Part shown: positions 1 through 64,000 of the stretch, piece after piece
How positions within the stretch are numbered: position 1 is the first letter of the stretch
How the letters are laid out: every line of letters starts with the position of its first letter
From: Undibacterium paludis
GTDB lineage: Bacteria > Pseudomonadota > Gammaproteobacteria > Burkholderiales > Burkholderiaceae_D
NCBI RefSeq assembly: GCF_022568815.1
Contig: NZ_JAKZHX010000006.1
Coordinates: forward strand, 1 to 64,000
DNA: 64,000 bases
Direction of reading: 5' to 3'
Notes under the pieces: model-generated
Databases searched by the model: none
What the model saw: the letters and a program-made list of their open reading frames with translations, nothing else
Told to the model about the DNA's origin: nothing
Made by a program: the position numbers and the translations under genes

Positions 1-479
1 ACAATTCACCAATTCCCCCTCCTCGCAACGACAACAACAAGCAGCAAAAACGAAGCGACAGGCATCCAAAAAACGAACTACGAAGTCAACATTAACACCC
101 CCTATCAGAATCCGCAGACTCACAACTGTAGTGCAAAATTTTTGGTGGTGTTTCGCATGCCGGGAGTTCTACTTCGACCGGCAAATCTTCAGTCCTGTGC
201 CCTTGTGTAGCTTGATGCCTGGTGGCGTCTGTTGAGACGCGGGGCTATGTTTGCTTGCCCATATGCATAATAACTAGACACGGCAACCTGCAGCTGTACT
301 TCTTTGTGTATCCTCAGCATTTCAGGTCTTTTCCCTTAGGGTTTGTTTATTTGTAAAATTCCATGCTTGCTTGAAATCATTTTTTACCATTCATCACCAA
401 AAGCTGACCGCTAATCTAGAAAGCATTGATGCATATAGGCAAGCATCTATATTATGCATAAGTAGAGGGCAATCAAATT
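1..479. other. Upstream region of the pilus operon, no gene seen
   Basis: No convincing coding region is visible here. The first 120 bases are A/C-rich and the rest is mixed. The only overlapping reading frame of any length runs into fimT in another frame and has no family resemblance. The last 60 bases hold a plausible promoter for the minor pilin operon. Confidence 0.5.
426..453 (+). promoter_or_regulatory. Possible sigma70-type promoter for the minor pilin operon
   Basis: TTGATG at 426-431 and TATATT at 448-453 are separated by 16 bases. They lie about 27 bases upstream of the fimT start. An AGAGGG ribosome-binding site follows at 464-469, ten bases before the ATG. The element is inferred from sequence similarity only. 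Confidence 0.35.
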
Positions 480-1070
480 ATGAACATGCTGAAATTCAAA
501 TCATCCTATCACGAGCGTGGCTTTACTCTCATCGAATTGATGATAGTCGTCGCCATTGTAGGACTCATCACGGCAATTGCTTTGCCCAACTATCGGGCAT
601 TCTTGGTTAAGAGTCGAAGTACGACGAATGCCAGCCTGCTTCACGGTGCAATTACGATCGCAAAGGGGATAGCGAATACCCGCGGCGCGGTCACTATTTG
701 CAAAAGCGATAATGCTGATGCCGCTACACCCGCTTGCTCAGCTGTTGTCAGTAACGGAGCTTCAAATGTGGGGTGGGCCAGTGGTTGGATCATGTTTCTC
801 GATGCAAATGCGAATGGTCAGTTTGATGCAGGAGATACTTTGCTTAAAGTGCAACCCGCTTTATTGCGGAGTGTAACAGAGGGGTCCATTGTGCCTACGC
901 CAAATGCGCAAAACATTGTTATCAATGGTATAGGGGGGATTGGAACAACTGGGACAGCAACCACTTTTTACATTAAACCTCCTGACGCTTATATGGGGAC
1001 ACCTTATGACCGCTATGTTTGCTTATCTTCTACCCGAAGAGTAAGTGTCGTTAAAACTCTGCCGTGCTGA
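480..1070 (+). CDS. fimT: GspH/FimT-family minor pilin (pseudopilin)
   Basis: 196-residue type IV pilus minor pilin precursor, expected in the inner membrane and at the pilus tip or priming complex. A 14-residue leader ends in Gly14, followed by Phe15-Thr-Leu-Ile-Glu19, the PilD cleavage and methylation signature, and a hydrophobic helix to about residue 36. The C-terminal half has the FimT/GspH pattern: CKS at 74-76, a second Cys at 86, a GW-x-x-F-x-D stretch near 102-108, and an Asp/Asn/Gly-rich loop at 108-119. ATG 480 is preferred over ATG 486 because the AGAGGG site is ten bases upstream. It is the first gene of a colinear run to pilE; the pilV start lies eight bases after its stop. Confidence 0.85.
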   Translation: MNMLKFKSSYHERGFTLIELMIVVAIVGLITAIALPNYRAFLVKSRSTTNASLLHGAITIAKGIANTRGAVTICKSDNADAATPACSAVVSNGASNVGWASGWIMFLDANANGQFDAGDTLLKVQPALLRSVTEGSIVPTPNAQNIVINGIGGIGTTGTATTFYIKPPDAYMGTPYDRYVCLSSTRRVSVVKTLPC

Positions 1071-1077
1071 GGTTGTT

Positions 1078-1623
1078 ATGAAAATATTTGTATTAGGTAA
1101 ACAGAAGGGTGTCTCGATGGTAGAAATCATCGTGACGATGGTCATTGTTGCCATTGGTCTGTTGGGGGTTGCAAGCTTACAGGCGAATACCTTGAAATAT
1201 CTTAAGAGTGCTAATTATCGCTCGGAGGCAACACAGGCAGCTTACGATATCAGTGATCGCATGCGCGCAAATGGTCAGGCAATTAAAGATAAGGACACAG
1301 GTGCGGCGCCGAATTTTTACAATTATCAGACGCCTTATGCGACCACAATCGCGTCGCTACCTACCGTCCCGGGATGTGCAAATTCGAATAACTGCACACC
1401 ACAGGAAGTCGCTAATAAAGATGTTGCCGAATGGCTGAGAACGCTAGGAACACGCATGTATGGAGGCGCTGGTTATATTGTTCAAAATGCTGTTGGTGGT
1501 TATGACGTTACCGTTATGTGGAAAGAGCCTAATTTCACGGCTGTCGATCCTGCTTGTCCGGCTGCAACTCCACCTGCACCAGGAGCAGGTGTACGTTGTA
1601 TCAGTCTCAGATTTACACCATAA
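1078..1623 (+). CDS. pilV: Type IV pilus modification protein PilV (minor pilin)
   Basis: 181-residue minor pilin. The ATG at 1078 follows a GAGG site at 1069-1072 that overlaps the fimT stop. A longer frame opening at 1045 lacks such a site and would extend the leader abnormally. The leader ends in Gly11, with Val12 at +1 and Glu16 at +5, then a hydrophobic helix ending near residue 32. A region with paired Cys and the motif SDRMRANG (near residues 53-60) is typical of PilV, which helps prime pilus assembly with PilW, PilX and PilY1. Nine bases separate its stop from pilW. Confidence 0.85.
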   Translation: MKIFVLGKQKGVSMVEIIVTMVIVAIGLLGVASLQANTLKYLKSANYRSEATQAAYDISDRMRANGQAIKDKDTGAAPNFYNYQTPYATTIASLPTVPGCANSNNCTPQEVANKDVAEWLRTLGTRMYGGAGYIVQNAVGGYDVTVMWKEPNFTAVDPACPAATPPAPGAGVRCISLRFTP

Positions 1624-1632
1624 GCAGAGGCA

Positions 1633-2583
1633 ATGATGAGTTTTATGACTTTGAAATATACAAGAGGACGTACCCTGGCTGAGGTCATGATCGCCATGGC
1701 GATAGGTTTGGTCATTTCGCTTGCGGTGACGTCACTTTTTATTAGCAACTCTCAAACATACAGGATTTTCGATGATAAATCCCTGATGGAAGAGGACGGG
1801 CGTATGGCTTTGAATATGCTCGCTTACCATGTACGTATGGTGGGGTATGGAAACATCAAAAATACTGGCAATCAAACTGAAAGTGGCGGTGGTGCAACGG
1901 ACTACAATACTATCGTCTGGGGAGAGCCTATAGCAGGATGTACGGGCGGATTTGTTTCAGCTACGGCCAGCCCGGCGGTATGCACCAATAGTGGGACCGC
2001 GCCAGATAGTTTTATAGTTCACTACATTGTAGATTCTGATAACGCTAACCAAGGAAGTGCATCGGCGGTATCTCCAACAGATTGCCTGGGACAGGCGATA
2101 GCCATCAATCCTGCTGACAGTACTTATACGATTGAAAATCGATATTATATTGCGCTAAATGCAACAACCAATCGTAATGAGTTGTATTGTGTTGGTAACG
2201 GAGGAGTTGCCTTTGGCACCTCCTCCTGGCTGGCTGGGCAGCCCGTGATGGAAAATGTTGTAGACATGAAAGTAATTTATGGCTATGACCAACAAGGTAC
2301 CCAATCAGCAAACAGCTTTTTCAGTGCTGCTTCTCTAGTAGCTGGTACAGTCCCGGCACCTGCGGGGCAATTGCCTGGGGACCCGCCATTATCAAAGTGG
2401 GCACGCGTTGTATCGGCCAAAATTTGCCTGGTCATGCGTTCTGCCAATGATAATTTGGCCCCTACCTCAACCAAGTATACAGACTGTTCCGGTAATGTTG
2501 TAACCCCTACGGACAAGAGACTGTATTCAACATTTTCTACTGTCGTTACTTTGCGCGGACGTGCTGCAGGAAATTCGTTATGA
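1633..2583 (+). CDS. pilW: Type IV pilus assembly protein PilW (minor pilin)
   Basis: 316-residue minor pilin. The prepilin site is Gly12 followed by Arg-Thr-Leu-Ala-Glu, so +1 is Arg13 rather than the usual Phe, while the Glu at +5 (Glu17) is kept. A hydrophobic segment runs to about residue 38, then DDKSLMEEDGRMAL and an N-methylation-type PilW domain. It belongs to the tip complex that loads PilY1. Its stop overlaps the pilX start by four bases (ATGA at 2580-2583), suggesting translational coupling. Confidence 0.85.
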   Translation: MMSFMTLKYTRGRTLAEVMIAMAIGLVISLAVTSLFISNSQTYRIFDDKSLMEEDGRMALNMLAYHVRMVGYGNIKNTGNQTESGGGATDYNTIVWGEPIAGCTGGFVSATASPAVCTNSGTAPDSFIVHYIVDSDNANQGSASAVSPTDCLGQAIAINPADSTYTIENRYYIALNATTNRNELYCVGNGGVAFGTSSWLAGQPVMENVVDMKVIYGYDQQGTQSANSFFSAASLVAGTVPAPAGQLPGDPPLSKWARVVSAKICLVMRSANDNLAPTSTKYTDCSGNVVTPTDKRLYSTFSTVVTLRGRAAGNSL

Positions 2584-3140
2584 GATCGTTATATGTAGCC
2601 CAAAGGGGTTTTGTCATGATCACGGCATTGGTTTTTCTGATGGTGTTGACCTTGTTGGCGATCACTGCCGTACGCAGGGCAACTCAGGATGAGAGTATTG
2701 CCAAGAGCATGCGTGAACAGAATATGGCATTTCAGGCGGCAGAAACTGCGTTGCGATACTGCCAAAAAGATTTTGAGCTGACGACCAATGGGGGGCCCTT
2801 GACGACGGGGGCTACACAGACTGTCCACGGCATCCCGATCAATCTATATGCATCCGGCCCTCCAGATTTCCCCGCTCCTACTTTATGGCAGCTTAGGTCA
2901 AATTGGACGACTTCTGGGTACAGATTACCAGCCGGAACAGTGCCTGATGTATCGGCGCAGCCCGAGTGCATCATAGAAGAGTGGATTAGGCCGCCAAGTA
3001 CATTTGGTTTTACTGATAGCAATAATGCCGGTAGTGCGGGTCTGGCTTCGGCTTATATGATTACTGCCAGGGGGCAGGGCATTGTGCCGACCAGTGTTAT
3101 TTGGTTGCAGGTGGTCTGGTATTTAGGTGGCGGTAAATAA
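2580..3140 (+). CDS. pilX: Type IV pilus assembly protein PilX (minor pilin)
   Basis: 186-residue minor pilin with a PilX N-terminal domain. The leader ends in Gly10, then Phe11-Val-Met-Ile-Thr15, so the +5 Glu of most pilins is replaced by Thr. A long hydrophobic helix follows to about residue 30. The AFQAAETALRYC region (near residues 50-61) is characteristic of PilX. It is coupled to pilW by an ATGA overlap and followed after 50 bases by pilY1, the usual order in beta- and gammaproteobacteria. Confidence 0.85.
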   Translation: MRSLYVAQRGFVMITALVFLMVLTLLAITAVRRATQDESIAKSMREQNMAFQAAETALRYCQKDFELTTNGGPLTTGATQTVHGIPINLYASGPPDFPAPTLWQLRSNWTTSGYRLPAGTVPDVSAQPECIIEEWIRPPSTFGFTDSNNAGSAGLASAYMITARGQGIVPTSVIWLQVVWYLGGGK

Positions 3141-3190
3141 TTAAATATGTTTGGTGATTGCAGACAGATTAGCGAATTGAAGAGGAAATC

Positions 3191-6100
3191 ATGATTAACA
3201 AGTTTAACAAGCCGCTCACCTATTACGTGATTTGCGCAGTGGCTGCCCAGTTTGGCATGACTGCTCATGTGTATGCCGGCATTTCACAAGTGCCCCCGCT
3301 GGTCAAGCCTAATGTTCCGCCAAATATTTTCTATACCCTGGACGATTCAGGTTCGATGATGTTTGAGATGATGCCTGATGATATCCCAAAAACGGGCGAT
3401 CCCAGCCTGGACAGGTACTGGAATGGCAGTAGTTGGCAACCCAAGGGTTCCGAGATGGACAATTATTGCGCTGGTACTGGTCACTCCTGCTGGATAACCA
3501 ATGTATTCCCTAAACCAGCCAATTTGTATAATGTTTCTGGTGCTGGCGATTATGGTATCGCAAACCAGGTCGTGGTTGGTTTTAATCACAATATTACAGT
3601 GGCTCGCTGGCGTTCGTCTGATGTGAACAAGGCTTATTATGATCCCAAAGTGTTGTACCAGCCTTGGGCTGCCCCTGCAGGAGGGCAGATGGCCGCTGCA
3701 ACTCCTTCAAGCGCTTTGTATAATCCTGTTGCTCCTTCTGGCGGGACAAATACCAATACTATAGACCTGACTAATAGTGTTACTTTTGCTGCTGGCGCCT
3801 ATGCCTGGTTGAAAGACGATGCAAGTGACTATGATACGGGTGCGCGTACTATATTTCCCGCTTTATATTATGTTTATAACGGCGGTGGTTCATGTAATAC
3901 CAGTACATTAAGTTGTTTCACGCGTATTGAAATCAAGACAGGTACTACTTTACCTGCCAAGGCCCCAGCCAGGACCGACTGTCCGCTAACAGCGTGTACT
4001 ATCGCTCAGGAACTACAGAATTTTGCGAACTGGTTTCAATATCACCGTTCGCGTATCTTGACTGCACGTGGCGGTAGTGGTCAGGCATTCGCAAAACAAA
4101 GCTCTACCATCAGGGTTGGTTTTGGCACCATTAATACGAATGGTACGGTCATCAATAAAATTTCGGATGATTTTAGCAGCACTAATAAAACCAATTTTCT
4201 CAATACCTTGTATAAGCAGAGAATGCCTGCCGCTGGCACACCTTTGCGCAATGCGGTAGATGATATTGGTCAATATTTTACTGACACATCTATTACCGGA
4301 CCGTGGCAAACCCAGAACGGTGTTGGTTTAGCGAGTACACAACTTACCTGTCGCCAAAACTACAACATCTTGATGACAGATGGTTACTGGAATGGCGCTG
4401 CGGCAGCAGGTGGTCGTAATGCCAATTATGACGGTACCGCCGGCCCAACTATTACAGGTCCGAGTTCAACATATACTTACGCTCCTGCTGGCCCGTATAG
4501 TGATAGTTATAGCGATACTTTGGCCGATATTGCTTTTTACTATTGGTCGCGTGACCTGCGTCCAGACTGGGGAGCTGCAAAGAAAAATGTACCTGTTTCT
4601 GGTGCGGACCCGGCTTTTTGGCAGCATTTGGTGCACTTTACCGTTGGTTTGGGCGTCAAGGGTGTTCTTGATCCGGCGGTAGACTTGCCTGCTTTAACCA
4701 GTGGCACCAAGCAGTGGCCGGATGCGTCGACCAATCAGGTAGACGATCTATGGCATGCGGCAGTGAATTCCAGGGGTAAATATTTCAGTGCTTCAAACCC
4801 CACGGAATTTGCGAATGCCCTTGAATCTTCATTGAATACTATTTCAGAACGCGTTGGTGATGCGGCTGCGGTGGGTACGTCCAGTAATACGGTGCGTAGT
4901 GGCAGTAGTCTCTATACATCCAGTTACCGTACTTCTGACTGGTCGGGCCAGGTAGTGCAAAGGCCTTTGGATGCGGATGGTAATCTTACAACAGGGGGGT
5001 GGACGGCATCCGCGCCAGCCTATGCAACCAGAAAAGACAATGTATATACTTATGTAGACGCAACTCTCAAAGGCAGGAAATTTGAACTGGCCAATATAGC
5101 TCCTGCCGATCTGGTTTCGTATACAAATGAGGCTGCAACATACAGTCCCCTTGGTGCAGTTACTGCAAACAATATTATTGAATATATCAAAGGAGGGCCT
5201 GATCTGGGCTATTTGCGTCCGCGTACCATGGCATTTGGCGACTTTGTGAACTCTGCTCCCCAGTATCTTAAAGAAGGCAGCAACAACGGCTATAACTTTT
5301 TGCCAGCAGGCGCTCCTGAAAAAGCAAATCCGTATAATACTTTCCTGAGCAGCAAGGCAACGCGTACATCGATGGTTTATATAGGTGGCAATGACGGCAT
5401 GTTGCACGCATTGGACGGCGCGACCGGGGTTGAAAAGTTCGCCTATATTCCCAAGGCTGTTGTCACTAACCTGCCCTTGCTGTCCAGGACTACTTATGGA
5501 CATCGCTTCTATGTAGATGGCACGCCTTCACTGGGAGATTACTGGGACAATGGTTGGAAAACGGCATTGGTCGGTACAACAGGGGCCGGTGGGCGTTCTG
5601 TATTTGCCCTGGATGTGACGGACCCCAATGCCTTCGGTGCAAGCAAGGTTTTGTGGGAAATTACTTCAGCCAATGATGGCGATTTGGGGTATACCATAGG
5701 TAACGCACAGATTGGTCGCATGCCAAATGGAGACTGGGTTGCCATCATGGGTAATGGCTATGAAAGTGATAACAAACATGCGGTATTGTTTATTATCCGC
5801 CTGAAGGACGGGGTGATTACCAAGGTCGATACTGGCGTAGGTTCTGCGGGCACACCAAACGGATTGGCGTCTCCAAGGCTATTGTACAATGTGGATTCCA
5901 CGATCAAAACTATCTATGCAGGTGATTTGCAGGGAAACATGTGGAAGTTCAATGTGAGCAATAGTGGTACGACAATTGCCTTTTCCAACACGCCTCTGTT
6001 TAGAGCCATACGTTCAGGTAAAACTCAGCCTATCACTGTGCAGCCTGACCTGATTCCGCACCCTAAAGGCGGAGCGATGGTCTTGTTTGGCACAGGTAAG

Positions 6101-6718
6101 ATCTATGAAACGGATGACCCACTGAATGTTGATATTCAATCCATCTACGGTGTTTGGGATAATTTCAGTGTTCCTAGTGTGACCAATAATGCTATTACTG
6201 GTAGTCAATCTGCCCTGCAAAAGCAGACATTGAGTGTATCTGGTTCCAACTATACTGTGGATAGTCAGGCGGTTGATTACACGTCAAAACGTGGCTGGTA
6301 TATGGACCTGGATACCACTCTTTCAACAGGGGAGCGTATTACCATTGATCCTCAGGTTTATTTCGATGAAGTTATATTTACATCGATTATTCCTGCCAGT
6401 GCATTGGATACTTGCTCTTCCGATGGCAAATCAACGACGTTCATTTTGCGTGCTTTAACCGGCGGTACTTTTGCCTATCCTGTTGTGGATACGACTGGTG
6501 ACGGTAAAGTGGATGCTTCAGACACGGTGATCGCAGGTAAGCAAGGTGCATTGACCTTTGGTACGACAATCCTTAAAAAGGGAAATAAGTCTATTATTTA
6601 TCAACCACCTTCTTCTGGCGCAACAGATCCAGGAGGACCAATGCCTAAGAAGATTGATTTCAGCCAAAACGTGAGCCCATCCAAGAGAATCTGGAAACAG
6701 TTACTGCGTACAGATTGA
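3191..6718 (+). CDS. pilY1: PilY1 family type IV pilus tip adhesin / biogenesis factor
   Basis: 1175-residue secreted protein. A Sec-type signal peptide ends near residue 29. Directly after it comes a von Willebrand A-like metal site, DDSGSM at 51-56, with the rest of the A-domain to about residue 560. The C-terminal half (about 650-1100) is the PilC/PilY1 beta-propeller, recognisable from VYIGGNDGMLHALD near residue 730. A calcium-loop-like DTTGDGKVDASD lies near residue 1100. PilY1 sits at the pilus tip and controls extension, retraction and surface sensing. An AGAGGAAA site lies just before ATG 3191. Length is close to that of known PilY1 proteins. Confidence 0.9.
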   Translation: MINKFNKPLTYYVICAVAAQFGMTAHVYAGISQVPPLVKPNVPPNIFYTLDDSGSMMFEMMPDDIPKTGDPSLDRYWNGSSWQPKGSEMDNYCAGTGHSCWITNVFPKPANLYNVSGAGDYGIANQVVVGFNHNITVARWRSSDVNKAYYDPKVLYQPWAAPAGGQMAAATPSSALYNPVAPSGGTNTNTIDLTNSVTFAAGAYAWLKDDASDYDTGARTIFPALYYVYNGGGSCNTSTLSCFTRIEIKTGTTLPAKAPARTDCPLTACTIAQELQNFANWFQYHRSRILTARGGSGQAFAKQSSTIRVGFGTINTNGTVINKISDDFSSTNKTNFLNTLYKQRMPAAGTPLRNAVDDIGQYFTDTSITGPWQTQNGVGLASTQLTCRQNYNILMTDGYWNGAAAAGGRNANYDGTAGPTITGPSSTYTYAPAGPYSDSYSDTLADIAFYYWSRDLRPDWGAAKKNVPVSGADPAFWQHLVHFTVGLGVKGVLDPAVDLPALTSGTKQWPDASTNQVDDLWHAAVNSRGKYFSASNPTEFANALESSLNTISERVGDAAAVGTSSNTVRSGSSLYTSSYRTSDWSGQVVQRPLDADGNLTTGGWTASAPAYATRKDNVYTYVDATLKGRKFELANIAPADLVSYTNEAATYSPLGAVTANNIIEYIKGGPDLGYLRPRTMAFGDFVNSAPQYLKEGSNNGYNFLPAGAPEKANPYNTFLSSKATRTSMVYIGGNDGMLHALDGATGVEKFAYIPKAVVTNLPLLSRTTYGHRFYVDGTPSLGDYWDNGWKTALVGTTGAGGRSVFALDVTDPNAFGASKVLWEITSANDGDLGYTIGNAQIGRMPNGDWVAIMGNGYESDNKHAVLFIIRLKDGVITKVDTGVGSAGTPNGLASPRLLYNVDSTIKTIYAGDLQGNMWKFNVSNSGTTIAFSNTPLFRAIRSGKTQPITVQPDLIPHPKGGAMVLFGTGKIYETDDPLNVDIQSIYGVWDNFSVPSVTNNAITGSQSALQKQTLSVSGSNYTVDSQAVDYTSKRGWYMDLDTTLSTGERITIDPQVYFDEVIFTSIIPASALDTCSSDGKSTTFILRALTGGTFAYPVVDTTGDGKVDASDTVIAGKQGALTFGTTILKKGNKSIIYQPPSSGATDPGGPMPKKIDFSQNVSPSKRIWKQLLRTD

Positions 6719-6736
6719 GATTGTTGACAGAGATAA

Positions 6737-7201
6737 ATGAAACAGAGGTGTGAAGTGTTACCAAAGAAATCGGAAAAAGGATTTACCCTGATTGAACTCA
6801 TGATTGCTGTCGTCGTTATAGGGCTCCTGACAGCTATTGCAGCCCCTTCTTATATGGATCATGTAAGAAGGGGGAGGCGTACAGATGCCAAGGCCAAGCT
6901 TCAGCAGGATGTCCAGTTCATGGAAAGTTTTCTGGCGATCAATGACCGCTATGATATTGACAAGGGAGGCGCTGCAGTTGCCTTGCCAGTATTGGTCAGC
7001 CCAGCTGGTGCAACCGGGACGTCCATAGACTACAATATCAGTTTTGCTGTAGCTGCTACGCCAACGACATACAGCATACAAGCTGTGCCACGTCCTGGCG
7101 GTAGAATGGCGTCAGATCCTTGTGGTACCTTTACGATCAACAATTTTGGTGCCAGGACAGTCTCTGGCTCACTTACTGTAGACGAATGCTGGAATAAGTG
7201 A
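6737..7201 (+). CDS. pilE: Type IV pilin PilE (minor pilin)
   Basis: 154-residue prepilin. The cleavage site is Gly15 followed by Phe-Thr-Leu-Ile-Glu, then a hydrophobic helix with Pro near residue 37. A C-terminal disulfide-loop pair, Cys in SDPC and in DEC, lies close to the end. Start choice is uncertain: ATG 6737 gives a 15-residue leader, and GTG 6755, just after an AGAGGTG stretch, would give a 9-residue one. It closes the minor pilin operon 18 bases after pilY1 and faces nrdR, which is convergent. Confidence 0.85.
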   Translation: MKQRCEVLPKKSEKGFTLIELMIAVVVIGLLTAIAAPSYMDHVRRGRRTDAKAKLQQDVQFMESFLAINDRYDIDKGGAAVALPVLVSPAGATGTSIDYNISFAVAATPTTYSIQAVPRPGGRMASDPCGTFTINNFGARTVSGSLTVDECWNK

Positions 7202-7221
7202 GGTAAAATATTCGTACAGGG

Positions 7222-7674
7222 TCAGCTTTTCCTGACTTCTTGTATCGCCTCGGCAAATTCGGATACATCTTCAAAGCTTTTGTAGACAGAAGCGAAGCGG
7301 ATGTAGGCGATTTTGTCGAGGCGTTTTAGTTCGCGCATCACCAGTTCGCCAAGATGGCCGGACATCACTTCTCTTTCGCCGCTAGACAATAATTTTTCTT
7401 CTATCCTTTGTATGGCCGTCTCGACTGCTTCAGCAGATACTGGCCGCTTACGCAGGGCCAGCATCAGGCTGGCGCGCAGTTTACTGGTTTCGTATTCGGT
7501 ACGGCTGCCGTTTTTCTTGACGATGACGGGCATGGTCAACTCTATACGTTCATAGGTCGTGAAACGTTTGTCGCAGTCAGCGCAGCGGCGACGACGGCGT
7601 ATGACATTACCTTCTTCCGAAACACGGGTATCGATGACCTGGGTGTCATCATTGTGGCAATAAGGGCATTTCAT
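7222..7674 (-). CDS. nrdR: Transcriptional repressor NrdR
   Basis: 150-residue repressor of ribonucleotide reductase genes. The zinc ribbon is complete (Cys3, Cys6, Cys31, Cys34), followed by RRRRR and an ATP-cone domain at about residues 50-140 that senses ATP/dATP. Length is that of the family. It lies downstream of glyA on the same strand but behind a strong terminator, so it probably has its own promoter. The nrdR-glyA pairing is common in proteobacteria. Confidence 0.95.
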
Positions 7675-7721
7675 CGTGCGTAGCTAGTCCTGGTATATTG
7701 GTTTTTGTGGTGCAAATATGC

Positions 7722-7747
7722 AAAAGCCACTCAGGCGAGTGGCTTTT
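7722..7747 (-). terminator. Intrinsic terminator of glyA
   Basis: A perfect 11-bp inverted repeat (AAAAGCCACTC / GAGTGGCTTTT) with a four-base loop lies 80 bases beyond the glyA stop. The T-run at the 3' side of the stem makes it function-like on either strand. It separates glyA from nrdR. Confidence 0.75.
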
Positions 7748-7827
7748 GCTGTAGCCTTGTTGCAGCCTGGATTATGTCAAGATTCGATCAAAAACAAGTC
7801 TGCATCAAGCTGGCACGTGACTCAACA

Positions 7828-9078
<1,251 letters not shown>

Positions 9079-9144
9079 GGCGGTTCCTGATTATTCCTGT
9101 TAATAAACAATGATTGTTGTTAATGAGGTGTCTGAAACGGATAG

Positions 9145-9177
9145 GGGCAGCCTCATTGCTTTACCATCAGGCTACCC
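9145..9177 (-). promoter_or_regulatory. Possible expression-platform hairpin of the ZTP riboswitch
   Basis: A nine-base-pair inverted repeat (GGGUAGCCU / AGGCUGCCC read on the minus strand, one G-U pair) uses the last bases of the conserved 3' aptamer element. It could therefore form only when the aptamer is not folded. No U-run follows, so the switch is more likely to act on translation or through a distal structure than as a simple terminator. Inference from base pairing by eye. Confidence 0.4.
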
Positions 9178-9288
9178 AGGCGCACGGCTGGAGTCAGAAA
9201 GACCCCGAAATCTCACGCTTCCCGGTGGAGCTCCACCTTAGACCAGATCCTTGATGAAAAACTTGGTCGTTTCGCCAGTCACGTGAGA
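9172..9288 (-). ncRNA. ZTP (pfl) riboswitch upstream of glyA
   Basis: Read on the minus strand, a stem TCTCACG (9288-9282) pairs with CGTGAGA (9217-9211). It encloses the conserved TGACTGGCGA on the 5' side and CCACCGGGAAGC on the 3' side. After a spacer comes the second conserved block, CCG-x-GCGCCTGGGTAG (9187-9172). These are the two halves of the pfl/ZTP motif, which binds the purine intermediate ZMP/ZTP and commonly turns on one-carbon genes such as glyA, purH and folD in betaproteobacteria. It starts about 90 bases before the glyA ATG. Confidence 0.85.
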
Positions 9289-9303
9289 TGAAATGGTGCA
9301 AGG

Positions 9304-9332
9304 ATTTTACGTGATGACGTATGAATGGGCAA
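9304..9332 (-). promoter_or_regulatory. Promoter of the riboswitch-glyA transcript
   Basis: On the minus strand TTGCCC (9332-9327) and TAAAAT (9309-9304) are 17 bases apart. The predicted start would lie a few bases before the ZTP aptamer, giving a leader that contains the whole riboswitch. Confidence 0.55.
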
Positions 9333-9522
9333 GTGCAAGCGTCGTGGTAAGTGAAATTATTCTTTCGATAAGTAATATATTCATAGGTACGTGCTTAGCA
9401 AGGGCTAAAAACAGGCCAAATGTCGACTATCAGCAGCGCAATGGCAAAAACACTTAAAATAATGCATCACACAACGTCGTAGCCGCTAGGCATATTGCCT
9501 GCAAATAATTAAGGAAATCAGC

Positions 9523-10275
9523 ATGATCGTATTGATTACAGGTGCAAGCTCAGGTTTTGGTGAAGAAATGGCGCGAAAGTTCGTCCGCGAAGGGCATAAA
9601 GTCATCGCTGCGGCACGCCGTACCGAGCGTTTATCTGCCTTGCAGGCTGAGCTTGGAGCAGCCTTGCTACCGGTTACCCTGGATGTCACCAGCAAGGAGT
9701 CCATCAATACGGCGCTGACAGGCTTGCCCGCAGACTGGCTGCCGGTGGACGTATTGGTCAACAATGCCGGTCTGGCACTGGGGACAGAACCCGCCCATCT
9801 GGCCTCACAAGAGGAATGGGATACCATGATAGACACCAACACCAAGGGTCTGGTGACAGTAACCAGGGCTATTTTGCCCGCCATGGTGGCACGTGGCAGC
9901 GGTCTGGTCATCAACATCGGTTCTGTGGCTGGTGAAACACCCTATCCAGGTGGCAATGTCTATGGCGCAACCAAGGCTTTTGTCGAGCAGTTTACCCGTA
10001 ACCTGCGTGCCGATCTGGTTGGTACCGGTGTACGCGCCACCAATATCGCGCCGGGTCTGTGCGGCGGCACAGAATTTTCCAATGTACGCATGCGTGGTAA
10101 TGATGAAGCTGCCGCCAAGGTCTATGAGGGTACGGTACCATTGACGGCCGTCGATATTGCCGAAACTGCCTACTGGATAGCGACCCTGCCTGCCCACGTC
10201 AACATCAACCATATAGAGATGATGCCCACATGCCAGGGTTATGGGCCACTCAATATCAAACGCAGTCCGGCGTAG
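9523..10275 (+). CDS. ydfG: YdfG-type short-chain dehydrogenase (3-hydroxy acid / malonic semialdehyde reductase)
   Basis: 250-residue classical SDR. The NADP-binding TGASSGFG is at 6-13, NNAG at 80-83, and the catalytic Ser134, Tyr147 and Lys151 (YGATK) are present. The C-terminal region with NHIEMMPT (near residues 229-236) matches the YdfG group, which oxidises L-allo-threonine and other 3-hydroxy acids and reduces malonic semialdehyde with NADP(H). AAGGAAA lies upstream of ATG 9523. It is divergent from glyA and precedes ybgC by eleven bases. Confidence 0.85.
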   Translation: MIVLITGASSGFGEEMARKFVREGHKVIAAARRTERLSALQAELGAALLPVTLDVTSKESINTALTGLPADWLPVDVLVNNAGLALGTEPAHLASQEEWDTMIDTNTKGLVTVTRAILPAMVARGSGLVINIGSVAGETPYPGGNVYGATKAFVEQFTRNLRADLVGTGVRATNIAPGLCGGTEFSNVRMRGNDEAAAKVYEGTVPLTAVDIAETAYWIATLPAHVNINHIEMMPTCQGYGPLNIKRSPA

Positions 10276-10286
10276 GGTAAGCCCGG

Positions 10287-10685
10287 ATGAAACCTGTATT
10301 TGTCTGGCCAGTACGCGTATATTACGAAGATACCGATGCCGGTGGCATCGTGTTTTATGCCAATTACCTGAAGTTTTTTGAGCGTGCACGCACTGAATGG
10401 CTGCGGGCTGCCGGAGTCAACCAGCAACTGATGGCGGATGAACAGGGCTTGATGTTTGTCGTCAAAGCTACCGCAGTCGAGTATCATGCACCCGCCAGGC
10501 TTGACGATGAACTAAGACTCACTGTCGTGGTCGAAAAGCTGGGCCGGGCTTCTGTACAGTTTATGCAAGAAGCCTGGTGTGGTGACCGTTTGCTTGCCAG
10601 CGGCAATATCAAGGTAGGGTGCGTGAGCAAGGCTGCTGTCAGGCCTGCTGCCATACCTGCTGAAGTATTGGCAAAAATTGCCTGA
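10287..10685 (+). CDS. ybgC: Acyl-CoA thioesterase YbgC (Tol-Pal associated)
   Basis: 132-residue hotdog-fold thioesterase. The active-site motif YEDTDAGG near residues 13-20 carries the catalytic Asp17. The following YANYLKFFERARTEWLR pattern (24-40) is typical. It hydrolyses short-chain or hydroxybenzoyl-type acyl-CoA and is normally the first gene of the tol-pal operon. Here tolQ follows after 124 bases. Confidence 0.9.
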   Translation: MKPVFVWPVRVYYEDTDAGGIVFYANYLKFFERARTEWLRAAGVNQQLMADEQGLMFVVKATAVEYHAPARLDDELRLTVVVEKLGRASVQFMQEAWCGDRLLASGNIKVGCVSKAAVRPAAIPAEVLAKIA

Positions 10686-10809
10686 ATATAGGGGTAATGT
10701 GATAATGCGGCAGATCGTATGCTGCCAAGGTGCTGTGATTGCCGTCATGATCACTACGGCCATGCTGATATGCTTCTGGCCTTCGTTTTTGATTTTAAAT
10801 TGATTCAAT

Positions 10810-11505
<696 letters not shown>

Positions 11506-11519
11506 GAAGAACTGACAGC

Positions 11520-11963
11520 ATGAGTACCCTGCGTGGCGAACGTAAACGCAAATTCAAGGCAGAGATCAATGTCGTTCCTTACATTGACGTGATGCTGGTC
11601 TTGCTGGTGATTTTCATGGTGTGTGCACCGATGACCAACCCCAGCGTCATCGACATACCGACAGCCGGGATATCCAAGCAACCGCCAAAGGATTTTATAG
11701 AAATCACCTTGCGTCCCAATGCGCCATCGACCATCAGTATCAATAGTGTGGCTGGTAGCAATGGCAACAATCGACAGGAGGGCAAGGAAGAGGCAAGGGA
11801 TCGTATGCAGCTCATGCAAAAGCTGCGTGAATTCCACGACGCCAAACCCGATATGCCCGTCATGGTATCTGCTGACAAGGGCATGATTTATGATGAGGTC
11901 ATACAAGTGATATCAGAAGCAAAGAAGCTTGGTATCAGCCGCGTCGGTCTGGCAACCAAATGA
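11520..11963 (+). CDS. tolR: TolR, Tol-Pal motor subunit
   Basis: 147-residue ExbD/TolR family protein with a single transmembrane helix at about 18-38. The proton-carrying Asp23 lies in NVVPYIDVMLVLLV, at the same number as in E. coli TolR. The C-terminal periplasmic domain follows. tolA, tolB and pal are not found downstream; the next gene is tamA, eleven bases after the stop. Either the Tol genes are split or the remaining genes lie elsewhere. Confidence 0.9.
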   Translation: MSTLRGERKRKFKAEINVVPYIDVMLVLLVIFMVCAPMTNPSVIDIPTAGISKQPPKDFIEITLRPNAPSTISINSVAGSNGNNRQEGKEEARDRMQLMQKLREFHDAKPDMPVMVSADKGMIYDEVIQVISEAKKLGISRVGLATK

Positions 11964-11973
11964 GCTGGCGCTG

Positions 11974-13833
11974 ATGCAGAAAACACTGCGCCCTTGCCTG
12001 ACTATTTTGTGTGTTGTCAGCATGCTTGCGGCGACATCGGCAGGAGCGCAGCAAAGTTCAGAGCCAGGGACAAACAAAACACAGTCAACAGCAAGTCCTG
12101 AAGTCAATAGCGAGGTCAGCAGCGATGCTGAGCCTGTTCGTGTCAGCAGTACCGGGCGTCTGCAACTACAGGCCGCAAAAAGCCATTGGGCTGACTTGCT
12201 GCGCGAGCATATTGCTGAATTGTCTGGCAATGCAGAAGCGCAAAATATTACACCGGCACTGATACGCAGGTTGAGGCAGGATATCGGCAATATTCTCGCA
12301 ACTGAAGGTTACTTTTCCCCGCAGATACAGTTTGAAAATCCTGATGCCGGCAAGACTGACAGACTGATCCATGTGACTGTGAATGCCGGTGAGCGTACGG
12401 TGATAGAAAATGTCTCGCTTAAAGTGTTTGGTCCTTTGTCTGATGCAATCGACACCGGAGACAAGGCAGCCATCAAGCGCCGGCGCAATTTGCAGGAAGA
12501 CTGGGGCCTGGCGGTGGGGCAGCCATTTCGCGAAAATGACTGGACTGGTGCCAAAACCCAGATGCTGGAAAGCCTGCGGGCAGATGCCTATGCCGCCGCA
12601 AAAATCACGGACAGCGAGGCCAGAGTCGACGCCGACCAGCATAGCGCCGTCCTGAAAGTCGAAGTGGAGAGCGGGCCGGTGTTTACTCTTGGTGATATCC
12701 GCGTCACCGGCATGCAGCGTTACCCATCCTGGTTGATAGACAGATATCAGGCGCCGCAGAAAGGGGAAGTTTATTCACGCAGTCGCTTGCTCGATTTCCA
12801 GCGTGCTTTGCAAAATTCACCTTACTTTGCCACTGTCGCTGTTGGCATCGACCCCGATCCTGACAAAGCCGATGCAATACCCGTTGATGTCAATGTGGTG
12901 GAACGTCAGGCACGTGACCTCAGTTTTGGGCTTGGCTACAGTACTAATACCGGTTATCGCAGCGAGATTGCTTATCGTGATCGCGACATACTGGGCAAGG
13001 CATGGGATTTGCGTAGCGCCGTGCGGCTGGAGCAGCGCCGTCAGCTTGGTTATGCGGATATCTATTTGCCGCCGAATGGCAATAATTACCTCGATTCCTT
13101 CGGTGTGTTGCTGGAAAAAGACAATATCGCCGGTGTGCGCTCTGACCGCAATGCTTTCGGCGTCAAACGCGTCAGTACACGTGGCCATCTTGAGCAGAGG
13201 TTGGGTCTGAATATGGTCAGGGAAAAAATCAAGTCTGAAGGCGAGCCGGAAGAGATTAACAAAGCCCTGGTTGCCAGCGTAGGCTGGACCTGGCGTGATG
13301 TAGATCAGCCCTTTGATCCGCGCAAGGGCGAGATCTTGCAACTGGACCTCGCTGCATCAGAAAAAGCCTTGCTGTCTGACCAGCGTTTCATCCGCAGTTA
13401 CGCCAAATACCAGCGTTGGATCCCGGTGCGCAAAACCGACAGTGTCATCCTGCGGGCAGAACTGGGTGCGGTGTTTTCCAAAGATGATGAAGGTATCCCC
13501 GAGGATTATCTGTTCCGTACCGGTGGCAGCACGACGGTGCGTGGTTATTCATATCAAAGTCTGGGGATACAGCACGTAGGCAGCACCAGGGGCGGGCGTG
13601 TCATGGCTACTGCCAGTGCAGAGTACGTCCATTGGCTCGATACCGTCTGGGGCGCCGCCAGCTTTATTGATGTCGGTAATGCTGCCGATACTTGGCGTGA
13701 GCTGAGTCTGAAACAGGGCATGGGTGTAGGTGCACGCTATAAAACACCGGCCGGTCCGATTGCCCTCGACCTTGCGTATGGACGACAGGCAAAAAAAGTC
13801 AGGCTCGATTTCTCGATTGCGATAGCGTTCTGA
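11974..13833 (+). CDS. tamA: TamA, Omp85-family outer membrane assembly protein
   Basis: 619-residue outer-membrane protein. ATG 11974 is chosen because it begins a clean signal peptide ending in SAGA near residue 23; the longer frame from 11929 runs into tolR. POTRA domains occupy about residues 50-260, including YPSWLIDRYQ. A 16-strand Omp85 barrel follows, containing the conserved RTGGSTTVRGY near residues 510-520. The chain ends in AIAF with the C-terminal Phe needed for BAM recognition. TamA works with TamB in autotransporter assembly and envelope phospholipid transport. tamB starts one base after its stop. Confidence 0.88.
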   Translation: MQKTLRPCLTILCVVSMLAATSAGAQQSSEPGTNKTQSTASPEVNSEVSSDAEPVRVSSTGRLQLQAAKSHWADLLREHIAELSGNAEAQNITPALIRRLRQDIGNILATEGYFSPQIQFENPDAGKTDRLIHVTVNAGERTVIENVSLKVFGPLSDAIDTGDKAAIKRRRNLQEDWGLAVGQPFRENDWTGAKTQMLESLRADAYAAAKITDSEARVDADQHSAVLKVEVESGPVFTLGDIRVTGMQRYPSWLIDRYQAPQKGEVYSRSRLLDFQRALQNSPYFATVAVGIDPDPDKADAIPVDVNVVERQARDLSFGLGYSTNTGYRSEIAYRDRDILGKAWDLRSAVRLEQRRQLGYADIYLPPNGNNYLDSFGVLLEKDNIAGVRSDRNAFGVKRVSTRGHLEQRLGLNMVREKIKSEGEPEEINKALVASVGWTWRDVDQPFDPRKGEILQLDLAASEKALLSDQRFIRSYAKYQRWIPVRKTDSVILRAELGAVFSKDDEGIPEDYLFRTGGSTTVRGYSYQSLGIQHVGSTRGGRVMATASAEYVHWLDTVWGAASFIDVGNAADTWRELSLKQGMGVGARYKTPAGPIALDLAYGRQAKKVRLDFSIAIAF

Positions 13834-13834
13834 T

Positions 13835-16800
13835 ATGCAGCCCGCTGATCAAACACCAAGCACACCATTGTCACCGGTTACACCGCCAGCTGGTAGTTCT
13901 CCTCCGCCTGCAAAAAAGCGCCCGTTATGGCGTCGCATGCTTGGTTTTGTCATCAAGCTGGTATTGCTTGTCATCATTGTCGCTGTACTGCTATTTGCCT
14001 GGGCCTGCAAAACCCAGATCGGTACCCGCAGCCTACTGGCGCTGGTTGAAGACTTGAGCATAGGCAGCTTGCATTTCAGCGGTGTCACTGGCAGCCTTGG
14101 TGATCAGTTAAAAGTCGACGAGTTTATTTATACCAGCAAAGCATTGCATATCAAGGCCAGCGCTGTCGAGCTTGACTGGTATCCCGGTTCGCTATGGCAA
14201 AAGCATGTAGAGATCAACAGATTGAGCGTCAGTGCCCTGCTTATTGCTGGCCTGCCCAACAATAAGCCGGCCACCATGCCTGGTGACCTCAGCTTGCCTG
14301 TAAGCTTGCAGGCAAAACAGCTGGCCTTGGGCCGTCTGGTCCTTGGTGAATTACATGCCGATGGAAAAACCATGACAGAAACCCTGCAATTGAGCGCCAT
14401 GAGCGGTAAGTTTGGCTATCAGTCTGGTCAGTTCCAGGCCAGTGCAACTGGAGTCACGCCTTGGGGCAGGGTGGAAGCCACCAGCAAGATGGGCAGCCAG
14501 ACACCGTTCAAGCTTGAAGGCAATGCCAGCCTGCAGGCGCTGAGCCGGCCCGAATTACCTGCCTTTACGGCAGGCATGGCTGTGCAGGGAACTGTCAGCG
14601 GCAGTCTGGCGCAATTACAGCTTGCCCTGCAAACAGAATTGGGCAGCCAGGCAACAGCGTCGTCAGAACGATCACAGCGAGTCATGCAAGGCAAGGCCAA
14701 TGCTGTGATTACCCCATTCAAGGCACCTTTTATTACGCTCCTGCAAATTGACGCACGCCATGTTGACCCATCTGTCTGGCAAGCCGGTGCGCCACAGGCG
14801 GATTTACGTGTGCTGGCCCAGCTTAATCCTGTCAATACTGCTGCAAGCAAAAGCACTTCTTTTGGCCTGACAGGCAACGTCAGCATCAGCAATGCCAAAG
14901 CGGGTCCTGTCAACCAGCGCAGCTTGCCAGTGCAAAATCTCGATACCAGTTTGCTGTGGCAGGGGGAGCAAATTCAGTTAAGCAAAGTACAGGTGCAACT
15001 GGCCGGGCGCGGCAAGTTGCAAGGTGACGCTCATGTGCAGTGGCCAGGAGGAAAACTGCAGGCAGAACTGGACGTCAATCTGGCTAATATCGACCTGAAA
15101 CAGATTGACCAACGCTTGCGATCCAGCGATATCCAGGGCAAATTTTCTGCGCATACAGCCAGGGACCACAGCATCAACATGCAAGCACATTTGCGCGATG
15201 CACGTGCCAGTCTGCAGGCAGAGGCCAGCTATCGATATGACAAACAGTTGCTGAGTTTCAGCAAGATAGATTTACAGGCTGAACAGACCCAGTTACAGGG
15301 GGCAGGTGATATCAGCTTTGCTGGCCAGCAGCTTTTTCATGTCAAGGCCAGTCTCAAGGATTTTGACCCTGCACGATGGGTCGATACCCAGCCAGGTCGC
15401 CTGCAAGCCGAACTGACAGCACAGGGGCAATTACATCCGCGCCTGCATCTGGAGGCGAAACTGACCCAATTGCAGGGACAGTATGCCGGACAAACCATGC
15501 AAGGCCTTGCTGATATACGCTGGCAGCAGGATCAGCAACTGCAAGTCAGGCAACTTGATGTCAGCTGGGGTAATAACAGCATCAGTGCCCAGGGTAACTG
15601 GGGGCAGCCTGATGATGTATTGAAGCTCAGGCTGGATGCCCAGGATGTCAGCAGACTCAATCCCTTGCTCAACCACTGGCAACTCGCAGTAGGGGGTAGC
15701 ATCAAGGCAGATGCCAGCCTGCGAGGTCGCTTCAATGAGCCTGCAGGCAGTGTCGATGCCCAGGCTCAACAAATCACTATCAAGCGTGGTAAACAGGTTT
15801 TCAGCGTTGCCAGCCTGCAGGGCAAGCTGAATCTGGCCAATGGACTGCAAGGACAGTTTGATGGTGATATCACAGCCAGCAAGCTCAGCGCTGACTGGTC
15901 TGGCACTGATACTGCAAGCGCTGCAAATACCGCAAATACAAATGCCAAGCGCAGCGATAAACTTGAGCAAATGCACCTGCAATTAAAAGGTCGTCGTGAT
16001 GCCCATACACTGACGCTCGATACCGCGTTCAGCAATCAGCAAACACTGAAACTGGCGGCCAGTGGCAGCCTGCAAAGCAACCCGGCCAATCCCTGGGCCT
16101 GGAATGGGCAACTGCAGACGCTTAGCCTGAGCGGCAAACCAGATGTACGCCTGCAAAGTGCCGCCAGCATGCAAGTGTCAGCGCAGACAGTCAAACTTGG
16201 TGCATTGAGCCTGCAAAGCGAACTGGGCAAGCTGCAACTGGATGAACTGGAATGGACACCAGCGTCCATCAAGACCCGTGGCCAACTCAGCGATGTACAC
16301 GCCCTTGATATTGTTGACCTGGTAAGGCCGCAATATGCCGTCAGTGGCAACATCAGGTTGAATGCACAATGGAACCTGAATCTGCAAGACCGCGCTCAGG
16401 GGGAAATCAGGGTGCAGCGTCAAAGTGGTGACCTGCGCTTTAATGATCCGGAGGGCACAGGCACATCGGTGGCGCTGGGAATACGTGAACTGGCCCTGCA
16501 AATGAAGCTGGGCGGACTGGTTGCTGGTAGTGACGGTGAAAACCTTGCTCTTGACCTGAAAGCCGATGGTAGTCGCCTGGGGCTATGGCAAGTCAAACTC
16601 AATAGCCAGGTCAGCAAACAAAATGATGCCTGGACCATCAGTAAAACTGCAGCCTTAAGCGGGCAGGGCAGCGCCAGCATTCCGGACCTGCAATGGCTGG
16701 GGCCCTTGATCAATCCCGGCCTGGTTTTAAAAGGCAGGCTCAATATCAACGGACAATTGCAAGGCAACCTGGGGCAGCCCCGTTATCGTGCCGACCTGAG

Positions 16801-18067
16801 CGGCCGTGAACTGGAAGTCGCGTTTGCTTCGGAAGGTTTGCTCTTGCCGAATGGCAGCCTTGACGCCCAGATAGAAGATCAGCGCCTGAAAGTCAGCAAG
16901 CTGGAGTTTTCCAATACCGTGACCAGCGTACCGCGCCATGCACAATTCCAGGGTCTTGATATGCTGGGTAAAAAAGGTCAGTTCACCGCCAGCGGTGACA
17001 TTGATATAGACAAGGAAACCGGTAGCATCCAGGCACAATGGCAGCAGTTCCCGCTGCTGCAACGCAAGGACAGGTGGCTGGTGGTATCTGGCCAGGCTAA
17101 TATCGTTGAAGCGAATCAGATTTGGAGCCTGACTGGTAAAGTGGCCGCTGACGGTGCTTACTTCAAACTGCCGAAACTGCCGCCCCCCAGTTTATCCAGC
17201 GATGTCGTCGTGATTCGTAAAAGTGATAAATCCGGTAAGACAGTCAATGGCATGGCCAATAGCGCCAGCGAAACTGACAGCAACCGCAAGGGACTCAAAA
17301 CCCGTGTCGATGTCAGCTTTGACATGGGGCCGCGCTTTGTCTTTGTCGGTCGCGGTCTTGATACCGGCCTGGAAGGCAGTCTGCGTCTGCGCTCTGTCGA
17401 TGGCAGCCCCTTGCAGGCGAATGGTTCCATACGTACCGTCAAGGGTGTGTATGAAGGCTATGGACAGCAACTGGCGATAGAGAGAGGCATACTCAACTTC
17501 CAGGGACCACCAGCCAATCCTGGCCTGAACATACGGGCATTGCGCCGTGGCCTGCCGGTAGAAGCCGGGGTAGAAATTGTCGGTACGGTCGTTGCGCCGC
17601 AAGTCAGGCTGGTATCGGAGCCGGTGGTGCCTGATTCAGAAAAATTGTCATGGCTGGTACTGGGGCGCAGTTCTGACCAGTTGGCCAGCGGTGACGCATC
17701 ATTGCTGATGTCGGCCGCTACCGCCATTTTTGGTGGCGACGGCAGTCGCAATGTGCCGCGCGACATCGTGCAAGGACTGGGCTTTGACGAATTTTCGATC
17801 GGCTCTTCGTCCAGTAGTAACGGCACCCGCTTGCCTGGCCAGACTGTGGCTGGTTCGACGGGTACCAGCAATACTGCCAGTACCGATCAGGTGGTCAGCG
17901 TCGGCAAGCGCATCATGCCGGGCCTGGTTTTGTCGGTGGAGCGTGGTCTGTCAGATGCGAGCGGCGCCATCAAGCTCAGTTGGCAACTGACCCGCAGGAT
18001 CAGCATCATAGGCCGCACCGGCAATGAATCAGCAGTGGATGTGAATTATACTTTCTCGTTTAATTGA
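13835..18067 (+). CDS. tamB: TamB, translocation and assembly module / AsmA-like lipid transport protein
   Basis: 1410-residue protein. A cytoplasmic Pro-rich N-terminus is followed by one membrane anchor at about 34-54. A very long periplasmic beta-groove region, rich in repeated LQ/LS-type strands, leads to the DUF490 domain in the last 350 residues. The chain ends in NYTFSFN, as usual for the TamA-contacting end. It bridges inner membrane to TamA in the outer membrane. The gene is coupled to tamA and is of normal to slightly large family length. Confidence 0.88.
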   Translation: MQPADQTPSTPLSPVTPPAGSSPPPAKKRPLWRRMLGFVIKLVLLVIIVAVLLFAWACKTQIGTRSLLALVEDLSIGSLHFSGVTGSLGDQLKVDEFIYTSKALHIKASAVELDWYPGSLWQKHVEINRLSVSALLIAGLPNNKPATMPGDLSLPVSLQAKQLALGRLVLGELHADGKTMTETLQLSAMSGKFGYQSGQFQASATGVTPWGRVEATSKMGSQTPFKLEGNASLQALSRPELPAFTAGMAVQGTVSGSLAQLQLALQTELGSQATASSERSQRVMQGKANAVITPFKAPFITLLQIDARHVDPSVWQAGAPQADLRVLAQLNPVNTAASKSTSFGLTGNVSISNAKAGPVNQRSLPVQNLDTSLLWQGEQIQLSKVQVQLAGRGKLQGDAHVQWPGGKLQAELDVNLANIDLKQIDQRLRSSDIQGKFSAHTARDHSINMQAHLRDARASLQAEASYRYDKQLLSFSKIDLQAEQTQLQGAGDISFAGQQLFHVKASLKDFDPARWVDTQPGRLQAELTAQGQLHPRLHLEAKLTQLQGQYAGQTMQGLADIRWQQDQQLQVRQLDVSWGNNSISAQGNWGQPDDVLKLRLDAQDVSRLNPLLNHWQLAVGGSIKADASLRGRFNEPAGSVDAQAQQITIKRGKQVFSVASLQGKLNLANGLQGQFDGDITASKLSADWSGTDTASAANTANTNAKRSDKLEQMHLQLKGRRDAHTLTLDTAFSNQQTLKLAASGSLQSNPANPWAWNGQLQTLSLSGKPDVRLQSAASMQVSAQTVKLGALSLQSELGKLQLDELEWTPASIKTRGQLSDVHALDIVDLVRPQYAVSGNIRLNAQWNLNLQDRAQGEIRVQRQSGDLRFNDPEGTGTSVALGIRELALQMKLGGLVAGSDGENLALDLKADGSRLGLWQVKLNSQVSKQNDAWTISKTAALSGQGSASIPDLQWLGPLINPGLVLKGRLNINGQLQGNLGQPRYRADLSGRELEVAFASEGLLLPNGSLDAQIEDQRLKVSKLEFSNTVTSVPRHAQFQGLDMLGKKGQFTASGDIDIDKETGSIQAQWQQFPLLQRKDRWLVVSGQANIVEANQIWSLTGKVAADGAYFKLPKLPPPSLSSDVVVIRKSDKSGKTVNGMANSASETDSNRKGLKTRVDVSFDMGPRFVFVGRGLDTGLEGSLRLRSVDGSPLQANGSIRTVKGVYEGYGQQLAIERGILNFQGPPANPGLNIRALRRGLPVEAGVEIVGTVVAPQVRLVSEPVVPDSEKLSWLVLGRSSDQLASGDASLLMSAATAIFGGDGSRNVPRDIVQGLGFDEFSIGSSSSSNGTRLPGQTVAGSTGTSNTASTDQVVSVGKRIMPGLVLSVERGLSDASGAIKLSWQLTRRISIIGRTGNESAVDVNYTFSFN

Positions 18068-18087
18068 CGATGCCACGAACATAGCTG

Positions 18088-18867
18088 ATGCGCCAACTAT
18101 CCTTAATCACCATGCGCAGCTTGTTGCCGTATTTTTTACTGCTGGTTACATGGCCACTTATCGCGCTCGCCACACCGGTGAGTGTGAATGAACTACGGAT
18201 TGTGACCGAAGAATTACCCCCTCTCAATTACGAGGAAAATGGTCAGCTTACCGGGTACTCAACCGAGTTATTGCAAGAGGTGTTGAAAACTGCCCGTATC
18301 CAGGCGTCTATCAAACTTATGCCCTGGGCGCGCGCATATCAGGCTGCATCAACAGAGCCGAATACCTTGCTGTATTCCACCGTGCGCACACCCGAACGTG
18401 AAAAGCTGTTTCACTGGATAGGCCCGATCAGCAAGCGTCAGATTTACCTGTATAAACTGCGCTCGCGCAAGGATGTGCAGGCAAAGACACTGGTCGACGC
18501 TTCAGCATACCGCATAGGACTGGTGCGCGAAATGGCTTCGAATCAGGCTTTTTTGAAGAGTGGTCATTTCACCGATGACAATGTTGACTATGCGCCTACG
18601 CAAGAATCAAACATGAAAAAACTGCTGGCAAGCCGTGTTGATATGATTGCCTCCCTCAACTGGAGTGCAGCCTTCGTCATCAAGTCACTCAATTATTCCC
18701 CATCCCTGCTGGAACCGGTTTTGCTCCTGGGTGATACAGGAAGCGCCTATTTTTTTGCGGTCAATCGCAACAGCGACCCGGAGCTGGTCTCAAAATTACA
18801 GAAAGCTTTCGACCGTATTCGGGCTACAGGTGTGATGGAGCAGTTGCGCAAAAAATACATGGATTAG
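18088..18867 (+). CDS. Periplasmic solute-binding protein, SBP_bac_3 type
   Basis: 259-residue secreted protein with a hydrophobic signal at about residues 9-28; ATG 18112 could also start it. The mature part begins with LRIVTEELPPLNYEENGQ and contains a GYSTEL motif, the pattern of polar-amino-acid-type extracellular binding proteins. No permease or ATPase gene is adjacent, so it may serve a distant transporter or act as a sensor-type orphan. It starts 20 bases after tamB. The substrate cannot be told from the sequence. Confidence 0.75.
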   Translation: MRQLSLITMRSLLPYFLLLVTWPLIALATPVSVNELRIVTEELPPLNYEENGQLTGYSTELLQEVLKTARIQASIKLMPWARAYQAASTEPNTLLYSTVRTPEREKLFHWIGPISKRQIYLYKLRSRKDVQAKTLVDASAYRIGLVREMASNQAFLKSGHFTDDNVDYAPTQESNMKKLLASRVDMIASLNWSAAFVIKSLNYSPSLLEPVLLLGDTGSAYFFAVNRNSDPELVSKLQKAFDRIRATGVMEQLRKKYMD

Positions 18868-18944
18868 TCTTGTAGTAACTGGCTCAGTCAAGTCATCGTA
18901 TCAGCAACTTGCCCAAACCAGTTGGTACTGACGTTATCAGTGCG

Positions 18945-21818
18945 TCACTCCTTGACCTTTTTTTCTTCCGGGTACATCACAACCTGGACATAGTTATTGA
19001 AATCAAAATACCGTTTGGCGGCATCCTTGATTTGCCCGGGGGACAAGGCTTTGATGCGTTTCTCTGTACTCAGTATGGATTCCGGGTCGGTCTGGTAGAG
19101 CACAGCCGTCTGCAGGTGATTGAGCCAGTTCTCATTGCTGCGTAATTCTTGCTGGTTATCTTTCAGCCAGCTTTGTTTGACCTTGTTGAGGTCTTCGATT
19201 TGCGGTCCGGACTTTTGCAGTTTTTGTATTTCGCCAAACAGGGCTGCAACGACCTTTTCAGCATTTTCCGGGCTGCAGGGCAGGGTGAGGTCTATGTCGT
19301 AATGTGCGTGCGGAGTTCTGTGGAAGCCGCCACTGGCCCCACCACTGTAGATCAGCCCCTGTTTTTCGCGCAGTACGTCGATGATCTTCAGATTCAAGAT
19401 ATCGAGCATGGCATAGAAGCGGCTGTTCTCTTCCCTTGAGTAAGTCATGAGGCCGCCAAAGCTGATTGATACGATGCTTTTCTGCTCGTCACCAGCATGT
19501 ACCTCTTTTTTGACTATACCACTGACGGGTTCTATATGGAGATCCTCGAACGATGTCTTGACATCAGTGACGGGCAGGCTGGCGAGGTAAGTGGCAACCA
19601 GGGGGCGCAGTTTATCAACATCGACACTGCCTACTATGACAAAGTGCAGGTCTTTGGCGCTGCCATAACGCTGCTGGAAAATTTCCAGACTGCGCTCCAT
19701 GTTTACATGGTCAAAATCTTCGACCTTGGCAGTACGCAAAATGCGTGGGTGATTGCCGTAACGGGCGGTTTTCACGTCCTCCCAGAACACGGATTCTGGC
19801 GTTGACATATTGTTGCGTGCCTGCTGCTTCTGTGCCGCGATAAAGGACTGGAACACGGCTTCGTCCTTGCGCGGACTGGTCATGCGCAAGTACAGTAGCT
19901 GCAGCATGGCTTCAATATCTGCTTTGCTTGACGAACCACTGAACAGCTCGGTGTAGTTGTCTATCGTGGTCCTGACATTGGCATCTTTGCCTGCCAGCAC
20001 ATTTGAGATATCTTGTTGACTGAAATTACCAAGGCCCATGCCCCAGACTATGCTGTTGGAATACCAGGCATTGAATTTGTCATCCTCGTTGTATAGTGAC
20101 ATGCCACCGAACCGACGTGCACTCAAGAGTACCTGATCATTCTTGAAGTCTGTTTTCTTGACTGTAACTTTGACACCGTTCGACAAGGTCCATTCGATGG
20201 TCCCCAGCAACCTGTTTTCTTTTTCAGCAATGATTTTTCCCGGTGTCGGCAGGCTGCTCATCAGACTTGATTTGACAGCAGTTTCTGGCTTGGCTTCAAG
20301 TTGTTGCTGCTCTGCCAGTCTGGCCATTTCCAGCAGTTCTGTATTGCTTGGTATGGTTTCGCCAGACTTGTTCGAGCCTACATAAAACACCAGTCTGGTG
20401 CTATCGTCAGGCGTGGCATCTCTTGCGAATTGATTCATTTCTTCCAGTGTGATACCGCCGCTGAATTCCTTGAAATACAGATATTCATTCTTGATGCCGG
20501 GTATGGGTTCGTCATGCAGGAAGTTGCGTATATATTCTGCGGCAAAAGTGGCGGAGTCCGACTTATTGCGCTCATTGAAGATGCTTTCATATTCACGTGC
20601 TTCTATCTTCCTGGCCCTGTCGAGTTCATCCGCGGTAAAACCAAACTGACGTACCCGGTTTTTTTCTTGTATCAGTGCTGTTATGGCTGCAGCCGTACCA
20701 GCAGGTGAAATAACAGCAGTCGAAATGAAAGATTCATAACCATTGACTACTGGTTGCGAACCGGCTGATGCACCCAAAAAAGGTGGTTTGGGCAAATCAG
20801 TCAATGCGCCAAGGCGACGGCTCAGCATACCCTGGTACATATTGCGTATGATGTCCTGTCGGTAGTCGGCAATGCTGTTATGGGCAGGCTGTTTTTCCAG
20901 CGGGTAGCGTAGCATGAGCATATTGTTGCCAGCTTCCTTGTCGGTAATTACCAGGGATTTCGATGAGGTGCTTTTTGGGATAACGATCTCCGGCCGGGGG
21001 CGTGAGGGCTGCGGGTTTTGCAAACCGGAAAAATAGGTGCGCACCATCTTTTCTGCTTCGGCGGGTTCTACATCACCTATCACCATGACCGCCATCAGGT
21101 CTGGCCGGTACCAGTCCTTGTAAAATCGACGCAAGGCATCATGCTTGAAGTTTTGTATGATGTCTTCCTTGCCTATGGGCATGCGCTCGGCGTATTTGGA
21201 ACCATTGAAGACTTCTGGCATCAACTGTTTGCTGATCCGATCCGATACCCCCTTGCCCAGGCGCGCTTCTTCCAGAATGATGGAGCGCTCCTTGTCAATG
21301 TCGGCTGCCTTCATCTCTACCCCCTGCGCCCAGTCGGCCAGGACCTGGAAACCGGTTTTCAGGTAGGATTTTTTATCGGTTGGTATCGGCAGGACATACA
21401 CGGTTTCATCAAAGCTGGTATAGGCATTGAGGTCGGCGCCAAATTTGACGCCTATCGATTGCAGATACGAGATCAGTTGATGCTTCTTGAAGTGGCGCGA
21501 ACCATTGAAAGCCATATGCTCGGTAAAATGGGCCAGCCCCTGCTGGTCATCATCTTCCAGCACTGAACCAGCCTTGACGACCAGACGCAACTCGACTTTC
21601 TTGCGCGGCGTATCATTCTTCTGGATATAGTAGCGCAGACCATTTGCCAGCGTACCTGTGTTGAGGTCAGGGTTGACCGGGATGGGGTCAGTCAGTTTGA
21701 TGCCTGCCATGGCGGGGCAGGCAGACAGCAGCAAGACGATGCTGCTTATTGCGCAACTTAATAATTTGGTACCTGAGATGCGGCGCGTAAGAGTAAGAAG
21801 AGACGACATGAGTTGCAA
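18945..21818 (-). CDS. M16 family zinc metallopeptidase (PqqL/insulinase-like)
   Basis: 957-residue two-lobed M16 peptidase. The inverted zinc motif HFTEH is at 97-101, with the downstream Glu expected in EEARLGKG near residues 171-178. Two M16 domain pairs fill about 45-490 and 530-957; the second lacks the zinc motif, as usual. The N-terminus has a signal ending in LLLSAC (Cys34). That could be a lipobox, but AMA-G just after it also fits signal peptidase I. Predicted periplasmic or lipid-anchored protease. Start could be residue 1 or Met4. Confidence 0.85.
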   Translation of the reverse strand: MQLMSSLLTLTRRISGTKLLSCAISSIVLLLSACPAMAGIKLTDPIPVNPDLNTGTLANGLRYYIQKNDTPRKKVELRLVVKAGSVLEDDDQQGLAHFTEHMAFNGSRHFKKHQLISYLQSIGVKFGADLNAYTSFDETVYVLPIPTDKKSYLKTGFQVLADWAQGVEMKAADIDKERSIILEEARLGKGVSDRISKQLMPEVFNGSKYAERMPIGKEDIIQNFKHDALRRFYKDWYRPDLMAVMVIGDVEPAEAEKMVRTYFSGLQNPQPSRPRPEIVIPKSTSSKSLVITDKEAGNNMLMLRYPLEKQPAHNSIADYRQDIIRNMYQGMLSRRLGALTDLPKPPFLGASAGSQPVVNGYESFISTAVISPAGTAAAITALIQEKNRVRQFGFTADELDRARKIEAREYESIFNERNKSDSATFAAEYIRNFLHDEPIPGIKNEYLYFKEFSGGITLEEMNQFARDATPDDSTRLVFYVGSNKSGETIPSNTELLEMARLAEQQQLEAKPETAVKSSLMSSLPTPGKIIAEKENRLLGTIEWTLSNGVKVTVKKTDFKNDQVLLSARRFGGMSLYNEDDKFNAWYSNSIVWGMGLGNFSQQDISNVLAGKDANVRTTIDNYTELFSGSSSKADIEAMLQLLYLRMTSPRKDEAVFQSFIAAQKQQARNNMSTPESVFWEDVKTARYGNHPRILRTAKVEDFDHVNMERSLEIFQQRYGSAKDLHFVIVGSVDVDKLRPLVATYLASLPVTDVKTSFEDLHIEPVSGIVKKEVHAGDEQKSIVSISFGGLMTYSREENSRFYAMLDILNLKIIDVLREKQGLIYSGGASGGFHRTPHAHYDIDLTLPCSPENAEKVVAALFGEIQKLQKSGPQIEDLNKVKQSWLKDNQQELRSNENWLNHLQTAVLYQTDPESILSTEKRIKALSPGQIKDAAKRYFDFNNYVQVVMYPEEKKVKE

Positions 21819-22129
21819 TATGGTTAAGTTTGGCTGAGCTATCAGTGTACCTTGTTGGAGGCGACTGCGTTGAACGGCATTGTATCGATTTGATGCAGCC
21901 GATGCATTCCTATCCGTTTTTTTCAGATAGGGGCTGGCGGTTTTAAATGTGGTTTTTCATGCCCTGGTGCCAGTCTTTGTGCCATATAATGTTAGTCGAT
22001 TGATATGCTCAGTTCTGTTTTATTGACCTGATTACCCTTACGCTTTCCTTTGTAGTTTCCTTTTTATGTCACCCTTGAAATTAGCACACCGCTCCATACT
22101 CCCTTTGATTGCAATGCTACAGGTGTTAT
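21819..22129. other. Divergent intergenic region, no gene seen
   Basis: This spacer lies between the divergent M16 peptidase and acyltransferase genes and must hold both promoters. A six-base inverted repeat CCTATC / GATAGG (21909-21931) around a T-run is the only structure noticed. Nothing else is supported. Confidence 0.4.
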
Positions 22130-23263
22130 ATGCGTGAACAAGTCGCCCAGCGCATCAGGGGATTGGATACTTTGCGTGCGCTGGCGATTGTGCTGGTGCT
22201 GATGTCACATTACACGGCGTTTGTCAGCCAGCGACCGAATTTTGGCTGGCTGGGTGATGTCGGCTGGGCCGGCGTTGATCTGTTTTTCGTGCTCAGTGGC
22301 TACCTCATCGGTAACCAGATTTGCGGGGCGATTGCGCGTGGCGAGGTGTTTTCATTCAAGATATTCTTTGCCCGCCGTCTGTTGCGCACGCTGCCAAATT
22401 ACTATGTGGTCCTGGCGGTTTATTTTCTGTTGCCGCAATTGCTCAATGGTTCCAGCGTAGCACCGCTATGGCGGTTTCTGACCTTTACGCAAAACTTTGG
22501 CTTGCAATACGGGCAGACGTTTACACATTCCTGGTCGCTGTGCATAGAAGAGCAGTTCTATCTGATATTGCCTGTGCTGGCCTGGTTGATCGCCGGTCGC
22601 AGACATGCATTGGCTGGCGCCTGGTTATTGCTGCTGGGCGCGATAGCAGCAGGCATGGCCATGCGTGGTTATGCCGCACTGGACATGGGCAGAAACTCTT
22701 TTTCGCAAGAATTGTATTACTCCAGCTTTGCCCGTTTCGATGAGTTGCTGCCTGGTGTGGCCCTGGCCCTGATCAAGAATTTTCACGGACGGTTTTATGC
22801 ACGCCTACTGAACTGGGGGAACACCTTGCTGGTAGCTGGGGCAGGATTGGCAGGACTGATGTTATATCTGCTCAGTAGCGAAGCGGTGGAGCAGCCTTGG
22901 GTGACAACCCTGGGGTTTTCTGTGCTGGCGATGGCTTTTGGCTTGTTGACCTGTTCTGCACTGAGTCCGCGATCGTTGCTGAACAAATTGCCTGTCCCCG
23001 GTGCTGCCAGTCTGGCCCTGTGGTCGTATGCTGTCTACCTGGCGCACAAACCCATCTTCATGTTGCTGGCACCGCCAATGCGCAGCCATCAGATCAGTGC
23101 AGATACGCTACTCAATATTGCCCTGGTCTTTGCTGCTGGTATAGGTGGTGGCTGGCTGTTATACAGGTTGGTGGAAAGTCCCTTCATGCGTTTGCGTGAA
23201 CGCTGGTATCCGGTACGGCGTGCTGAACCGTCGTTTGCCCAGCAGGGGTTGCAAGGGGTTTAA
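22130..23263 (+). CDS. Acyltransferase family 3 membrane protein (OafA/YrhL-like)
   Basis: 377-residue multipass membrane protein. RGLDTLRALAI near the N-terminus and MSHYTAF with the catalytic-type His define the acyltransferase-3 fold. About ten transmembrane helices follow, ending in YRLVESPFMRL. Such proteins transfer acetyl or other acyl groups to cell-surface sugars, peptidoglycan or antibiotics. ATG 22130 behind AGGTG is preferred to an in-frame TTG at 22109. Substrate unknown; it stands alone. Confidence 0.85.
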   Translation: MREQVAQRIRGLDTLRALAIVLVLMSHYTAFVSQRPNFGWLGDVGWAGVDLFFVLSGYLIGNQICGAIARGEVFSFKIFFARRLLRTLPNYYVVLAVYFLLPQLLNGSSVAPLWRFLTFTQNFGLQYGQTFTHSWSLCIEEQFYLILPVLAWLIAGRRHALAGAWLLLLGAIAAGMAMRGYAALDMGRNSFSQELYYSSFARFDELLPGVALALIKNFHGRFYARLLNWGNTLLVAGAGLAGLMLYLLSSEAVEQPWVTTLGFSVLAMAFGLLTCSALSPRSLLNKLPVPGAASLALWSYAVYLAHKPIFMLLAPPMRSHQISADTLLNIALVFAAGIGGGWLLYRLVESPFMRLRERWYPVRRAEPSFAQQGLQGV

Positions 23264-23315
23264 TTTGTGCTGGCTAAATGTACCTGATGGCCAAGATTCA
23301 CAGATCGGTCTTAAC

Positions 23316-24125
23316 TCAGCTGCCACAACCGCCACCGCAACCTCCGCCGCAGCTGCTGCCGCAGCTTGAGCCACCACAATCGCCTGAGCCAGCATCACAG
23401 GAGCTACTACCACCACTGTCACTGAAACCACTGCCACAGCTTGAACCGCCACTGTTGGCGGCAGCCTGAGCTTTGGCTTGCTGCCGCATCGCTTCTTCAT
23501 ATACTTCTGCCGTGATCAGGCCTGCTGCCGCCAATTCAATGATCGAGAAGCTGGCCGGGAAGATCATATGTCCTTTGCCTTTGCCACGTTCATTCATATT
23601 CTGGAAACCGACTTGTTGTCGTGAAATTTTATAGGCAAACCCACCAGGCATCTTCAGCTTGCGATCCAGGGCGAACAGACGGGTGACAGTGACGCTGGCT
23701 GGCATCAGCCTTTCCATGTAACGCGTTTCCACCAGTGTTGCCGCCAGCGCCAGGTCCAGGGGACCATCCATCTTTTCTGCTTCCACATGGGGGATAGTGC
23801 AGCCAAAATGTTTTTGGCAGAAACAGTCGAGATTGATGGAGGACCAGCTGTTCCAGACATGCCAGACAGAGTCTGCTGCTTTGGATGGCAGGGCGCAGGG
23901 TCGTTTGCTGCGCTTGACACATTCGAAGAACTCCATCAGCCCTTCTGCCGCACGGATAAAAAAAACGGCATCACTAGGGATGCCGGGGAATTCTTTTTTT
24001 GCCTTTATCTGCCAGTAAGTCATGACAGCATCCGGGATTTCAGATAATGCCTGCCTGTGGGGGGAATGGAAAATGATGCTTTTCACACGCAACTGACTGA
24101 TTTTGTTTTTAATTTTATTAAACAT
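23316..24125 (-). CDS. Protein with a WHxW...FxxxHFG...H core and Gly/Ser/Cys-rich tail
   Basis: 269-residue protein of unknown function. The central part (about 80-115) has DSVWHVWNSW...CFCQKHFGCTIPH, resembling the His-containing motif of glycine-rich-domain (DUF1399-like) proteins; this resemblance is from memory and tentative. Residues from about 219 to the end are almost only Gly, Ser and Cys, with CGGG repeats. A strong AAGGAAAAAC site precedes ATG 24125. No signal peptide is seen. The Cys-rich tail could bind metal, be cross-linked, or be a modification substrate. Confidence 0.7.
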   Translation of the reverse strand: MFNKIKNKISQLRVKSIIFHSPHRQALSEIPDAVMTYWQIKAKKEFPGIPSDAVFFIRAAEGLMEFFECVKRSKRPCALPSKAADSVWHVWNSWSSINLDCFCQKHFGCTIPHVEAEKMDGPLDLALAATLVETRYMERLMPASVTVTRLFALDRKLKMPGGFAYKISRQQVGFQNMNERGKGKGHMIFPASFSIIELAAAGLITAEVYEEAMRQQAKAQAAANSGGSSCGSGFSDSGGSSSCDAGSGDCGGSSCGSSCGGGCGGGCGS

Positions 24126-24346
24126 ATTCTTGTTTTTCCTTTTTTCTGTTGTTTTGGTGATTCCATCTTAGGCGGGAATTATGACAAATCAATGACAAAA
24201 CAGTTGAGGGAAAATACGTATGTTTTTAATAGCCAGAGCTCGATAATATGGAAAGCTTGAAAAGTTGCATTTGACTGAGGGTATGCTCCTATCTAATGGA
24301 CTGTACCCCGCCATTTGCCGGACCGTGAGATAGTGCGCGCGGATTT

Positions 24347-24862
24347 TCAGGTGCCGGCCCGTCTCAATACTGCCGGGGCAATGATCTTGTGCGCCGGGCC
24401 AACAAAAAACATATAGGCACGACCCAGCGTATTGTGTATGTGCACGACGGTGGTGACAGCAACATATTGCCGGCTGCCTTCCACTTGTTTGCTGACCGAT
24501 ACTTTGACATCAAGATGTTTGTCACTGTCACAGAGTATGACTTCCTGTTCGGATTGATAGATCAGTGAAAATATCCCGGCGCGTTCGCCGATACGATAAT
24601 CCTGCGCAGCCTTGTCTGGTCGTATCGCACTCAGGTGACCAAGGTTCTTCAGGCCGAACAATCCCACGACATGATTGCGTACCCGCATCAAAAAACTGAC
24701 CCAGCCCGGAGTTTTGGCAAAGGTATCAAGATAGAGTTGCATGGCCGGGATGCCATCATGGCAGAAATCCATTTGATAGCAATCATAAAAATAGGCGCCG
24801 GGCAAATCTTCTGCAATTTTGCTATGCGGTGGTACGGCGGTTTCAACTACAAGGGGCTTCAT
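24347..24862 (-). CDS. DUF2867 family protein
   Basis: 171-residue protein matching the DUF2867 pattern: a YFYDCYQ region near residue 24, GLKNLGHL near 70, an ERAGIFSLI segment near 93, and the C-terminal RAYMFFVGPAHKIIAPAVLRR. Function unknown; the family often accompanies small membrane proteins and redox genes. A GGAG site lies nine bases before ATG 24862. It is the last gene of a four-gene operon, 30 bases after the membrane protein. Confidence 0.75.
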   Translation of the reverse strand: MKPLVVETAVPPHSKIAEDLPGAYFYDCYQMDFCHDGIPAMQLYLDTFAKTPGWVSFLMRVRNHVVGLFGLKNLGHLSAIRPDKAAQDYRIGERAGIFSLIYQSEQEVILCDSDKHLDVKVSVSKQVEGSRQYVAVTTVVHIHNTLGRAYMFFVGPAHKIIAPAVLRRAGT

Positions 24863-24892
24863 GGCGGATACTCCGTTTAGGGATTCAGTGAG

Positions 24893-25273
24893 TCATACAG
24901 CAGATGACCGTGTCATCAGAAGGGCCAGGGCAGGAGGAAATGCCAGCCAGAATCCAGACGCAGGCATCAGGATGACACCCAGCAGACTCAAGGCAAAAAT
25001 TCCGGCACCTAAGGCACGAGCACCGTGGAAGTAAGGGCTTTTTTCCAGGGCATGGACAGCAATTCCCAGCAAGGCAAGTAATACACCAAAAAGCAGGAAC
25101 CATACTGCGGCCCCTTTCAGCGCATCCTGGTTGACCGTATCGAACAAGCCTTGGCGCAACAGGATGGTGTAAATACCGCCAAAGAAGACAAAGGCGTAAA
25201 CCGTATGCAGGATAGCAATGCTCAGCAGGCTGTAACCTATCCAGATGCGTCGTTGCTTATTTGTTGTTGCCAT
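24893..25273 (-). CDS. Small four-helix membrane protein (DUF6463-like)
   Basis: 126-residue membrane protein with four hydrophobic helices at about 12-34, 52-73, 84-103 and 105-122. I place it in DUF6463 from overall pattern only. AGGAGA immediately upstream gives a strong ribosome-binding site. Its start lies 17 bases inside the preceding ABC1 kinase gene, indicating coupled translation. Confidence 0.7.
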   Translation of the reverse strand: MATTNKQRRIWIGYSLLSIAILHTVYAFVFFGGIYTILLRQGLFDTVNQDALKGAAVWFLLFGVLLALLGIAVHALEKSPYFHGARALGAGIFALSLLGVILMPASGFWLAFPPALALLMTRSSAV

Positions 25274-26609
25274 TTTTTTCTCCTGTTGTTGTCCATGGAA
25301 TGCTGGTATTGATGACGGCTCCCAAGCTCTTGAGCATATGCATCAGACCCAGGTAAGCGCGGTCAAAATAAGGCATATCGGGGTGGTAGCCTTTCATCGC
25401 TCGTGCGAGAATTTTATTCTGCTGCCTGTCAGTGACAGCGGGGTAGGGCAGTTTGTCAGTGAAATCAAACTGTGCTTTCTCGAAACCCTGGATTTTCCAG
25501 GCTTGCACGGCATGTAAGGCAGGCAATACCTGCGTGTCAAAATCCTCTTGCGAAAGATCGGCTGACAACAGATCGAGCGCAATATAGGACTTGAGCAATG
25601 CAACTCCACGTGCCGGACCATCCGGCATCAGCAGGGCGCGCCAGTGCGCTGCCATGGCAGTGGTAAATTCTGTCGATATCGCTCTGGTACAACCGAAATC
25701 AAGCAGGGCCAGGCGGCCATCAGCCATGAACATGAAATTGCCAGGGTGCGGATCGGCATGCAGGTGACGCAGTTCACAGACGCTGTACCAGAACCAGTCA
25801 AACAACAGTTGCCCAAAGTGATTGCGTTGCGCCTGGTCGGGTTTTGTTGCCAGCCAGGCGTCAAGATGCTGACCATCCACATGCTCCATGGTCAGTACAC
25901 GCTTGGTGGATAATTCGGGTAAGGCTCGCGGGATGACAATGCCCGGCATTTTCTGGTGCCGCTCAAACCAGTTCAGTTGGGCTGCTTCATGTTCATAATC
26001 CAGCTCTTCTGCCAGTTTGCTCTCCAGTTCGGCTGTGGCGCTGTCTATGATGTCCTTGTCAGGCATGCTGTCGCTGCCCAGACCCAGGGTGGTCAGTATG
26101 CCGCGCAGCATGCGAATGTCGCTGCCGATGGCAGAAGCAATGCCAGGGTATTGCACTTTCACAGCTACTGCACGGCCATCAGTGGTGCGGGCGTGGTGTA
26201 CCTGGCCCAGGCTGGCTGCAGCAAAGGCATGGCTGTCAAACTGTCCGTACAAATGTTCGGGCACCTGGGCAAATTCACGCTGGAAGACTTTGTGTATCAG
26301 GGCGCGGTTCAACGGCGTCACCTGGTGGCAGCCCTTGGCCAGTTCGCGTCGTATACCTGCTGGCAGAAAGTCGCTGTCCATACTCAGCATTTGCGAAATT
26401 TTCAGGGCGCTGCCCTTCAACTGATTGAGAGCGCGAAACAGGATGCGGCCGAGCTCAGCCTCATGTTGTTCTTGCGCGGCTTCCCTGTCGTCATCCTTGC
26501 GAGCCCATTGCCTGGCCTTGTGCCCCAACTTGCTTGCGCCGGCCTTTGCCAGGGCCATGCCCGTGATGGTGCTGCGCCCGAGTTTGCTTGAGGGGGGCGC
26601 CTTGTTCAT
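25257..26609 (-). CDS. ABC1/UbiB-family (AarF/COQ8-like) atypical kinase
   Basis: 450-residue ABC1 kinase-like protein. The N-terminal extension carries KISQMLSMDSDFLP, a variant of the family KxGQ motif with Ser for Gly. The Ala-rich loop AAASLGQVHHA near 130 is of COQ8 type. VAVKVQYPG has the ATP lysine, HADPHPGNFMF the catalytic loop and LLDFGC the metal site. Such proteins support ubiquinone biosynthesis or membrane-lipid processes. It overlaps the TetR gene by ATGA and so is probably controlled by that regulator. It is unlikely to be the housekeeping UbiB, given no ubi neighbours. Confidence 0.85.
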   Translation of the reverse strand: MNKAPPSSKLGRSTITGMALAKAGASKLGHKARQWARKDDDREAAQEQHEAELGRILFRALNQLKGSALKISQMLSMDSDFLPAGIRRELAKGCHQVTPLNRALIHKVFQREFAQVPEHLYGQFDSHAFAAASLGQVHHARTTDGRAVAVKVQYPGIASAIGSDIRMLRGILTTLGLGSDSMPDKDIIDSATAELESKLAEELDYEHEAAQLNWFERHQKMPGIVIPRALPELSTKRVLTMEHVDGQHLDAWLATKPDQAQRNHFGQLLFDWFWYSVCELRHLHADPHPGNFMFMADGRLALLDFGCTRAISTEFTTAMAAHWRALLMPDGPARGVALLKSYIALDLLSADLSQEDFDTQVLPALHAVQAWKIQGFEKAQFDFTDKLPYPAVTDRQQNKILARAMKGYHPDMPYFDRAYLGLMHMLKSLGAVINTSIPWTTTGEKNGNNK

Positions 26610-27346
26610 CGCGCATCCCCAGCCTTACCCATGCCTTGCCTGACCAGTTTTAGGATGTCAAGCAGGCCAGAGCCATGCTGCATCATCCGCGACAACTGGT
26701 TGCGCAGCATGAAGCTGACCAGGTCAGTGACTTTGTTGATCATGCCGCTTTGCAGCGCCAGGACGAGTATCGCCAGAGTCATGTCCACCAGCTGCGTGGT
26801 GTTGGAAAATTCATCCGACTCATCTTTGAGCCAGTAAGCGATAACGGCAAACAGGTAGTCACCAAACAGACCGGCAATCAGGTTTTTAAAATCGCAGGGG
26901 GCAATTTGCCGGGCTTCTTCTGCCGCATCAAGCATGCCCAGGATTTCTTGTCGCAAGAGGCTTTGTCCTGGCATGTTGTCTCGCATCATCAGCAGCGGCG
27001 ATTTGCCAAAGATATCGCGTGTAATCTGCACAAATTCGCGGTCGGCCAGTAAAAGCTCGAGCAGGGCATCGACCAACCTCTGCAATTTCTCTTGCAAGCT
27101 GTATTCATCCCAGCCCGGTGTTTCCCGTGTCAGTTCCAGTACGATCTCTATAGCCAGTTCGTAATAGGCGAACAGGATTTTTTCTTTGGTCGCAAAGTAT
27201 TTGTAGATCGTCGCATCGCCAATTTCCGCAGCACGGGCGATCTGCTTCATGGTAGTGGCTTCGTAACCTTGATCTGTCATCAGGTCGACTGCCGCGCGTA
27301 TCAGGTTGCGCCGGGTTTGCTCTTGCTGGGATTTGGAAGTTTTCAT
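26606..27346 (-). CDS. TetR family transcriptional regulator
   Basis: 246-residue regulator. The frame is open to 27691, but the protein family starts at MKTSKSQQEQTRRNLI, which gives ATG 27346. The helix-turn-helix is at about residues 28-47 (TMKQIARAAEIGDATIYKYF). The C-terminal ligand domain is helical. Its stop overlaps the ABC1 kinase start (ATGA at 26606-26609), so it probably autoregulates a TetR / ABC1 kinase / DUF6463 / DUF2867 operon. The AT-rich 270-base leader upstream probably holds the promoter and operator. Confidence 0.85.
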   Translation of the reverse strand: MKTSKSQQEQTRRNLIRAAVDLMTDQGYEATTMKQIARAAEIGDATIYKYFATKEKILFAYYELAIEIVLELTRETPGWDEYSLQEKLQRLVDALLELLLADREFVQITRDIFGKSPLLMMRDNMPGQSLLRQEILGMLDAAEEARQIAPCDFKNLIAGLFGDYLFAVIAYWLKDESDEFSNTTQLVDMTLAILVLALQSGMINKVTDLVSFMLRNQLSRMMQHGSGLLDILKLVRQGMGKAGDAR

Positions 27347-27617
27347 AATCGATACCTGCTTTATTAAAAATGCTGCCTTGGTATGATTAATATATACTTT
27401 GTTTCGTAAAAATACAATATTTAATTGAATTATGTATAGTTTGTATTGTTTGTGGGTATTGCAGTACAGGAAATGACGCTTGCCTAGAAAACCAGGCAGA
27501 ACTGGATATGCGGGCAAAAAGATCTGGATGAAAAATTCAGGCGGGAAGGTGACTTTTGGTGTTTGTGGCCCCACATCGTAGTCGGCGCATTGATGCTTGA
27601 AGCGGAAAGATTGCATA

Positions 27618-29867
27618 CTAATGCGACGTATGCATACTCCACCAGCCTGGCAATAAGCGCCTGACATCAGCCCTGGCATAACGCTCATCAATCAGATACA
27701 CGACGCCACGGTCGCTGGTCTGACGTATCACTCTCCCTGCAGCCTGTATGACTTTCTGCAGGCCGGGGTAGAGATAGGTATAGTCATAACCGGCCTTAAA
27801 CATCTCTTCCATGCGTTGCCTGATCTGTTCATTGACGGGATTGATTTGCGGCAGGCCCAGGGTGGCGATGAAGGCGCCGATCAGGCGGCTGCCGGGTAAG
27901 TCTATGCCTTCGGCAAAAGCGCCGCCGAGAACAGCAAAGCCTATGCCCTGACTTTCTTCGGTGAATTGTGCCAGGAAGTCGCTACGTTGCTCTTCGCTCA
28001 TGCGGCGGCTCTGCAGACGCAGAGTGATGTCGGGATGATGCTGTTGAAAAACAGAACTGACCTGTTCCAGGTAGTCAAAGCTGCTGAAAAAAGCCAGGTA
28101 ATTGCCAGGTTGTGTCCGGTACTGACGCGCCATCAGTGCGACAATCGGGGCGACCGAGCTGGCGCGATCAGCGTAGCGGGTAGAGACGTGATCGACTATC
28201 CTGACTTGCAATTGCTCTGCGCCAAATGGCGAATCTACGTCTATCCAGGCAGTACCCTCTGGCAGGCCGAGGTTGTCGCCATAATAGTGCCAGGGAATCA
28301 GTGTGGCAGAGAACAGGACGCAACAGTGGGCTGCCGTGAAGCGCGCTTGCAAAAAAGTGGCAGGCACGACGTTGCGCAGGCACAGGGTTGACGAATTGTC
28401 TGTTTTGCTGATGTCAAACAGGCTGTGACTGGCAAAGCTTTCTGCCAGGCGATTGAATAGCAGGGCCTGCAGGTAAAACTCTTGCAGTGGCGCCGCCAGT
28501 TCACGCGGGTTGTCTGCAAAATAAAGCCCTGTTTCCGTGCAGGTGCGCGTCAGGGCAGACAGGAATTTTTCTGGTATGTCGGGATAAGCCAGATAGTCGC
28601 TGTCTTGCTGTTTTTCCAGAGCCAGCCAGTTGCGGTGCAGGCTGTCCAGGGTTTTCTTCAGTGTTGGCGGCGCGTGTTTACGCAGTGCCTTCAAGTTACT
28701 GCGTGACAGCTCCGCGCTATACATTTGCCGTGCCCGTGTCACCATATTATGGGCTTCATCAACCAGCACAGCCACGCGCCAGTCGTTGGCGACAGTCAGG
28801 CCATATAGCAGTGCATGCAAATCAAAATAATAGTTATAGTCGGCAATGATGATGTCGGCCCAGCGTGCCATTTCTATGCCCAGGTAATAAGGGCAGATTT
28901 CATGTGCAGCCGCGATGTCGCGCAAGCTGTCTTTGTCCAGTACGGGCGTGGCTACTGCAGCAGTACGGGCGGCGGCCAGCTTGTCGTAAAATCCGCGTGC
29001 CAGCGGACAGGCATCGCCATGGCAGGCGGCATCTGGATGCACGCATGCCTTGCTCTTGGCCACCAGTTCCAGCGTCCGTAAGGGCAAGGTGGGGCTGCTC
29101 TTGCGTATGGTGTCGATGGCATGCAGGGCCAGTTGCCGGCCCGAAGTCTTGGCGGTCAGAAAAAATACCTTGTCCAGCTGTTGTGCCGCGCTGGCTTTTA
29201 ACAACGGGAACAGGCTGCCTATGGTTTTACCTATACCGGTGGGGGCCTGGGCCAGCAGACAGCAGGCGCGTTTGCTGGCCTTGTACATGGCTTCGGCCAA
29301 TTGCCTTTGCCCCGGCCTGAAATCAGGATGGGGGAAGGTCAGGTTCGTTAGTGCGATATCGCGTTCACAGCGTCGTTTTGCCTCTTGCTCTGCCCATGTC
29401 AGGTAGCGATTGCATAGCAGGATAAAAAAATCAGCCAGTTCTGCCGCAGTGCAATCTTGCCTGATCACGGTTTCTTGCTGGTTCTGGATGTTGAAATACA
29501 CCAGGGCCACGCTGATGTACTGCAAATCATTTTTCTGGCAGAGAAGGTGTCCGTATACCTTTGCCTGGGCAAGATGCAATTGCCTGTGATTGTCTGGCTG
29601 CGCATGCAGGTCACCGAGATAGGTTTTGATTTCTTCCACCTGACGCAGTGCCGTATCGTAACCGTCGGCGCGACCGCTGACTTCCAGGCCAGCATACTGG
29701 CCTTGCAGCCTGATTTCGCGCTGGTAAGTGACCGGGCGGCGCAGGGCGACTGTCACATGCCCGGCCATGCCTTGTTCTGCTGTTGGTGACGGGGTAAAGC
29801 GCAGATCAAGGTCACCTGTCTTGGCGGTGAATTCACACAGGGCCCGTACAGCAATACGGTAACTCAC
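27618..29867 (-). CDS. PD-(D/E)XK nuclease-DinG/Rad3-like Fe-S helicase fusion
   Basis: 749-residue SF2 DNA helicase with a nuclease-like N-terminus. The first 190 residues show GRADGYD...VEEIKT and HLAQAKVYG, the Cas4/RecB-type PD-(D/E)XK pattern. Walker A is APTGIGKT and the DEAH box is VDEAHN. Between them, clustered Cys residues (KACVHPDAACHGDACP and EICPYYLG) form the XPD/DinG-type 4Fe-4S site. GRVIRQ and GFAVLGGAFAEGIDLPG mark the C-terminal motifs. GTG 29867 is chosen because it overlaps the nuclease gene stop by four bases. The pair probably acts in DNA repair under SOS control. Confidence 0.85.
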   Translation of the reverse strand: MSYRIAVRALCEFTAKTGDLDLRFTPSPTAEQGMAGHVTVALRRPVTYQREIRLQGQYAGLEVSGRADGYDTALRQVEEIKTYLGDLHAQPDNHRQLHLAQAKVYGHLLCQKNDLQYISVALVYFNIQNQQETVIRQDCTAAELADFFILLCNRYLTWAEQEAKRRCERDIALTNLTFPHPDFRPGQRQLAEAMYKASKRACCLLAQAPTGIGKTIGSLFPLLKASAAQQLDKVFFLTAKTSGRQLALHAIDTIRKSSPTLPLRTLELVAKSKACVHPDAACHGDACPLARGFYDKLAAARTAAVATPVLDKDSLRDIAAAHEICPYYLGIEMARWADIIIADYNYYFDLHALLYGLTVANDWRVAVLVDEAHNMVTRARQMYSAELSRSNLKALRKHAPPTLKKTLDSLHRNWLALEKQQDSDYLAYPDIPEKFLSALTRTCTETGLYFADNPRELAAPLQEFYLQALLFNRLAESFASHSLFDISKTDNSSTLCLRNVVPATFLQARFTAAHCCVLFSATLIPWHYYGDNLGLPEGTAWIDVDSPFGAEQLQVRIVDHVSTRYADRASSVAPIVALMARQYRTQPGNYLAFFSSFDYLEQVSSVFQQHHPDITLRLQSRRMSEEQRSDFLAQFTEESQGIGFAVLGGAFAEGIDLPGSRLIGAFIATLGLPQINPVNEQIRQRMEEMFKAGYDYTYLYPGLQKVIQAAGRVIRQTSDRGVVYLIDERYARADVRRLLPGWWSMHTSH

Positions 29868-31528
29868 GCTGAGCCCTGGATTGTGGTTTCGTCCTGCCAG
29901 CTCAGGTAGCACACACTGACGGGCATCTGGTGGGTGGCACAAAAGTCCAGCCAGCGTTTCTGGTTATCCTGCAGCCGGTCACCAGGGCCTTTGACTTCTA
30001 TCATCTGGTAGCGTCGCTCTTGTGGCCAGAACTGTATCAGGTCAGGGAAGCCATTGCGATTGGCCTTGATATCTTGCAGTATGCGCTCGAAACTGCATCG
30101 CAAATGTGCAGGCGGGATGCAGCTCAATGCGATGTCCAGCAATTCGGTACTGATGGTGTCCCAAAATACAAACGGCGACTGCAAACCATACTTGTCAGCG
30201 TAATTTTGCCGTATGGTTTGCTGATAGGCATCACTGTCAAGTTGCGCCAGGCAGACGATAAAATCATTTGCGCGGCGCGCCTGGAAATCTGCAGCCAGCA
30301 GGTCCGCAGGGCCTCGATGAAACGGGTGGAAAAATGCGCCCGGTATCGCTTTGAAGATTGCTGACCAGCACAGCAGGCCGAACAGCGAATTGATGAGTGC
30401 ATTCTCTACATAAAATACCGGTGCTACTGTTTTGTGCAGGTGATCGCGCACTACATATTCGACCACATAGTCTTCTTCGGGATAGGGTAATTGTAGATTG
30501 AATTCGGTCACTGGTGCCGGGCTGACAAGCGCAGGTTTTGCCAGCCCCAGCTTGCGGTTCAGGCGTGGTGCAATGCGCAGTATCTGCTGTAGTTCGGCCT
30601 CATTTTCTGGCATCTGCTGCGCTAGTTGCAATAAACTTAAGGCTGCCTTGCTTTCCCCGCTTTTCTCCAGCACGCGTATGTGCCGCAAGCGTGCGCCAGG
30701 GTAAGTGCAAGCGGCATAGACCTGCCGGGCCAGTGCCCAGTCTTTCTGCTTTTCCAGATGCTCGCCAATCTGGAATAAAAACCGATGACGACGGCTGGCC
30801 AGCCAGCTATTACTGGTATTACTCTGCTCAAGTAAAGCCAGTACCTCGGGTATGGCTTTGCCTTCGTCAAAGGCTACCCGGCAGGCATGCAAGGCCAGAT
30901 AATCGTCTATGTCTGCCCGACAGGAAAAACCGCGTGAGGCGACAGAAAATTCGACTTTCTCATACTGGAAAATACCAAGATCAGACAGTACAAATTCTGA
31001 CCAGTCCTGATGCAGATTGCCAAAGAAAATCAGACGCAGATGATCACACAAATCCTTGTTCAGGATGGTATAGGCCATATCATCTGTATCTGCATACCAG
31101 GCAGAAAAGGGTTGGCAAATTGCATGCTGCGGCGCCAATGCGGCCAGTTGCCCGGCCTTCGGCAGTTTCTTTTCTGCTGCCGTCATGTTCAGCGCCACAG
31201 TCAATTCAGGCTTTTGCAAAAGATCAAACAGTGCGGCCAGGTCCAGTATTGGATCGGCGACTACCCAGCCAGTTTGCAGCAACACTTGCATGGCTGCTCT
31301 TGTGTCACCGATCTCGGCATAATTGAGTTTGCTGGCCCTGAATATGTTGCCTTTGCGCATGACCATACGTACATATAAAGCACGGGATGTCTTTGGCAGA
31401 CTGGCAAATGTGTCAATAAACTGTCGCTCATCTGCTGCCAGCAAATCTGCATAGCGCCCGCTTACCCAGTCGAGTACAGCCTGGAAGTTTTCCAGGTAAT
31501 AGAAAGGATCGTCGAGATTGGCGAGCAT
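29864..31528 (-). CDS. FAN1-like VRR-NUC domain nuclease
   Basis: 554-residue protein whose C-terminus has the VRR-NUC signature FPDLIQF...MIEVKGPGDRLQDNQKRW: the Asp and the Glu-x-Lys of the active site, then the DxLxxxQ motif. The N-terminal region is helical and matches bacterial FAN1, a structure-specific nuclease for interstrand cross-link repair and related DNA damage. A LexA box lies 15 bases upstream of ATG 31528. It is translationally coupled to the helicase gene downstream. Confidence 0.88.
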   Translation of the reverse strand: MLANLDDPFYYLENFQAVLDWVSGRYADLLAADERQFIDTFASLPKTSRALYVRMVMRKGNIFRASKLNYAEIGDTRAAMQVLLQTGWVVADPILDLAALFDLLQKPELTVALNMTAAEKKLPKAGQLAALAPQHAICQPFSAWYADTDDMAYTILNKDLCDHLRLIFFGNLHQDWSEFVLSDLGIFQYEKVEFSVASRGFSCRADIDDYLALHACRVAFDEGKAIPEVLALLEQSNTSNSWLASRRHRFLFQIGEHLEKQKDWALARQVYAACTYPGARLRHIRVLEKSGESKAALSLLQLAQQMPENEAELQQILRIAPRLNRKLGLAKPALVSPAPVTEFNLQLPYPEEDYVVEYVVRDHLHKTVAPVFYVENALINSLFGLLCWSAIFKAIPGAFFHPFHRGPADLLAADFQARRANDFIVCLAQLDSDAYQQTIRQNYADKYGLQSPFVFWDTISTELLDIALSCIPPAHLRCSFERILQDIKANRNGFPDLIQFWPQERRYQMIEVKGPGDRLQDNQKRWLDFCATHQMPVSVCYLSWQDETTIQGSA

Positions 31529-31543
31529 GTTGGTGGATTTTTA

Positions 31544-31559
31544 CTGTATATACATACAG
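31544..31559. promoter_or_regulatory. LexA (SOS) box upstream of the FAN1-like/helicase operon
   Basis: CTGTATATACATACAG fits the CTGT-N8-ACAG LexA consensus with both half-sites perfect, and the flanks TA...T match the E. coli form. It sits 15 bases before the start codon of the VRR-NUC gene, where LexA would cover the promoter or block initiation. The gene on the other side ends at 31603 and reads in the same direction, so only the nuclease-helicase operon can be the target. Confidence 0.8.
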
Positions 31560-31602
31560 TTTACCCTTATCCGCGTCTTGGGTAAACAGTGCAGACAGCT
31601 AC

Positions 31603-32391
31603 TTATTGCTCTTGCAATTCCGCTGGTTTCAGGTAGTTCTTCCCGTTAAATTGCAGGCGGTAATTGTTAACCACTGTCTGGTCTTTGACTTCTTTGCATT
31701 CATCTTTGTCCAGCCTGGCGATAGTGTTGATCTGGTTGGTCGTTAGTAGCAGATCGGCCATGTCCTGGTTCTTGCCGGGCGCAATCCGTATGCTGCCAGA
31801 TTGGCTGGTGAAATTTCCGGCGCAACTGGTATCCCACTCGCCACTATCTTTGCTGATAAGCAAACTCTCAAGTACTTGGTGAATTTGTCTGCCTTTTTGT
31901 ACAAACAGGCTGAGGTGGCTTGCTCCATAAGGGTTGGCATGCGAAGAACCGGTATGCACGACTCGTATGCCAAACGCACGCAAGGCCAGTGTAAGCTGGT
32001 ACAAGCCGGTATCTATAGACAGGCCACTAAAACGAATTGCGTCAGATTCAATCAGCCTGGGTAAATGCAGGCGACTGAGTTGCTTTCTGCTGGTGCTGTC
32101 TTGTATCAGAATGTCCAGGTCGTATTCCCCCATCTCTTCACTACCGCCAAAGTCTGCCGAATCTTTGCTCAAATATGCCAGCGCTACAATGCTTTTGCCC
32201 GGGTCTGAAGGCATTATCCTGCAGGCTTGCTGGTGTGGTCGCTCCAGTGCATAACCAAGTTTGATGGCTGCCTGGTCAGCCGTGTCTTTGGCACATTGAT
32301 AGGGATCACTGGTTTTGTTTTGCTGTGCGCTTGCGTTTGTCATTGCGCAGCAAACCAGACAGGCGGAAAGGACAAGTTTATCCCATATCAT
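31603..32391 (-). CDS. Secreted protein of unknown function
   Basis: 262-residue protein. ATG 32391 is preferred because it opens a signal peptide (hydrophobic residues 5-16, cleavage after NASA near residue 22); the frame itself is open to 32436. Four or more Cys residues in the mature part could form disulfides. No domain was recognised. It lies upstream of the SOS-box operon but is a separate unit. Confidence 0.65.
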   Translation of the reverse strand: MIWDKLVLSACLVCCAMTNASAQQNKTSDPYQCAKDTADQAAIKLGYALERPHQQACRIMPSDPGKSIVALAYLSKDSADFGGSEEMGEYDLDILIQDSTSRKQLSRLHLPRLIESDAIRFSGLSIDTGLYQLTLALRAFGIRVVHTGSSHANPYGASHLSLFVQKGRQIHQVLESLLISKDSGEWDTSCAGNFTSQSGSIRIAPGKNQDMADLLLTTNQINTIARLDKDECKEVKDQTVVNNYRLQFNGKNYLKPAELQEQ

Positions 32392-32677
32392 TGTGTAATC
32401 CTTATTGTTGGGGTAGATGAGCAATTGATGCAGCAAGCAGAAAGATAACCATGATGACTGCTCTGTCCTTGATCAGGATTGTACGGTATGCACGTTTGAT
32501 TGTGACATCAGGCAGAGGACCGCAATATTGCATACCTGGCTGCCTTGGTAATAGCCGGTTACAGCGTGTAAACCGGATGCTGCTATGCTTTTGTGTTGAT
32601 ACCGGCTCCATCGTACTGACTCGCAGCGTACAATACCGGGTTGGCGCAATTGCGCATTATTTTTAAAGCAAGTCATC

Positions 32678-33043
32678 ATGAACAAAGCCGAAGCCATACT
32701 CATCGCTAACGAATCACTGCAAGCTGAATTGCTCAATGATCGCAACACCCAGTTTTCGCAAGTGGTACGCTATGGCAGTGATGAAGGCTGGTGGTTGAAT
32801 ATACCACTGGCGAATTTCAGAAAAGAAAACCACTTCCTGATTTGCAGTGAAAAAGCCAAGATCATCCGTCACCTTTGCATCAAGGCCAATAATATCCTCA
32901 GCCCGGCTACCAAGTTCCGCGTCAAGGATGGTGTGGCCGATATCTTCATTTCTGCCGCCAACCCCAAGCGCCTGACCGATGTGCTGCAAGGTGGCAGCAA
33001 GTATAGTTTCAACAAGCACCTGGTGGATGAGCACAGGTATTGA
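32678..33043 (+). CDS. Small cytoplasmic protein of unknown function
   Basis: 121-residue protein without signal peptide or membrane helix. It is mixed alpha/beta, with a Lys/Arg-rich centre around ICSEKAKIIRHL. No family was recognised. ATG 32678 is the natural start. The next gene is convergent and ends 18 bases away. Confidence 0.6.
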   Translation: MNKAEAILIANESLQAELLNDRNTQFSQVVRYGSDEGWWLNIPLANFRKENHFLICSEKAKIIRHLCIKANNILSPATKFRVKDGVADIFISAANPKRLTDVLQGGSKYSFNKHLVDEHRY

Positions 33044-33061
33044 TCATACCCATCGTAGCGA

Positions 33062-33598
33062 TCAGACTCCGGGCAGTGTTTTTCTCGCCATCCTGCTGAC
33101 AGACTCATTGCTTCCGTCTGCCACCAACTGGGCCAGTGGTACCCAGGCCAGATCATGCGATTCATCACTGACACGGAACTCTGTGACAGGTGACTGAAAC
33201 AAAAAACGTAAATCGTAGTGGTAATGTTCAGGTTCGTTTTTTCTGGCCGGGATGGGATGCACATCAACATCAAACAGGGCGTCGCTGAGCAGTTGCAGGC
33301 TTTCGATACCGCTTTCTTCACGTGCTTCGCGGGCAGCGGCAGCCCGTATGTCTGGATCATCTTCCAGGTGCCCGCCAAGTTGCAGCCAGCGATTGAGTTT
33401 CTTGTGATGGGTGAGCAGGGCCGCCTTGCCGTCGGGCGACAGTATCCAGGCCGATGCCGTGATATGGCCGGCACTTGTATCGCGGTTGGTACAGGCAGGC
33501 GTGCTGCTGACAAAATCCAGTGTGTGCAGCCTGTGATTTTCTTCGGTAGCGTTGACGGATTGATGTGCCTTGAGCAGAGTGATCAACAGGTCTTGCAT
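33062..33598 (-). CDS. NUDIX hydrolase
   Basis: About 178 residues. The Nudix box GGHLEDD-x8-REAREESG is complete: Gly, Glu and the REAREE metal site. It hydrolyses nucleoside diphosphates linked to another group; the exact substrate is not predictable. ATG 33598 is assumed; a GTG at 33622 is also open. It lies between unrelated orphans. Confidence 0.85.
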   Translation of the reverse strand: MQDLLITLLKAHQSVNATEENHRLHTLDFVSSTPACTNRDTSAGHITASAWILSPDGKAALLTHHKKLNRWLQLGGHLEDDPDIRAAAAREAREESGIESLQLLSDALFDVDVHPIPARKNEPEHYHYDLRFLFQSPVTEFRVSDESHDLAWVPLAQLVADGSNESVSRMARKTLPGV

Positions 33599-33702
33599 AA
33601 GATCGTTACGTGGATTTAACACTGAATTATAGCCGGATTATAAAGTGCGTCAGGGCATGCGTGCAGGCCCACAAACTATGTCCGTAAATTGATAGGTAAC
33701 TC

Positions 33703-34005
33703 ATGAAAAATATCTGGTTTCGCTTTATCACTCCCCTTGTATTGATGGCCTGGTCGGTCAATGCGCAGGCACAAGCCAGCGCTGCCTTGCCACAGCTGAA
33801 GGCGTTGGCAGATTTCCCTGCCGGCATTGCATTGAATGTGGGCAATGACGCACAGCGCGGCGGCATCCGTCTCTGGGGTTTGCAAGACAGTGAGTCATGG
33901 CTGGCTAACGGGAAAACCCCGTCTGACGGGCCTCTGCTGTTTGATGAAAACATGCAGGCCAAGCCGGTATTCTGGGGCGTGGTACAAGGTTTGCGGGGCA
34001 TTTGA
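33703..34005 (+). pseudogene. Vestigial secreted GH10 xylanase with the catalytic domain deleted in frame
   Basis: 100-residue open frame. Residues 1-23 are a signal peptide (AQA cleavage). Residues 28-47 ([20 protein letters not shown]) look like the start of a GH10 domain. Residues 54-93 ([13 protein letters not shown]...[14 protein letters not shown]) match the last strand and C-terminus of GH10 endo-1,4-beta-xylanases. About 250 residues of barrel, including both catalytic Glu, would be missing. The frame is intact, so it may be a recent in-frame deletion or a reused small secreted protein. The match is from memory of family motifs. Confidence 0.6.
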
Positions 34006-34201
34006 ATACATGGTTAAAGCGCACCTGATTGATGAAATGCAGAGGTTTTTTTCATAAAAGTATTAATATTTGATCCCTTTTTGAATAGAAGCCTTTACCC
34101 AGTCATTAATTATTCTTTTTACCGGTGCGCTTGTTTATCATGTCATTCATGCTTTGTTCTGTTGAGCAAAGTTCAGGCAAGTATTAAAGATGGAGAAATG
34201 A

Positions 34202-35200
34202 TTGTTCAAACGCAATATCAGAATTATCGGTAGCGGCATGGCCTTGCCAGCGCAAGAAACCAGTGCAGAAGACCTGGATAAAAAACTGGGTCTGCCAAGC
34301 GGCAGCTCATTCAAAAAAACCGGCGTGCGCAGACGTTTTCTGTCGGTCAATGAGACCGCAGCACAACTGGCTGCACGCGCCTGCACAGCTGCTCTCGCTG
34401 ACGCCGGTTTGCAATGGGGGGACATTGATTGTCTGGTGGCGACATCAGGCACTATGGACCAGGCCCTGCCATATAACGCTGCATTGATCCATGCAGAACT
34501 GAAACTGACCAGGCAACGCACCACGACCATGGACATCGGCGCCAGTTGCCTGTCCTTTTTGGCTGGCCTCGATACCATGAGTTATCTGGTTGAATGCGGA
34601 CGCTATAAAAACGTGATGCTGGTATCGTCTGATCTGGCCACCTTTGGCGTGGATTGGAGTCGCCTGAGTGACTGCGGCATCTTCGGTGATGGTGCCGCAG
34701 CAGTGGTGATACGGCGCTCCCTGGATACTGAATCGTCATGCATTCTGTCTTCACGCAGCATTACCTTGTCGGCAGGGGTGGATCATTGCCAGATACCGGC
34801 GGGTGGTTCACGTTTTCATCCACGCCGGCTGAAGACACCGATAGAACCCTTGTCCATTTTCCAGATGGAAGGCAAGTCTGCCTTCAAACTGATTGCTTCG
34901 GAAATGGAGGCATTCATCGATCATCTGCTCGAGCAGGCGCAGTTGAGCCTGAAGCAGATCGTCAAGGTCGTGCCACATCAGGCCAGCCAACTGGCGATCA
35001 ATCACCTGAGCAAGCGTCTCGGCGTCCATAGTGAACGCATCATCGACATTTTTAAAGACTATGGCAATCAGGTTGGCGCATCCATGCCGACCGCCCTGCA
35101 TCTGTGCCGCAGTGGTGCGCATGTGCAGCGGGGCGACGCCATGCTGCTGGTTGGCTCAGGCGCGGGTCTGACCATGGGTGGCATGGTGCTGGTGTATTGA
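34202..35200 (+). CDS. 3-oxoacyl-ACP synthase III (FabH/OleA-like) of an uncharacterised cluster
   Basis: 332-residue thiolase-fold condensing enzyme. The catalytic triad is visible: Cys116 in DIGASCLSF, His259 in PHQA, and Asn289 in GNQVGAS. It would condense an acyl-CoA or acyl-ACP with malonyl-ACP, or two acyl groups as OleA does. The start is TTG 34202, with GGAG six bases upstream at 34192-34195. It is the first gene of a seven-gene run; its last base is the first base of the next ATG. It is not the housekeeping fabH, as no fatty-acid genes flank it. Confidence 0.85.
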   Translation: MFKRNIRIIGSGMALPAQETSAEDLDKKLGLPSGSSFKKTGVRRRFLSVNETAAQLAARACTAALADAGLQWGDIDCLVATSGTMDQALPYNAALIHAELKLTRQRTTTMDIGASCLSFLAGLDTMSYLVECGRYKNVMLVSSDLATFGVDWSRLSDCGIFGDGAAAVVIRRSLDTESSCILSSRSITLSAGVDHCQIPAGGSRFHPRRLKTPIEPLSIFQMEGKSAFKLIASEMEAFIDHLLEQAQLSLKQIVKVVPHQASQLAINHLSKRLGVHSERIIDIFKDYGNQVGASMPTALHLCRSGAHVQRGDAMLLVGSGAGLTMGGMVLVY

Positions 35201-36219
35201 TGAAAATCTTAATTACCGGCGGTACCGGTTTTTTAGGACGTCACCTGGTCTGGCATCTGGCCGGGCAGGGGCATGAGGTGATTTTTACCGGCCGTCAGCA
35301 GGTGCTTGCGCAAAGCATCATTGGCAAGATAAAGACGGGGTCCGGTGATGCAGAATTCGTCGCCATGGAACATGGCGGGCTGCAGGCACAAGCCATACTG
35401 TGCCGTGCAGCAGAGGGTGCCGACGCCATCATCCACAGTGCCGCACTGACCTCGCCCTGGGGTGCTGCTGATTTGTTTGAACGTGCCAATATTGCTTCAA
35501 CCAGAGAAGTACTGGCAGCAGCACAGGTCAATCGGGTAAATACACTGGTGCATATTTCATCTCCCAGTGTTTACTTCGACTTTAAAGATCAATTGGACAT
35601 ACCTGAAGCCCAGCCTTTACCTGACGGCGTTAATGCCTATGCACGCAGCAAGCGGGTGGCTGAACAACTGGTGCAGGCGGCAAACCTGCCACATCGCGTC
35701 ATCCTGCGGCCACGTGCCATCTTTGGCCCCTGGGACAATGCCTTGCTGCCCCGTTTGCTACGTTTGATACAGTATGGTCGCGTGCCCTTGATGCGCCAGG
35801 GGCAGGCCTTGCTTGACATGACCTATGTCGAGAATGTCGTGCAGGCCGTCATGCTGTCACTGGCGCTGTCGCCAGCGCCAGCGCCGACAGCGCAGGTATT
35901 CAATATTTCCAATGGCGAACCCCTCGCTGTTGCAGCATTGTTTGACAGGCTGGCGCAGGAATTTGGCATGACGATAAAAACCGTGCAGCGGCCTTATTGG
36001 CTGGCTGACCTGATGGCGCGTGGGCTGGAAACTCTGGCACAGGCAAGACCAGGCTGGGAGCCGCCGTTCACGCGCTATTCACTTGCCACGATCGCCTATT
36101 CGCAAACCCTGGATTTGCGCCGTGCCCGTCAGGTTCTAGGTTATCAGCCTGCTGTGAGCCTCGCGGACGGCATCCGCCGTACCGCGCAGTGGAGGAAGAC
36201 GGAAGGGCGGCTCACATGA
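35200..36219 (+). CDS. NAD-dependent epimerase/dehydratase (extended SDR, 3beta-HSD/OleD-like)
   Basis: 339-residue extended SDR. GGTGFLG near residues 7-13 binds NAD(P). The Ser in ISSPSVY and the Tyr-x3-Lys of YARSK are catalytic. RPRAIFGPWD and VENVVQA follow the 3beta-hydroxysteroid-dehydrogenase and OleD pattern. It probably reduces a beta-keto product of the KAS III enzyme. TGATG joins it to the upstream gene, and ATGA at 36216 to the downstream one. Confidence 0.8.
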   Translation: MKILITGGTGFLGRHLVWHLAGQGHEVIFTGRQQVLAQSIIGKIKTGSGDAEFVAMEHGGLQAQAILCRAAEGADAIIHSAALTSPWGAADLFERANIASTREVLAAAQVNRVNTLVHISSPSVYFDFKDQLDIPEAQPLPDGVNAYARSKRVAEQLVQAANLPHRVILRPRAIFGPWDNALLPRLLRLIQYGRVPLMRQGQALLDMTYVENVVQAVMLSLALSPAPAPTAQVFNISNGEPLAVAALFDRLAQEFGMTIKTVQRPYWLADLMARGLETLAQARPGWEPPFTRYSLATIAYSQTLDLRRARQVLGYQPAVSLADGIRRTAQWRKTEGRLT

Positions 36220-37067
36220 GGTTGCAAGCATTACCGTTTGAACTGCTCAAGGTTGGTCATTGCACCCATCCAGAATGTGTGGCCACCCGGGGCGGTCGCT
36301 GGCAAAGCGTCATGTTCCCCGCATTGTGTGGCCTGATACTGCATCCGACCCGTGGATATATCCTGTTTGACACTGGCTATAGCCAGCATTTCATGACAGC
36401 GACGCAGCCTTTTCCCGAGCGGCTGTACCGCTGGACCACACCTGTCAATCTGCCGCATGAAGAACAATTGCTGACGCAACTGGCTGCGCGTGGCATACGG
36501 CCCGCTGATATCAGCCATATCGTCATCTCACACATGCATGCCGACCATATCGCTGGCTTGAGGGACTTTCCCAAGGCGCGCTTCATCGTCTCGCGCGCCG
36601 AGTATGATCAGGCGCGTCGCATGTCGCGCCTGGGTGGTTTGCTGCATGCTTTCTTGCCTCCCCTGCTGCCCGATGATATGGCAGACAGGCTTGATTTTGT
36701 TGAAGATGCACCCATGCGCAAATTGCCGCCCGAGCTGTCCATGTTTGATAGTGGTTTTGACCTGTTCAATGATGGCAGCATATTAGCCCTGCCTTTGCCA
36801 GGCCATAGCAGGGGGCAGATGGGTGTTGTATTCAAGCGTGCTGACCATAGACTGGTATTCATGGCAGCCGATGCCTGCTGGTCGCGTCAGGCTCTCGTAG
36901 AAAATAAATTGCCGACAGTCTTTGCCAACCGCATTTTTGACCATGTCGGCAATTATCGTCGCAGTTTTACTTTGTTGCGCGAAGCTGCAGCGCATCCCGA
37001 ACCTGCATTGATCCTGCCTTCGCACTGCGAGCAAAGCTGGAAAGAATTATCGAATGATATCAAATGA
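36216..37067 (+). CDS. Metallo-beta-lactamase fold hydrolase
   Basis: 283-residue hydrolase. The zinc motif HMHADH is His106, His108, Asp110 and His111, with LPLPGHSRGQMG giving a further His ligand. VLFDTGYS is the N-terminal strand. The overall pattern resembles AHL lactonases and thioester hydrolases. In this cluster it could release an acyl product or open a lactone; that is inference. It overlaps both neighbours by ATGA. Confidence 0.85.
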   Translation: MRLQALPFELLKVGHCTHPECVATRGGRWQSVMFPALCGLILHPTRGYILFDTGYSQHFMTATQPFPERLYRWTTPVNLPHEEQLLTQLAARGIRPADISHIVISHMHADHIAGLRDFPKARFIVSRAEYDQARRMSRLGGLLHAFLPPLLPDDMADRLDFVEDAPMRKLPPELSMFDSGFDLFNDGSILALPLPGHSRGQMGVVFKRADHRLVFMAADACWSRQALVENKLPTVFANRIFDHVGNYRRSFTLLREAAAHPEPALILPSHCEQSWKELSNDIK

Positions 37068-38470
37068 AATTTAGTGAACTCGCCCGCCTGGGCTACCACT
37101 TTGCTCGTACGCGCTGGCTATTGAGCGGCCGTGCAGGTTTCAGGACGCGGGCGCAATTGCAAGCCTGGCAGGCCAAAAAAATTGCCAGCTTCCTCAAACA
37201 CGAACTGCCGCGCACGGCATATTACCAGCAGCACGTGGGCAAAAGTCTTGCGCAATTGCCGCTGATGGACAAGACTGTCACCCTGGAAAATTTTGCGCAA
37301 CTGAACAGCGCAGGCATCAGCCTCGCAACAGCGACTGAAGCCGCATTGCGCAGCGAAGCCAGCCGTGACTTCAAACCCGACCTGCATGGCTACACGGTCG
37401 GCCTGTCCAGCGGTACCATGGGGCCACGCGGTGTATTTTTGACCTCACCAGCAGAAAGCGCCACCTGGGCCGGGATCATCATGGCCCGCACCTTGCCGTC
37501 AGACATGCTGAGAGATTTGCTGACCGGGCGCAAACAAGTCAAGATAGGTTTTTTCCTGCGTGCCAACAGCAGCCTGTATACGACACTGGGCAGCAAGCGC
37601 ATAGATTTCACTTTCTATGACCTGTTCCAGGGTGTTGATGCGCATCTGGCCGCACTGGAAAAACAGGCGCCCGATATCCTGGTGGCGCCTGCCCATGTAC
37701 TGAGCCAGCTGGCGCAACTCAAGCTCACAGGCATGCTGCATATTGCACCACGCAAGGTGATCTCTGTTGCCGAGGTGCTGGAAGTTGACGACAAGGCGCG
37801 CATTGCCGCAGCCTTTGGCGGCATCGTCCATCAACTGTATCAATGTACAGAAGGCTTCCTGGGCTATACCTGTGAGCATGGCGTCATGCACCTCAATGAA
37901 GAATTTGTTCATATAGAGCCAGAATGGCTGGATGAAGAGCATAGCCGCTTTGTGCCTGTGGTTACCGACTTTACCCGCACGACGCAAAAAATCATCCGCT
38001 ACCGTCTCAATGATGTCTTGCGCGTGCGTGATACACCTTGCCCATGTGGTCGCGTCAGTCTGGCACTGGCTGCGGTGGAGGGGCGTTGTGACGATATTTT
38101 ATGGCTACCCAAAAAGAGCACGACAGAACTGGTTGCCATTTATCCCGACATGTTGCGCCATGCGATCACCATCTTCCGCAAGGCTTTGCCTGATTACCGT
38201 ATAGAGCAGCATGGCACCAGCCTGCATATTGCCGTCAATGATGTACAGCCGCAGACCAGGCAAGACATGTATGCTGCCATTGCAGCTTTGGCTGAACGCC
38301 TGGGTTTGCAGGCGCCAGACTTTGTGCATATGCCCTTTGTCAGGGAAGACGCAACAAAAAAACGGCGCCGCATCATGTGTGTAACGCGCCCCTGCCTGGT
38401 GGCATTGCCGAAGTTGCCTGTGCAGGCTGAGCAGGATGGTAAAAGAAATGAGGAACTGAGCCTTGCCTAA
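37064..38470 (+). CDS. F390-synthetase/PaaK-like adenylate-forming ligase
   Basis: 468-residue member of the coenzyme F390 synthetase/phenylacetyl-CoA ligase group. LSSGTMGPRGVFLTSP near residues 110-125 is a diverged P-loop. YQCTEGFLGYTCEHG near 260-275 is the adenylate-binding region. A CPCG motif near residue 325 is typical of the F390-synthetase group. It probably activates a carboxylic acid as AMP ester or CoA thioester. ATGA couples it to the MBL gene, and its stop is overlapped by the ATP-grasp start. Confidence 0.8.
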   Translation: MKFSELARLGYHFARTRWLLSGRAGFRTRAQLQAWQAKKIASFLKHELPRTAYYQQHVGKSLAQLPLMDKTVTLENFAQLNSAGISLATATEAALRSEASRDFKPDLHGYTVGLSSGTMGPRGVFLTSPAESATWAGIIMARTLPSDMLRDLLTGRKQVKIGFFLRANSSLYTTLGSKRIDFTFYDLFQGVDAHLAALEKQAPDILVAPAHVLSQLAQLKLTGMLHIAPRKVISVAEVLEVDDKARIAAAFGGIVHQLYQCTEGFLGYTCEHGVMHLNEEFVHIEPEWLDEEHSRFVPVVTDFTRTTQKIIRYRLNDVLRVRDTPCPCGRVSLALAAVEGRCDDILWLPKKSTTELVAIYPDMLRHAITIFRKALPDYRIEQHGTSLHIAVNDVQPQTRQDMYAAIAALAERLGLQAPDFVHMPFVREDATKKRRRIMCVTRPCLVALPKLPVQAEQDGKRNEELSLA

Positions 38471-39632
38471 TGTACTGATACTTGGCGGCAGAGCGCCAGT
38501 GGCGCTTGATCATGCGCGGCGCTTTCATCACCAGGGCTGGCAAACATATATTGCAGACAGCGTACCATGCCGCCTGTCTGGCTGGTCACCGGCGGTGACT
38601 GCGACAATAAGCCTGAAAGCCGCCAGTGCCAACCCGCAGGCGTTTATTGCTGACCTCAACCAGGCTATCACCCGCTATCAGATCGATTTGCTGATGCCGA
38701 CTTGCGAAGAGGTATTCTACCTCTCGCGTTACCGGCACAAGCTGCCTGCTCACGTCAGAGTACTTGTCGATGATTTTGACAAACTGCGACAATTGCATAG
38801 CAAATGGCAGTTCCTGACCCTGGCGCAAAACGCTGGTGCCAATCCGCCTGCCAGCAAGCTGGTCTACAGCATTGCCGAAGCCAGAGAGTGGGCGCACGGC
38901 AAGGCAGTGGTGCTCAAGCCGGAATACTCACGCTTTGGCGTGCACGTACGTCTGCTGCCAGAAGGTATCGGTGACAAAGAGCCTGAACTGGCCGCCATGG
39001 GTAACTGGGTAGCGCAGGAGCTGCGTTCAGGCCGTGAACTCTGCTCTTACAGCGTTGCTGACCAGGGCCGTTTGCTGGCCCATGCGGTCTACCAGCCGCT
39101 GCACAGGCTGGGCAAGAGCGCCAGTTATTACTTTTCACCCTGTGACGAGCCACAGATACGCCAGGCAGTCAAAAAACTGGTGGCGGACCTGCAATTTACC
39201 GGGCAAATTTCTTTCGACTGGATAGTGGGTGCTGACGGTATCCCACATGTCATAGAGTGTAATCCGCGCGCCATCAGCGGCGTACACCTGTTCGCGCTGG
39301 ACGATGCCTTGCCTGCGGCACTGTCAGGCACCCATGATGTTGCAAGCAAAGGACATGTGACACCTTCACAAGCCAGGCCTGCCATGCTGGCAGCCGTCAT
39401 GCTCACAGCCGGTTTTGTGAGCGCCTTGCGCCAGGGATCAGTCCGCCAATGGTGGGCTGATTTCAATACGGCCCACGATGCCATGTGGACAGGGCGCAGC
39501 CTGCTGCCCATGCTGGGCGGTGTTGTTGATATGGGTTCGTTCGCCCTGATGGCCTTGCAAAAACAATGTTCCATGCGCGAAGCAGCAACCCGCGATATAG
39601 AATGGGATGGTCACCCATTGCCAGAGCCATAG
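38463..39632 (+). CDS. ATP-grasp domain ligase
   Basis: 389-residue ATP-grasp protein, carbamoyl-phosphate-synthase/biotin-carboxylase-like in fold. It has a Rossmann start (NVLILGGRAP), a VVLKPEYSRFG segment near residue 150 with the ATP lysine, and FDWIVGADGIPHVIECNPRA near 256-275 with Glu and Asn metal ligands. The start is TTG 38463 with a GAGGAA upstream, overlapping the ligase gene by eight bases. It probably joins a carboxylate to an amine or other nucleophile in the pathway. Confidence 0.8.
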   Translation: MPNVLILGGRAPVALDHARRFHHQGWQTYIADSVPCRLSGWSPAVTATISLKAASANPQAFIADLNQAITRYQIDLLMPTCEEVFYLSRYRHKLPAHVRVLVDDFDKLRQLHSKWQFLTLAQNAGANPPASKLVYSIAEAREWAHGKAVVLKPEYSRFGVHVRLLPEGIGDKEPELAAMGNWVAQELRSGRELCSYSVADQGRLLAHAVYQPLHRLGKSASYYFSPCDEPQIRQAVKKLVADLQFTGQISFDWIVGADGIPHVIECNPRAISGVHLFALDDALPAALSGTHDVASKGHVTPSQARPAMLAAVMLTAGFVSALRQGSVRQWWADFNTAHDAMWTGRSLLPMLGGVVDMGSFALMALQKQCSMREAATRDIEWDGHPLPEP

Positions 39633-39641
39633 ATACGCGTC

Positions 39642-40763
39642 ATGCCCAATTCTGCGGAAAAAAATGTCGTTGCTCATACTGATGCCGATGGTGCGTGCCA
39701 GGCACTCTATCGCATCCACCATTCGGCAGAGCAGGGCGCATTGATACGCAATCTGCAAACCCGGTTGACGCTCTTGCAGGCGGATGAGCTTGCATTACCC
39801 GTCACCACCAATGACGGTGAGGCCGACAACGCCTGGGTATGTTCGCCACTGACGACCTACTGGCAATACGCCAAAGAAGAATTGCAGCGCTATCAGCATT
39901 TACTGTGGTACCGGCCCCTGCTTGCCATCATCGATATCTATGGGCGCTGTCTGCGTGCGGCAGACATCGACAAAACCGTTATCATCAATAACTGGATGCT
40001 GAGCACCAATCTTTATCCCAGGTTAGACGCGGCTGCACTGACCGACGTGGTAGATCAGGCCAGGTGTATATGGCCGCAGCATGCCATCTGGTTCCGCTCC
40101 CTCAACCGTGAACAGCATGCAGACTGGCTCGATGCCTTGCAGGCAATAGGCTTTCAGCTTATCCCCAGCCGTCAGGTGTATCTGTACGAAGATATAGAGG
40201 CCTGCAAGCAGCATCAATGCATGCGTCGTGACCTGCACCTGCTTACGCACACCAAGCTCCAACGCGTTGCCGATCATGAGATTGCTGACGCTGACTACGC
40301 GAGTATTGCATCTTTGTACCAGCAACTGTACACCGATAAATATTCACGCCTTAACCCTCAGTACACGGCTGCTTTCATGCGTGCCTGGCACCGGGCTGGC
40401 CTGTTGCATTTCATCGGTTTTAAAGATGGGGCAGGGCAAATGCTGGCTGTTGTCGGCATATATCAGCAGGGCAATACGGTCACGGCACCCATCGTCGGTT
40501 ATGATACGTCGCTCCCAAAAAAACTGGGCCTGTACCGCCTGCTCATGGCCGCCGTGTTTGACTATGGCAGACAACATGGCAAGACCATCAATCTTAGCGC
40601 CGGTGCTGCCCACTTCAAGCGGCTGCGCGGCGGCAGCCCGGCAATAGAATACAGCGCTGTATTGGCAAGACATATGCCACGCAAGACGCGCATCGTCATC
40701 AAGCTGTTAAGCTGGCTGACTACACGCCTGGGTATCCCTGTCATGAAGCGTTACAAATTATGA
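39642..40763 (+). CDS. GNAT-fold acyltransferase-like protein
   Basis: 373-residue protein. The C-terminal half has a GNAT/FemAB-like pattern, with DGAGQMLAVVGIY and GLYRLLMAAVFDYGRQHG, ending with a KRLRGGSPAIEYSAV segment. The N-terminal part is unassigned. It would transfer an acyl or aminoacyl group. Nine bases separate it from the ATP-grasp gene, and an ATGA overlap joins it to the Rieske gene. Confidence 0.65.
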   Translation: MPNSAEKNVVAHTDADGACQALYRIHHSAEQGALIRNLQTRLTLLQADELALPVTTNDGEADNAWVCSPLTTYWQYAKEELQRYQHLLWYRPLLAIIDIYGRCLRAADIDKTVIINNWMLSTNLYPRLDAAALTDVVDQARCIWPQHAIWFRSLNREQHADWLDALQAIGFQLIPSRQVYLYEDIEACKQHQCMRRDLHLLTHTKLQRVADHEIADADYASIASLYQQLYTDKYSRLNPQYTAAFMRAWHRAGLLHFIGFKDGAGQMLAVVGIYQQGNTVTAPIVGYDTSLPKKLGLYRLLMAAVFDYGRQHGKTINLSAGAAHFKRLRGGSPAIEYSAVLARHMPRKTRIVIKLLSWLTTRLGIPVMKRYKL

Positions 40764-41779
40764 GCAAATACTGGAACCCGCAAGTCCGCAAACATTGGCT
40801 GGTTGTCGCCCGCAGCGAATGCGTCAGTCACAAGCCACTGGCCGTCACCATCATGGACAAGCCCATGGTGCTGGTGCGCCTGCCAGGCCAGCAGATACTG
40901 GCACTGGAAGACCGCTGCCCGCATCGCCAGGCACCCTTGTCGCAGGGCCGCATGACAAGCGAGGGCCTGCAATGCCCTTATCATGGCTGGACCTTTGGTG
41001 AGCAGGGCCGCTGCACCAGTGTGCCGGGCCTGCCGGCAGATCAATGCCTGCCCGCTGTTGCTGCCAGATACTATGCCGTGCAAGAACTAGACGGCCTGGT
41101 CTGGGTACGCCTTGCTGCCAGTGGTGACCTTGCACCACCAGCCCTGATTGCTGACCTGCCGGCCGGTTCGCGCAAATTCATGTGGCAGGCAAAGTGGCAA
41201 GCCGATATTGTCAACGCAATGGAAAATTTTCTGGACCCTTTGCATACCCACCTGGTCCACCCTGGCCTGGTACGGCGTGACAATCGCCGCAGCCGCATGC
41301 AAGCCAGCCTGACAAAGACCGCAGAGGGTTTCACCGTTGATTACCAGGGCCAGCCAGAACAGTCCGGCCTGCTGTATCGCCTGTTTGAGTCACCACGCTT
41401 GTCTGAGCGCGTCTATTTCGCACAGCCCGGTACCGCACAAATTGAGTACCGTTACCAGAACGGCAGCATCGTGCGCATCACCCTGCATTTCACGCCGGAA
41501 GGCGCCAGCACCACCCACGTCTTTGCCACCTTGCATGTAGAAAACCGCTGGGCGCCCGCCTGGCTATTGCGTGCAACGGTCTGGCCTTTCCTCAAGCGTG
41601 TGGCTCAGCAAGACGCCCGCATGCTGGCGTTACAAGAACAGAATTTGCAAAAATTCCCAGGCTCGCATCCGGTATCGACGTCGCTGGACCTGGTCAGACC
41701 TTATCTGGAACAGGTATGGCGGGAAGACAAAACTGACGTAGAATTACCTTTGATTAAAACAATCGCACTTGATTTATGA
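40760..41779 (+). CDS. Rieske non-haem iron oxygenase
   Basis: 339-residue oxygenase alpha-subunit type. The Rieske 2Fe-2S ligands are Cys53, His55, Cys72 and His75 (CPH and CPYHG). The mononuclear iron site is in MENFLDPLHTHLVH: Asn156, Asp159, His162 and His167. It hydroxylates or desaturates a substrate; reductase and ferredoxin partners are not in the cluster and must come from elsewhere. It is the last of seven coupled genes. Confidence 0.85.
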   Translation: MSKYWNPQVRKHWLVVARSECVSHKPLAVTIMDKPMVLVRLPGQQILALEDRCPHRQAPLSQGRMTSEGLQCPYHGWTFGEQGRCTSVPGLPADQCLPAVAARYYAVQELDGLVWVRLAASGDLAPPALIADLPAGSRKFMWQAKWQADIVNAMENFLDPLHTHLVHPGLVRRDNRRSRMQASLTKTAEGFTVDYQGQPEQSGLLYRLFESPRLSERVYFAQPGTAQIEYRYQNGSIVRITLHFTPEGASTTHVFATLHVENRWAPAWLLRATVWPFLKRVAQQDARMLALQEQNLQKFPGSHPVSTSLDLVRPYLEQVWREDKTDVELPLIKTIALDL

Positions 41780-41835
41780 TTGCCTGCACAGGTGTCAGTA
41801 AGTCAGACAGTGACAGCAAAAAGGTAAACAATAAA

Positions 41836-42192
41836 ATGAATGCAATCAATGTTATAGCCCCCTACAAATACCTCGACATGTGGGTGTTTGATGACGAGCG
41901 TGTGGGGCTGGTGCAGGAACCCTTTGTCAGCGGTGCTGACACCATGATTGACAAGGTTGTCGCCCATATCTCCAATGCAGAACAGGGTTTTGTGATGCTG
42001 TTTTCTGCCACGCCTTTTCCTGGTCATGACATCAAGCTTGAATGGCGTCGCCCAGACGGTGGTGGCAACTGGTATTTTTCAGAAGCACTGGACATGGAAG
42101 GCTGGCTATGCCCGGCCCTGTTCAAATACTTCAGCGCAGCGCCGCAAGAAATCTATGTACAGATCAAGGCAAAAAAATCAGACGCTGCCTGA
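41836..42192 (+). CDS. DUF6717 family protein
   Basis: 118-residue protein. VIAPYKYLDMWVFDDERVGLVQEPFVSGAD and MEGWLCPALFKYF (read with breaks) match DUF6717. ATG 41836 has AAAGGTAAA upstream and begins at the usual family start. An in-frame ATG 41776 overlaps the Rieske stop (ATGA) and may couple it to the cluster. Function unknown; linkage to the pathway is not shown. Confidence 0.7.
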   Translation: MNAINVIAPYKYLDMWVFDDERVGLVQEPFVSGADTMIDKVVAHISNAEQGFVMLFSATPFPGHDIKLEWRRPDGGGNWYFSEALDMEGWLCPALFKYFSAAPQEIYVQIKAKKSDAA

Positions 42193-42209
42193 ATTTTTTA
42201 GATTTGCTG

Positions 42210-42980
42210 TCAGGCCTCAACAGCTTCTGCCAGCATTTCATCGACGACCCAGGTCTGCAACCAGCCACCAATTTCATCGGCGATGTGTGGATTGTTTTCT
42301 ACCGCTTGTTCACACACGGCAGAAAAAGGCTGCCCCTGTGCCAGCTGCTGCAATGCCGTCGCCTCTGCCGCACTGATGGACCTGAAATGCGCCTGCAATT
42401 GCTTGCGCCATACTATCCAGGTCACTGCCTGCTCGGTGAATTCCGGTGCTGGTGGCGCAGTGTCCTCATTCAGCGCCAGCCACACGGCGACGCTGTTGCT
42501 GTGCATGCTGATGAATTGCAGCGAGCTGCTGGTGCGCAGGCCCACGGTTTCCCAATCGCTGATGTTTGCCAGGTCAGCCAGGCCAAGCAGGCTGTGGTCT
42601 GGCGCATCAAAGGCCGTCCCCAGCGCCCATTCAAACTGCGCCAGTTCAGCCACTTGCGGGTGTTCGGCAAATTGCCGGCGCAATTGTTCGGCGAACTGGT
42701 CGCCAAACCAGCGCAGGTTACGAAAACTGGAGGGGTGTGTATCAATATATGTTGCACACGCCTGATAAAACAAGTCATCACCCAGATACTGATGCGTTTT
42801 GGTATAAGCCTCAGACAGCGCATCACGCAGGCGCAAACGGTAAGCCTGGTAATAGATATCGAGCCGCGCATCACGGCCCAGGCCCGGCGTATCTGCCAGA
42901 TGGCCATGCATGCTGGCAGCTGTGCGCTGGCCTAAAATGAAGTGTTGAAAGTCTGTTTGCAGTGTCTGTGTATGATTCAT
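42210..42980 (-). CDS. bufC: BufC/HvfC-type DUF2063 partner protein
   Basis: 256-residue protein with the DUF2063 DNA-binding-like N-terminal domain: ILGQRTAASMHGHL-like start and RLDIYYQAYRLRLRDALSEAY near residues 40-60. It is the partner of the DUF692 enzyme in bufferin and related RiPP maturation, probably bringing precursor to enzyme. ATG 42980 leaves eleven bases to bufB; the longer frame to 43040 would overlap bufB. Confidence 0.85.
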   Translation of the reverse strand: MNHTQTLQTDFQHFILGQRTAASMHGHLADTPGLGRDARLDIYYQAYRLRLRDALSEAYTKTHQYLGDDLFYQACATYIDTHPSSFRNLRWFGDQFAEQLRRQFAEHPQVAELAQFEWALGTAFDAPDHSLLGLADLANISDWETVGLRTSSSLQFISMHSNSVAVWLALNEDTAPPAPEFTEQAVTWIVWRKQLQAHFRSISAAEATALQQLAQGQPFSAVCEQAVENNPHIADEIGGWLQTWVVDEMLAEAVEA

Positions 42981-42991
42981 GGCGCATACTC

Positions 42992-43846
42992 TCAGGCTGC
43001 TTTGGCAACAGGCAACATCGTGCCACATGCACTGGCGCAAATGGCACGCGCCTTGTCCAGCTCAGCTACCAGCTCTGCCAGCGGCGGTATGTTGTCATCA
43101 CGTTCTATCATGCTGGGCACGGCGCCAAAGCGGCGTATTGCCTGCGCATACAAATCCCACACAGGGTCGGCAACAGCCTGGTCATGGGTGTCAACAATAT
43201 GCGTGCCATGGTCACTATGCCCGGCCAGGTGTATCTGCTGTACGCGATCAAGCGGTATGCCGCGCAGATAATCGAGTGCATCAAAACCGTGATTGATGCT
43301 GCTGACATAGATATTGTTCACATCCAGCAAAATCATGCTGTCTGCCTGTTGGGCAATGGCGGCGACAAATTCCCATTCCGGCATGCTGTCGCTGCTGTAT
43401 TGCAGGTAACTCGATACATTTTCCAGCACCAGCCTTCGGCCCAGCACGTCTTGCACACGGCGTACATTATTGACGACCAGGGCAATGGTTTCTTGGTTAT
43501 AGGGCAGGGGGAACAGGTCATGCATGTTCTTGCCATGCACACCCGTCCAGCAGATATGGTCAGACACCCACATCGGCGACACCCGGTTGATCAACTGCTT
43601 TAAGTCCCGCAGATATTCTGCTGAGGGGCCATCCGGCGAACCTATCGACATCGACACACCATGCATCACCACCGGGTAATCGGCACGTATGGCGTCCAGC
43701 ATGGCCAAAGGCTTGCCGCCCGGCACCATATAGTTCTCAGACAAAATCTCAAACCAGTCCACCACCGGTTTGTCTGCCAGTATCGACAGGTAATGATCGG
43801 TACGCAAACCCAGGCCAAAGCTGGCAGTTGTTAAAGAATTCTGCAT
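42992..43846 (-). CDS. bufB: BufB/MNIO (DUF692) multinuclear iron oxidase
   Basis: 284-residue TIM-barrel enzyme of the MNIO (DUF692) family. The metal-ligand patterns are visible: MHGVSMSIG near residue 61, [14 protein letters not shown] with Glu, [11 protein letters not shown] and [10 protein letters not shown]. In bufferin pathways it converts precursor Cys side chains to thiooxazole groups. It lies between bufA and bufC in the usual order. Confidence 0.9.
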
Positions 43847-43876
43847 GATTTTTAGATTTTGTATGAAAACGGAAAA

Positions 43877-43901
43877 TGCGCCAACATGACCAGTTGGCGC
43901 A
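43877..43901 (-). terminator. Hairpin between bufA and bufB (possible leaky terminator or stabiliser)
   Basis: A perfect nine-base-pair inverted repeat (TGCGCCAAC / GTTGGCGCA) with a seven-base loop lies in the 94-base gap after bufA. On the minus strand it is followed by TTTTCCGTTTTC, a weak U-tract. It could terminate most transcripts after the precursor gene or protect its 3' end, giving more BufA than enzyme. Confidence 0.6.
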
Positions 43902-43940
43902 CTTCATCAATAGACTGAATTAATCCTGAATAGCCGGGGA

Positions 43941-44210
43941 TTACTTGTCCAGATCAATGATCTTGCCGCCTTTGGCCAGGCACTGGCCTGCTGGTGCTGC
44001 TACAAAGCCATGGCCTTTGCATGAATTTTGACCTTTGCAGGCGTTCTCAGCAGTTTTGCATTCACTGGTGCCCTTGCAGCTATTGATGCCAGAGCAATGC
44101 ACTTTGTCACCAGCGCTCACTGTACTTGTACCGGCAATCGCCAGACCAGACAAAGCCATGGCAGCGGCAGCAGCAGCGATCATTGCACCAGTTTGGATAG
44201 ATTTTTTCAT
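43941..44210 (-). CDS. bufA2: BufA2-like periplasmic bufferin precursor
   Basis: 89-residue precursor with a Sec signal peptide (about residues 1-26) and six Cys at 39, 45, 51, 58, 64 and 77 in CSG-x-N-x-CKG and CKGQNSCKGHG units. This matches the bufferin copper-buffering RiPP family of type BufA2. Modification of Cys by BufB-BufC would give a periplasmic copper chelator. ATG 44210 is preferred over the longer frame from 44261. The first gene of bufABC; no bufD (DoxX) is seen. Confidence 0.85.
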   Translation of the reverse strand: MKKSIQTGAMIAAAAAAMALSGLAIAGTSTVSAGDKVHCSGINSCKGTSECKTAENACKGQNSCKGHGFVAAPAGQCLAKGGKIIDLDK

Positions 44211-44601
44211 GATGTATTCTCCGTAGGTTTGAAATAAGTAAAATAAGTAAAAGTGAACCAAGCCCTTTACCTGCCATGCAAACTTGCATCAACAAGCAGA
44301 ACTTATGCATCAGTCGGGCGGATTTCAGATTACTTACACCTGATGGAAAAAATAATTGCAGAAATTTGTGTGAATGCAAAAATGACAATTTATTGTCTAA
44401 TTAAGATTCATCTAATAAGTTCCTGGTGGCAATGTCTTGATCACTTAGGACTTAGGCAAAAGTACCCCAAAGCTTGGACCTTAGCGTACTTTACAATTCG
44501 TCATACCCGCGCAGGCGGGTATCCATGCTTGAACAGCCGAGTCCTGTTTGCTGTCTGCGCTAATGTCGCGTAAGTTCTATTACTGATAGAAAAGCAGTAG
44601 T
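44211..44601. other. bufA upstream region, no gene seen
   Basis: AT-rich sequence between bufA and hsdR, which both read to the left; bufA's promoter must lie in its left part. It contains one copy of a 65-base dispersed repeat. No ORF with family similarity was found. Confidence 0.45.
44495..44559 (-). repeat. Dispersed 65-base repeat with hairpin core, copy 1
   Basis: The reverse complement of this segment aligns end to end with 57242-57306. A 21-base stretch around GGATACCCGCCTGCGCGGGTA is identical, and flanks CGCAGACAGCAA and GACGAATT are also shared. The core ACCCGC / GCGGGT can form a hairpin. Shape is that of REP-like elements often found in intergenic regions of betaproteobacteria. 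Confidence 0.75.
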
Positions 44602-47600
44602 TCAAACCCATTCAGCACTCAGACTTTCCGCCTGTTGTAATACTGTTTGTATCGCTTCTTCCTGCTGATCAGGCGGATACTTGTACTTGCGCAAAATCCG
44701 CTTGACCATCAGCCGCAGCTTGGCCCGCACACTTTCACGCTGTGACCAATCGACGCTGATGTTTTGACGAAGATTTTCAGTCAATTCATGGGCGATCAGC
44801 TTTAGTGTCTCATCACTCAGTTCGCGAACAGCCGATTCGTTATTGGCAAGTGCATCATAAAACCGGATTTCATCGTCAGTCAGGCCGAGTGCTTCATTGC
44901 GGCTGGCAGCCTCCTGGAACTTTTTCGCCATCTGTATCAGCTCTTCGATCACCTGTGCTGTTTCGATGGACCTGTTCTGATAGCGTTTGATGACGTCAGC
45001 CAGCAAGTCAGAGAATTTTTTGTTCTGCACGACATTGCCGCCAAACTTGCTCTTGATTTCACCTTCCAGCAAACGCTCCAGCAGTTCAACAGCCAGATTG
45101 CGTTCTGGCAGATTGCGTACCTCCGCTAAAAATTCATCATCGAGTAAACCGATATTGGGTTTATCCAGGCCGACTGCATCAAAAATATCCACGACTTGAT
45201 CAGAGACGACCGCAGAACCGATGATTTGCCGGATAGCCAGTTCGCGCTCTTCATCTGTTTTCTTCCTGGCGCTAATGTCGCGCTTGGTCAGCAGCACTTT
45301 AACAGCCTGGAAGAAGGCAACTTCTTCCCGCACAGCCTTGGCTTCATCCAGTGTGCAGCAGAGCGAAAATGCCTTGCTCATTGCCAATGCATGATCAGCC
45401 CAACGCTTTTTGCCCTCCTTGTCAGCCAGGACAAAGTTGGCAGCGCCAGCCAGCAGCTTGTGGCCCCCTGTCAGAAAATTGCTGTAGTCAAAACCGTTTA
45501 GCATGGCACGCAACACGTCCAGCTTTTCTTCAAGAACAGCATAGGCTTCGTGGGCATCGACAGTTGGCTTGCCCCGGCCATTGCTGGCGGTGTATTCCTT
45601 CAACGCCTGCTTGAGGTCATTGGCGATGCCGATATAGTCAACAACCAGACCGCCTTGCTTGTCTTTAAATACCCGGTTAACCCTTGCAATAGCCTGCATC
45701 AGATTATGACCCTTCATGGGCTTATCGACATACAGCGTATGCACACAAGGAGCGTCAAAGCCTGTGAGCCACATATCACGCACGATGACAAGACGCAGAG
45801 GGTCAGCCGGATTTTTGAAGCGTTTTTCAAGGTCTTTCTTGACCTGCTTGGAATAGATATGGGGTCGTAACAGCGGCTTGTCGCTGGCAGAACCTGTCAT
45901 CACAATCTTGATCGCACCCTTGGCTGGGTCTTCATCATGCCAGTCAGGGCGCAGCTTGATGATTTCGTTATACAAGTGAACGCAGATGTCGCGGCTCATG
46001 GCCACAACCATCGCTTTGCCGCTCTGTGCTGTAGATCGTTCTTCAAAATGAGCGACCAGATCAGTCGCCACCTGGCGTATGCGTGGTTCAGCACCAACCA
46101 CTTTTTCCAGTGCCGCCCATTTACTCTTCAGCTTGGACTGCTCGTCACCATCTTCATCTTCGGCAAGCTCATCGACTTCTGCATCCAGTTCGTCAAGCCC
46201 CGCTTCTTTTAATCCCAGCTTGGCAAGGCGTGATTCGTAGTAGATGGCAACCGTTGCACCATCTTCCCTGGCTTGCTGCATGTCATAGACATGGATATAG
46301 TCGCCAAACACGGCGCGGGTATCGCGGTCTTCACCAGAAACAGGGGTGCCAGTAAAGGCGACAAAGGTCGCATTGGGCAGTGCATCACGTAGATGCTGGG
46401 CATAGCCTACCTGATAGCCCTTGGCATCGCCCTTGAACTTGGCTTCAAAGCCATATTGGGTGCGGTGGGCTTCATCCGCAATCACCACGATATTGCTACG
46501 ATCAGACAGTACCGGGAAGCTGTCCTCATCCTCACCGGGCATGAACTTTTGAATAGTGGCAAACACGATGCCGCCGGATGGCCGGTTGCCCAGCTTGGCA
46601 CGCAAATCGCCACGGGTTCCTGCCTGCACAGGTTGTTCACGCAGCAGGTCTTGCGCCAGTGAAAACACGCCAAACAACTGTCCGTCCAAATCATTGCGGT
46701 CAGTGATAACAACAATGGTCGGGTTCTCCATCGCAGCTTCCCGCATCACCCGCGCAGCAAAGCAGGTCATGGTGATGCTCTTGCCGCTGCCTTGGGTATG
46801 CCATACCACACCGCCTTTATGACTGCCGCCAGGTCGTGATGCAGACACCACTTGTTCAATAGCAGCACGCACAGCGTGAAACTGATGATAGCCAGCGATT
46901 TTCTTGATCAGCCCACCATCATCTTCAAACAACACGAAGAAGCGCAAATAATCCAACAGGTATGCAGGAGCGAGAACACCACGTATCAGTGTTTCCAGCT
47001 CATTAAACTGCCCTAACGGGTCAATGGTGACGCCATCAATGGTTCGCCATTGCATAAAGCGTTCAGCATCACTAGACAACGAGCCTAAACGTGCTTCGCT
47101 GCCATCCGAGATAACCAGTATCTCGTTGTAATAAAACACATCCGGTATTTGCTCTTTGTAAGTCTGTATCTGGTCGAATGCTTTCCATATGTCGGCGTTT
47201 TCATCGGCGGGATTTTTCAGTTCCAGCAATACCAACGGCAGACCGTTGACGAACAAAATAATGTCCGGGCGGCGCGTGTGCTTGGGGCCTTTCAACGTGT
47301 ATTGATTGACGGCCAGCCATTCATTGGCGGCAACATCAGCAAAATCGACCAGCCGCACAAAGTCACCGCGTGTCTCGCCGTCTTTTTGATATTGGACTGG
47401 CACACCATTGACCAGCAGGCCGTGGAAGTGCCGGTTTGCAGACAGCATTGCCGGTATGCCCAGGTCCGTGATCTGCTTGAGTGCATCTTCACGGGCGACC
47501 AGCGGAATCGTGGGATTCAAACGGCTGATCGCACCGCGAACACGCTCAACAAGTAGTGGTTGCAGATAATTGCTGCGTTCCGGCGATTCACCATCTGGCG

Positions 47601-47682
47601 CAATTGTATAGCCGTTTATGTACTGGTAGCCAACTTCTTGCAACCAGCCCAAGGCTTCGTTTTCTAATTGGTCTTCGGTCAT
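44602..47682 (-). CDS. hsdR: Type I restriction enzyme R subunit
   Basis: 1026-residue motor and nuclease subunit. The PD-(D/E)XK site is Asp140, Glu154 and Lys156 (RRPD...LELK). Walker A is GSGKS near 298-302, the DEAH box is [10 protein letters not shown], and TGTP marks motif III. The C-terminal EcoR124-like helical domain follows. It cuts DNA after translocation, guided by HsdM/HsdS. It is the last gene of the operon, three bases after the SIR2 gene stop. Confidence 0.93.
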
Positions 47683-47685
47683 GAG

Positions 47686-48753
47686 CTAGCTGGAAAAGAG
47701 TTTCAAAAGGAGTGCCTCAATTGCATCGTTATGATTACCTGCTGGATACCAGATCGGAAAAATATTGCATGCAGCAAGTTCACGTTGGCGCCTAACTCTT
47801 GCGACTTGATCAGGTTCCCCTCTTTCGTCCACTGGCATTGACAGGAAGGCATAATGTGCTGGAACGTTGTGGTGTCCGAGTTTTTTTGCAAATGCCTGCA
47901 TCTCGGTAAGAGTGCGATCTACTGAAAGACTACAACCAATAAACAGCAGAGTCGTTTGGGCACAAATAGCGTCAATCGAACTTGCAACTCCACCCGATTC
48001 TCCATAATGTTGGACATACTCAGATTTGGTAAGCACCCTACCTTTTGGTGAGCTAGCCTTCCCGTGAGCAAGTAGTAGGAACCTTTCTCGTTTTCCAAGC
48101 TGAACCCGAATATCATCCGCGTCATAGCCAATGATTTTTTCGGTAAATGCAAAGTTTGCTTCTTTGTAGGCACGCTCTACGACAGAATCGAAATTCGTCG
48201 TTATGACATTTTTTTTGAATATGTATGGCAGCATGCGTACCGGCCCAGAGAGCTGCCTCTCACTACCAAAGGCATTGTTAAAAACTTCATGAAAACCTTC
48301 GTTGAGATTGTCGCACAGCGCTTGTGCTGCCTCTTCATAAAGACCTGAGGAAAGCATTCTTTCGAATTCAGCCTCATCAAGAAGCGTTTGCTTTCGTTGC
48401 TGCCTTAAGAAATTTGTCCAACCTGGATATCCACAAGGAATAGACATGCCAGCCCCTACAAAAGGGACAACACTTCCCTTTTTAAACATCTCGCTTAATT
48501 TCAAGAAGCGCTCTTCGAGTTCATATTCTCGCAAAAAATCTTCAGCAGATTCACATTTCAACGCTAAACGATCTTCGAACCAAGAATCAAAAACTTCCTC
48601 AAGGATGGGGTTACTACCATCTGTCAATTCCGCTAGTTCAAGAATTTCCTTAGGTGTCCAAGTCCGATGTCTAATTGCAACTTGCCCATTCTCAACACGA
48701 AGATTCTCATTACCAGACAAATCATCAAAAAACTCGTCATAGAGAAATTTCAT
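47686..48753 (-). CDS. SIR2-like NADase-domain protein inside the type I R-M operon
   Basis: 355-residue protein. A helical N-terminal part (1-90) leads to a SIR2-like fold: GAGMS at 100-104, TTNFD at 185-189 with Asn187, and HG at 230-231, the residues that bind and cleave NAD in defence SIR2 proteins (as in ThsA, DSR and SIR2-HerA families). LLFIGCSLSVDRT near 269-281 is the second NAD-site region. There is no deacetylase-type zinc cluster. It overlaps hsdS by ATGA and lies three bases before hsdR, so it is co-translated with the restriction system. More AT-rich than the flanking hsd genes by eye. Confidence 0.8.
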   Translation of the reverse strand: MKFLYDEFFDDLSGNENLRVENGQVAIRHRTWTPKEILELAELTDGSNPILEEVFDSWFEDRLALKCESAEDFLREYELEERFLKLSEMFKKGSVVPFVGAGMSIPCGYPGWTNFLRQQRKQTLLDEAEFERMLSSGLYEEAAQALCDNLNEGFHEVFNNAFGSERQLSGPVRMLPYIFKKNVITTNFDSVVERAYKEANFAFTEKIIGYDADDIRVQLGKRERFLLLAHGKASSPKGRVLTKSEYVQHYGESGGVASSIDAICAQTTLLFIGCSLSVDRTLTEMQAFAKKLGHHNVPAHYAFLSMPVDERGEPDQVARVRRQRELAACNIFPIWYPAGNHNDAIEALLLKLFSS

Positions 48754-50000
48754 GACGCATTCTCCGGCAAATGCAATTTTCCAGAAATAAGGCGTGGCAA
48801 TAACGTATTGCGCAAGGAGGCAATGTGTTCGGCTCGCTCACTTTGAGCATGAATCTGTTCGTAGAGTGGCGATACTACCGCCTCGAATTTGGTTAGAATT
48901 TCTATCGGTGGAATAATTCCAAGTTCAGCACCTAAGTCTCGCTGAGTAAGAAGTGGTTGAGTCGAACCTCGATTTAACGTGCTTACATCAATTGACCGTG
49001 TCCAATGTAAGCAGAATGTGAATGCCGCAGGCTCTAATGGGGTCAGCACAAGCACATTATCCGAAGCCCAGAATGGAGGGTAAGCGATATGCACTTTTCC
49101 AAGTGTACCAACCCGTCCCGTGACAATTCGTGGCTCATCAAACAATGATGTGGATGTATAGCCAATAGGTCCCGCACCGCCGTACAATGGAACGCTGAAT
49201 GTTTCTGTTAATTTATCACTTCTGTCGGATGGCCTCTTTCCACTTGAAATCGAACAGATATCAGCTAACTTTCCAACTCGCCAAGTCTTCGGCACCATTC
49301 CAAATTGAGACTCGTCAAAACCATCAGGGAACAGTGCTGCGGTTGCTTCGTCCATGCCTTCCGGCATTTGGCCTTGCTGCTTGGCACGGACTGGATCGAA
49401 ATCTACGAACCATGACTTGAACAGGGCTTGGGCGATGGCTTCGAGCGTGGCATTGGTTTCACGTAGGAGGGTGATGCGATCGTCAAGCAGACTCAACATA
49501 CTGGCGATAGAACGTTGTTTGTCAAGCGGGGGAATGACTACGGGAGTTTTCCGCAAGATACCTAAATTCGTGTGTGGTACGCCAGTTTGAATTGCCGAAT
49601 TAAAAATGTACTTGAGTTGCTCTTCGGTCTTGAAAAGGTAGTAAATGAAATTCACATCTGCCTTTTGCGGGTCCAACGTGATTTTCATTTGGCTTTGGGA
49701 GACTATATATTCTGTATACGGTGTCTTTGGAACTATGGAAACCTGTCCTAATGTGCCGCGTTGGGTAAATACTAAGTCACCCGGCCTTGCCTTGTTCTGT
49801 GCAAGACTTTCGGCCTTTTCCGGGGACACAAATACAAAATCACCTTGTACCCACTTTTCGCCCATATTCTGACCGCGAATTACCGGTATCCCAAATTCAG
49901 CATAATCTTTGGAAACAAGGTTGGAGCCGAACGGTCCGCCGGCAATCGCGTTCTTTATCGGTGCAGCAAGGGCTTCAAGATTTCGGGTTTCAAAACTCAT
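48750..50000 (-). CDS. hsdS: Type I restriction enzyme specificity subunit
   Basis: 416-residue DNA-recognition subunit with two target-recognition domains, roughly 5-150 and 205-350. They are separated by a central conserved helix with LDDRITLLRETNATLEAIAQALFKSWFVDFDP (read with breaks) near 165-195. The C-terminal RNTLLPRLISGKL is the second conserved spacer. ATG 50000 follows GGAGGG by seven bases, better than the upstream TTG 50006. It overlaps hsdM by eleven bases. Recognition sequence not predictable. Confidence 0.9.
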   Translation of the reverse strand: MSFETRNLEALAAPIKNAIAGGPFGSNLVSKDYAEFGIPVIRGQNMGEKWVQGDFVFVSPEKAESLAQNKARPGDLVFTQRGTLGQVSIVPKTPYTEYIVSQSQMKITLDPQKADVNFIYYLFKTEEQLKYIFNSAIQTGVPHTNLGILRKTPVVIPPLDKQRSIASMLSLLDDRITLLRETNATLEAIAQALFKSWFVDFDPVRAKQQGQMPEGMDEATAALFPDGFDESQFGMVPKTWRVGKLADICSISSGKRPSDRSDKLTETFSVPLYGGAGPIGYTSTSLFDEPRIVTGRVGTLGKVHIAYPPFWASDNVLVLTPLEPAAFTFCLHWTRSIDVSTLNRGSTQPLLTQRDLGAELGIIPPIEILTKFEAVVSPLYEQIHAQSERAEHIASLRNTLLPRLISGKLHLPENAS

Positions 50001-51543
50001 ACCCAAGCCCTCCGAGCTTCTGACGGATCAACGCATCAAGTTCTGCACTCTTCGCCATTTGTTCGCCAAGCTTTTCAGTCAGCTTCTGCATCTTGTCGGC
50101 AAATGCTTCGTCGTCGTCTTCGACTTCTTCAGCACCAACATATCGACCTGGAGTAAGCACATGGCCATGCTCTGCTATTTCAGCTAGCGGAACACTGCGG
50201 CAATAACCGGGGATGTCTGCATAGGCATCGGTACCTTCTCCACGCCATGCGGCAACAGTTGCTGCAATACGATCGTCTATGACTTTGTCAGTCAATTCGC
50301 ACTGCACACGACTGATCATCCTACCTAACTTGCGTGCATCAATAAACAGAACTTCGCCTTTGCGTGCCGTCTTTTGCTTGGCAAGGAACCAAAGACAAGC
50401 CGGAATTTGCGTATTGAAGAACAACTGGCCGGGCAAGGCAATCATGACTTCGATCACATCCGCATCGACCATTGCACGTCGAATGTCGCCTTCGCTGTTT
50501 TGGCTGGAACTCATGCTGCCGTTGGCCAGCACGATACCGGCACGGCCTGTAGGCTTCAGGTGATACAGCATGTGCTGCAACCACGCATAGTTGGCATTGC
50601 CTTGTGGCGGTGTGCCATATACCCAGCGGGGGTCACCTTCCAGGCTGCCATGCCACCAGTCGCTGATGTTGAATGGAGGGTTGGCGAGCACAAAATCGGC
50701 GCGCAAGTCTGGGTGCTTATTGCGGGTAAATGTGTCTGCAGGTTCTGGGCCAAGGTTATAGTCTATGCCGCGAATAGCCAGGTTCATTGCCGCCAGCCGC
50801 CATGTGGTGGGATTGGCTTCTTGCCCGTAGATGCTGACATCGCCCAGCTTGCCGCCGTGGGCTTCGATGAAACGCTCTGACTGCACGAACATACCACCAG
50901 AGCCACAGCAAGGGTCATACACCTTGCCATGATGTGGCGCCAGCACAGCAACCAGCGTTTTGACAATACTGGCTGGCGTGTAGAACTGCCCGCCACGCTT
51001 GCCTTCTGCATTGGCGAACATGCCCAGGAAGTATTCGTACACCTGGCCGAGCACATCACGGGCAGTGCTGGCATTTTCGCCAAAGCCTATGGTGGAGACC
51101 AGATCAACCAGTTCGCCCAGCTTGCCATCAGGCAGTTGAGCGCGGGCGTAGCGTTTATCGAGTATGCCCTTGAGTTTTGGGTTTTCAACTTCGATGATGG
51201 ACAAGGCATCGTCTATGCGTTTGCCTATGTCTGATTGCTTTGCATTGGCGCGCAGGCTCTCCCAGCGTGCGGCTTCTGGCACCCAGAATACATTGACCTC
51301 GCGGTAGTAGTCGCGGTCTTCCAGTTCTTCGGCCAGCAGCTCAGCGTCAGCATCTTGCAGGTAGTAATCGTCATTCTGATCGGCAAAGCGGCGGGTGAGT
51401 TCTTCGCGGCGGCTCTGGAAGGTATCAGAGATGTACTTGACAAAGATCAGGCCAAGAACCAGATGTTTGTATTCGGCGGCGTCCATGTTGGCGCGGAGCT
51501 TGTCAGCCGTCGCCCAGAGTGTTTTTTTGATGTCGTCAATCAT
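49990..51543 (-). CDS. hsdM: Type I restriction-modification DNA methyltransferase subunit
   Basis: 517-residue N6-adenine methyltransferase. Motif I DPCCGSGG is at 210-217 and motif IV NPPF at 288-291. The N-terminal helical domain (SDTFQSRREELTRRF near 39-53) is that of type I HsdM. It uses SAM to protect host sites and forms the core with HsdS. First gene of hsdM-hsdS-sir2-hsdR. The 240-base region upstream, shared with the putative regulator gene behind it, must hold the promoter. Confidence 0.93.
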   Translation of the reverse strand: MIDDIKKTLWATADKLRANMDAAEYKHLVLGLIFVKYISDTFQSRREELTRRFADQNDDYYLQDADAELLAEELEDRDYYREVNVFWVPEAARWESLRANAKQSDIGKRIDDALSIIEVENPKLKGILDKRYARAQLPDGKLGELVDLVSTIGFGENASTARDVLGQVYEYFLGMFANAEGKRGGQFYTPASIVKTLVAVLAPHHGKVYDPCCGSGGMFVQSERFIEAHGGKLGDVSIYGQEANPTTWRLAAMNLAIRGIDYNLGPEPADTFTRNKHPDLRADFVLANPPFNISDWWHGSLEGDPRWVYGTPPQGNANYAWLQHMLYHLKPTGRAGIVLANGSMSSSQNSEGDIRRAMVDADVIEVMIALPGQLFFNTQIPACLWFLAKQKTARKGEVLFIDARKLGRMISRVQCELTDKVIDDRIAATVAAWRGEGTDAYADIPGYCRSVPLAEIAEHGHVLTPGRYVGAEEVEDDDEAFADKMQKLTEKLGEQMAKSAELDALIRQKLGGLGYEF

Positions 51544-51783
51544 AGGGTGTTCTATTTTTTGTCCAGCTTTGGGTGTTGCTTGATTGCCCGGTCGTTTTTA
51601 CCATGTTTCTGGAGTTTGCATTTGACTTCATGCAAAGCTGTTCGCGGTAATTTGACTCGTTAAGTTACTGAATCAAGCTTACCGGGCATTTTGTGTTGTT
51701 TATGCTTATTTTGCAATGGATGTATTGGCCCGGCCTGGTTCTGATGCTCCATGTAGCTTTGATGTTGAGTTGCAGGTCTTCTG

Positions 51784-52197
51784 TTAATTATTCCTGCAAT
51801 CGTCGGCAAGCTTCCATTCGCTATCGCCTGGCCGCTTGATCCACAAGTCGCGCCATGCATTGCGGCTGCTTTTGGTAATCATATTTGCGAGGTTGCCGGG
51901 GGAGGTTGTTTTGCCTTGATAAATAATCTCATCACCTTCTACCTGTGCATAGAAGTAGGCTCCCTTGTATTGCATGCGAATCTCTGTGTTGTGCGGCAAA
52001 AATAAGGACTTCCATTGGTAACCCTGCATGCTGCTTTTCGCCAGTAATTCTGGTTTCCAGCTTGCGTTTTCCATCCAGTAGTCGATTGCATTTTGAATGA
52101 CATACACTGGATCGCTAGGGTCATTGTTACTTCTCAGAAAATCTGTCAACTCTAAAAACAACTCGGTTGGAATTGGTACGGATATATTCGTTTTCAT
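51784..52197 (-). CDS. Putative RHH plus RAMA-like protein upstream of hsdM
   Basis: 137-residue protein. The first 50 residues (MKTNISVPIPTELFLEL...) look like a ribbon-helix-helix DNA-binding start. The C-terminal part, GKTTSPGNLANMITKSSRNAWRDLW (with breaks), resembles a RAMA-type domain: YRG, SLSxxA and NGWxxW elements, found near methyltransferases. It reads toward hsdM. It could be a control protein of the R-M operon or an accessory reader. Both assignments are from pattern memory. Confidence 0.5.
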   Translation of the reverse strand: MKTNISVPIPTELFLELTDFLRSNNDPSDPVYVIQNAIDYWMENASWKPELLAKSSMQGYQWKSLFLPHNTEIRMQYKGAYFYAQVEGDEIIYQGKTTSPGNLANMITKSSRNAWRDLWIKRPGDSEWKLADDCRNN

Positions 52198-52449
52198 ACT
52201 TTTTTCTCCTTGTTTTTACTTTTAATGAGTTTGCGCTTTGAAAAAAGTAAAGTCAAGCAAGAAATAGTTTTAAAGAGTTATTTTCAGTTTTTGAGGGTAT
52301 TAGGCAACTTTCGCTGCCATTCGTTCCGCGAAGATGAAACTCGCGCTCGTTTGAATGTGTTCGCTAGTCTGCATGCACAGAATAGGTGTTCACAGCAATT
52401 GTGTCACCAGTGGTGAGACAATTTTGCTATCTTAATAATCGGGATAAAG

Positions 52450-52761
52450 GTGGGGGTGGAGGCGTCGGCAGAAATCATTGCCAAGAAATTTTTCCATTGC
52501 GGTGATCGCCTACAAGCTTGGGACATGTTTGAGTTTGCACTCGTGGCAGAAAAAGAACCTTGGGACTTACTAGCAACAAGTCATTTTTTTAGTCGAGCAT
52601 TTAAAGGCGACCAATACTATTCTGCATGGCGTACGGGTTTACTGCGTAAGCAGTTTGACGCTATCGATACAATCGACTGCGTACCAATTTTTGATTATGT
52701 GCGTGAGCTCGTGCTGAGGCAGTTGAGTGAGTGTGCGGATTATTTGCTAAAGAATCCGTAG
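52450..52761 (+). pseudogene. C-terminal fragment of an AbiEii-type nucleotidyltransferase toxin
   Basis: 103-residue frame starting at GTG. SAEIIAKKF...GDRLQAWDMFEFALV resembles the C-terminal E-I-L-A-K-K...ARDLFDLA block of AbiEii/AbiGii nucleotidyltransferases. The N-terminal catalytic domain (GGT or GS...D-x-D) is absent and nothing of it is seen in the 250 bases upstream; no AbiEi antitoxin is seen. Probably a degraded type IV toxin-antitoxin remnant in this defence island. Confidence 0.45.
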
Positions 52762-52826
52762 TTTAAAAATAAGCTGGAGCATAGAAGCAAAAAAGGCTCT
52801 CAGATTGAGAGCCTTACGAATGCTTT

Positions 52827-52911
52827 TGGTGCCGAGAGCCGGAATCGAACCGGCACGCCTTGCGGCGCGGGATTTTGAGTCCCGTGCGTCTACCTATTCC
52901 GCCATCTCGGC
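52827..52911 (-). tRNA. tRNA-Leu (anticodon CAA)
   Basis: On the minus strand the acceptor stem GCCGAGA pairs with TCTCGGC, and the chain ends with an encoded CCA. The anticodon loop CTCAAAA gives anticodon CAA, reading UUG. The long variable arm (CGCCGCAAGGCG region) fits a class II tRNA. The T-loop GGTTCGATTCC is intact. It marks the right edge of the defence island. Confidence 0.93.
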
Positions 52912-52986
52912 AACGCAGAACGCGATTATGACAGAACTGTTTTTCTTTTGCAAGCGGGCCTGTCCTTGCTGCCCTTGTGCAGGGGT

Positions 52987-54411
52987 TTATGGTGAGCGGT
53001 CGGGGTGTTCAAAATTGACATTTCTGCGCCACATGGCGGGGGTGGGGAAGCGTTTCTGGACGATGCGCAGGTAGTACCACAGGCAAAAGGCGACGATGGC
53101 CAGGCTGGTGCTGTTGGCCATCCAGAAGCCGGCTGCGCCGCGCAGGAATGCGGGGCTGATGTTGTAGGGGTCGAGGCCGAGGATGAAGCCGCCGCCCAGG
53201 CCGCAACCCCATAACGCAAAGGCGTAGAGGATGGTGGGCACGATGGCGATTTTGTAGGCGCGCAGGATGAAGGCAGTGGTGACCTGTATCGCATCAAAAA
53301 TCTGGTACACCGAAATAAAGGTGAACAGCGGGAAGGCGGCTGCGATGATAATGGGATTGGATGTGTAGGCATGCAAGATCAGGTCGCGGGAAAACCAGAT
53401 GGTGATGCCGATTGGTACTGCCAGCATGGCTGCCAGGATGATGCCTGCATTGCCGGTGACGCGGGCGGCCTGCATTTGCTTGGCGCCTATGGCCTGGGCG
53501 ACCAGGGTGCCGGTGGCGCTGGCGATGGCGAGCGGCAGCATGTAGAGGATGGTGCCAAAGTTGGCGGTCAGTTGGTGGCCGGATACAGCCACTTCACCCA
53601 GGCGGGCGATGAACAGGGCCATGAAGGCAAAGGCGGTGACTTCGATGAGGTAGCTAAGCCCCATGGGTATGCCCAGGTGCAGCAGGCTGCGCAGGGCTTT
53701 CCAGTTGGGTTTGACGAAGCCTGTGCCAAATAGTACAAACAATTCATAATATTTGACGTGCTTCAACATGAGCCAGCCGGTGATGAGCATGAGCCAGGCA
53801 TTGACGGCGGTGGCGGCTGCGCAGCCGGGGCCACCCATGGCGGGTATGCCCAGGCCGCCAAAGATGAACAGGGTGTTGAGCGGGATTTTGATGGCGAGTG
53901 CGGCAAGCTGGATTGCCATGACCATCTTGGGGCGGCCAACCGCGTTATTGAGTGCGCCATAAATCCTGAAGCCCAGGGTGGCGGGCAGGGCGATGGCCAG
54001 TATCTGCAAGTATTGCGCGGCTTTGCTGTTGAGGCTGCTGGAAGCCTGGGCGATGTTGAGCAGCCCTTGCGGGAATAGCAAAATCAGGCAGCCTATGCAG
54101 GCGAGAAAAAAGCCCAGCCAGACGCCTTGCTTGATTTCTGCCCCTATCTGTTTGAATTTGCGTGCGCCAAACAGTTGCCCGACAACCGGCGAAATCGCTT
54201 GCAATATGCCATTGAGGCCGACAAAGATGCTGACATAAATCGAGATGCCGATGGAGAGTGCGGCCAGGTCCGTTGCCGAGAAGCGCGAGGTCATGGCGGT
54301 GTCGATCACCCCATTGCCCACCACGGCCATCTGGCCCACCATCATGGGCCAGGACAGGGAGGCGATACGCTTGATGTTGCCGCTCAGCGTGCTGGGGTGT
54401 TCGGTCTTCAT
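52987..54411 (-). CDS. MATE family multidrug efflux transporter
   Basis: 474-residue 12-helix transporter of the NorM type, exporting cationic drugs with Na+ or H+. The N-terminal SWPMMVGQMAVVGNGVIDTAM is typical, and a second MATE repeat begins near residue 240. ATG 54411 overlaps the stop of the upstream glycosyltransferase (TGATG). Read with that gene as a pair; a functional link is not obvious. Confidence 0.85.
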   Translation of the reverse strand: MKTEHPSTLSGNIKRIASLSWPMMVGQMAVVGNGVIDTAMTSRFSATDLAALSIGISIYVSIFVGLNGILQAISPVVGQLFGARKFKQIGAEIKQGVWLGFFLACIGCLILLFPQGLLNIAQASSSLNSKAAQYLQILAIALPATLGFRIYGALNNAVGRPKMVMAIQLAALAIKIPLNTLFIFGGLGIPAMGGPGCAAATAVNAWLMLITGWLMLKHVKYYELFVLFGTGFVKPNWKALRSLLHLGIPMGLSYLIEVTAFAFMALFIARLGEVAVSGHQLTANFGTILYMLPLAIASATGTLVAQAIGAKQMQAARVTGNAGIILAAMLAVPIGITIWFSRDLILHAYTSNPIIIAAAFPLFTFISVYQIFDAIQVTTAFILRAYKIAIVPTILYAFALWGCGLGGGFILGLDPYNISPAFLRGAAGFWMANSTSLAIVAFCLWYYLRIVQKRFPTPAMWRRNVNFEHPDRSP

Positions 54412-56132
54412 CACTGCTTGCGCTGGTACAGGGTGAACAATTCATCATTGTCTGCAGCGCGGTGACCAGACCATAAGGCGGTCCATTGCTCGACTTTGTA
54501 TTCTGCAGGCATGACCAGTTCATGCTGTGATTTTTTGCTGTTCTGCACCAGTAGCAGCTTGCAATCATGGTCTGAAAAACCGGCGAAGCTGACTTGTCCA
54601 AAATACGCAAACATCGCACGTTGTGAAGGGCCGACATGGGCCTGTATGCAACCGGAGTTTGCCGGTACGGCACGTGCCAGTTCTTTTGCCAGCGGCGCAT
54701 AGGTGATTTTTTGGTCTATCCATGTTAGGCCCAGGCTCAGCAGGAGCAGCCAGCACAGGATGACGCCGCCACTGGACAGGACGACGGCGCGCCACAGTAC
54801 TGCCGGTTGCCGGGATATGCGCCAATACACCAGGCGGAACCAGGCGATGCTGGCAGCAAGGGCTATCACAAAGACAAACAGGTTGAAGCTGGGTTGATAG
54901 CCGGGTGCCAGATCAGTCATGCGGTGCGCCAGTCTGGCTGGCCAGCCGATGGCATTGCCCAGCCACACGATCCAGATAAAGCCAGCGGTGCCGGTAAATA
55001 CGATGACAGAAAACCAGTCCACGGCATTGATGGCGCTGCGCTTCATGGTGGGCAGGCCAAAGGCGGCGAGTATCGCCAGCGGCGGCAGAAAGGGCAGCAG
55101 TATTGCTTCTTCAGACTGATGGTTGAGCAGGGCCAGTACGCCAAAGCAAATCAAAAAGCTGACAGGCAGGGAGATATGCAGGGCTCTTTCCTGTTTGCGC
55201 CAGGCATAAATAGCCCAGGCGGCAAATGGCCAGGCGGGCCAGCTGAACCAGATGCCGTAGCGGAACAGGTAGCTGATGCTGTCGTAATTGGGGACGTTGA
55301 ATTGGCGATAATTCCACAGCATCCAGGCCGGGTAAGGTGAACTGTCATAGGGATGCAGCATGCTGATGGCGAACAGCCAGGCAGCAGCAATACTCGCTGC
55401 AATGGGCAGGGTGATGCTGGTCAGATATTGCAGTGGAGTGTTTTGCCGACGATAGGCGCAGGCTGCCAGCAGGCTGATCCATAAACCCGCAGGCACTACC
55501 CAGCCCCTGGTCAGCACCAGCAGGCCCAGTACGATGCCTATCTTGATGGCGGCGCGTTTGCTGGTTTCGTCCAGCAGGCGCACGCATTGGTAAAGACAGC
55601 AGGCGATGAGGGATATCTGCAATGCCTCGGCGCTGGTTTCATGACTGCGCAACAGCAGGCCCAGGCAACCGAGATAAATCAATAGTGCGCCGTCAGCCAG
55701 GGTACGGCCAAAATCACGCGCCTCGGGCTGGCCGCCAAAGGCCAGTTTCAAAGGTTGCGCCTCGGCCCTGCGGCCCAGCAGATAGGTGGCATACCAGACC
55801 GACAAAGAGCCCAGCAGGAAGAAAAAACCGGTTGAAAGCCGCGCCGCCATGGGCTCGCCGACCAACCAGCTAAATAATTTAATACATATTGCGCCCAGCC
55901 AGAATGCCAGCGGGCCTTCTTCAGGCATGGGCAGGCCGACGATGTGCGGCCACAGCCAGTCATTCAGACTGCCATGCGCCATGGTCCACATGATGCCAAA
56001 GCCAGCAGCGTCGTCCCCTTTCCATGGATCGCGGCCAATCAGGCCGGGCAGGATGTACAGCAGGCACAGGGCGATGATTCCCCAGCGCGGTAGCGCAACT
56101 GTCGCAGCAGCAGGAAGTCGAACTGGCTTCAT
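54411..56132 (-). CDS. ArnT/PMT-like membrane glycosyltransferase
   Basis: 573-residue membrane protein with about twelve helices. RDPWKGDDAAGFGIMWTM near residue 34 holds the acidic catalytic-type motif of ArnT/PMT (GT-C) enzymes. The last 90 residues are a soluble periplasmic part with three Cys. Such enzymes move a sugar from undecaprenyl phosphate to lipid A or a protein. Substrate unknown. Start ATG 56132. Confidence 0.75.
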   Translation of the reverse strand: MKPVRLPAAATVALPRWGIIALCLLYILPGLIGRDPWKGDDAAGFGIMWTMAHGSLNDWLWPHIVGLPMPEEGPLAFWLGAICIKLFSWLVGEPMAARLSTGFFFLLGSLSVWYATYLLGRRAEAQPLKLAFGGQPEARDFGRTLADGALLIYLGCLGLLLRSHETSAEALQISLIACCLYQCVRLLDETSKRAAIKIGIVLGLLVLTRGWVVPAGLWISLLAACAYRRQNTPLQYLTSITLPIAASIAAAWLFAISMLHPYDSSPYPAWMLWNYRQFNVPNYDSISYLFRYGIWFSWPAWPFAAWAIYAWRKQERALHISLPVSFLICFGVLALLNHQSEEAILLPFLPPLAILAAFGLPTMKRSAINAVDWFSVIVFTGTAGFIWIVWLGNAIGWPARLAHRMTDLAPGYQPSFNLFVFVIALAASIAWFRLVYWRISRQPAVLWRAVVLSSGGVILCWLLLLSLGLTWIDQKITYAPLAKELARAVPANSGCIQAHVGPSQRAMFAYFGQVSFAGFSDHDCKLLLVQNSKKSQHELVMPAEYKVEQWTALWSGHRAADNDELFTLYQRKQ

Positions 56133-56230
56133 ATCTCAATGGTGGAAGGAAAGGATGCTTATTGTAGGGTAAAGTCAGGGCGCATTGACATATCTTTGCC
56201 TAAAAGATACGCCATCAGGATGCATCTTGA

Positions 56231-56254
56231 TACTTGAGTGTGTACTTGAGTGTG
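56231..56254. repeat. Tandem 12-base repeat
   Basis: TACTTGAGTGTG occurs twice without gap just left of the terminator. No function is suggested. Confidence 0.7.
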
Positions 56255-56261
56255 GCCTATT

Positions 56262-56289
56262 AAAAAAGGCAGCCTGGGCTGCCTTTTTT
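56262..56289 (-). terminator. Intrinsic terminator downstream of rpmE2
   Basis: AAAAAAGGCAGC pairs perfectly with GCTGCCTTTTTT around a four-base loop (12 bp). It is flanked by A and T runs on both sides and so is bidirectional in form. It ends the rpmE2 transcript on the minus strand, before the arnT-like gene. Confidence 0.85.
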
Positions 56290-56435
56290 TGCTAAAACTT
56301 TGTGGGAACCACGGTCTGGTTTGCATGTCTTGCCAGCAGATTGCAATTGCTGCAAGACCTTGCAACTGGCTACGCAGGCTATATTCGCAAGCTTTATCAA
56401 CCTGGCTGAGCAGCTTTGCGGTTCCCTTGCGCCAA

Positions 56436-56702
56436 TTAGTTGGCGACAGAAGTTTTGGAGCCGACTTTGCCGAACTTCTGGCGGAATTTCTCAACGCGAC
56501 CAGCAGTATCAACGATTTTGTGCTTGCCAGTGTAGAAAGGATGGGATTCAGCAGAAACCTCGATCTTTACCAGTGGGTATTCTTTGCCTTCGAATTCAGC
56601 CTTGTCTTTTGTGCTGATCGTTGAACGTGTGATGAATTTGAAATCATTGGAAACGTCGTGGAACAACACTTCGCGATAATTTGGGTGGATGCCGTCTTTC
56701 AT
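56436..56702 (-). CDS. rpmE2: 50S ribosomal protein L31 type B
   Basis: 88-residue ribosomal protein of the zinc-free type: it lacks the CxxC pairs of Rpm[17 protein letters not shown] is the start, and the chain ends with a basic region (EKFRQKFG). Type B L31 usually replaces RpmE when zinc is short, though in many betaproteobacteria it is the only copy. The frame opens further upstream, but ATG 56702 fits the family. Confidence 0.92.
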
Positions 56703-57194
56703 GCTTGCCTCAAAAATAGTGTAGGTAGCCAATAAGCACTTCGTCGGTCGCCCAGCTTCTTGACCCGATTGCATTATCACTTGCCAAAGGTTAAATAATT
56801 GTATTACTGAAATACCTGGAATTCTGGACGCCCAAAATGCCAAGCCCATGATTATACAATGAAATTCTGGCGCGAAGCCATGGCTGTTTGCCAATGAATG
56901 CGGGGTTTGTCACTTGGAAGAGTTTATTTTTGTGGTTGTTTTAATATTGAAAGCATTGTTTTTTAGTATTTTGTTATTTTTTGGCTGGCATGTCTGTCGT
57001 GGTAATTCAAAGCAGTTAATACGGCCATGGATTGTTGTTACCGCCGTTGACGGGGTAGCGGTTGACGTTTGTCAGTCTAGCTGTCATCTTCGCGCATTAT
57101 GGATTAATAGGACTTGTGCGGAATTGGCCCAGACGGTTTTTGCGTTGGCCATGCCTGGATCACAATGAGCGCCATGAGCACAATGTACCCTAAA

Positions 57195-57230
57195 CCGTCA
57201 TTCCCGCCTGCTTTTAGCGGGAATTCATCG
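57195..57230 (+). repeat. REP-like hairpin unit
   Basis: TCATTCCCGC / GCGGGAATTCA form an imperfect inverted repeat around a short loop. It is of the same type as the following 65-base repeat and sits just before it. Confidence 0.6.
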
Positions 57231-57241
57231 TTGATCAAGCA

Positions 57242-57306
57242 CGCAGACAGCAAGACCGGTGAGGCTGATCAAGCATGGATACCCGCCTGCGCGGGTAGGA
57301 CGAATT
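57242..57306 (+). repeat. Dispersed 65-base repeat with hairpin core, copy 2
   Basis: Inverted copy of 44495-44559, with the same ends and a 21-base identical core. Both lie in intergenic sequence and flank the segment from the bufferin operon to rpmE2. Confidence 0.75.
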
Positions 57307-57532
57307 GGAAGCGACGGTAAGCTGCCAGCTTTGGGGTGGTTTTGCGTAAGTCCTGATCAAGTAAAATCCGCTTCCAAAGAGCGAAGTGCATGCTGCGGTC
57401 GCTGGTACATGTTGAGCCATGCAGAACTGCCATGGGCTTCATGGTTTTTCTTGATGTTCAGGCGCTGTGGTGTCGAGGGTTTTTGCGGTTTTTTAAATGA
57501 CAGTTTTCAATTCAAAAAGGATGTAAGACAGC

Positions 57533-58159
57533 ATGGCATTGTATCTGGGCATGAGTTCGATGTTGCATACCATAGAGGTCGCTGGCATTCTGGCTTTTGC
57601 CAGTTCGGGTTTTATTGAGGCAAGGCGCAAGCGCATGGATGTCGTTGGCGTGTTCACCGTGGCCTTCATTACTGCTTTTGGTGGCGGCACCTTGCGTGAC
57701 TTGTTGCTGGACCGGCGTCCCTTGTTCTGGGTGGAAAATCAGGAGTACCCCATCGTCATTTTTATCATGTCCCTGCTGGCTATTCCCTTTTTGCGCCGAC
57801 TGCGCAGTACCGCAATGGAAAATGCCATTGTCGTGGCCGATGCACTTGGGCTGGGGCTGTTCAGCGTCACCGGTTCATCGCTGGCGCTGGAAGTGGGCAT
57901 GCCCATGTTCATCTGCGTCATGATGGGGGTGATCACCGGCATTTTTGGCGGTGTGTTGCGGGATATCATCTGCAATGAAATCCCGCTGGTATTCCGGCGT
58001 AGCCATTTGTATGCAACCTGCGCTTTTGCCGGTTGCTGGACTTATTTGCTGTTGAACTGGCTTGATGTGTCAGAAGTCGTGGCGCTTGGTTTTGGTGTTG
58101 GTATCTGCTTTGCCCTGCGCATGCTGGCGGTACGGTTTGACTGGAAGCTGCCGATCTGA
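57533..58159 (+). CDS. TRIC-family cation channel (UPF0126)
   Basis: 208-residue membrane protein with about seven helices. Two repeated glycine motifs, GGGTLRDLLLDRRP near residues 50-63 and GGVLRDIICNEIP near 139-151, define the family of trimeric intracellular cation channels. These conduct K+ or, in related bacterial proteins, other small solutes. AAGGA precedes ATG 57533. It converges on acrR. Confidence 0.88.
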   Translation: MALYLGMSSMLHTIEVAGILAFASSGFIEARRKRMDVVGVFTVAFITAFGGGTLRDLLLDRRPLFWVENQEYPIVIFIMSLLAIPFLRRLRSTAMENAIVVADALGLGLFSVTGSSLALEVGMPMFICVMMGVITGIFGGVLRDIICNEIPLVFRRSHLYATCAFAGCWTYLLLNWLDVSEVVALGFGVGICFALRMLAVRFDWKLPI

Positions 58160-58265
58160 AATGCCACGATAAATGCCATGATTTCTGCCGCCTGCAATGT
58201 GTATTTTGTGCAGCGCAAGCAAGCATTTTTTAGTTAATGTAAAATCATTCCGTTTCGTAAATATA

Positions 58266-58898
58266 TTATGTTTTTTTGCGTGGTGGGCGTGCAACTAAAC
58301 CGGCCATGAACATGTCTATCATGTCTTCGGCATGCTGTATCAGGCAGTATGCTTGAGGGTCTTCCAGCCATTCATGGACGATACCAAGCAGAAAAGCATG
58401 ATTGGCTTGCATGGCTATCCAGGTATCGGTATCGGGATGGAGTTTGCCTTCATCGACGGCGCGCTGGATGATGGCTTGTACTTTGCCCAGGCATTCGGTG
58501 CGTTTTTCATCTTCAACGCGGAAAAAAGCCAGATCTTCGGTTTTTTCGCAGCGATGGAAAATGATGTCAAATACCCGGCGCTGGCGGTCATTGCCACTGA
58601 CCAGATGCAGGAAGTGAATATTTAACTGTTTTAATGCGGCAAGTGGTTCTTTACCCGGAGTGGCGACGATTTCGCCGAGCAGTGCTTCCATGGGTAAAAA
58701 GGCACGGTCGCACATGGCCTGGAAGAGGGCACTCTTGTCCTTGAAGTGCCAATAAATGGCGCCACGTGTCATGCCGGCGGCAGTGGCGACATCATTGAGT
58801 GTCGTGCTGGTTACACCTTTTTCTGAAAACACTTTTTCTGCAGCGTCCAATAGCGCGCTATAGGTTTCTTGAGCTTCTTCTTTCGTCTTTCTTGCCAT
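58266..58898 (-). CDS. acrR: TetR-family repressor of the acrAB efflux operon
   Basis: 210-residue AcrR/TtgR-type regulator. The helix-turn-helix is at about residues 32-51 (TLNDVATAAGMTRGAIYWHF). The frame is open to 59018, but ATG 58898 (MARKTKEEA) is the family start with GGA six bases upstream. It is divergent from acrA and a canonical operator sits at the acrA promoter. Ligand binding by the helical C-terminal domain releases DNA. Confidence 0.88.
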   Translation of the reverse strand: MARKTKEEAQETYSALLDAAEKVFSEKGVTSTTLNDVATAAGMTRGAIYWHFKDKSALFQAMCDRAFLPMEALLGEIVATPGKEPLAALKQLNIHFLHLVSGNDRQRRVFDIIFHRCEKTEDLAFFRVEDEKRTECLGKVQAIIQRAVDEGKLHPDTDTWIAMQANHAFLLGIVHEWLEDPQAYCLIQHAEDMIDMFMAGLVARPPRKKT

Positions 58899-59513
58899 CA
58901 TGTTTCCTTGGTGCGCACCCGACAGAGCAAGCAGCCAATAAAACCAGCTTGAACTGAAGTTGGGGCGTACATTTTTGTATTTTGTCTCTTTATATTGTTT
59001 CTTTGTATAGCACTGCAAGTTGCTGTTCAGTTTTATTCAGGCTCAGTCTTATTCAGGTTATGACGTCGCTGGAAAATCAAATTTGCTCCAGATCAAAACC
59101 AGCCCTGATATCAGCCACTTCCAGTATCGATTGTCAGTTTGCTACTGCATTTTGTTAATTAGACGCACATGGTAGTGCCGGAATGTTTTTTTATTATCAG
59201 CGCTTACTCTTTTTTACTACTTGCTCATTATTACTATTACTAGCCTGGCACAACTGACCTCATTTTCTGCAACTGCTCTTTGTGCATTCATTTAGTGCCG
59301 ATTTCGTTAAAGGCACTCGTTTTTGCTCATTTTCACTCATTTTCGTTAGCTACCACTTGTTTTAGGGGATAAACAAACAATGAATACAAATGACTTATAT
59401 ACCTGTCTGGTCTGAGCTGATCCGACCATACCACTAACTATTTGCCCTATCCTGTAGCGAAAAGCGGCATTGTGCCAAATTTCGTTTTGAAGCAGGGCAG
59501 CAGAAAAACCTTA

Positions 59514-59541
59514 TTTACAAACATTCGTGAATGTATATAAT
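59514..59541 (+). promoter_or_regulatory. acrA promoter
   Basis: TTTACA at 59514-59519 and TATAAT at 59536-59541 are 16 bases apart. The -10 is a perfect consensus. The AcrR operator covers the entire interval, so repression by blocking RNA polymerase is expected. Confidence 0.7.
59516..59539. promoter_or_regulatory. AcrR operator
   Basis: The 24-base site around ACATTCGTGAATGT matches the enterobacterial acrAB operator (TACATACATT-TGTGAATGTATGTA) at 21 of 24 positions, counted by eye against remembered consensus. It is an inverted repeat centred near 59527-59528. Confidence 0.75.
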
Positions 59542-59578
59542 AGCATACCGCCTTTCAATACAGAAGAAAGAATTCCTC

Positions 59579-60955
59579 ATGCGCTCTCCGATACAACAAT
59601 CAACACCGATTTTCCAGCTTGGCGCCATGGCACGCCATGTTTCCAATGTCTCAGGCTTGATGCCTGCCTTGCGTATTGCTGCTGTCAGCCTGCCTTTGCT
59701 GGTGCTGGCGGCTTGCAGCAAAGAGGGGGCGGCCAATACTGGTGGCCCTGGCAAAATGCCGCCACCAGAAGTCAATGTTGTGACCGTTCAGCAGCGTGAC
59801 CTGGGGCTTGATTTTGAATATGCCGCCCAGACAGCCGGTTCGCGCGAGACAGAAGTACGAGCCCGTGTAGCCGGTATCCTGCAAAACCGTGTCTATGAAG
59901 AAGGTTCACGCGTTAAAGCCGGTACGGTCCTGTTCCAGATCGATCCGGGGACTTATCAGACACAACTGGCGTCAGCAGAAGCGGCAGCCGGCGTCAGCGA
60001 AGCCAAGCTGAACCAGGCCAAGCGTGAGTTTGCCCGCCTGAGTCCATTGGCAGCCGAAAAAGCCATCAGCCAAAAAGAGTTTGACGATGCCAAATCCAAT
60101 CTGGAAACGGCTGAAGCAAGCTACAAACAGGTGCGCGCCCAGGTCAATGAAGCCAAGCTCAATCTGGGTTATACCCGCGTCGTCGCACCGATTGATGGTG
60201 TGACCGGCGTTGCTGCCAAATCAAATGGCAGCCTGGTAACGGCGACAGACAGCTTGCTGACTACCATCGTGCAGACTGACCCCGTGTATATCAATTTCAG
60301 CGTACCGGAAGCGGATTACCTGAAGCTGAGCAAGGAAGTGGTCAGCGGTAAGGTCGCCTTGCCGGGCAAGCGTGCCAGCAATGGCAGCCTGGCATTTGAT
60401 GTGCAACTGAAGCTGGCTGATGGCAGTATCTTCCCGGCGACCGGCAAGATGAATTTTGTCAGCGAAAGGATCAATCCGGCCACCGGTGGTTTTGATGCGC
60501 GCGCCCAGGTCCCTAACCCTGATGGTACTTTGCGTCCTGGCCAGTTTGTCCGCGTTATCCTGAGCGGTGCCAAGCGCAGTTCTGCACTGGCAGTACCACA
60601 ACGTGCGGTGATTGATAGCCCGATGGGCAAAATCGTGTTCACGGTGTCACCGGACAACAAGCTGATACCTAAACCGGTAGAGCTTGATGGCTGGTCACAT
60701 GGTGAATGGATAGTCACCAAAGGCTTGCAGGGTGGTGATCGTGTATTGGTGGACGGCTTCATCAAGGCGCATGACCCAGGCATGGTAGTGACACCAGTGG
60801 CGATTTCTGCCAAGGCTGCTTTGACGCCTGCGCCAGATGCGCCACCAGGTGCGCCTGCTGGCAAATCTGCCGCCAGTGCGCCGGCTTCGTCTGCGCCAGC
60901 CGCATCGGCTCCGGCTGCATCGTCGACACCGGCGTCCGCGAGTGCACAGCATTAA
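59579..60955 (+). CDS. acrA: RND efflux periplasmic adaptor AcrA (MFP)
   Basis: 458-residue membrane fusion protein. A lipobox LVLAAC puts the lipid anchor on Cys46; the n-region is long and Met17 (59627) is an alternative start. The order is: barrel-sandwich half GILQNRVYEEGSRVKAG, helical hairpin, second lipoyl half TRVVAPIDGVTG, then beta-barrel and membrane-proximal domains. A Pro/Ala/Ser tail of about 40 residues ends the chain. It links the AcrB pump to an outer-membrane channel. 82 bases separate it from acrB. Confidence 0.92.
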   Translation: MRSPIQQSTPIFQLGAMARHVSNVSGLMPALRIAAVSLPLLVLAACSKEGAANTGGPGKMPPPEVNVVTVQQRDLGLDFEYAAQTAGSRETEVRARVAGILQNRVYEEGSRVKAGTVLFQIDPGTYQTQLASAEAAAGVSEAKLNQAKREFARLSPLAAEKAISQKEFDDAKSNLETAEASYKQVRAQVNEAKLNLGYTRVVAPIDGVTGVAAKSNGSLVTATDSLLTTIVQTDPVYINFSVPEADYLKLSKEVVSGKVALPGKRASNGSLAFDVQLKLADGSIFPATGKMNFVSERINPATGGFDARAQVPNPDGTLRPGQFVRVILSGAKRSSALAVPQRAVIDSPMGKIVFTVSPDNKLIPKPVELDGWSHGEWIVTKGLQGGDRVLVDGFIKAHDPGMVVTPVAISAKAALTPAPDAPPGAPAGKSAASAPASSAPAASAPAASSTPASASAQH

Positions 60956-61037
60956 GCCCATAGCAAGCCCAGAGTAAGCTGATGTATCCGCTGCATAAAA
61001 TTAAGCTAAGCCAAGCTTAGGCTACAAGGAATTATTC

Positions 61038-64000
61038 ATGTTCTCAAAATTTTTTATTAACCGGCCGATCTTCGCGACTGTCTTGTCGCTGATCATCGTG
61101 CTGGCGGGCCTGGCTGCATTGCGCATCCTGCCCATTTCTCGTTATCCCGAGATATCGCCACCGGTTGTCAACGTTACGGCGTTTTATCCGGGTGCTTCTG
61201 CCGAGGTGATAGAACGTACCGTGGCCGCGCCGATTGAAGAACAGATCAACGGCGTGGAACATATGCTGTACATGGATTCCGTCTCGTCAGCAGACGGTCG
61301 TGTATCCATCAATGTCACATTCGAAGTCGGCACCAATCTCGATATCGCTGCCGTTAACGTCAACAACCGGGTGCGCCAGGCTGATGCCAAGCTGCCACAG
61401 GAAGTTCGTCGTCAGGGTGTGACGGTCTCGAAGAGTTCGGCCAACTTCCTGGTGGTTGCGGCCCTGTTCTCGCCAGACAATCGTTATGACGCGCTGTTCC
61501 TGTCCAACTATGCGACACAGAATGTACTTGATGCCCTGAAGCGTGTACCTGGCACCACCAATGTGCAGATCTTCGGCGCCAAGGACTATGCGATGCGTAT
61601 CTGGATGCGTCCTGACCGCATGGCGCAGCTGGGCGTGACAGTGGCTGATATCTCGAATGCCGTGACTGAGCAAAATGCCCAGTATGCGGCGGGTAAGGTG
61701 GGTGCTCCGCCAAACAATACCGAAGAGTTGACAATGACGGTGACGGCCAAGGGCCGTTTGCTTGAGCCTGCTGAGTTTGGCAACATCATCATCAAATCAG
61801 CCAAAGGTGGTTCTGCCATACGCATCAGTGATGTGGCGCGTGTTGAACTCGGCTCCAAAGACTACAACCTGTATGGTCGTGTCAATGGTCACCCGTCTGC
61901 CAATATTGGTGTGTTCCTGCAAACCGGTGCGAATGCGCTGGAAACCCGCAAAGCCGTGGAGCAAACCCTGAAAGACCTGAAGGCCAAGTTCCCGGAAGGC
62001 ATGGAGTACACGACGCCTTATGATACGACGCCATTTGTTACCGAGTCGATTGCCGAAGTCTTGAAGACCCTGGGTGAGGCGATGGTGCTGGTGTTTATCG
62101 TTGTCTACCTGTTCCTGCAAAGCTGGCGTGCCACTATCATCCCGACCCTGGCTGTACCTGTGTCATTGATTGGTACCATGGCTGGTCTGCACCTGCTTGG
62201 CTACAGTATCAACACACTGACCTTGTTCGGTATGGTGCTGGCGATTGGTATTGTGGTTGATGATGCGATTGTGGTGCTGGAGAACGTCGAGCGTCTGATG
62301 AATGAAGAGGGCATGTCGCCAAAAGATGCAGCGATTGAAGCCATGCATGAAGTAACCGGCCCGGTCATTGCGATCGTGCTGGTGCTGGTGGCGGCTTTTG
62401 GTCCTATCGCCTTCCTCGGCGGTCTGGCGGGTGAATTGTATCGCCAGTTCTCGGTGACGATTTCTATCGCCGTGGTCTTGTCCGGTATTGTTGCGCTGAC
62501 CTTGACACCTGCCTTGTGCGCGATCCTGCTGAAACCCGGTTCGGAAAACCATAACCGTTTCTTCACCTGGTTCAATGCAGCTTTCCTGCGTCTGACCAAG
62601 CGTTATACCAATGGCGTTACCTTCTTTATGAAGCGTGCCACGCTTGGTGTCGCACTTGTGCTGGGCATGGTTGCACTGACAGGCTTGTTGTGGAAAAACG
62701 TACCAGGTGGTCTGGTGCCGGATGAAGATCAGGGTTATTTCATTGGCGCTGCCATCATGCCTGACGGTGCATCACTGGACCGTACTGACGCCATGGTGCG
62801 TCAGGTTGAATCCATCATGAAAACCAACAAAAATATCGACACGACTTTTGCCCTGGTCGGTCTGGATTTCCTCGGTGGTGGCGGCTTGAAATCTTCTGCT
62901 GCAACCATGTTCTTCCCCCTGAAACCTTGGGAAGAGCGTCACCAGTCTGCGCAACAACTGGTGGGTGAGAGCTATATGAAAACCGGCCGTATCAAGGAAG
63001 GCTTGCCGCTGTTCTTTGCACCACCTGCCATTCAGGGCCTGGGACAGACCGGTGGTTTCGAGTTCTATCTGCAAAATGCCGGTGAAGGTGGTGTCAAACG
63101 TCTGGCCCAACTCTTGCCTTTGCTGATTGCCGAAGCCAACAAGCAGCCGGAACTGGCTGGTGTAAAAACCTTATGGCAAGCCAACTCACCGCAATTGTTT
63201 GTCGACGTCGACAATGAAAAAGCCCGTTCCATGGGCGTGGCCTTGTCTGATGTGTATAACACCCTGGCCGCGACCATGGGCAGCTATTACGTCAATGACT
63301 TCAACAAGAATGGTCGTATCTATACCGTGCAATTGCAGGCAGAGGGACAGTATCGTGCCAAGCCGGATGACATAGGTGGCATGTATGTGCGTTCTGCGAC
63401 AGGCCAGATGATACCGGTGCGTGCTTTTACCACCATCAAGTTCATCACCGGTCCTGACTCTGTACAGCGCTTCAATGCCTTGCCGGCGATCAAACTGCTC
63501 GGCGATGCCAAACCTGGCTTTAGCTCGGGTCAGGCGATTGCAGCGATGGAAAGGGCGGCCAAGAACGTCTTGCCTGCTGATGTCGTCTATGACTGGGGCG
63601 GTGCATCCTTCCAGGAAAAACGCAGCAGTAATGCGGCCGGACTGGCCCTGGGTGCTGGTGTCCTGATGATCTTCCTGATCCTGGCTGCTCAATATGAGAA
63701 ATGGTCTTTGCCATTCTCGGTCTTGCTGGCCATGCCGTTTGGTATCTTTGGCGCTTTGACAGCAGTGTATCTGCGTCATTTCAATAATGACGTGTACTTC
63801 CAGATTGGTCTGGTGACGCTGTTAGGACTGTCGGCGAAGAATGCGATTCTGATTGTGGAGTTTGCTGTCATGAAAGTGCATGAAGGTTATGCACCGGTGG
63901 CGGCAGCGCTGGAAGCGGCACGCCTGCGTTTCCGTCCTATCCTGATGACGTCGCTGGCCTTTATCCTGGGTGTGGTGCCACTGGCATTCTCACATGGCGC
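61038..64000 (+). CDS. acrB: RND efflux pump AcrB (partial, cut by window edge)
   Basis: The start ATG 61038 opens MFSKFFINRPIFATVLSLI, the HAE1-family N-terminus; AAGGA lies upstream. About 987 residues are visible without a stop, so some 50-70 C-terminal residues lie beyond the window. The proton-relay Asp pair is in GIVVDDAIVVLENVE near 405-415, and the Lys in LSAKNAILIVEFA near 940 is kept. It exports drugs, detergents and solvents in exchange for protons, with AcrA and an outer-membrane channel. Confidence 0.93.
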   Translation, partial: MFSKFFINRPIFATVLSLIIVLAGLAALRILPISRYPEISPPVVNVTAFYPGASAEVIERTVAAPIEEQINGVEHMLYMDSVSSADGRVSINVTFEVGTNLDIAAVNVNNRVRQADAKLPQEVRRQGVTVSKSSANFLVVAALFSPDNRYDALFLSNYATQNVLDALKRVPGTTNVQIFGAKDYAMRIWMRPDRMAQLGVTVADISNAVTEQNAQYAAGKVGAPPNNTEELTMTVTAKGRLLEPAEFGNIIIKSAKGGSAIRISDVARVELGSKDYNLYGRVNGHPSANIGVFLQTGANALETRKAVEQTLKDLKAKFPEGMEYTTPYDTTPFVTESIAEVLKTLGEAMVLVFIVVYLFLQSWRATIIPTLAVPVSLIGTMAGLHLLGYSINTLTLFGMVLAIGIVVDDAIVVLENVERLMNEEGMSPKDAAIEAMHEVTGPVIAIVLVLVAAFGPIAFLGGLAGELYRQFSVTISIAVVLSGIVALTLTPALCAILLKPGSENHNRFFTWFNAAFLRLTKRYTNGVTFFMKRATLGVALVLGMVALTGLLWKNVPGGLVPDEDQGYFIGAAIMPDGASLDRTDAMVRQVESIMKTNKNIDTTFALVGLDFLGGGGLKSSAATMFFPLKPWEERHQSAQQLVGESYMKTGRIKEGLPLFFAPPAIQGLGQTGGFEFYLQNAGEGGVKRLAQLLPLLIAEANKQPELAGVKTLWQANSPQLFVDVDNEKARSMGVALSDVYNTLAATMGSYYVNDFNKNGRIYTVQLQAEGQYRAKPDDIGGMYVRSATGQMIPVRAFTTIKFITGPDSVQRFNALPAIKLLGDAKPGFSSGQAIAAMERAAKNVLPADVVYDWGGASFQEKRSSNAAGLALGAGVLMIFLILAAQYEKWSLPFSVLLAMPFGIFGALTAVYLRHFNNDVYFQIGLVTLLGLSAKNAILIVEFAVMKVHEGYAPVAAALEAARLRFRPILMTSLAFILGVVPLAFSHG

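Follow-up and report, generated by a model that had tools for sequence, protein, structure and literature searches.

Seven co-directional genes fill positions 34202-41779 on one strand of the window (the whole stretch of Undibacterium paludis DNA that was analyzed, 64,000 nucleotides in length), and the question they raise is what their products make together. The original prediction was that they constitute a single seven-gene pathway that partly resembles ole pathways and matches no known one. As described below, the window cluster is one version of a widespread pathway whose four core genes probably make a lipid, with a head group that varies from one bacterium to another.

Organization of the gene run

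The genes, all on the + strand, encode in order a KAS III enzyme (34202..35200; TTG start, preceded by GGAG at 34192-34195), an epimerase-type SDR (35200..36219), an MBL-fold hydrolase of Pfam Lactamase_B (36216..37067) and an F390-synthetase-related, PaaK-like adenylate-forming ligase (F390; 37064..38470), which we designate core genes 1 to 4, followed by module genes A1 to A3: an ATP-grasp ligase (38463..39632; TTG start, Pfam ATP-grasp_3), a GNAT-fold transferase (39642..40763; Pfam Acetyltransf_6) and a Rieske mononuclear-iron oxygenase (40760..41779; Pfam Rieske and C-terminal VanA_C). The positions and the tight operon of the original prediction were confirmed. The KAS and SDR genes overlap by 1 base (TGATG at 35200), the SDR/MBL, MBL/F390 and GNAT/Rieske pairs by 4 bases each, and F390/ATP-grasp by 8 bases; the sole gap, of 9 bases, separates the ATP-grasp and GNAT genes. 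These lengths reflect starts chosen for tightest fit, and the longest open reading frames begin earlier for the SDR (at 35104) and the MBL (at 36189). Neither promoter-like sites (9 vs 6.8 by chance) nor terminator-like sites (7 vs 10.4) were clearly above chance expectation, and the proposal of one transcript therefore rests on spacing and conservation. As had been predicted, no regulator or transporter lies inside the run; a scan with one motif also found no credible small ACP there.

An eighth open reading frame, DUF6717 (41776..42192, + strand), which the original prediction missed, has its ATG in a 4-base overlap with the Rieske stop. Because it had no tblastn match (1e-6) across 84 related loci, we regard it as a probable passenger, and we rejected it as an eighth pathway gene because it is not kept with the cluster. 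Two other assignments were also set aside: anti-phage defence, the seven proteins having no PADLOC match at 1e-6, and phage origin, F390, ATP-grasp and GNAT (the three proteins tried) having no PHROGs match at 0.01.

Recurrence of a four-gene core

The co-occurrence beyond one species that the original prediction implied was looked for by tblastn (1e-6, within 7 kb of F390) in 80 loci, the best 80 of 86, which were picked by F390 similarity with a four-protein profile and include related genomes. KAS, SDR, MBL and F390 occurred together in 71/80 loci and all seven families in 15/80; core loci came from Proteobacteria, Firmicutes, Actinobacteria, Acidobacteria, Chloroflexi and other groups. The set is more than a chance association, for it is found again in distant phyla, in part with another gene order. 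In this sample L093, L094 and L095 duplicate L014, L016 and L034, L096, whose F390 contains stops, was not counted, and L120 and L018 represent one contig.

The last three genes were found to be nested. Each of the 31 loci with GNAT also had ATP-grasp (Fisher 1.2e-10, an optimistic p-value for related loci), and of the 16 loci with Rieske, 15 had GNAT (these loci being likewise related). The nesting holds in the 59 untruncated loci (GNAT with ATP-grasp, 27/27; Rieske with GNAT, 13/14), and correlations between the per-gene distance matrices are 0.71-0.92 for the seven genes (15/16 loci; L065 was left out for an internal stop or deviant length). L023, the sole Rieske locus without GNAT, looks degenerate.

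Within Undibacterium the cluster was present in 4/43 genomes, the window's own included, and one copy (G003) has the order KAS-MBL-F390-SDR; the cut-off of NCBIfam model TIGR02304, to which F390 belongs, was exceeded in 2/274 genomes of the class, again counting the window's own. In another of these genomes, G019, the genes that flank the window cluster are found on one contig, C48, separated by about 17 kb, and the genome's own copy of the cluster lies on C70, so the cluster site differs within the genus. On plasmid pBASL58 the core genes are dispersed among other genes.

Exchangeable tail modules

As judged from gene content, the unit is the four-gene core, and the remainder is one of several exchangeable tails; the seven tight genes of the original prediction stand, but not as the unit of the pathway. 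One form of tail is ATP-grasp, optionally with GNAT and further optionally with Rieske, as in the window. A second is DUF3419/BtaA with GNAT, DUF3419 being, according to the relevant portion of PMC6642084, the Pfam match of BtaA, a protein of betaine-lipid synthesis. DUF3419 stood in place of ATP-grasp in four loci. Among all 12 plasmid records with GNAT, ATP-grasp adjoined in 8 and DUF3419 in 4, and the core was present in 10/12, both Deinococcus records being without it. (Plasmid records with F390 numbered 25; 8 of the 15 listed were examined, and others by way of the GNAT search.) Where GNAT paralogues occurred without the core, DUF3419 was the partner in 7/8 places (145 genomes of the family). 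One locus, L115, has GNAT with neither ATP-grasp nor DUF3419.

A third form consists of GT21 and GT28 glycosyltransferases. GT21 (102.9 bits, cut-off 21.7) with a second glycosyltransferase was seen in 10/80 loci, including 9/9 of those ordered KAS-MBL-F390-SDR, all of which are without ATP-grasp; L087, with a weak GT21 match and no GT28, was left out of this count. The fourth form, PAP2 with a fatty-acid hydroxylase and a desaturase, was found in Escherichia coli, Burkholderia stagnalis, Herbaspirillum (divergent) and L024. In addition, a sulfotransferase adjoins the core in Ketogulonicigenium and Paracoccus, and several loci in Neisseria, Legionella and actinobacteria have the core with no recognized module. 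An NRPS module neighbors the core in L044 and an FkbH-ACP protein in L020, and for these neighbors a soluble natural product fits as well as a lipid. Taken together, the tails are suggestive of a lipid that carries a free hydroxyl and that, in the case of the window cluster, would bear an amino-acid head group, and the accessory modules of other taxa make a head-group lipid likelier than a beta-lactone or a small diffusible amide.

Core enzymes and the relation to ole pathways

Conservation was assessed in alignments that include the window's own sequence (KAS 71, SDR 73, MBL 78, F390 78, ATP-grasp 46, GNAT 32 and Rieske 17 sequences), from which sequences with internal stops or deviant lengths were left out. 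The catalytic residues that had been read as intact in the KAS III, SDR, MBL and Rieske proteins proved to be conserved: C116/H259/N289 of KAS in 71/71, Y147/K151 of the SDR in 73/73, seven metal-ligand positions of the MBL in 78/78, and D159/H162/H167/D285 of the Rieske protein in 17/17, with C53/H55 in 16/17. K433 of the F390-related ligase was conserved in 77/78.

The nearest curated model for the KAS III protein was PRK07204 (359.1 bits, below the cut-off of 402), and the nearest solved structures were MxnB (191.7 bits) and CorB (190.4), vs 154.4 for the best FabH. In a tree rooted by choice on L109, the cluster KAS proteins, MxnB and CorB formed a clade apart from three FabH proteins (support 0.856), and MxnB and CorB were nested in the cluster clade with moderate support (0.72-0.78). 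The Q of a QA[LV]P motif is present in 70/71 cluster KAS proteins and in MxnB and CorB, and differs in the two FabH sequences aligned. OleA has a catalytic Glu before a conserved Pro, with two exceptions among the OleA proteins aligned in the pertinent section of PMC7064751. In the cluster proteins the residue before P90 is I in 45, L in 19, M in 6 and V in 1, and Glu in 0/71. Both the C-H-N triad and the absence of this Glu are features common to ordinary FabH too, and the enzyme could be a chain-starter using malonyl-ACP. As outlined in part of PMC5724707, MxnB condenses two long chains, and MxnB and CorB join chains made by type I PKS.

The best curated match of the SDR was OleD, a 2-alkyl-3-oxoalkanoate reductase (NF042422; 199.9 bits, below the cut-off of 580). 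The MBL protein is AHL-lactonase-like but scored far below the cut-offs of the curated models AttM (93.7 of 390) and AiiA (60.1 of 375); at E 0.001 its matches included AHL lactonases and no PqsE entry. The F390-related ligase exceeded the TIGR02304 cut-off (415.7 bits vs 251.9), had no Pfam match at E 0.001, and is PaaK-like by profile. Two mentions of F390 in open-access text that were examined were a ladderane gene-cluster comparison and a COG list.

These assignments bear on an ole- or lipstatin-like beta-lactone pathway built from unrelated parts, which we regard as distinctly unlikely. Here KAS would condense two acyl chains, the SDR would reduce the product, the PaaK-like ligase, like OleC, would form a beta-lactone by ring closure, the MBL would open the lactone or protect against it, and ATP-grasp and GNAT would add an amino acid as in lipstatin. 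The cluster does share with the Ole pathway (OleA/B/C/D) and the lipstatin lst operon a condensing enzyme, an OleD-like reductase and an adenylate-forming enzyme in the same logical order of steps; the MBL is lactonase-like, and the single NRPS module beside the core in L044 recalls lipstatin. However, the KAS proteins lack the OleA/PpyS glutamate, the ligase belongs to TIGR02304 and has no OleC match, an MBL stands where an OleB-type alpha/beta hydrolase (absent from the seven) would be expected, and a reactive beta-lactone sits poorly with the PAP2, hydroxylase, desaturase and DUF3419 modules. We rejected ole membership on the glutamate and the ligase. Of the resemblance originally predicted, the partial, functional likeness survives and kinship does not, the KAS being FabH/MxnB/CorB-like: by sequence the cluster is ole-like in logic, not an ole cluster.

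The kinship with MxnB and CorB (of myxopyronin and corallopyronin synthesis) raises another alternative, a small secreted molecule, either a signal or an antibiotic, of the alpha-pyrone or alkylquinolone type, made by KAS III, an MBL thioesterase, a ligase and an oxygenase; the enzyme classes of pqs parallel those of the cluster. We consider this highly improbable, given that the operon has no PKS domain besides KAS III, that the MBL matched AHL lactonases and no PqsE entry at E 0.001, and that the tails are membrane-lipid modules.

Tail enzymes of the window cluster

The ATP-grasp protein is nearest to the curated model PRK06849, the window score being under the cut-off; in Brevibacillus, the cluster KAS and ATP-grasp proteins exceed the PRK07204 and PRK06849 cut-offs. 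By E-value its nearest folds were PylC and an L-amino-acid ligase, and PurK and biotin carboxylases also matched, some with higher TM. The GNAT protein matched PF13480 only, not the OlsB-type Pfam 13444, and had no meaningful sequence relatives in the PDB. Its Foldseek matches (query TM about 0.3-0.5, likeness at fold level only) began with a Staphylococcus protein of unknown function and included ordinary acetyltransferases as well as the aminoacyl-tRNA-dependent transferases MprF/LPGS, FemX and streptothricin synthases (E about 1e-8 to 1e-5, query TM 0.42-0.53). The best solved match of the Rieske oxygenase was NdmA, and no reductase is present in the cluster.

These enzymes would also serve a pathway to a one-chain aminolipid or an N-acyl amino acid. 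KAS III would start or extend a chain with malonyl units, the SDR would give a 3-hydroxyacyl chain, the MBL and ligase would release and re-activate it, ATP-grasp would link an amino acid, and GNAT would add a second acyl group. Known aminolipids, as summarized in part of PMC11631085, indeed consist of a 3-hydroxyacyl chain in amide linkage to an amino acid, plus a second acyl group, and the same portion describes an ATP-grasp enzyme that makes acyl-histidine in Legionella; moreover, the fatty-acid hydroxylases of L024 (75.3) and E. coli (66.6) are nearest the ornithine-lipid hydroxylase OlsE, although far below its cut-off of 475. Yet normal fatty-acid synthesis already supplies 3-hydroxyacyl-ACP, so that such a pathway would have no need of its own KAS and SDR, and no OlsB-type gene was found among the ORFs scanned. 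We judge this pathway unlikely. The cluster would share with aminolipid (OlsBA, GlsB) and betaine-lipid (BtaA/DUF3419) systems amino-acid heads on non-phosphorus lipids, but differs in that its KAS III core would build the chain, rather than use glycerol or 3-hydroxyacyl-ACP.

A proposed modular lipid pathway

The reading that we favor, with a probability just short of even, is a modular lipid pathway in which the core makes a hydroxylated, likely two-chain lipid platform and the tail module adds a head group. The chemical coherence seen by the original prediction is retained. KAS III would join two acyl thioesters, as its moderate kinship with MxnB and CorB (0.72-0.86) suggests, and the OleD-like SDR would reduce the resulting beta-ketone to a hydroxyl. 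The MBL enzyme would hydrolyze a thioester or lactone; the acid so freed would be adenylated by the PaaK-like ligase, which would close or transfer it as an ester or amide, the order of these 2 steps being uncertain. A tail module would then install the head group. In the window, the ATP-grasp fold and its exchange with DUF3419/BtaA suggest that this enzyme couples an amino acid; the GNAT-fold enzyme might next act as an N-acyl- or aminoacyl-transferase on the amino-acid group, and the Rieske oxygenase would perform a last hydroxylation. If the amide involved the amine of the amino acid itself, GNAT would have no alpha-amine to act on, so that either ATP-grasp would have to couple through the carboxyl of the amino acid or GNAT would have to use another amine.

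In agreement with the original prediction, we found no assigned product for the cluster in open-access text, among the matches listed; the E. coli operon lay outside that search.

The E. coli form and its implications

The PAP2 form occurs in 672/5,426 complete E. coli genomes (~12%, about one in eight), and its F390 member scored 755.5 bits with TIGR02304. In strain CFT073 the operon (HGG68_RS07615 to HGG68_RS07645) lies between narI and tRNA-Tyr; in K-12 MG1655 it is absent at this site. This relative would make the lipid proposal directly testable. A bolder proposal, which we hold to be somewhat unlikely, is that the pathway yields a bacterial membrane lipid of a new class: a lipid alcohol with two chains and no glycerol, formed by C-C condensation, which would serve as a platform like diacylglycerol or ceramide and to which lineages, including the E. 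coli genomes above, would attach amino-acid, homoserine, sugar, phospho or sulfo heads by exchangeable modules. We found no tested function for TIGR02304, PRK07204 or PRK06849, models whose names carry no specific function. If the proposal is true, these 3 families would gain a common pathway, and a lipid class would have escaped notice in many E. coli, the well-studied CFT073 among them, and in genera that range from Undibacterium to Paenibacillus.

Organization of the seven-gene operon

Seven genes (KAS III, an OleD-like SDR, MBL, an F390-related ligase, ATP-grasp, GNAT and Rieske) run in the same direction at 34202-41779, and their junctions comprise five overlaps of 1-8 bases and one 9-base gap, in agreement with the original prediction that all would be overlaps or gaps of fewer than 10 bases. 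The gene families named there were borne out by Pfam and NCBIfam, the F390 gene being a member of TIGR02304 (415.7 bits against a cut-off of 251.9, NCBIfam) with no Pfam match at E 0.001; the catalytic residues read as intact are kept in nearly all relatives in alignments of the cluster proteins. An eighth ORF, DUF6717, overlaps the stop of the Rieske gene and showed no conservation with the cluster among related loci. Counts of promoter- and terminator-like sites at the operon were not clearly greater than chance. The window lies at the start of its contig in a 6.5-Mb genome, and the nearest cluster copy inside the genus Undibacterium is that of genome G019.

Upstream, an ORF of 100 aa at 33703-34005 has a start resembling a signal peptide and matches the C-terminus of a GH10 xylanase (PF00331 positions 266-310); from its sequence it looks like a gene remnant. 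On the minus strand, the ORFs at 42210-44261 presumably belong to a DUF2063/DUF692/DUF2282 metal-related (bufferin-like) group, and the big ORFs at 44602-51543 look like type I restriction-modification genes, with an HsdR-like product of 1026 aa.

Distribution of the gene set

We searched named genomes and MAGs with a profile from four F390 proteins, kept the best 80 of 86 loci, and scored gene presence by tblastn (1e-6) at no more than 7 kb from F390. Among these best 80, F390 was present in 80, MBL in 78, SDR in 75, KAS in 72, ATP-grasp in 47, GNAT in 31 and Rieske in 16; the full core of these first four genes occurred in 71, and all seven families in 15. The latter are from Undibacterium, Pseudoduganella, Duganella, Paraburkholderia, Pseudomonas, Shewanella (two), Pseudoalteromonas, Arcobacter and Paenibacillus chitinolyticus, together with a Rhodospirillaceae bacterium and four MAGs (one Burkholderiaceae, one Jidaibacter and two gammaproteobacterial). 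Plasmids add five seven-family loci (Paraburkholderia, Roseateles, Shinella and two Rhizobium), with the ATP-grasp gene inverted in four; at plasmid locus L121 the Rieske match is split in two pieces. In 26 of the 80 loci, most of them from Paenibacillus-type Firmicutes and Bdellovibrio, KAS and SDR are separated by the ATP-grasp gene, so that the gene set is kept with its order changed. Distance matrices of the seven genes across 15 genomes correlated at 0.71 to 0.92, and those of F390 and GNAT at 0.87, where 1,000 permutations reached no more than 0.45.

Within the same best 80 of 86 loci, ATP-grasp accompanied GNAT in 31 of 31 cases and GNAT accompanied Rieske in 15 of 16. From this nesting we suggest the order core, ATP-grasp, GNAT, Rieske.

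The condensing enzyme

The KAS sequence came closest to MxnB (191.7 bits) and CorB (190.4), the ketosynthases of myxopyronin and corallopyronin, ahead of the best FabH (154.4). A tree built from 71 cluster KAS, MxnB, CorB, two FabH and two KAS III from the window's genome set the cluster KAS, MxnB and CorB apart from three FabH (support 0.856) and nested MxnB and CorB among members from Acidobacteria, Ktedonobacterales and Armatimonadota (support 0.72). MxnB binds two long chains, which it condenses with each other (PMC5724707). At the position of the catalytic glutamate of OleA and PpyS (PMC4578411), all 71 cluster KAS carry a hydrophobic residue, as do MxnB, CorB and both FabH in the alignment.

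Exchangeable genes beside the core

At four loci from Rhizobium and Shinella, DUF3419 and then GNAT stand beside the core, and the 15 kb searched there contain no match to ATP-grasp; the record of one names the DUF3419 gene and labels the GNAT hypothetical. A further locus, L084, also has a DUF3419 gene. GT21 and a second, GT28-type glycosyltransferase occur in ten loci, including all nine ordered KAS-MBL-F390-SDR. Between the two glycosyltransferases of one related locus, L034:13442-14080 encodes a 212-aa protein with no match in Pfam and NCBIfam scans and with relatives in L027, L030 and L037.

PAP2, fatty-acid hydroxylase and fatty-acid desaturase genes adjoin the core in E. coli, Burkholderia stagnalis, Herbaspirillum autotrophicum (divergent) and a gammaproteobacterial MAG, in which L024:6652-17363 is a single run of all seven genes and, behind them, PAP2, FA_hydroxylase and FA_desaturase. 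The ORF ahead of that run is of the same family as an ArsR-like ORF ahead of the core in locus L020. L020 itself carries PAP2 together with an FkbH-ACP protein, L044 has an NRPS module, and a TetR regulator and a sulfotransferase adjoin the core in Ketogulonicigenium and Paracoccus. Other core loci, from Neisseria, Legionella and actinobacteria, in which we recognised no such module, and the dispersed core genes of pBASL58 count against a lipid alcohol platform as the core product; we nevertheless favour that reading, because most of the adjoining enzymes are of kinds that modify hydroxyls or lipids.

In E. coli CFT073 the core, PAP2, hydroxylase and desaturase form a seven-gene operon (L127:3001-9882) between narI and the tRNA-Tyr genes preceding purU; at this site K-12 MG1655 has narI, ychS, rttR and tRNA genes and lacks the operon. 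It was found in 672 of 5,426 complete E. coli genomes, in 671 of them with a query coverage of 80% or more; this is a share of the complete-genome collection, which may not mirror the population, rather than a population frequency. Two of these places are on plasmids.

Partners and folds of GNAT and ATP-grasp

A GNAT profile search of 145 sampled genomes of the window's bacterial family gave matches in nine genomes, at 10 places. At the eight places without the core, DUF3419 adjoins in seven; the other, L115, has neither DUF3419 nor ATP-grasp. All 12 plasmid GNAT records have a partner, ATP-grasp in eight and DUF3419 in four, and two of the 12, from Deinococcus, have ATP-grasp and GNAT with the core absent from the stretch searched. 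Since the partner is ATP-grasp or DUF3419 everywhere but L115, GNAT accompanies, at all places seen but that one, an enzyme with the potential to add an amino-acid group. Rhodobacter BtaA matches the Pfam family DUF3419, which was tested in algae as a predictor of betaine-lipid synthesis (PMC6642084).

The window's own genome has a GNAT paralogue (30% identical) on contig C4, where it adjoins a DUF3419/BtaA-family gene (L112:9803-12150); this second copy gave no Pfam match of its own. The pair recurs in six further genomes of the family and possibly modifies lipid head groups.

Fold matches of the GNAT model (pLDDT 90.7) were aminoacyl-tRNA-dependent transferases and also other GNAT proteins, at query TM of about 0.3-0.5. 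The ATP-grasp model (pLDDT 92.9) was closest by E-value to PylC and an L-amino-acid ligase; it also matched PurK and biotin carboxylase, with TM similar or higher.

Proposed pathway

We regard a beta-lactone pathway of the ole type and an aminolipid pathway using one chain as unlikely, and a small signal as the product of the cluster seems to us very improbable. Our best reading of the families, neighbours and folds is that two acyl chains would be joined by the KAS and reduced by the SDR, after which the acid would be released and re-activated; an amino-acid head group would then be added, a further acyl or aminoacyl group would follow, and hydroxylation would come last.
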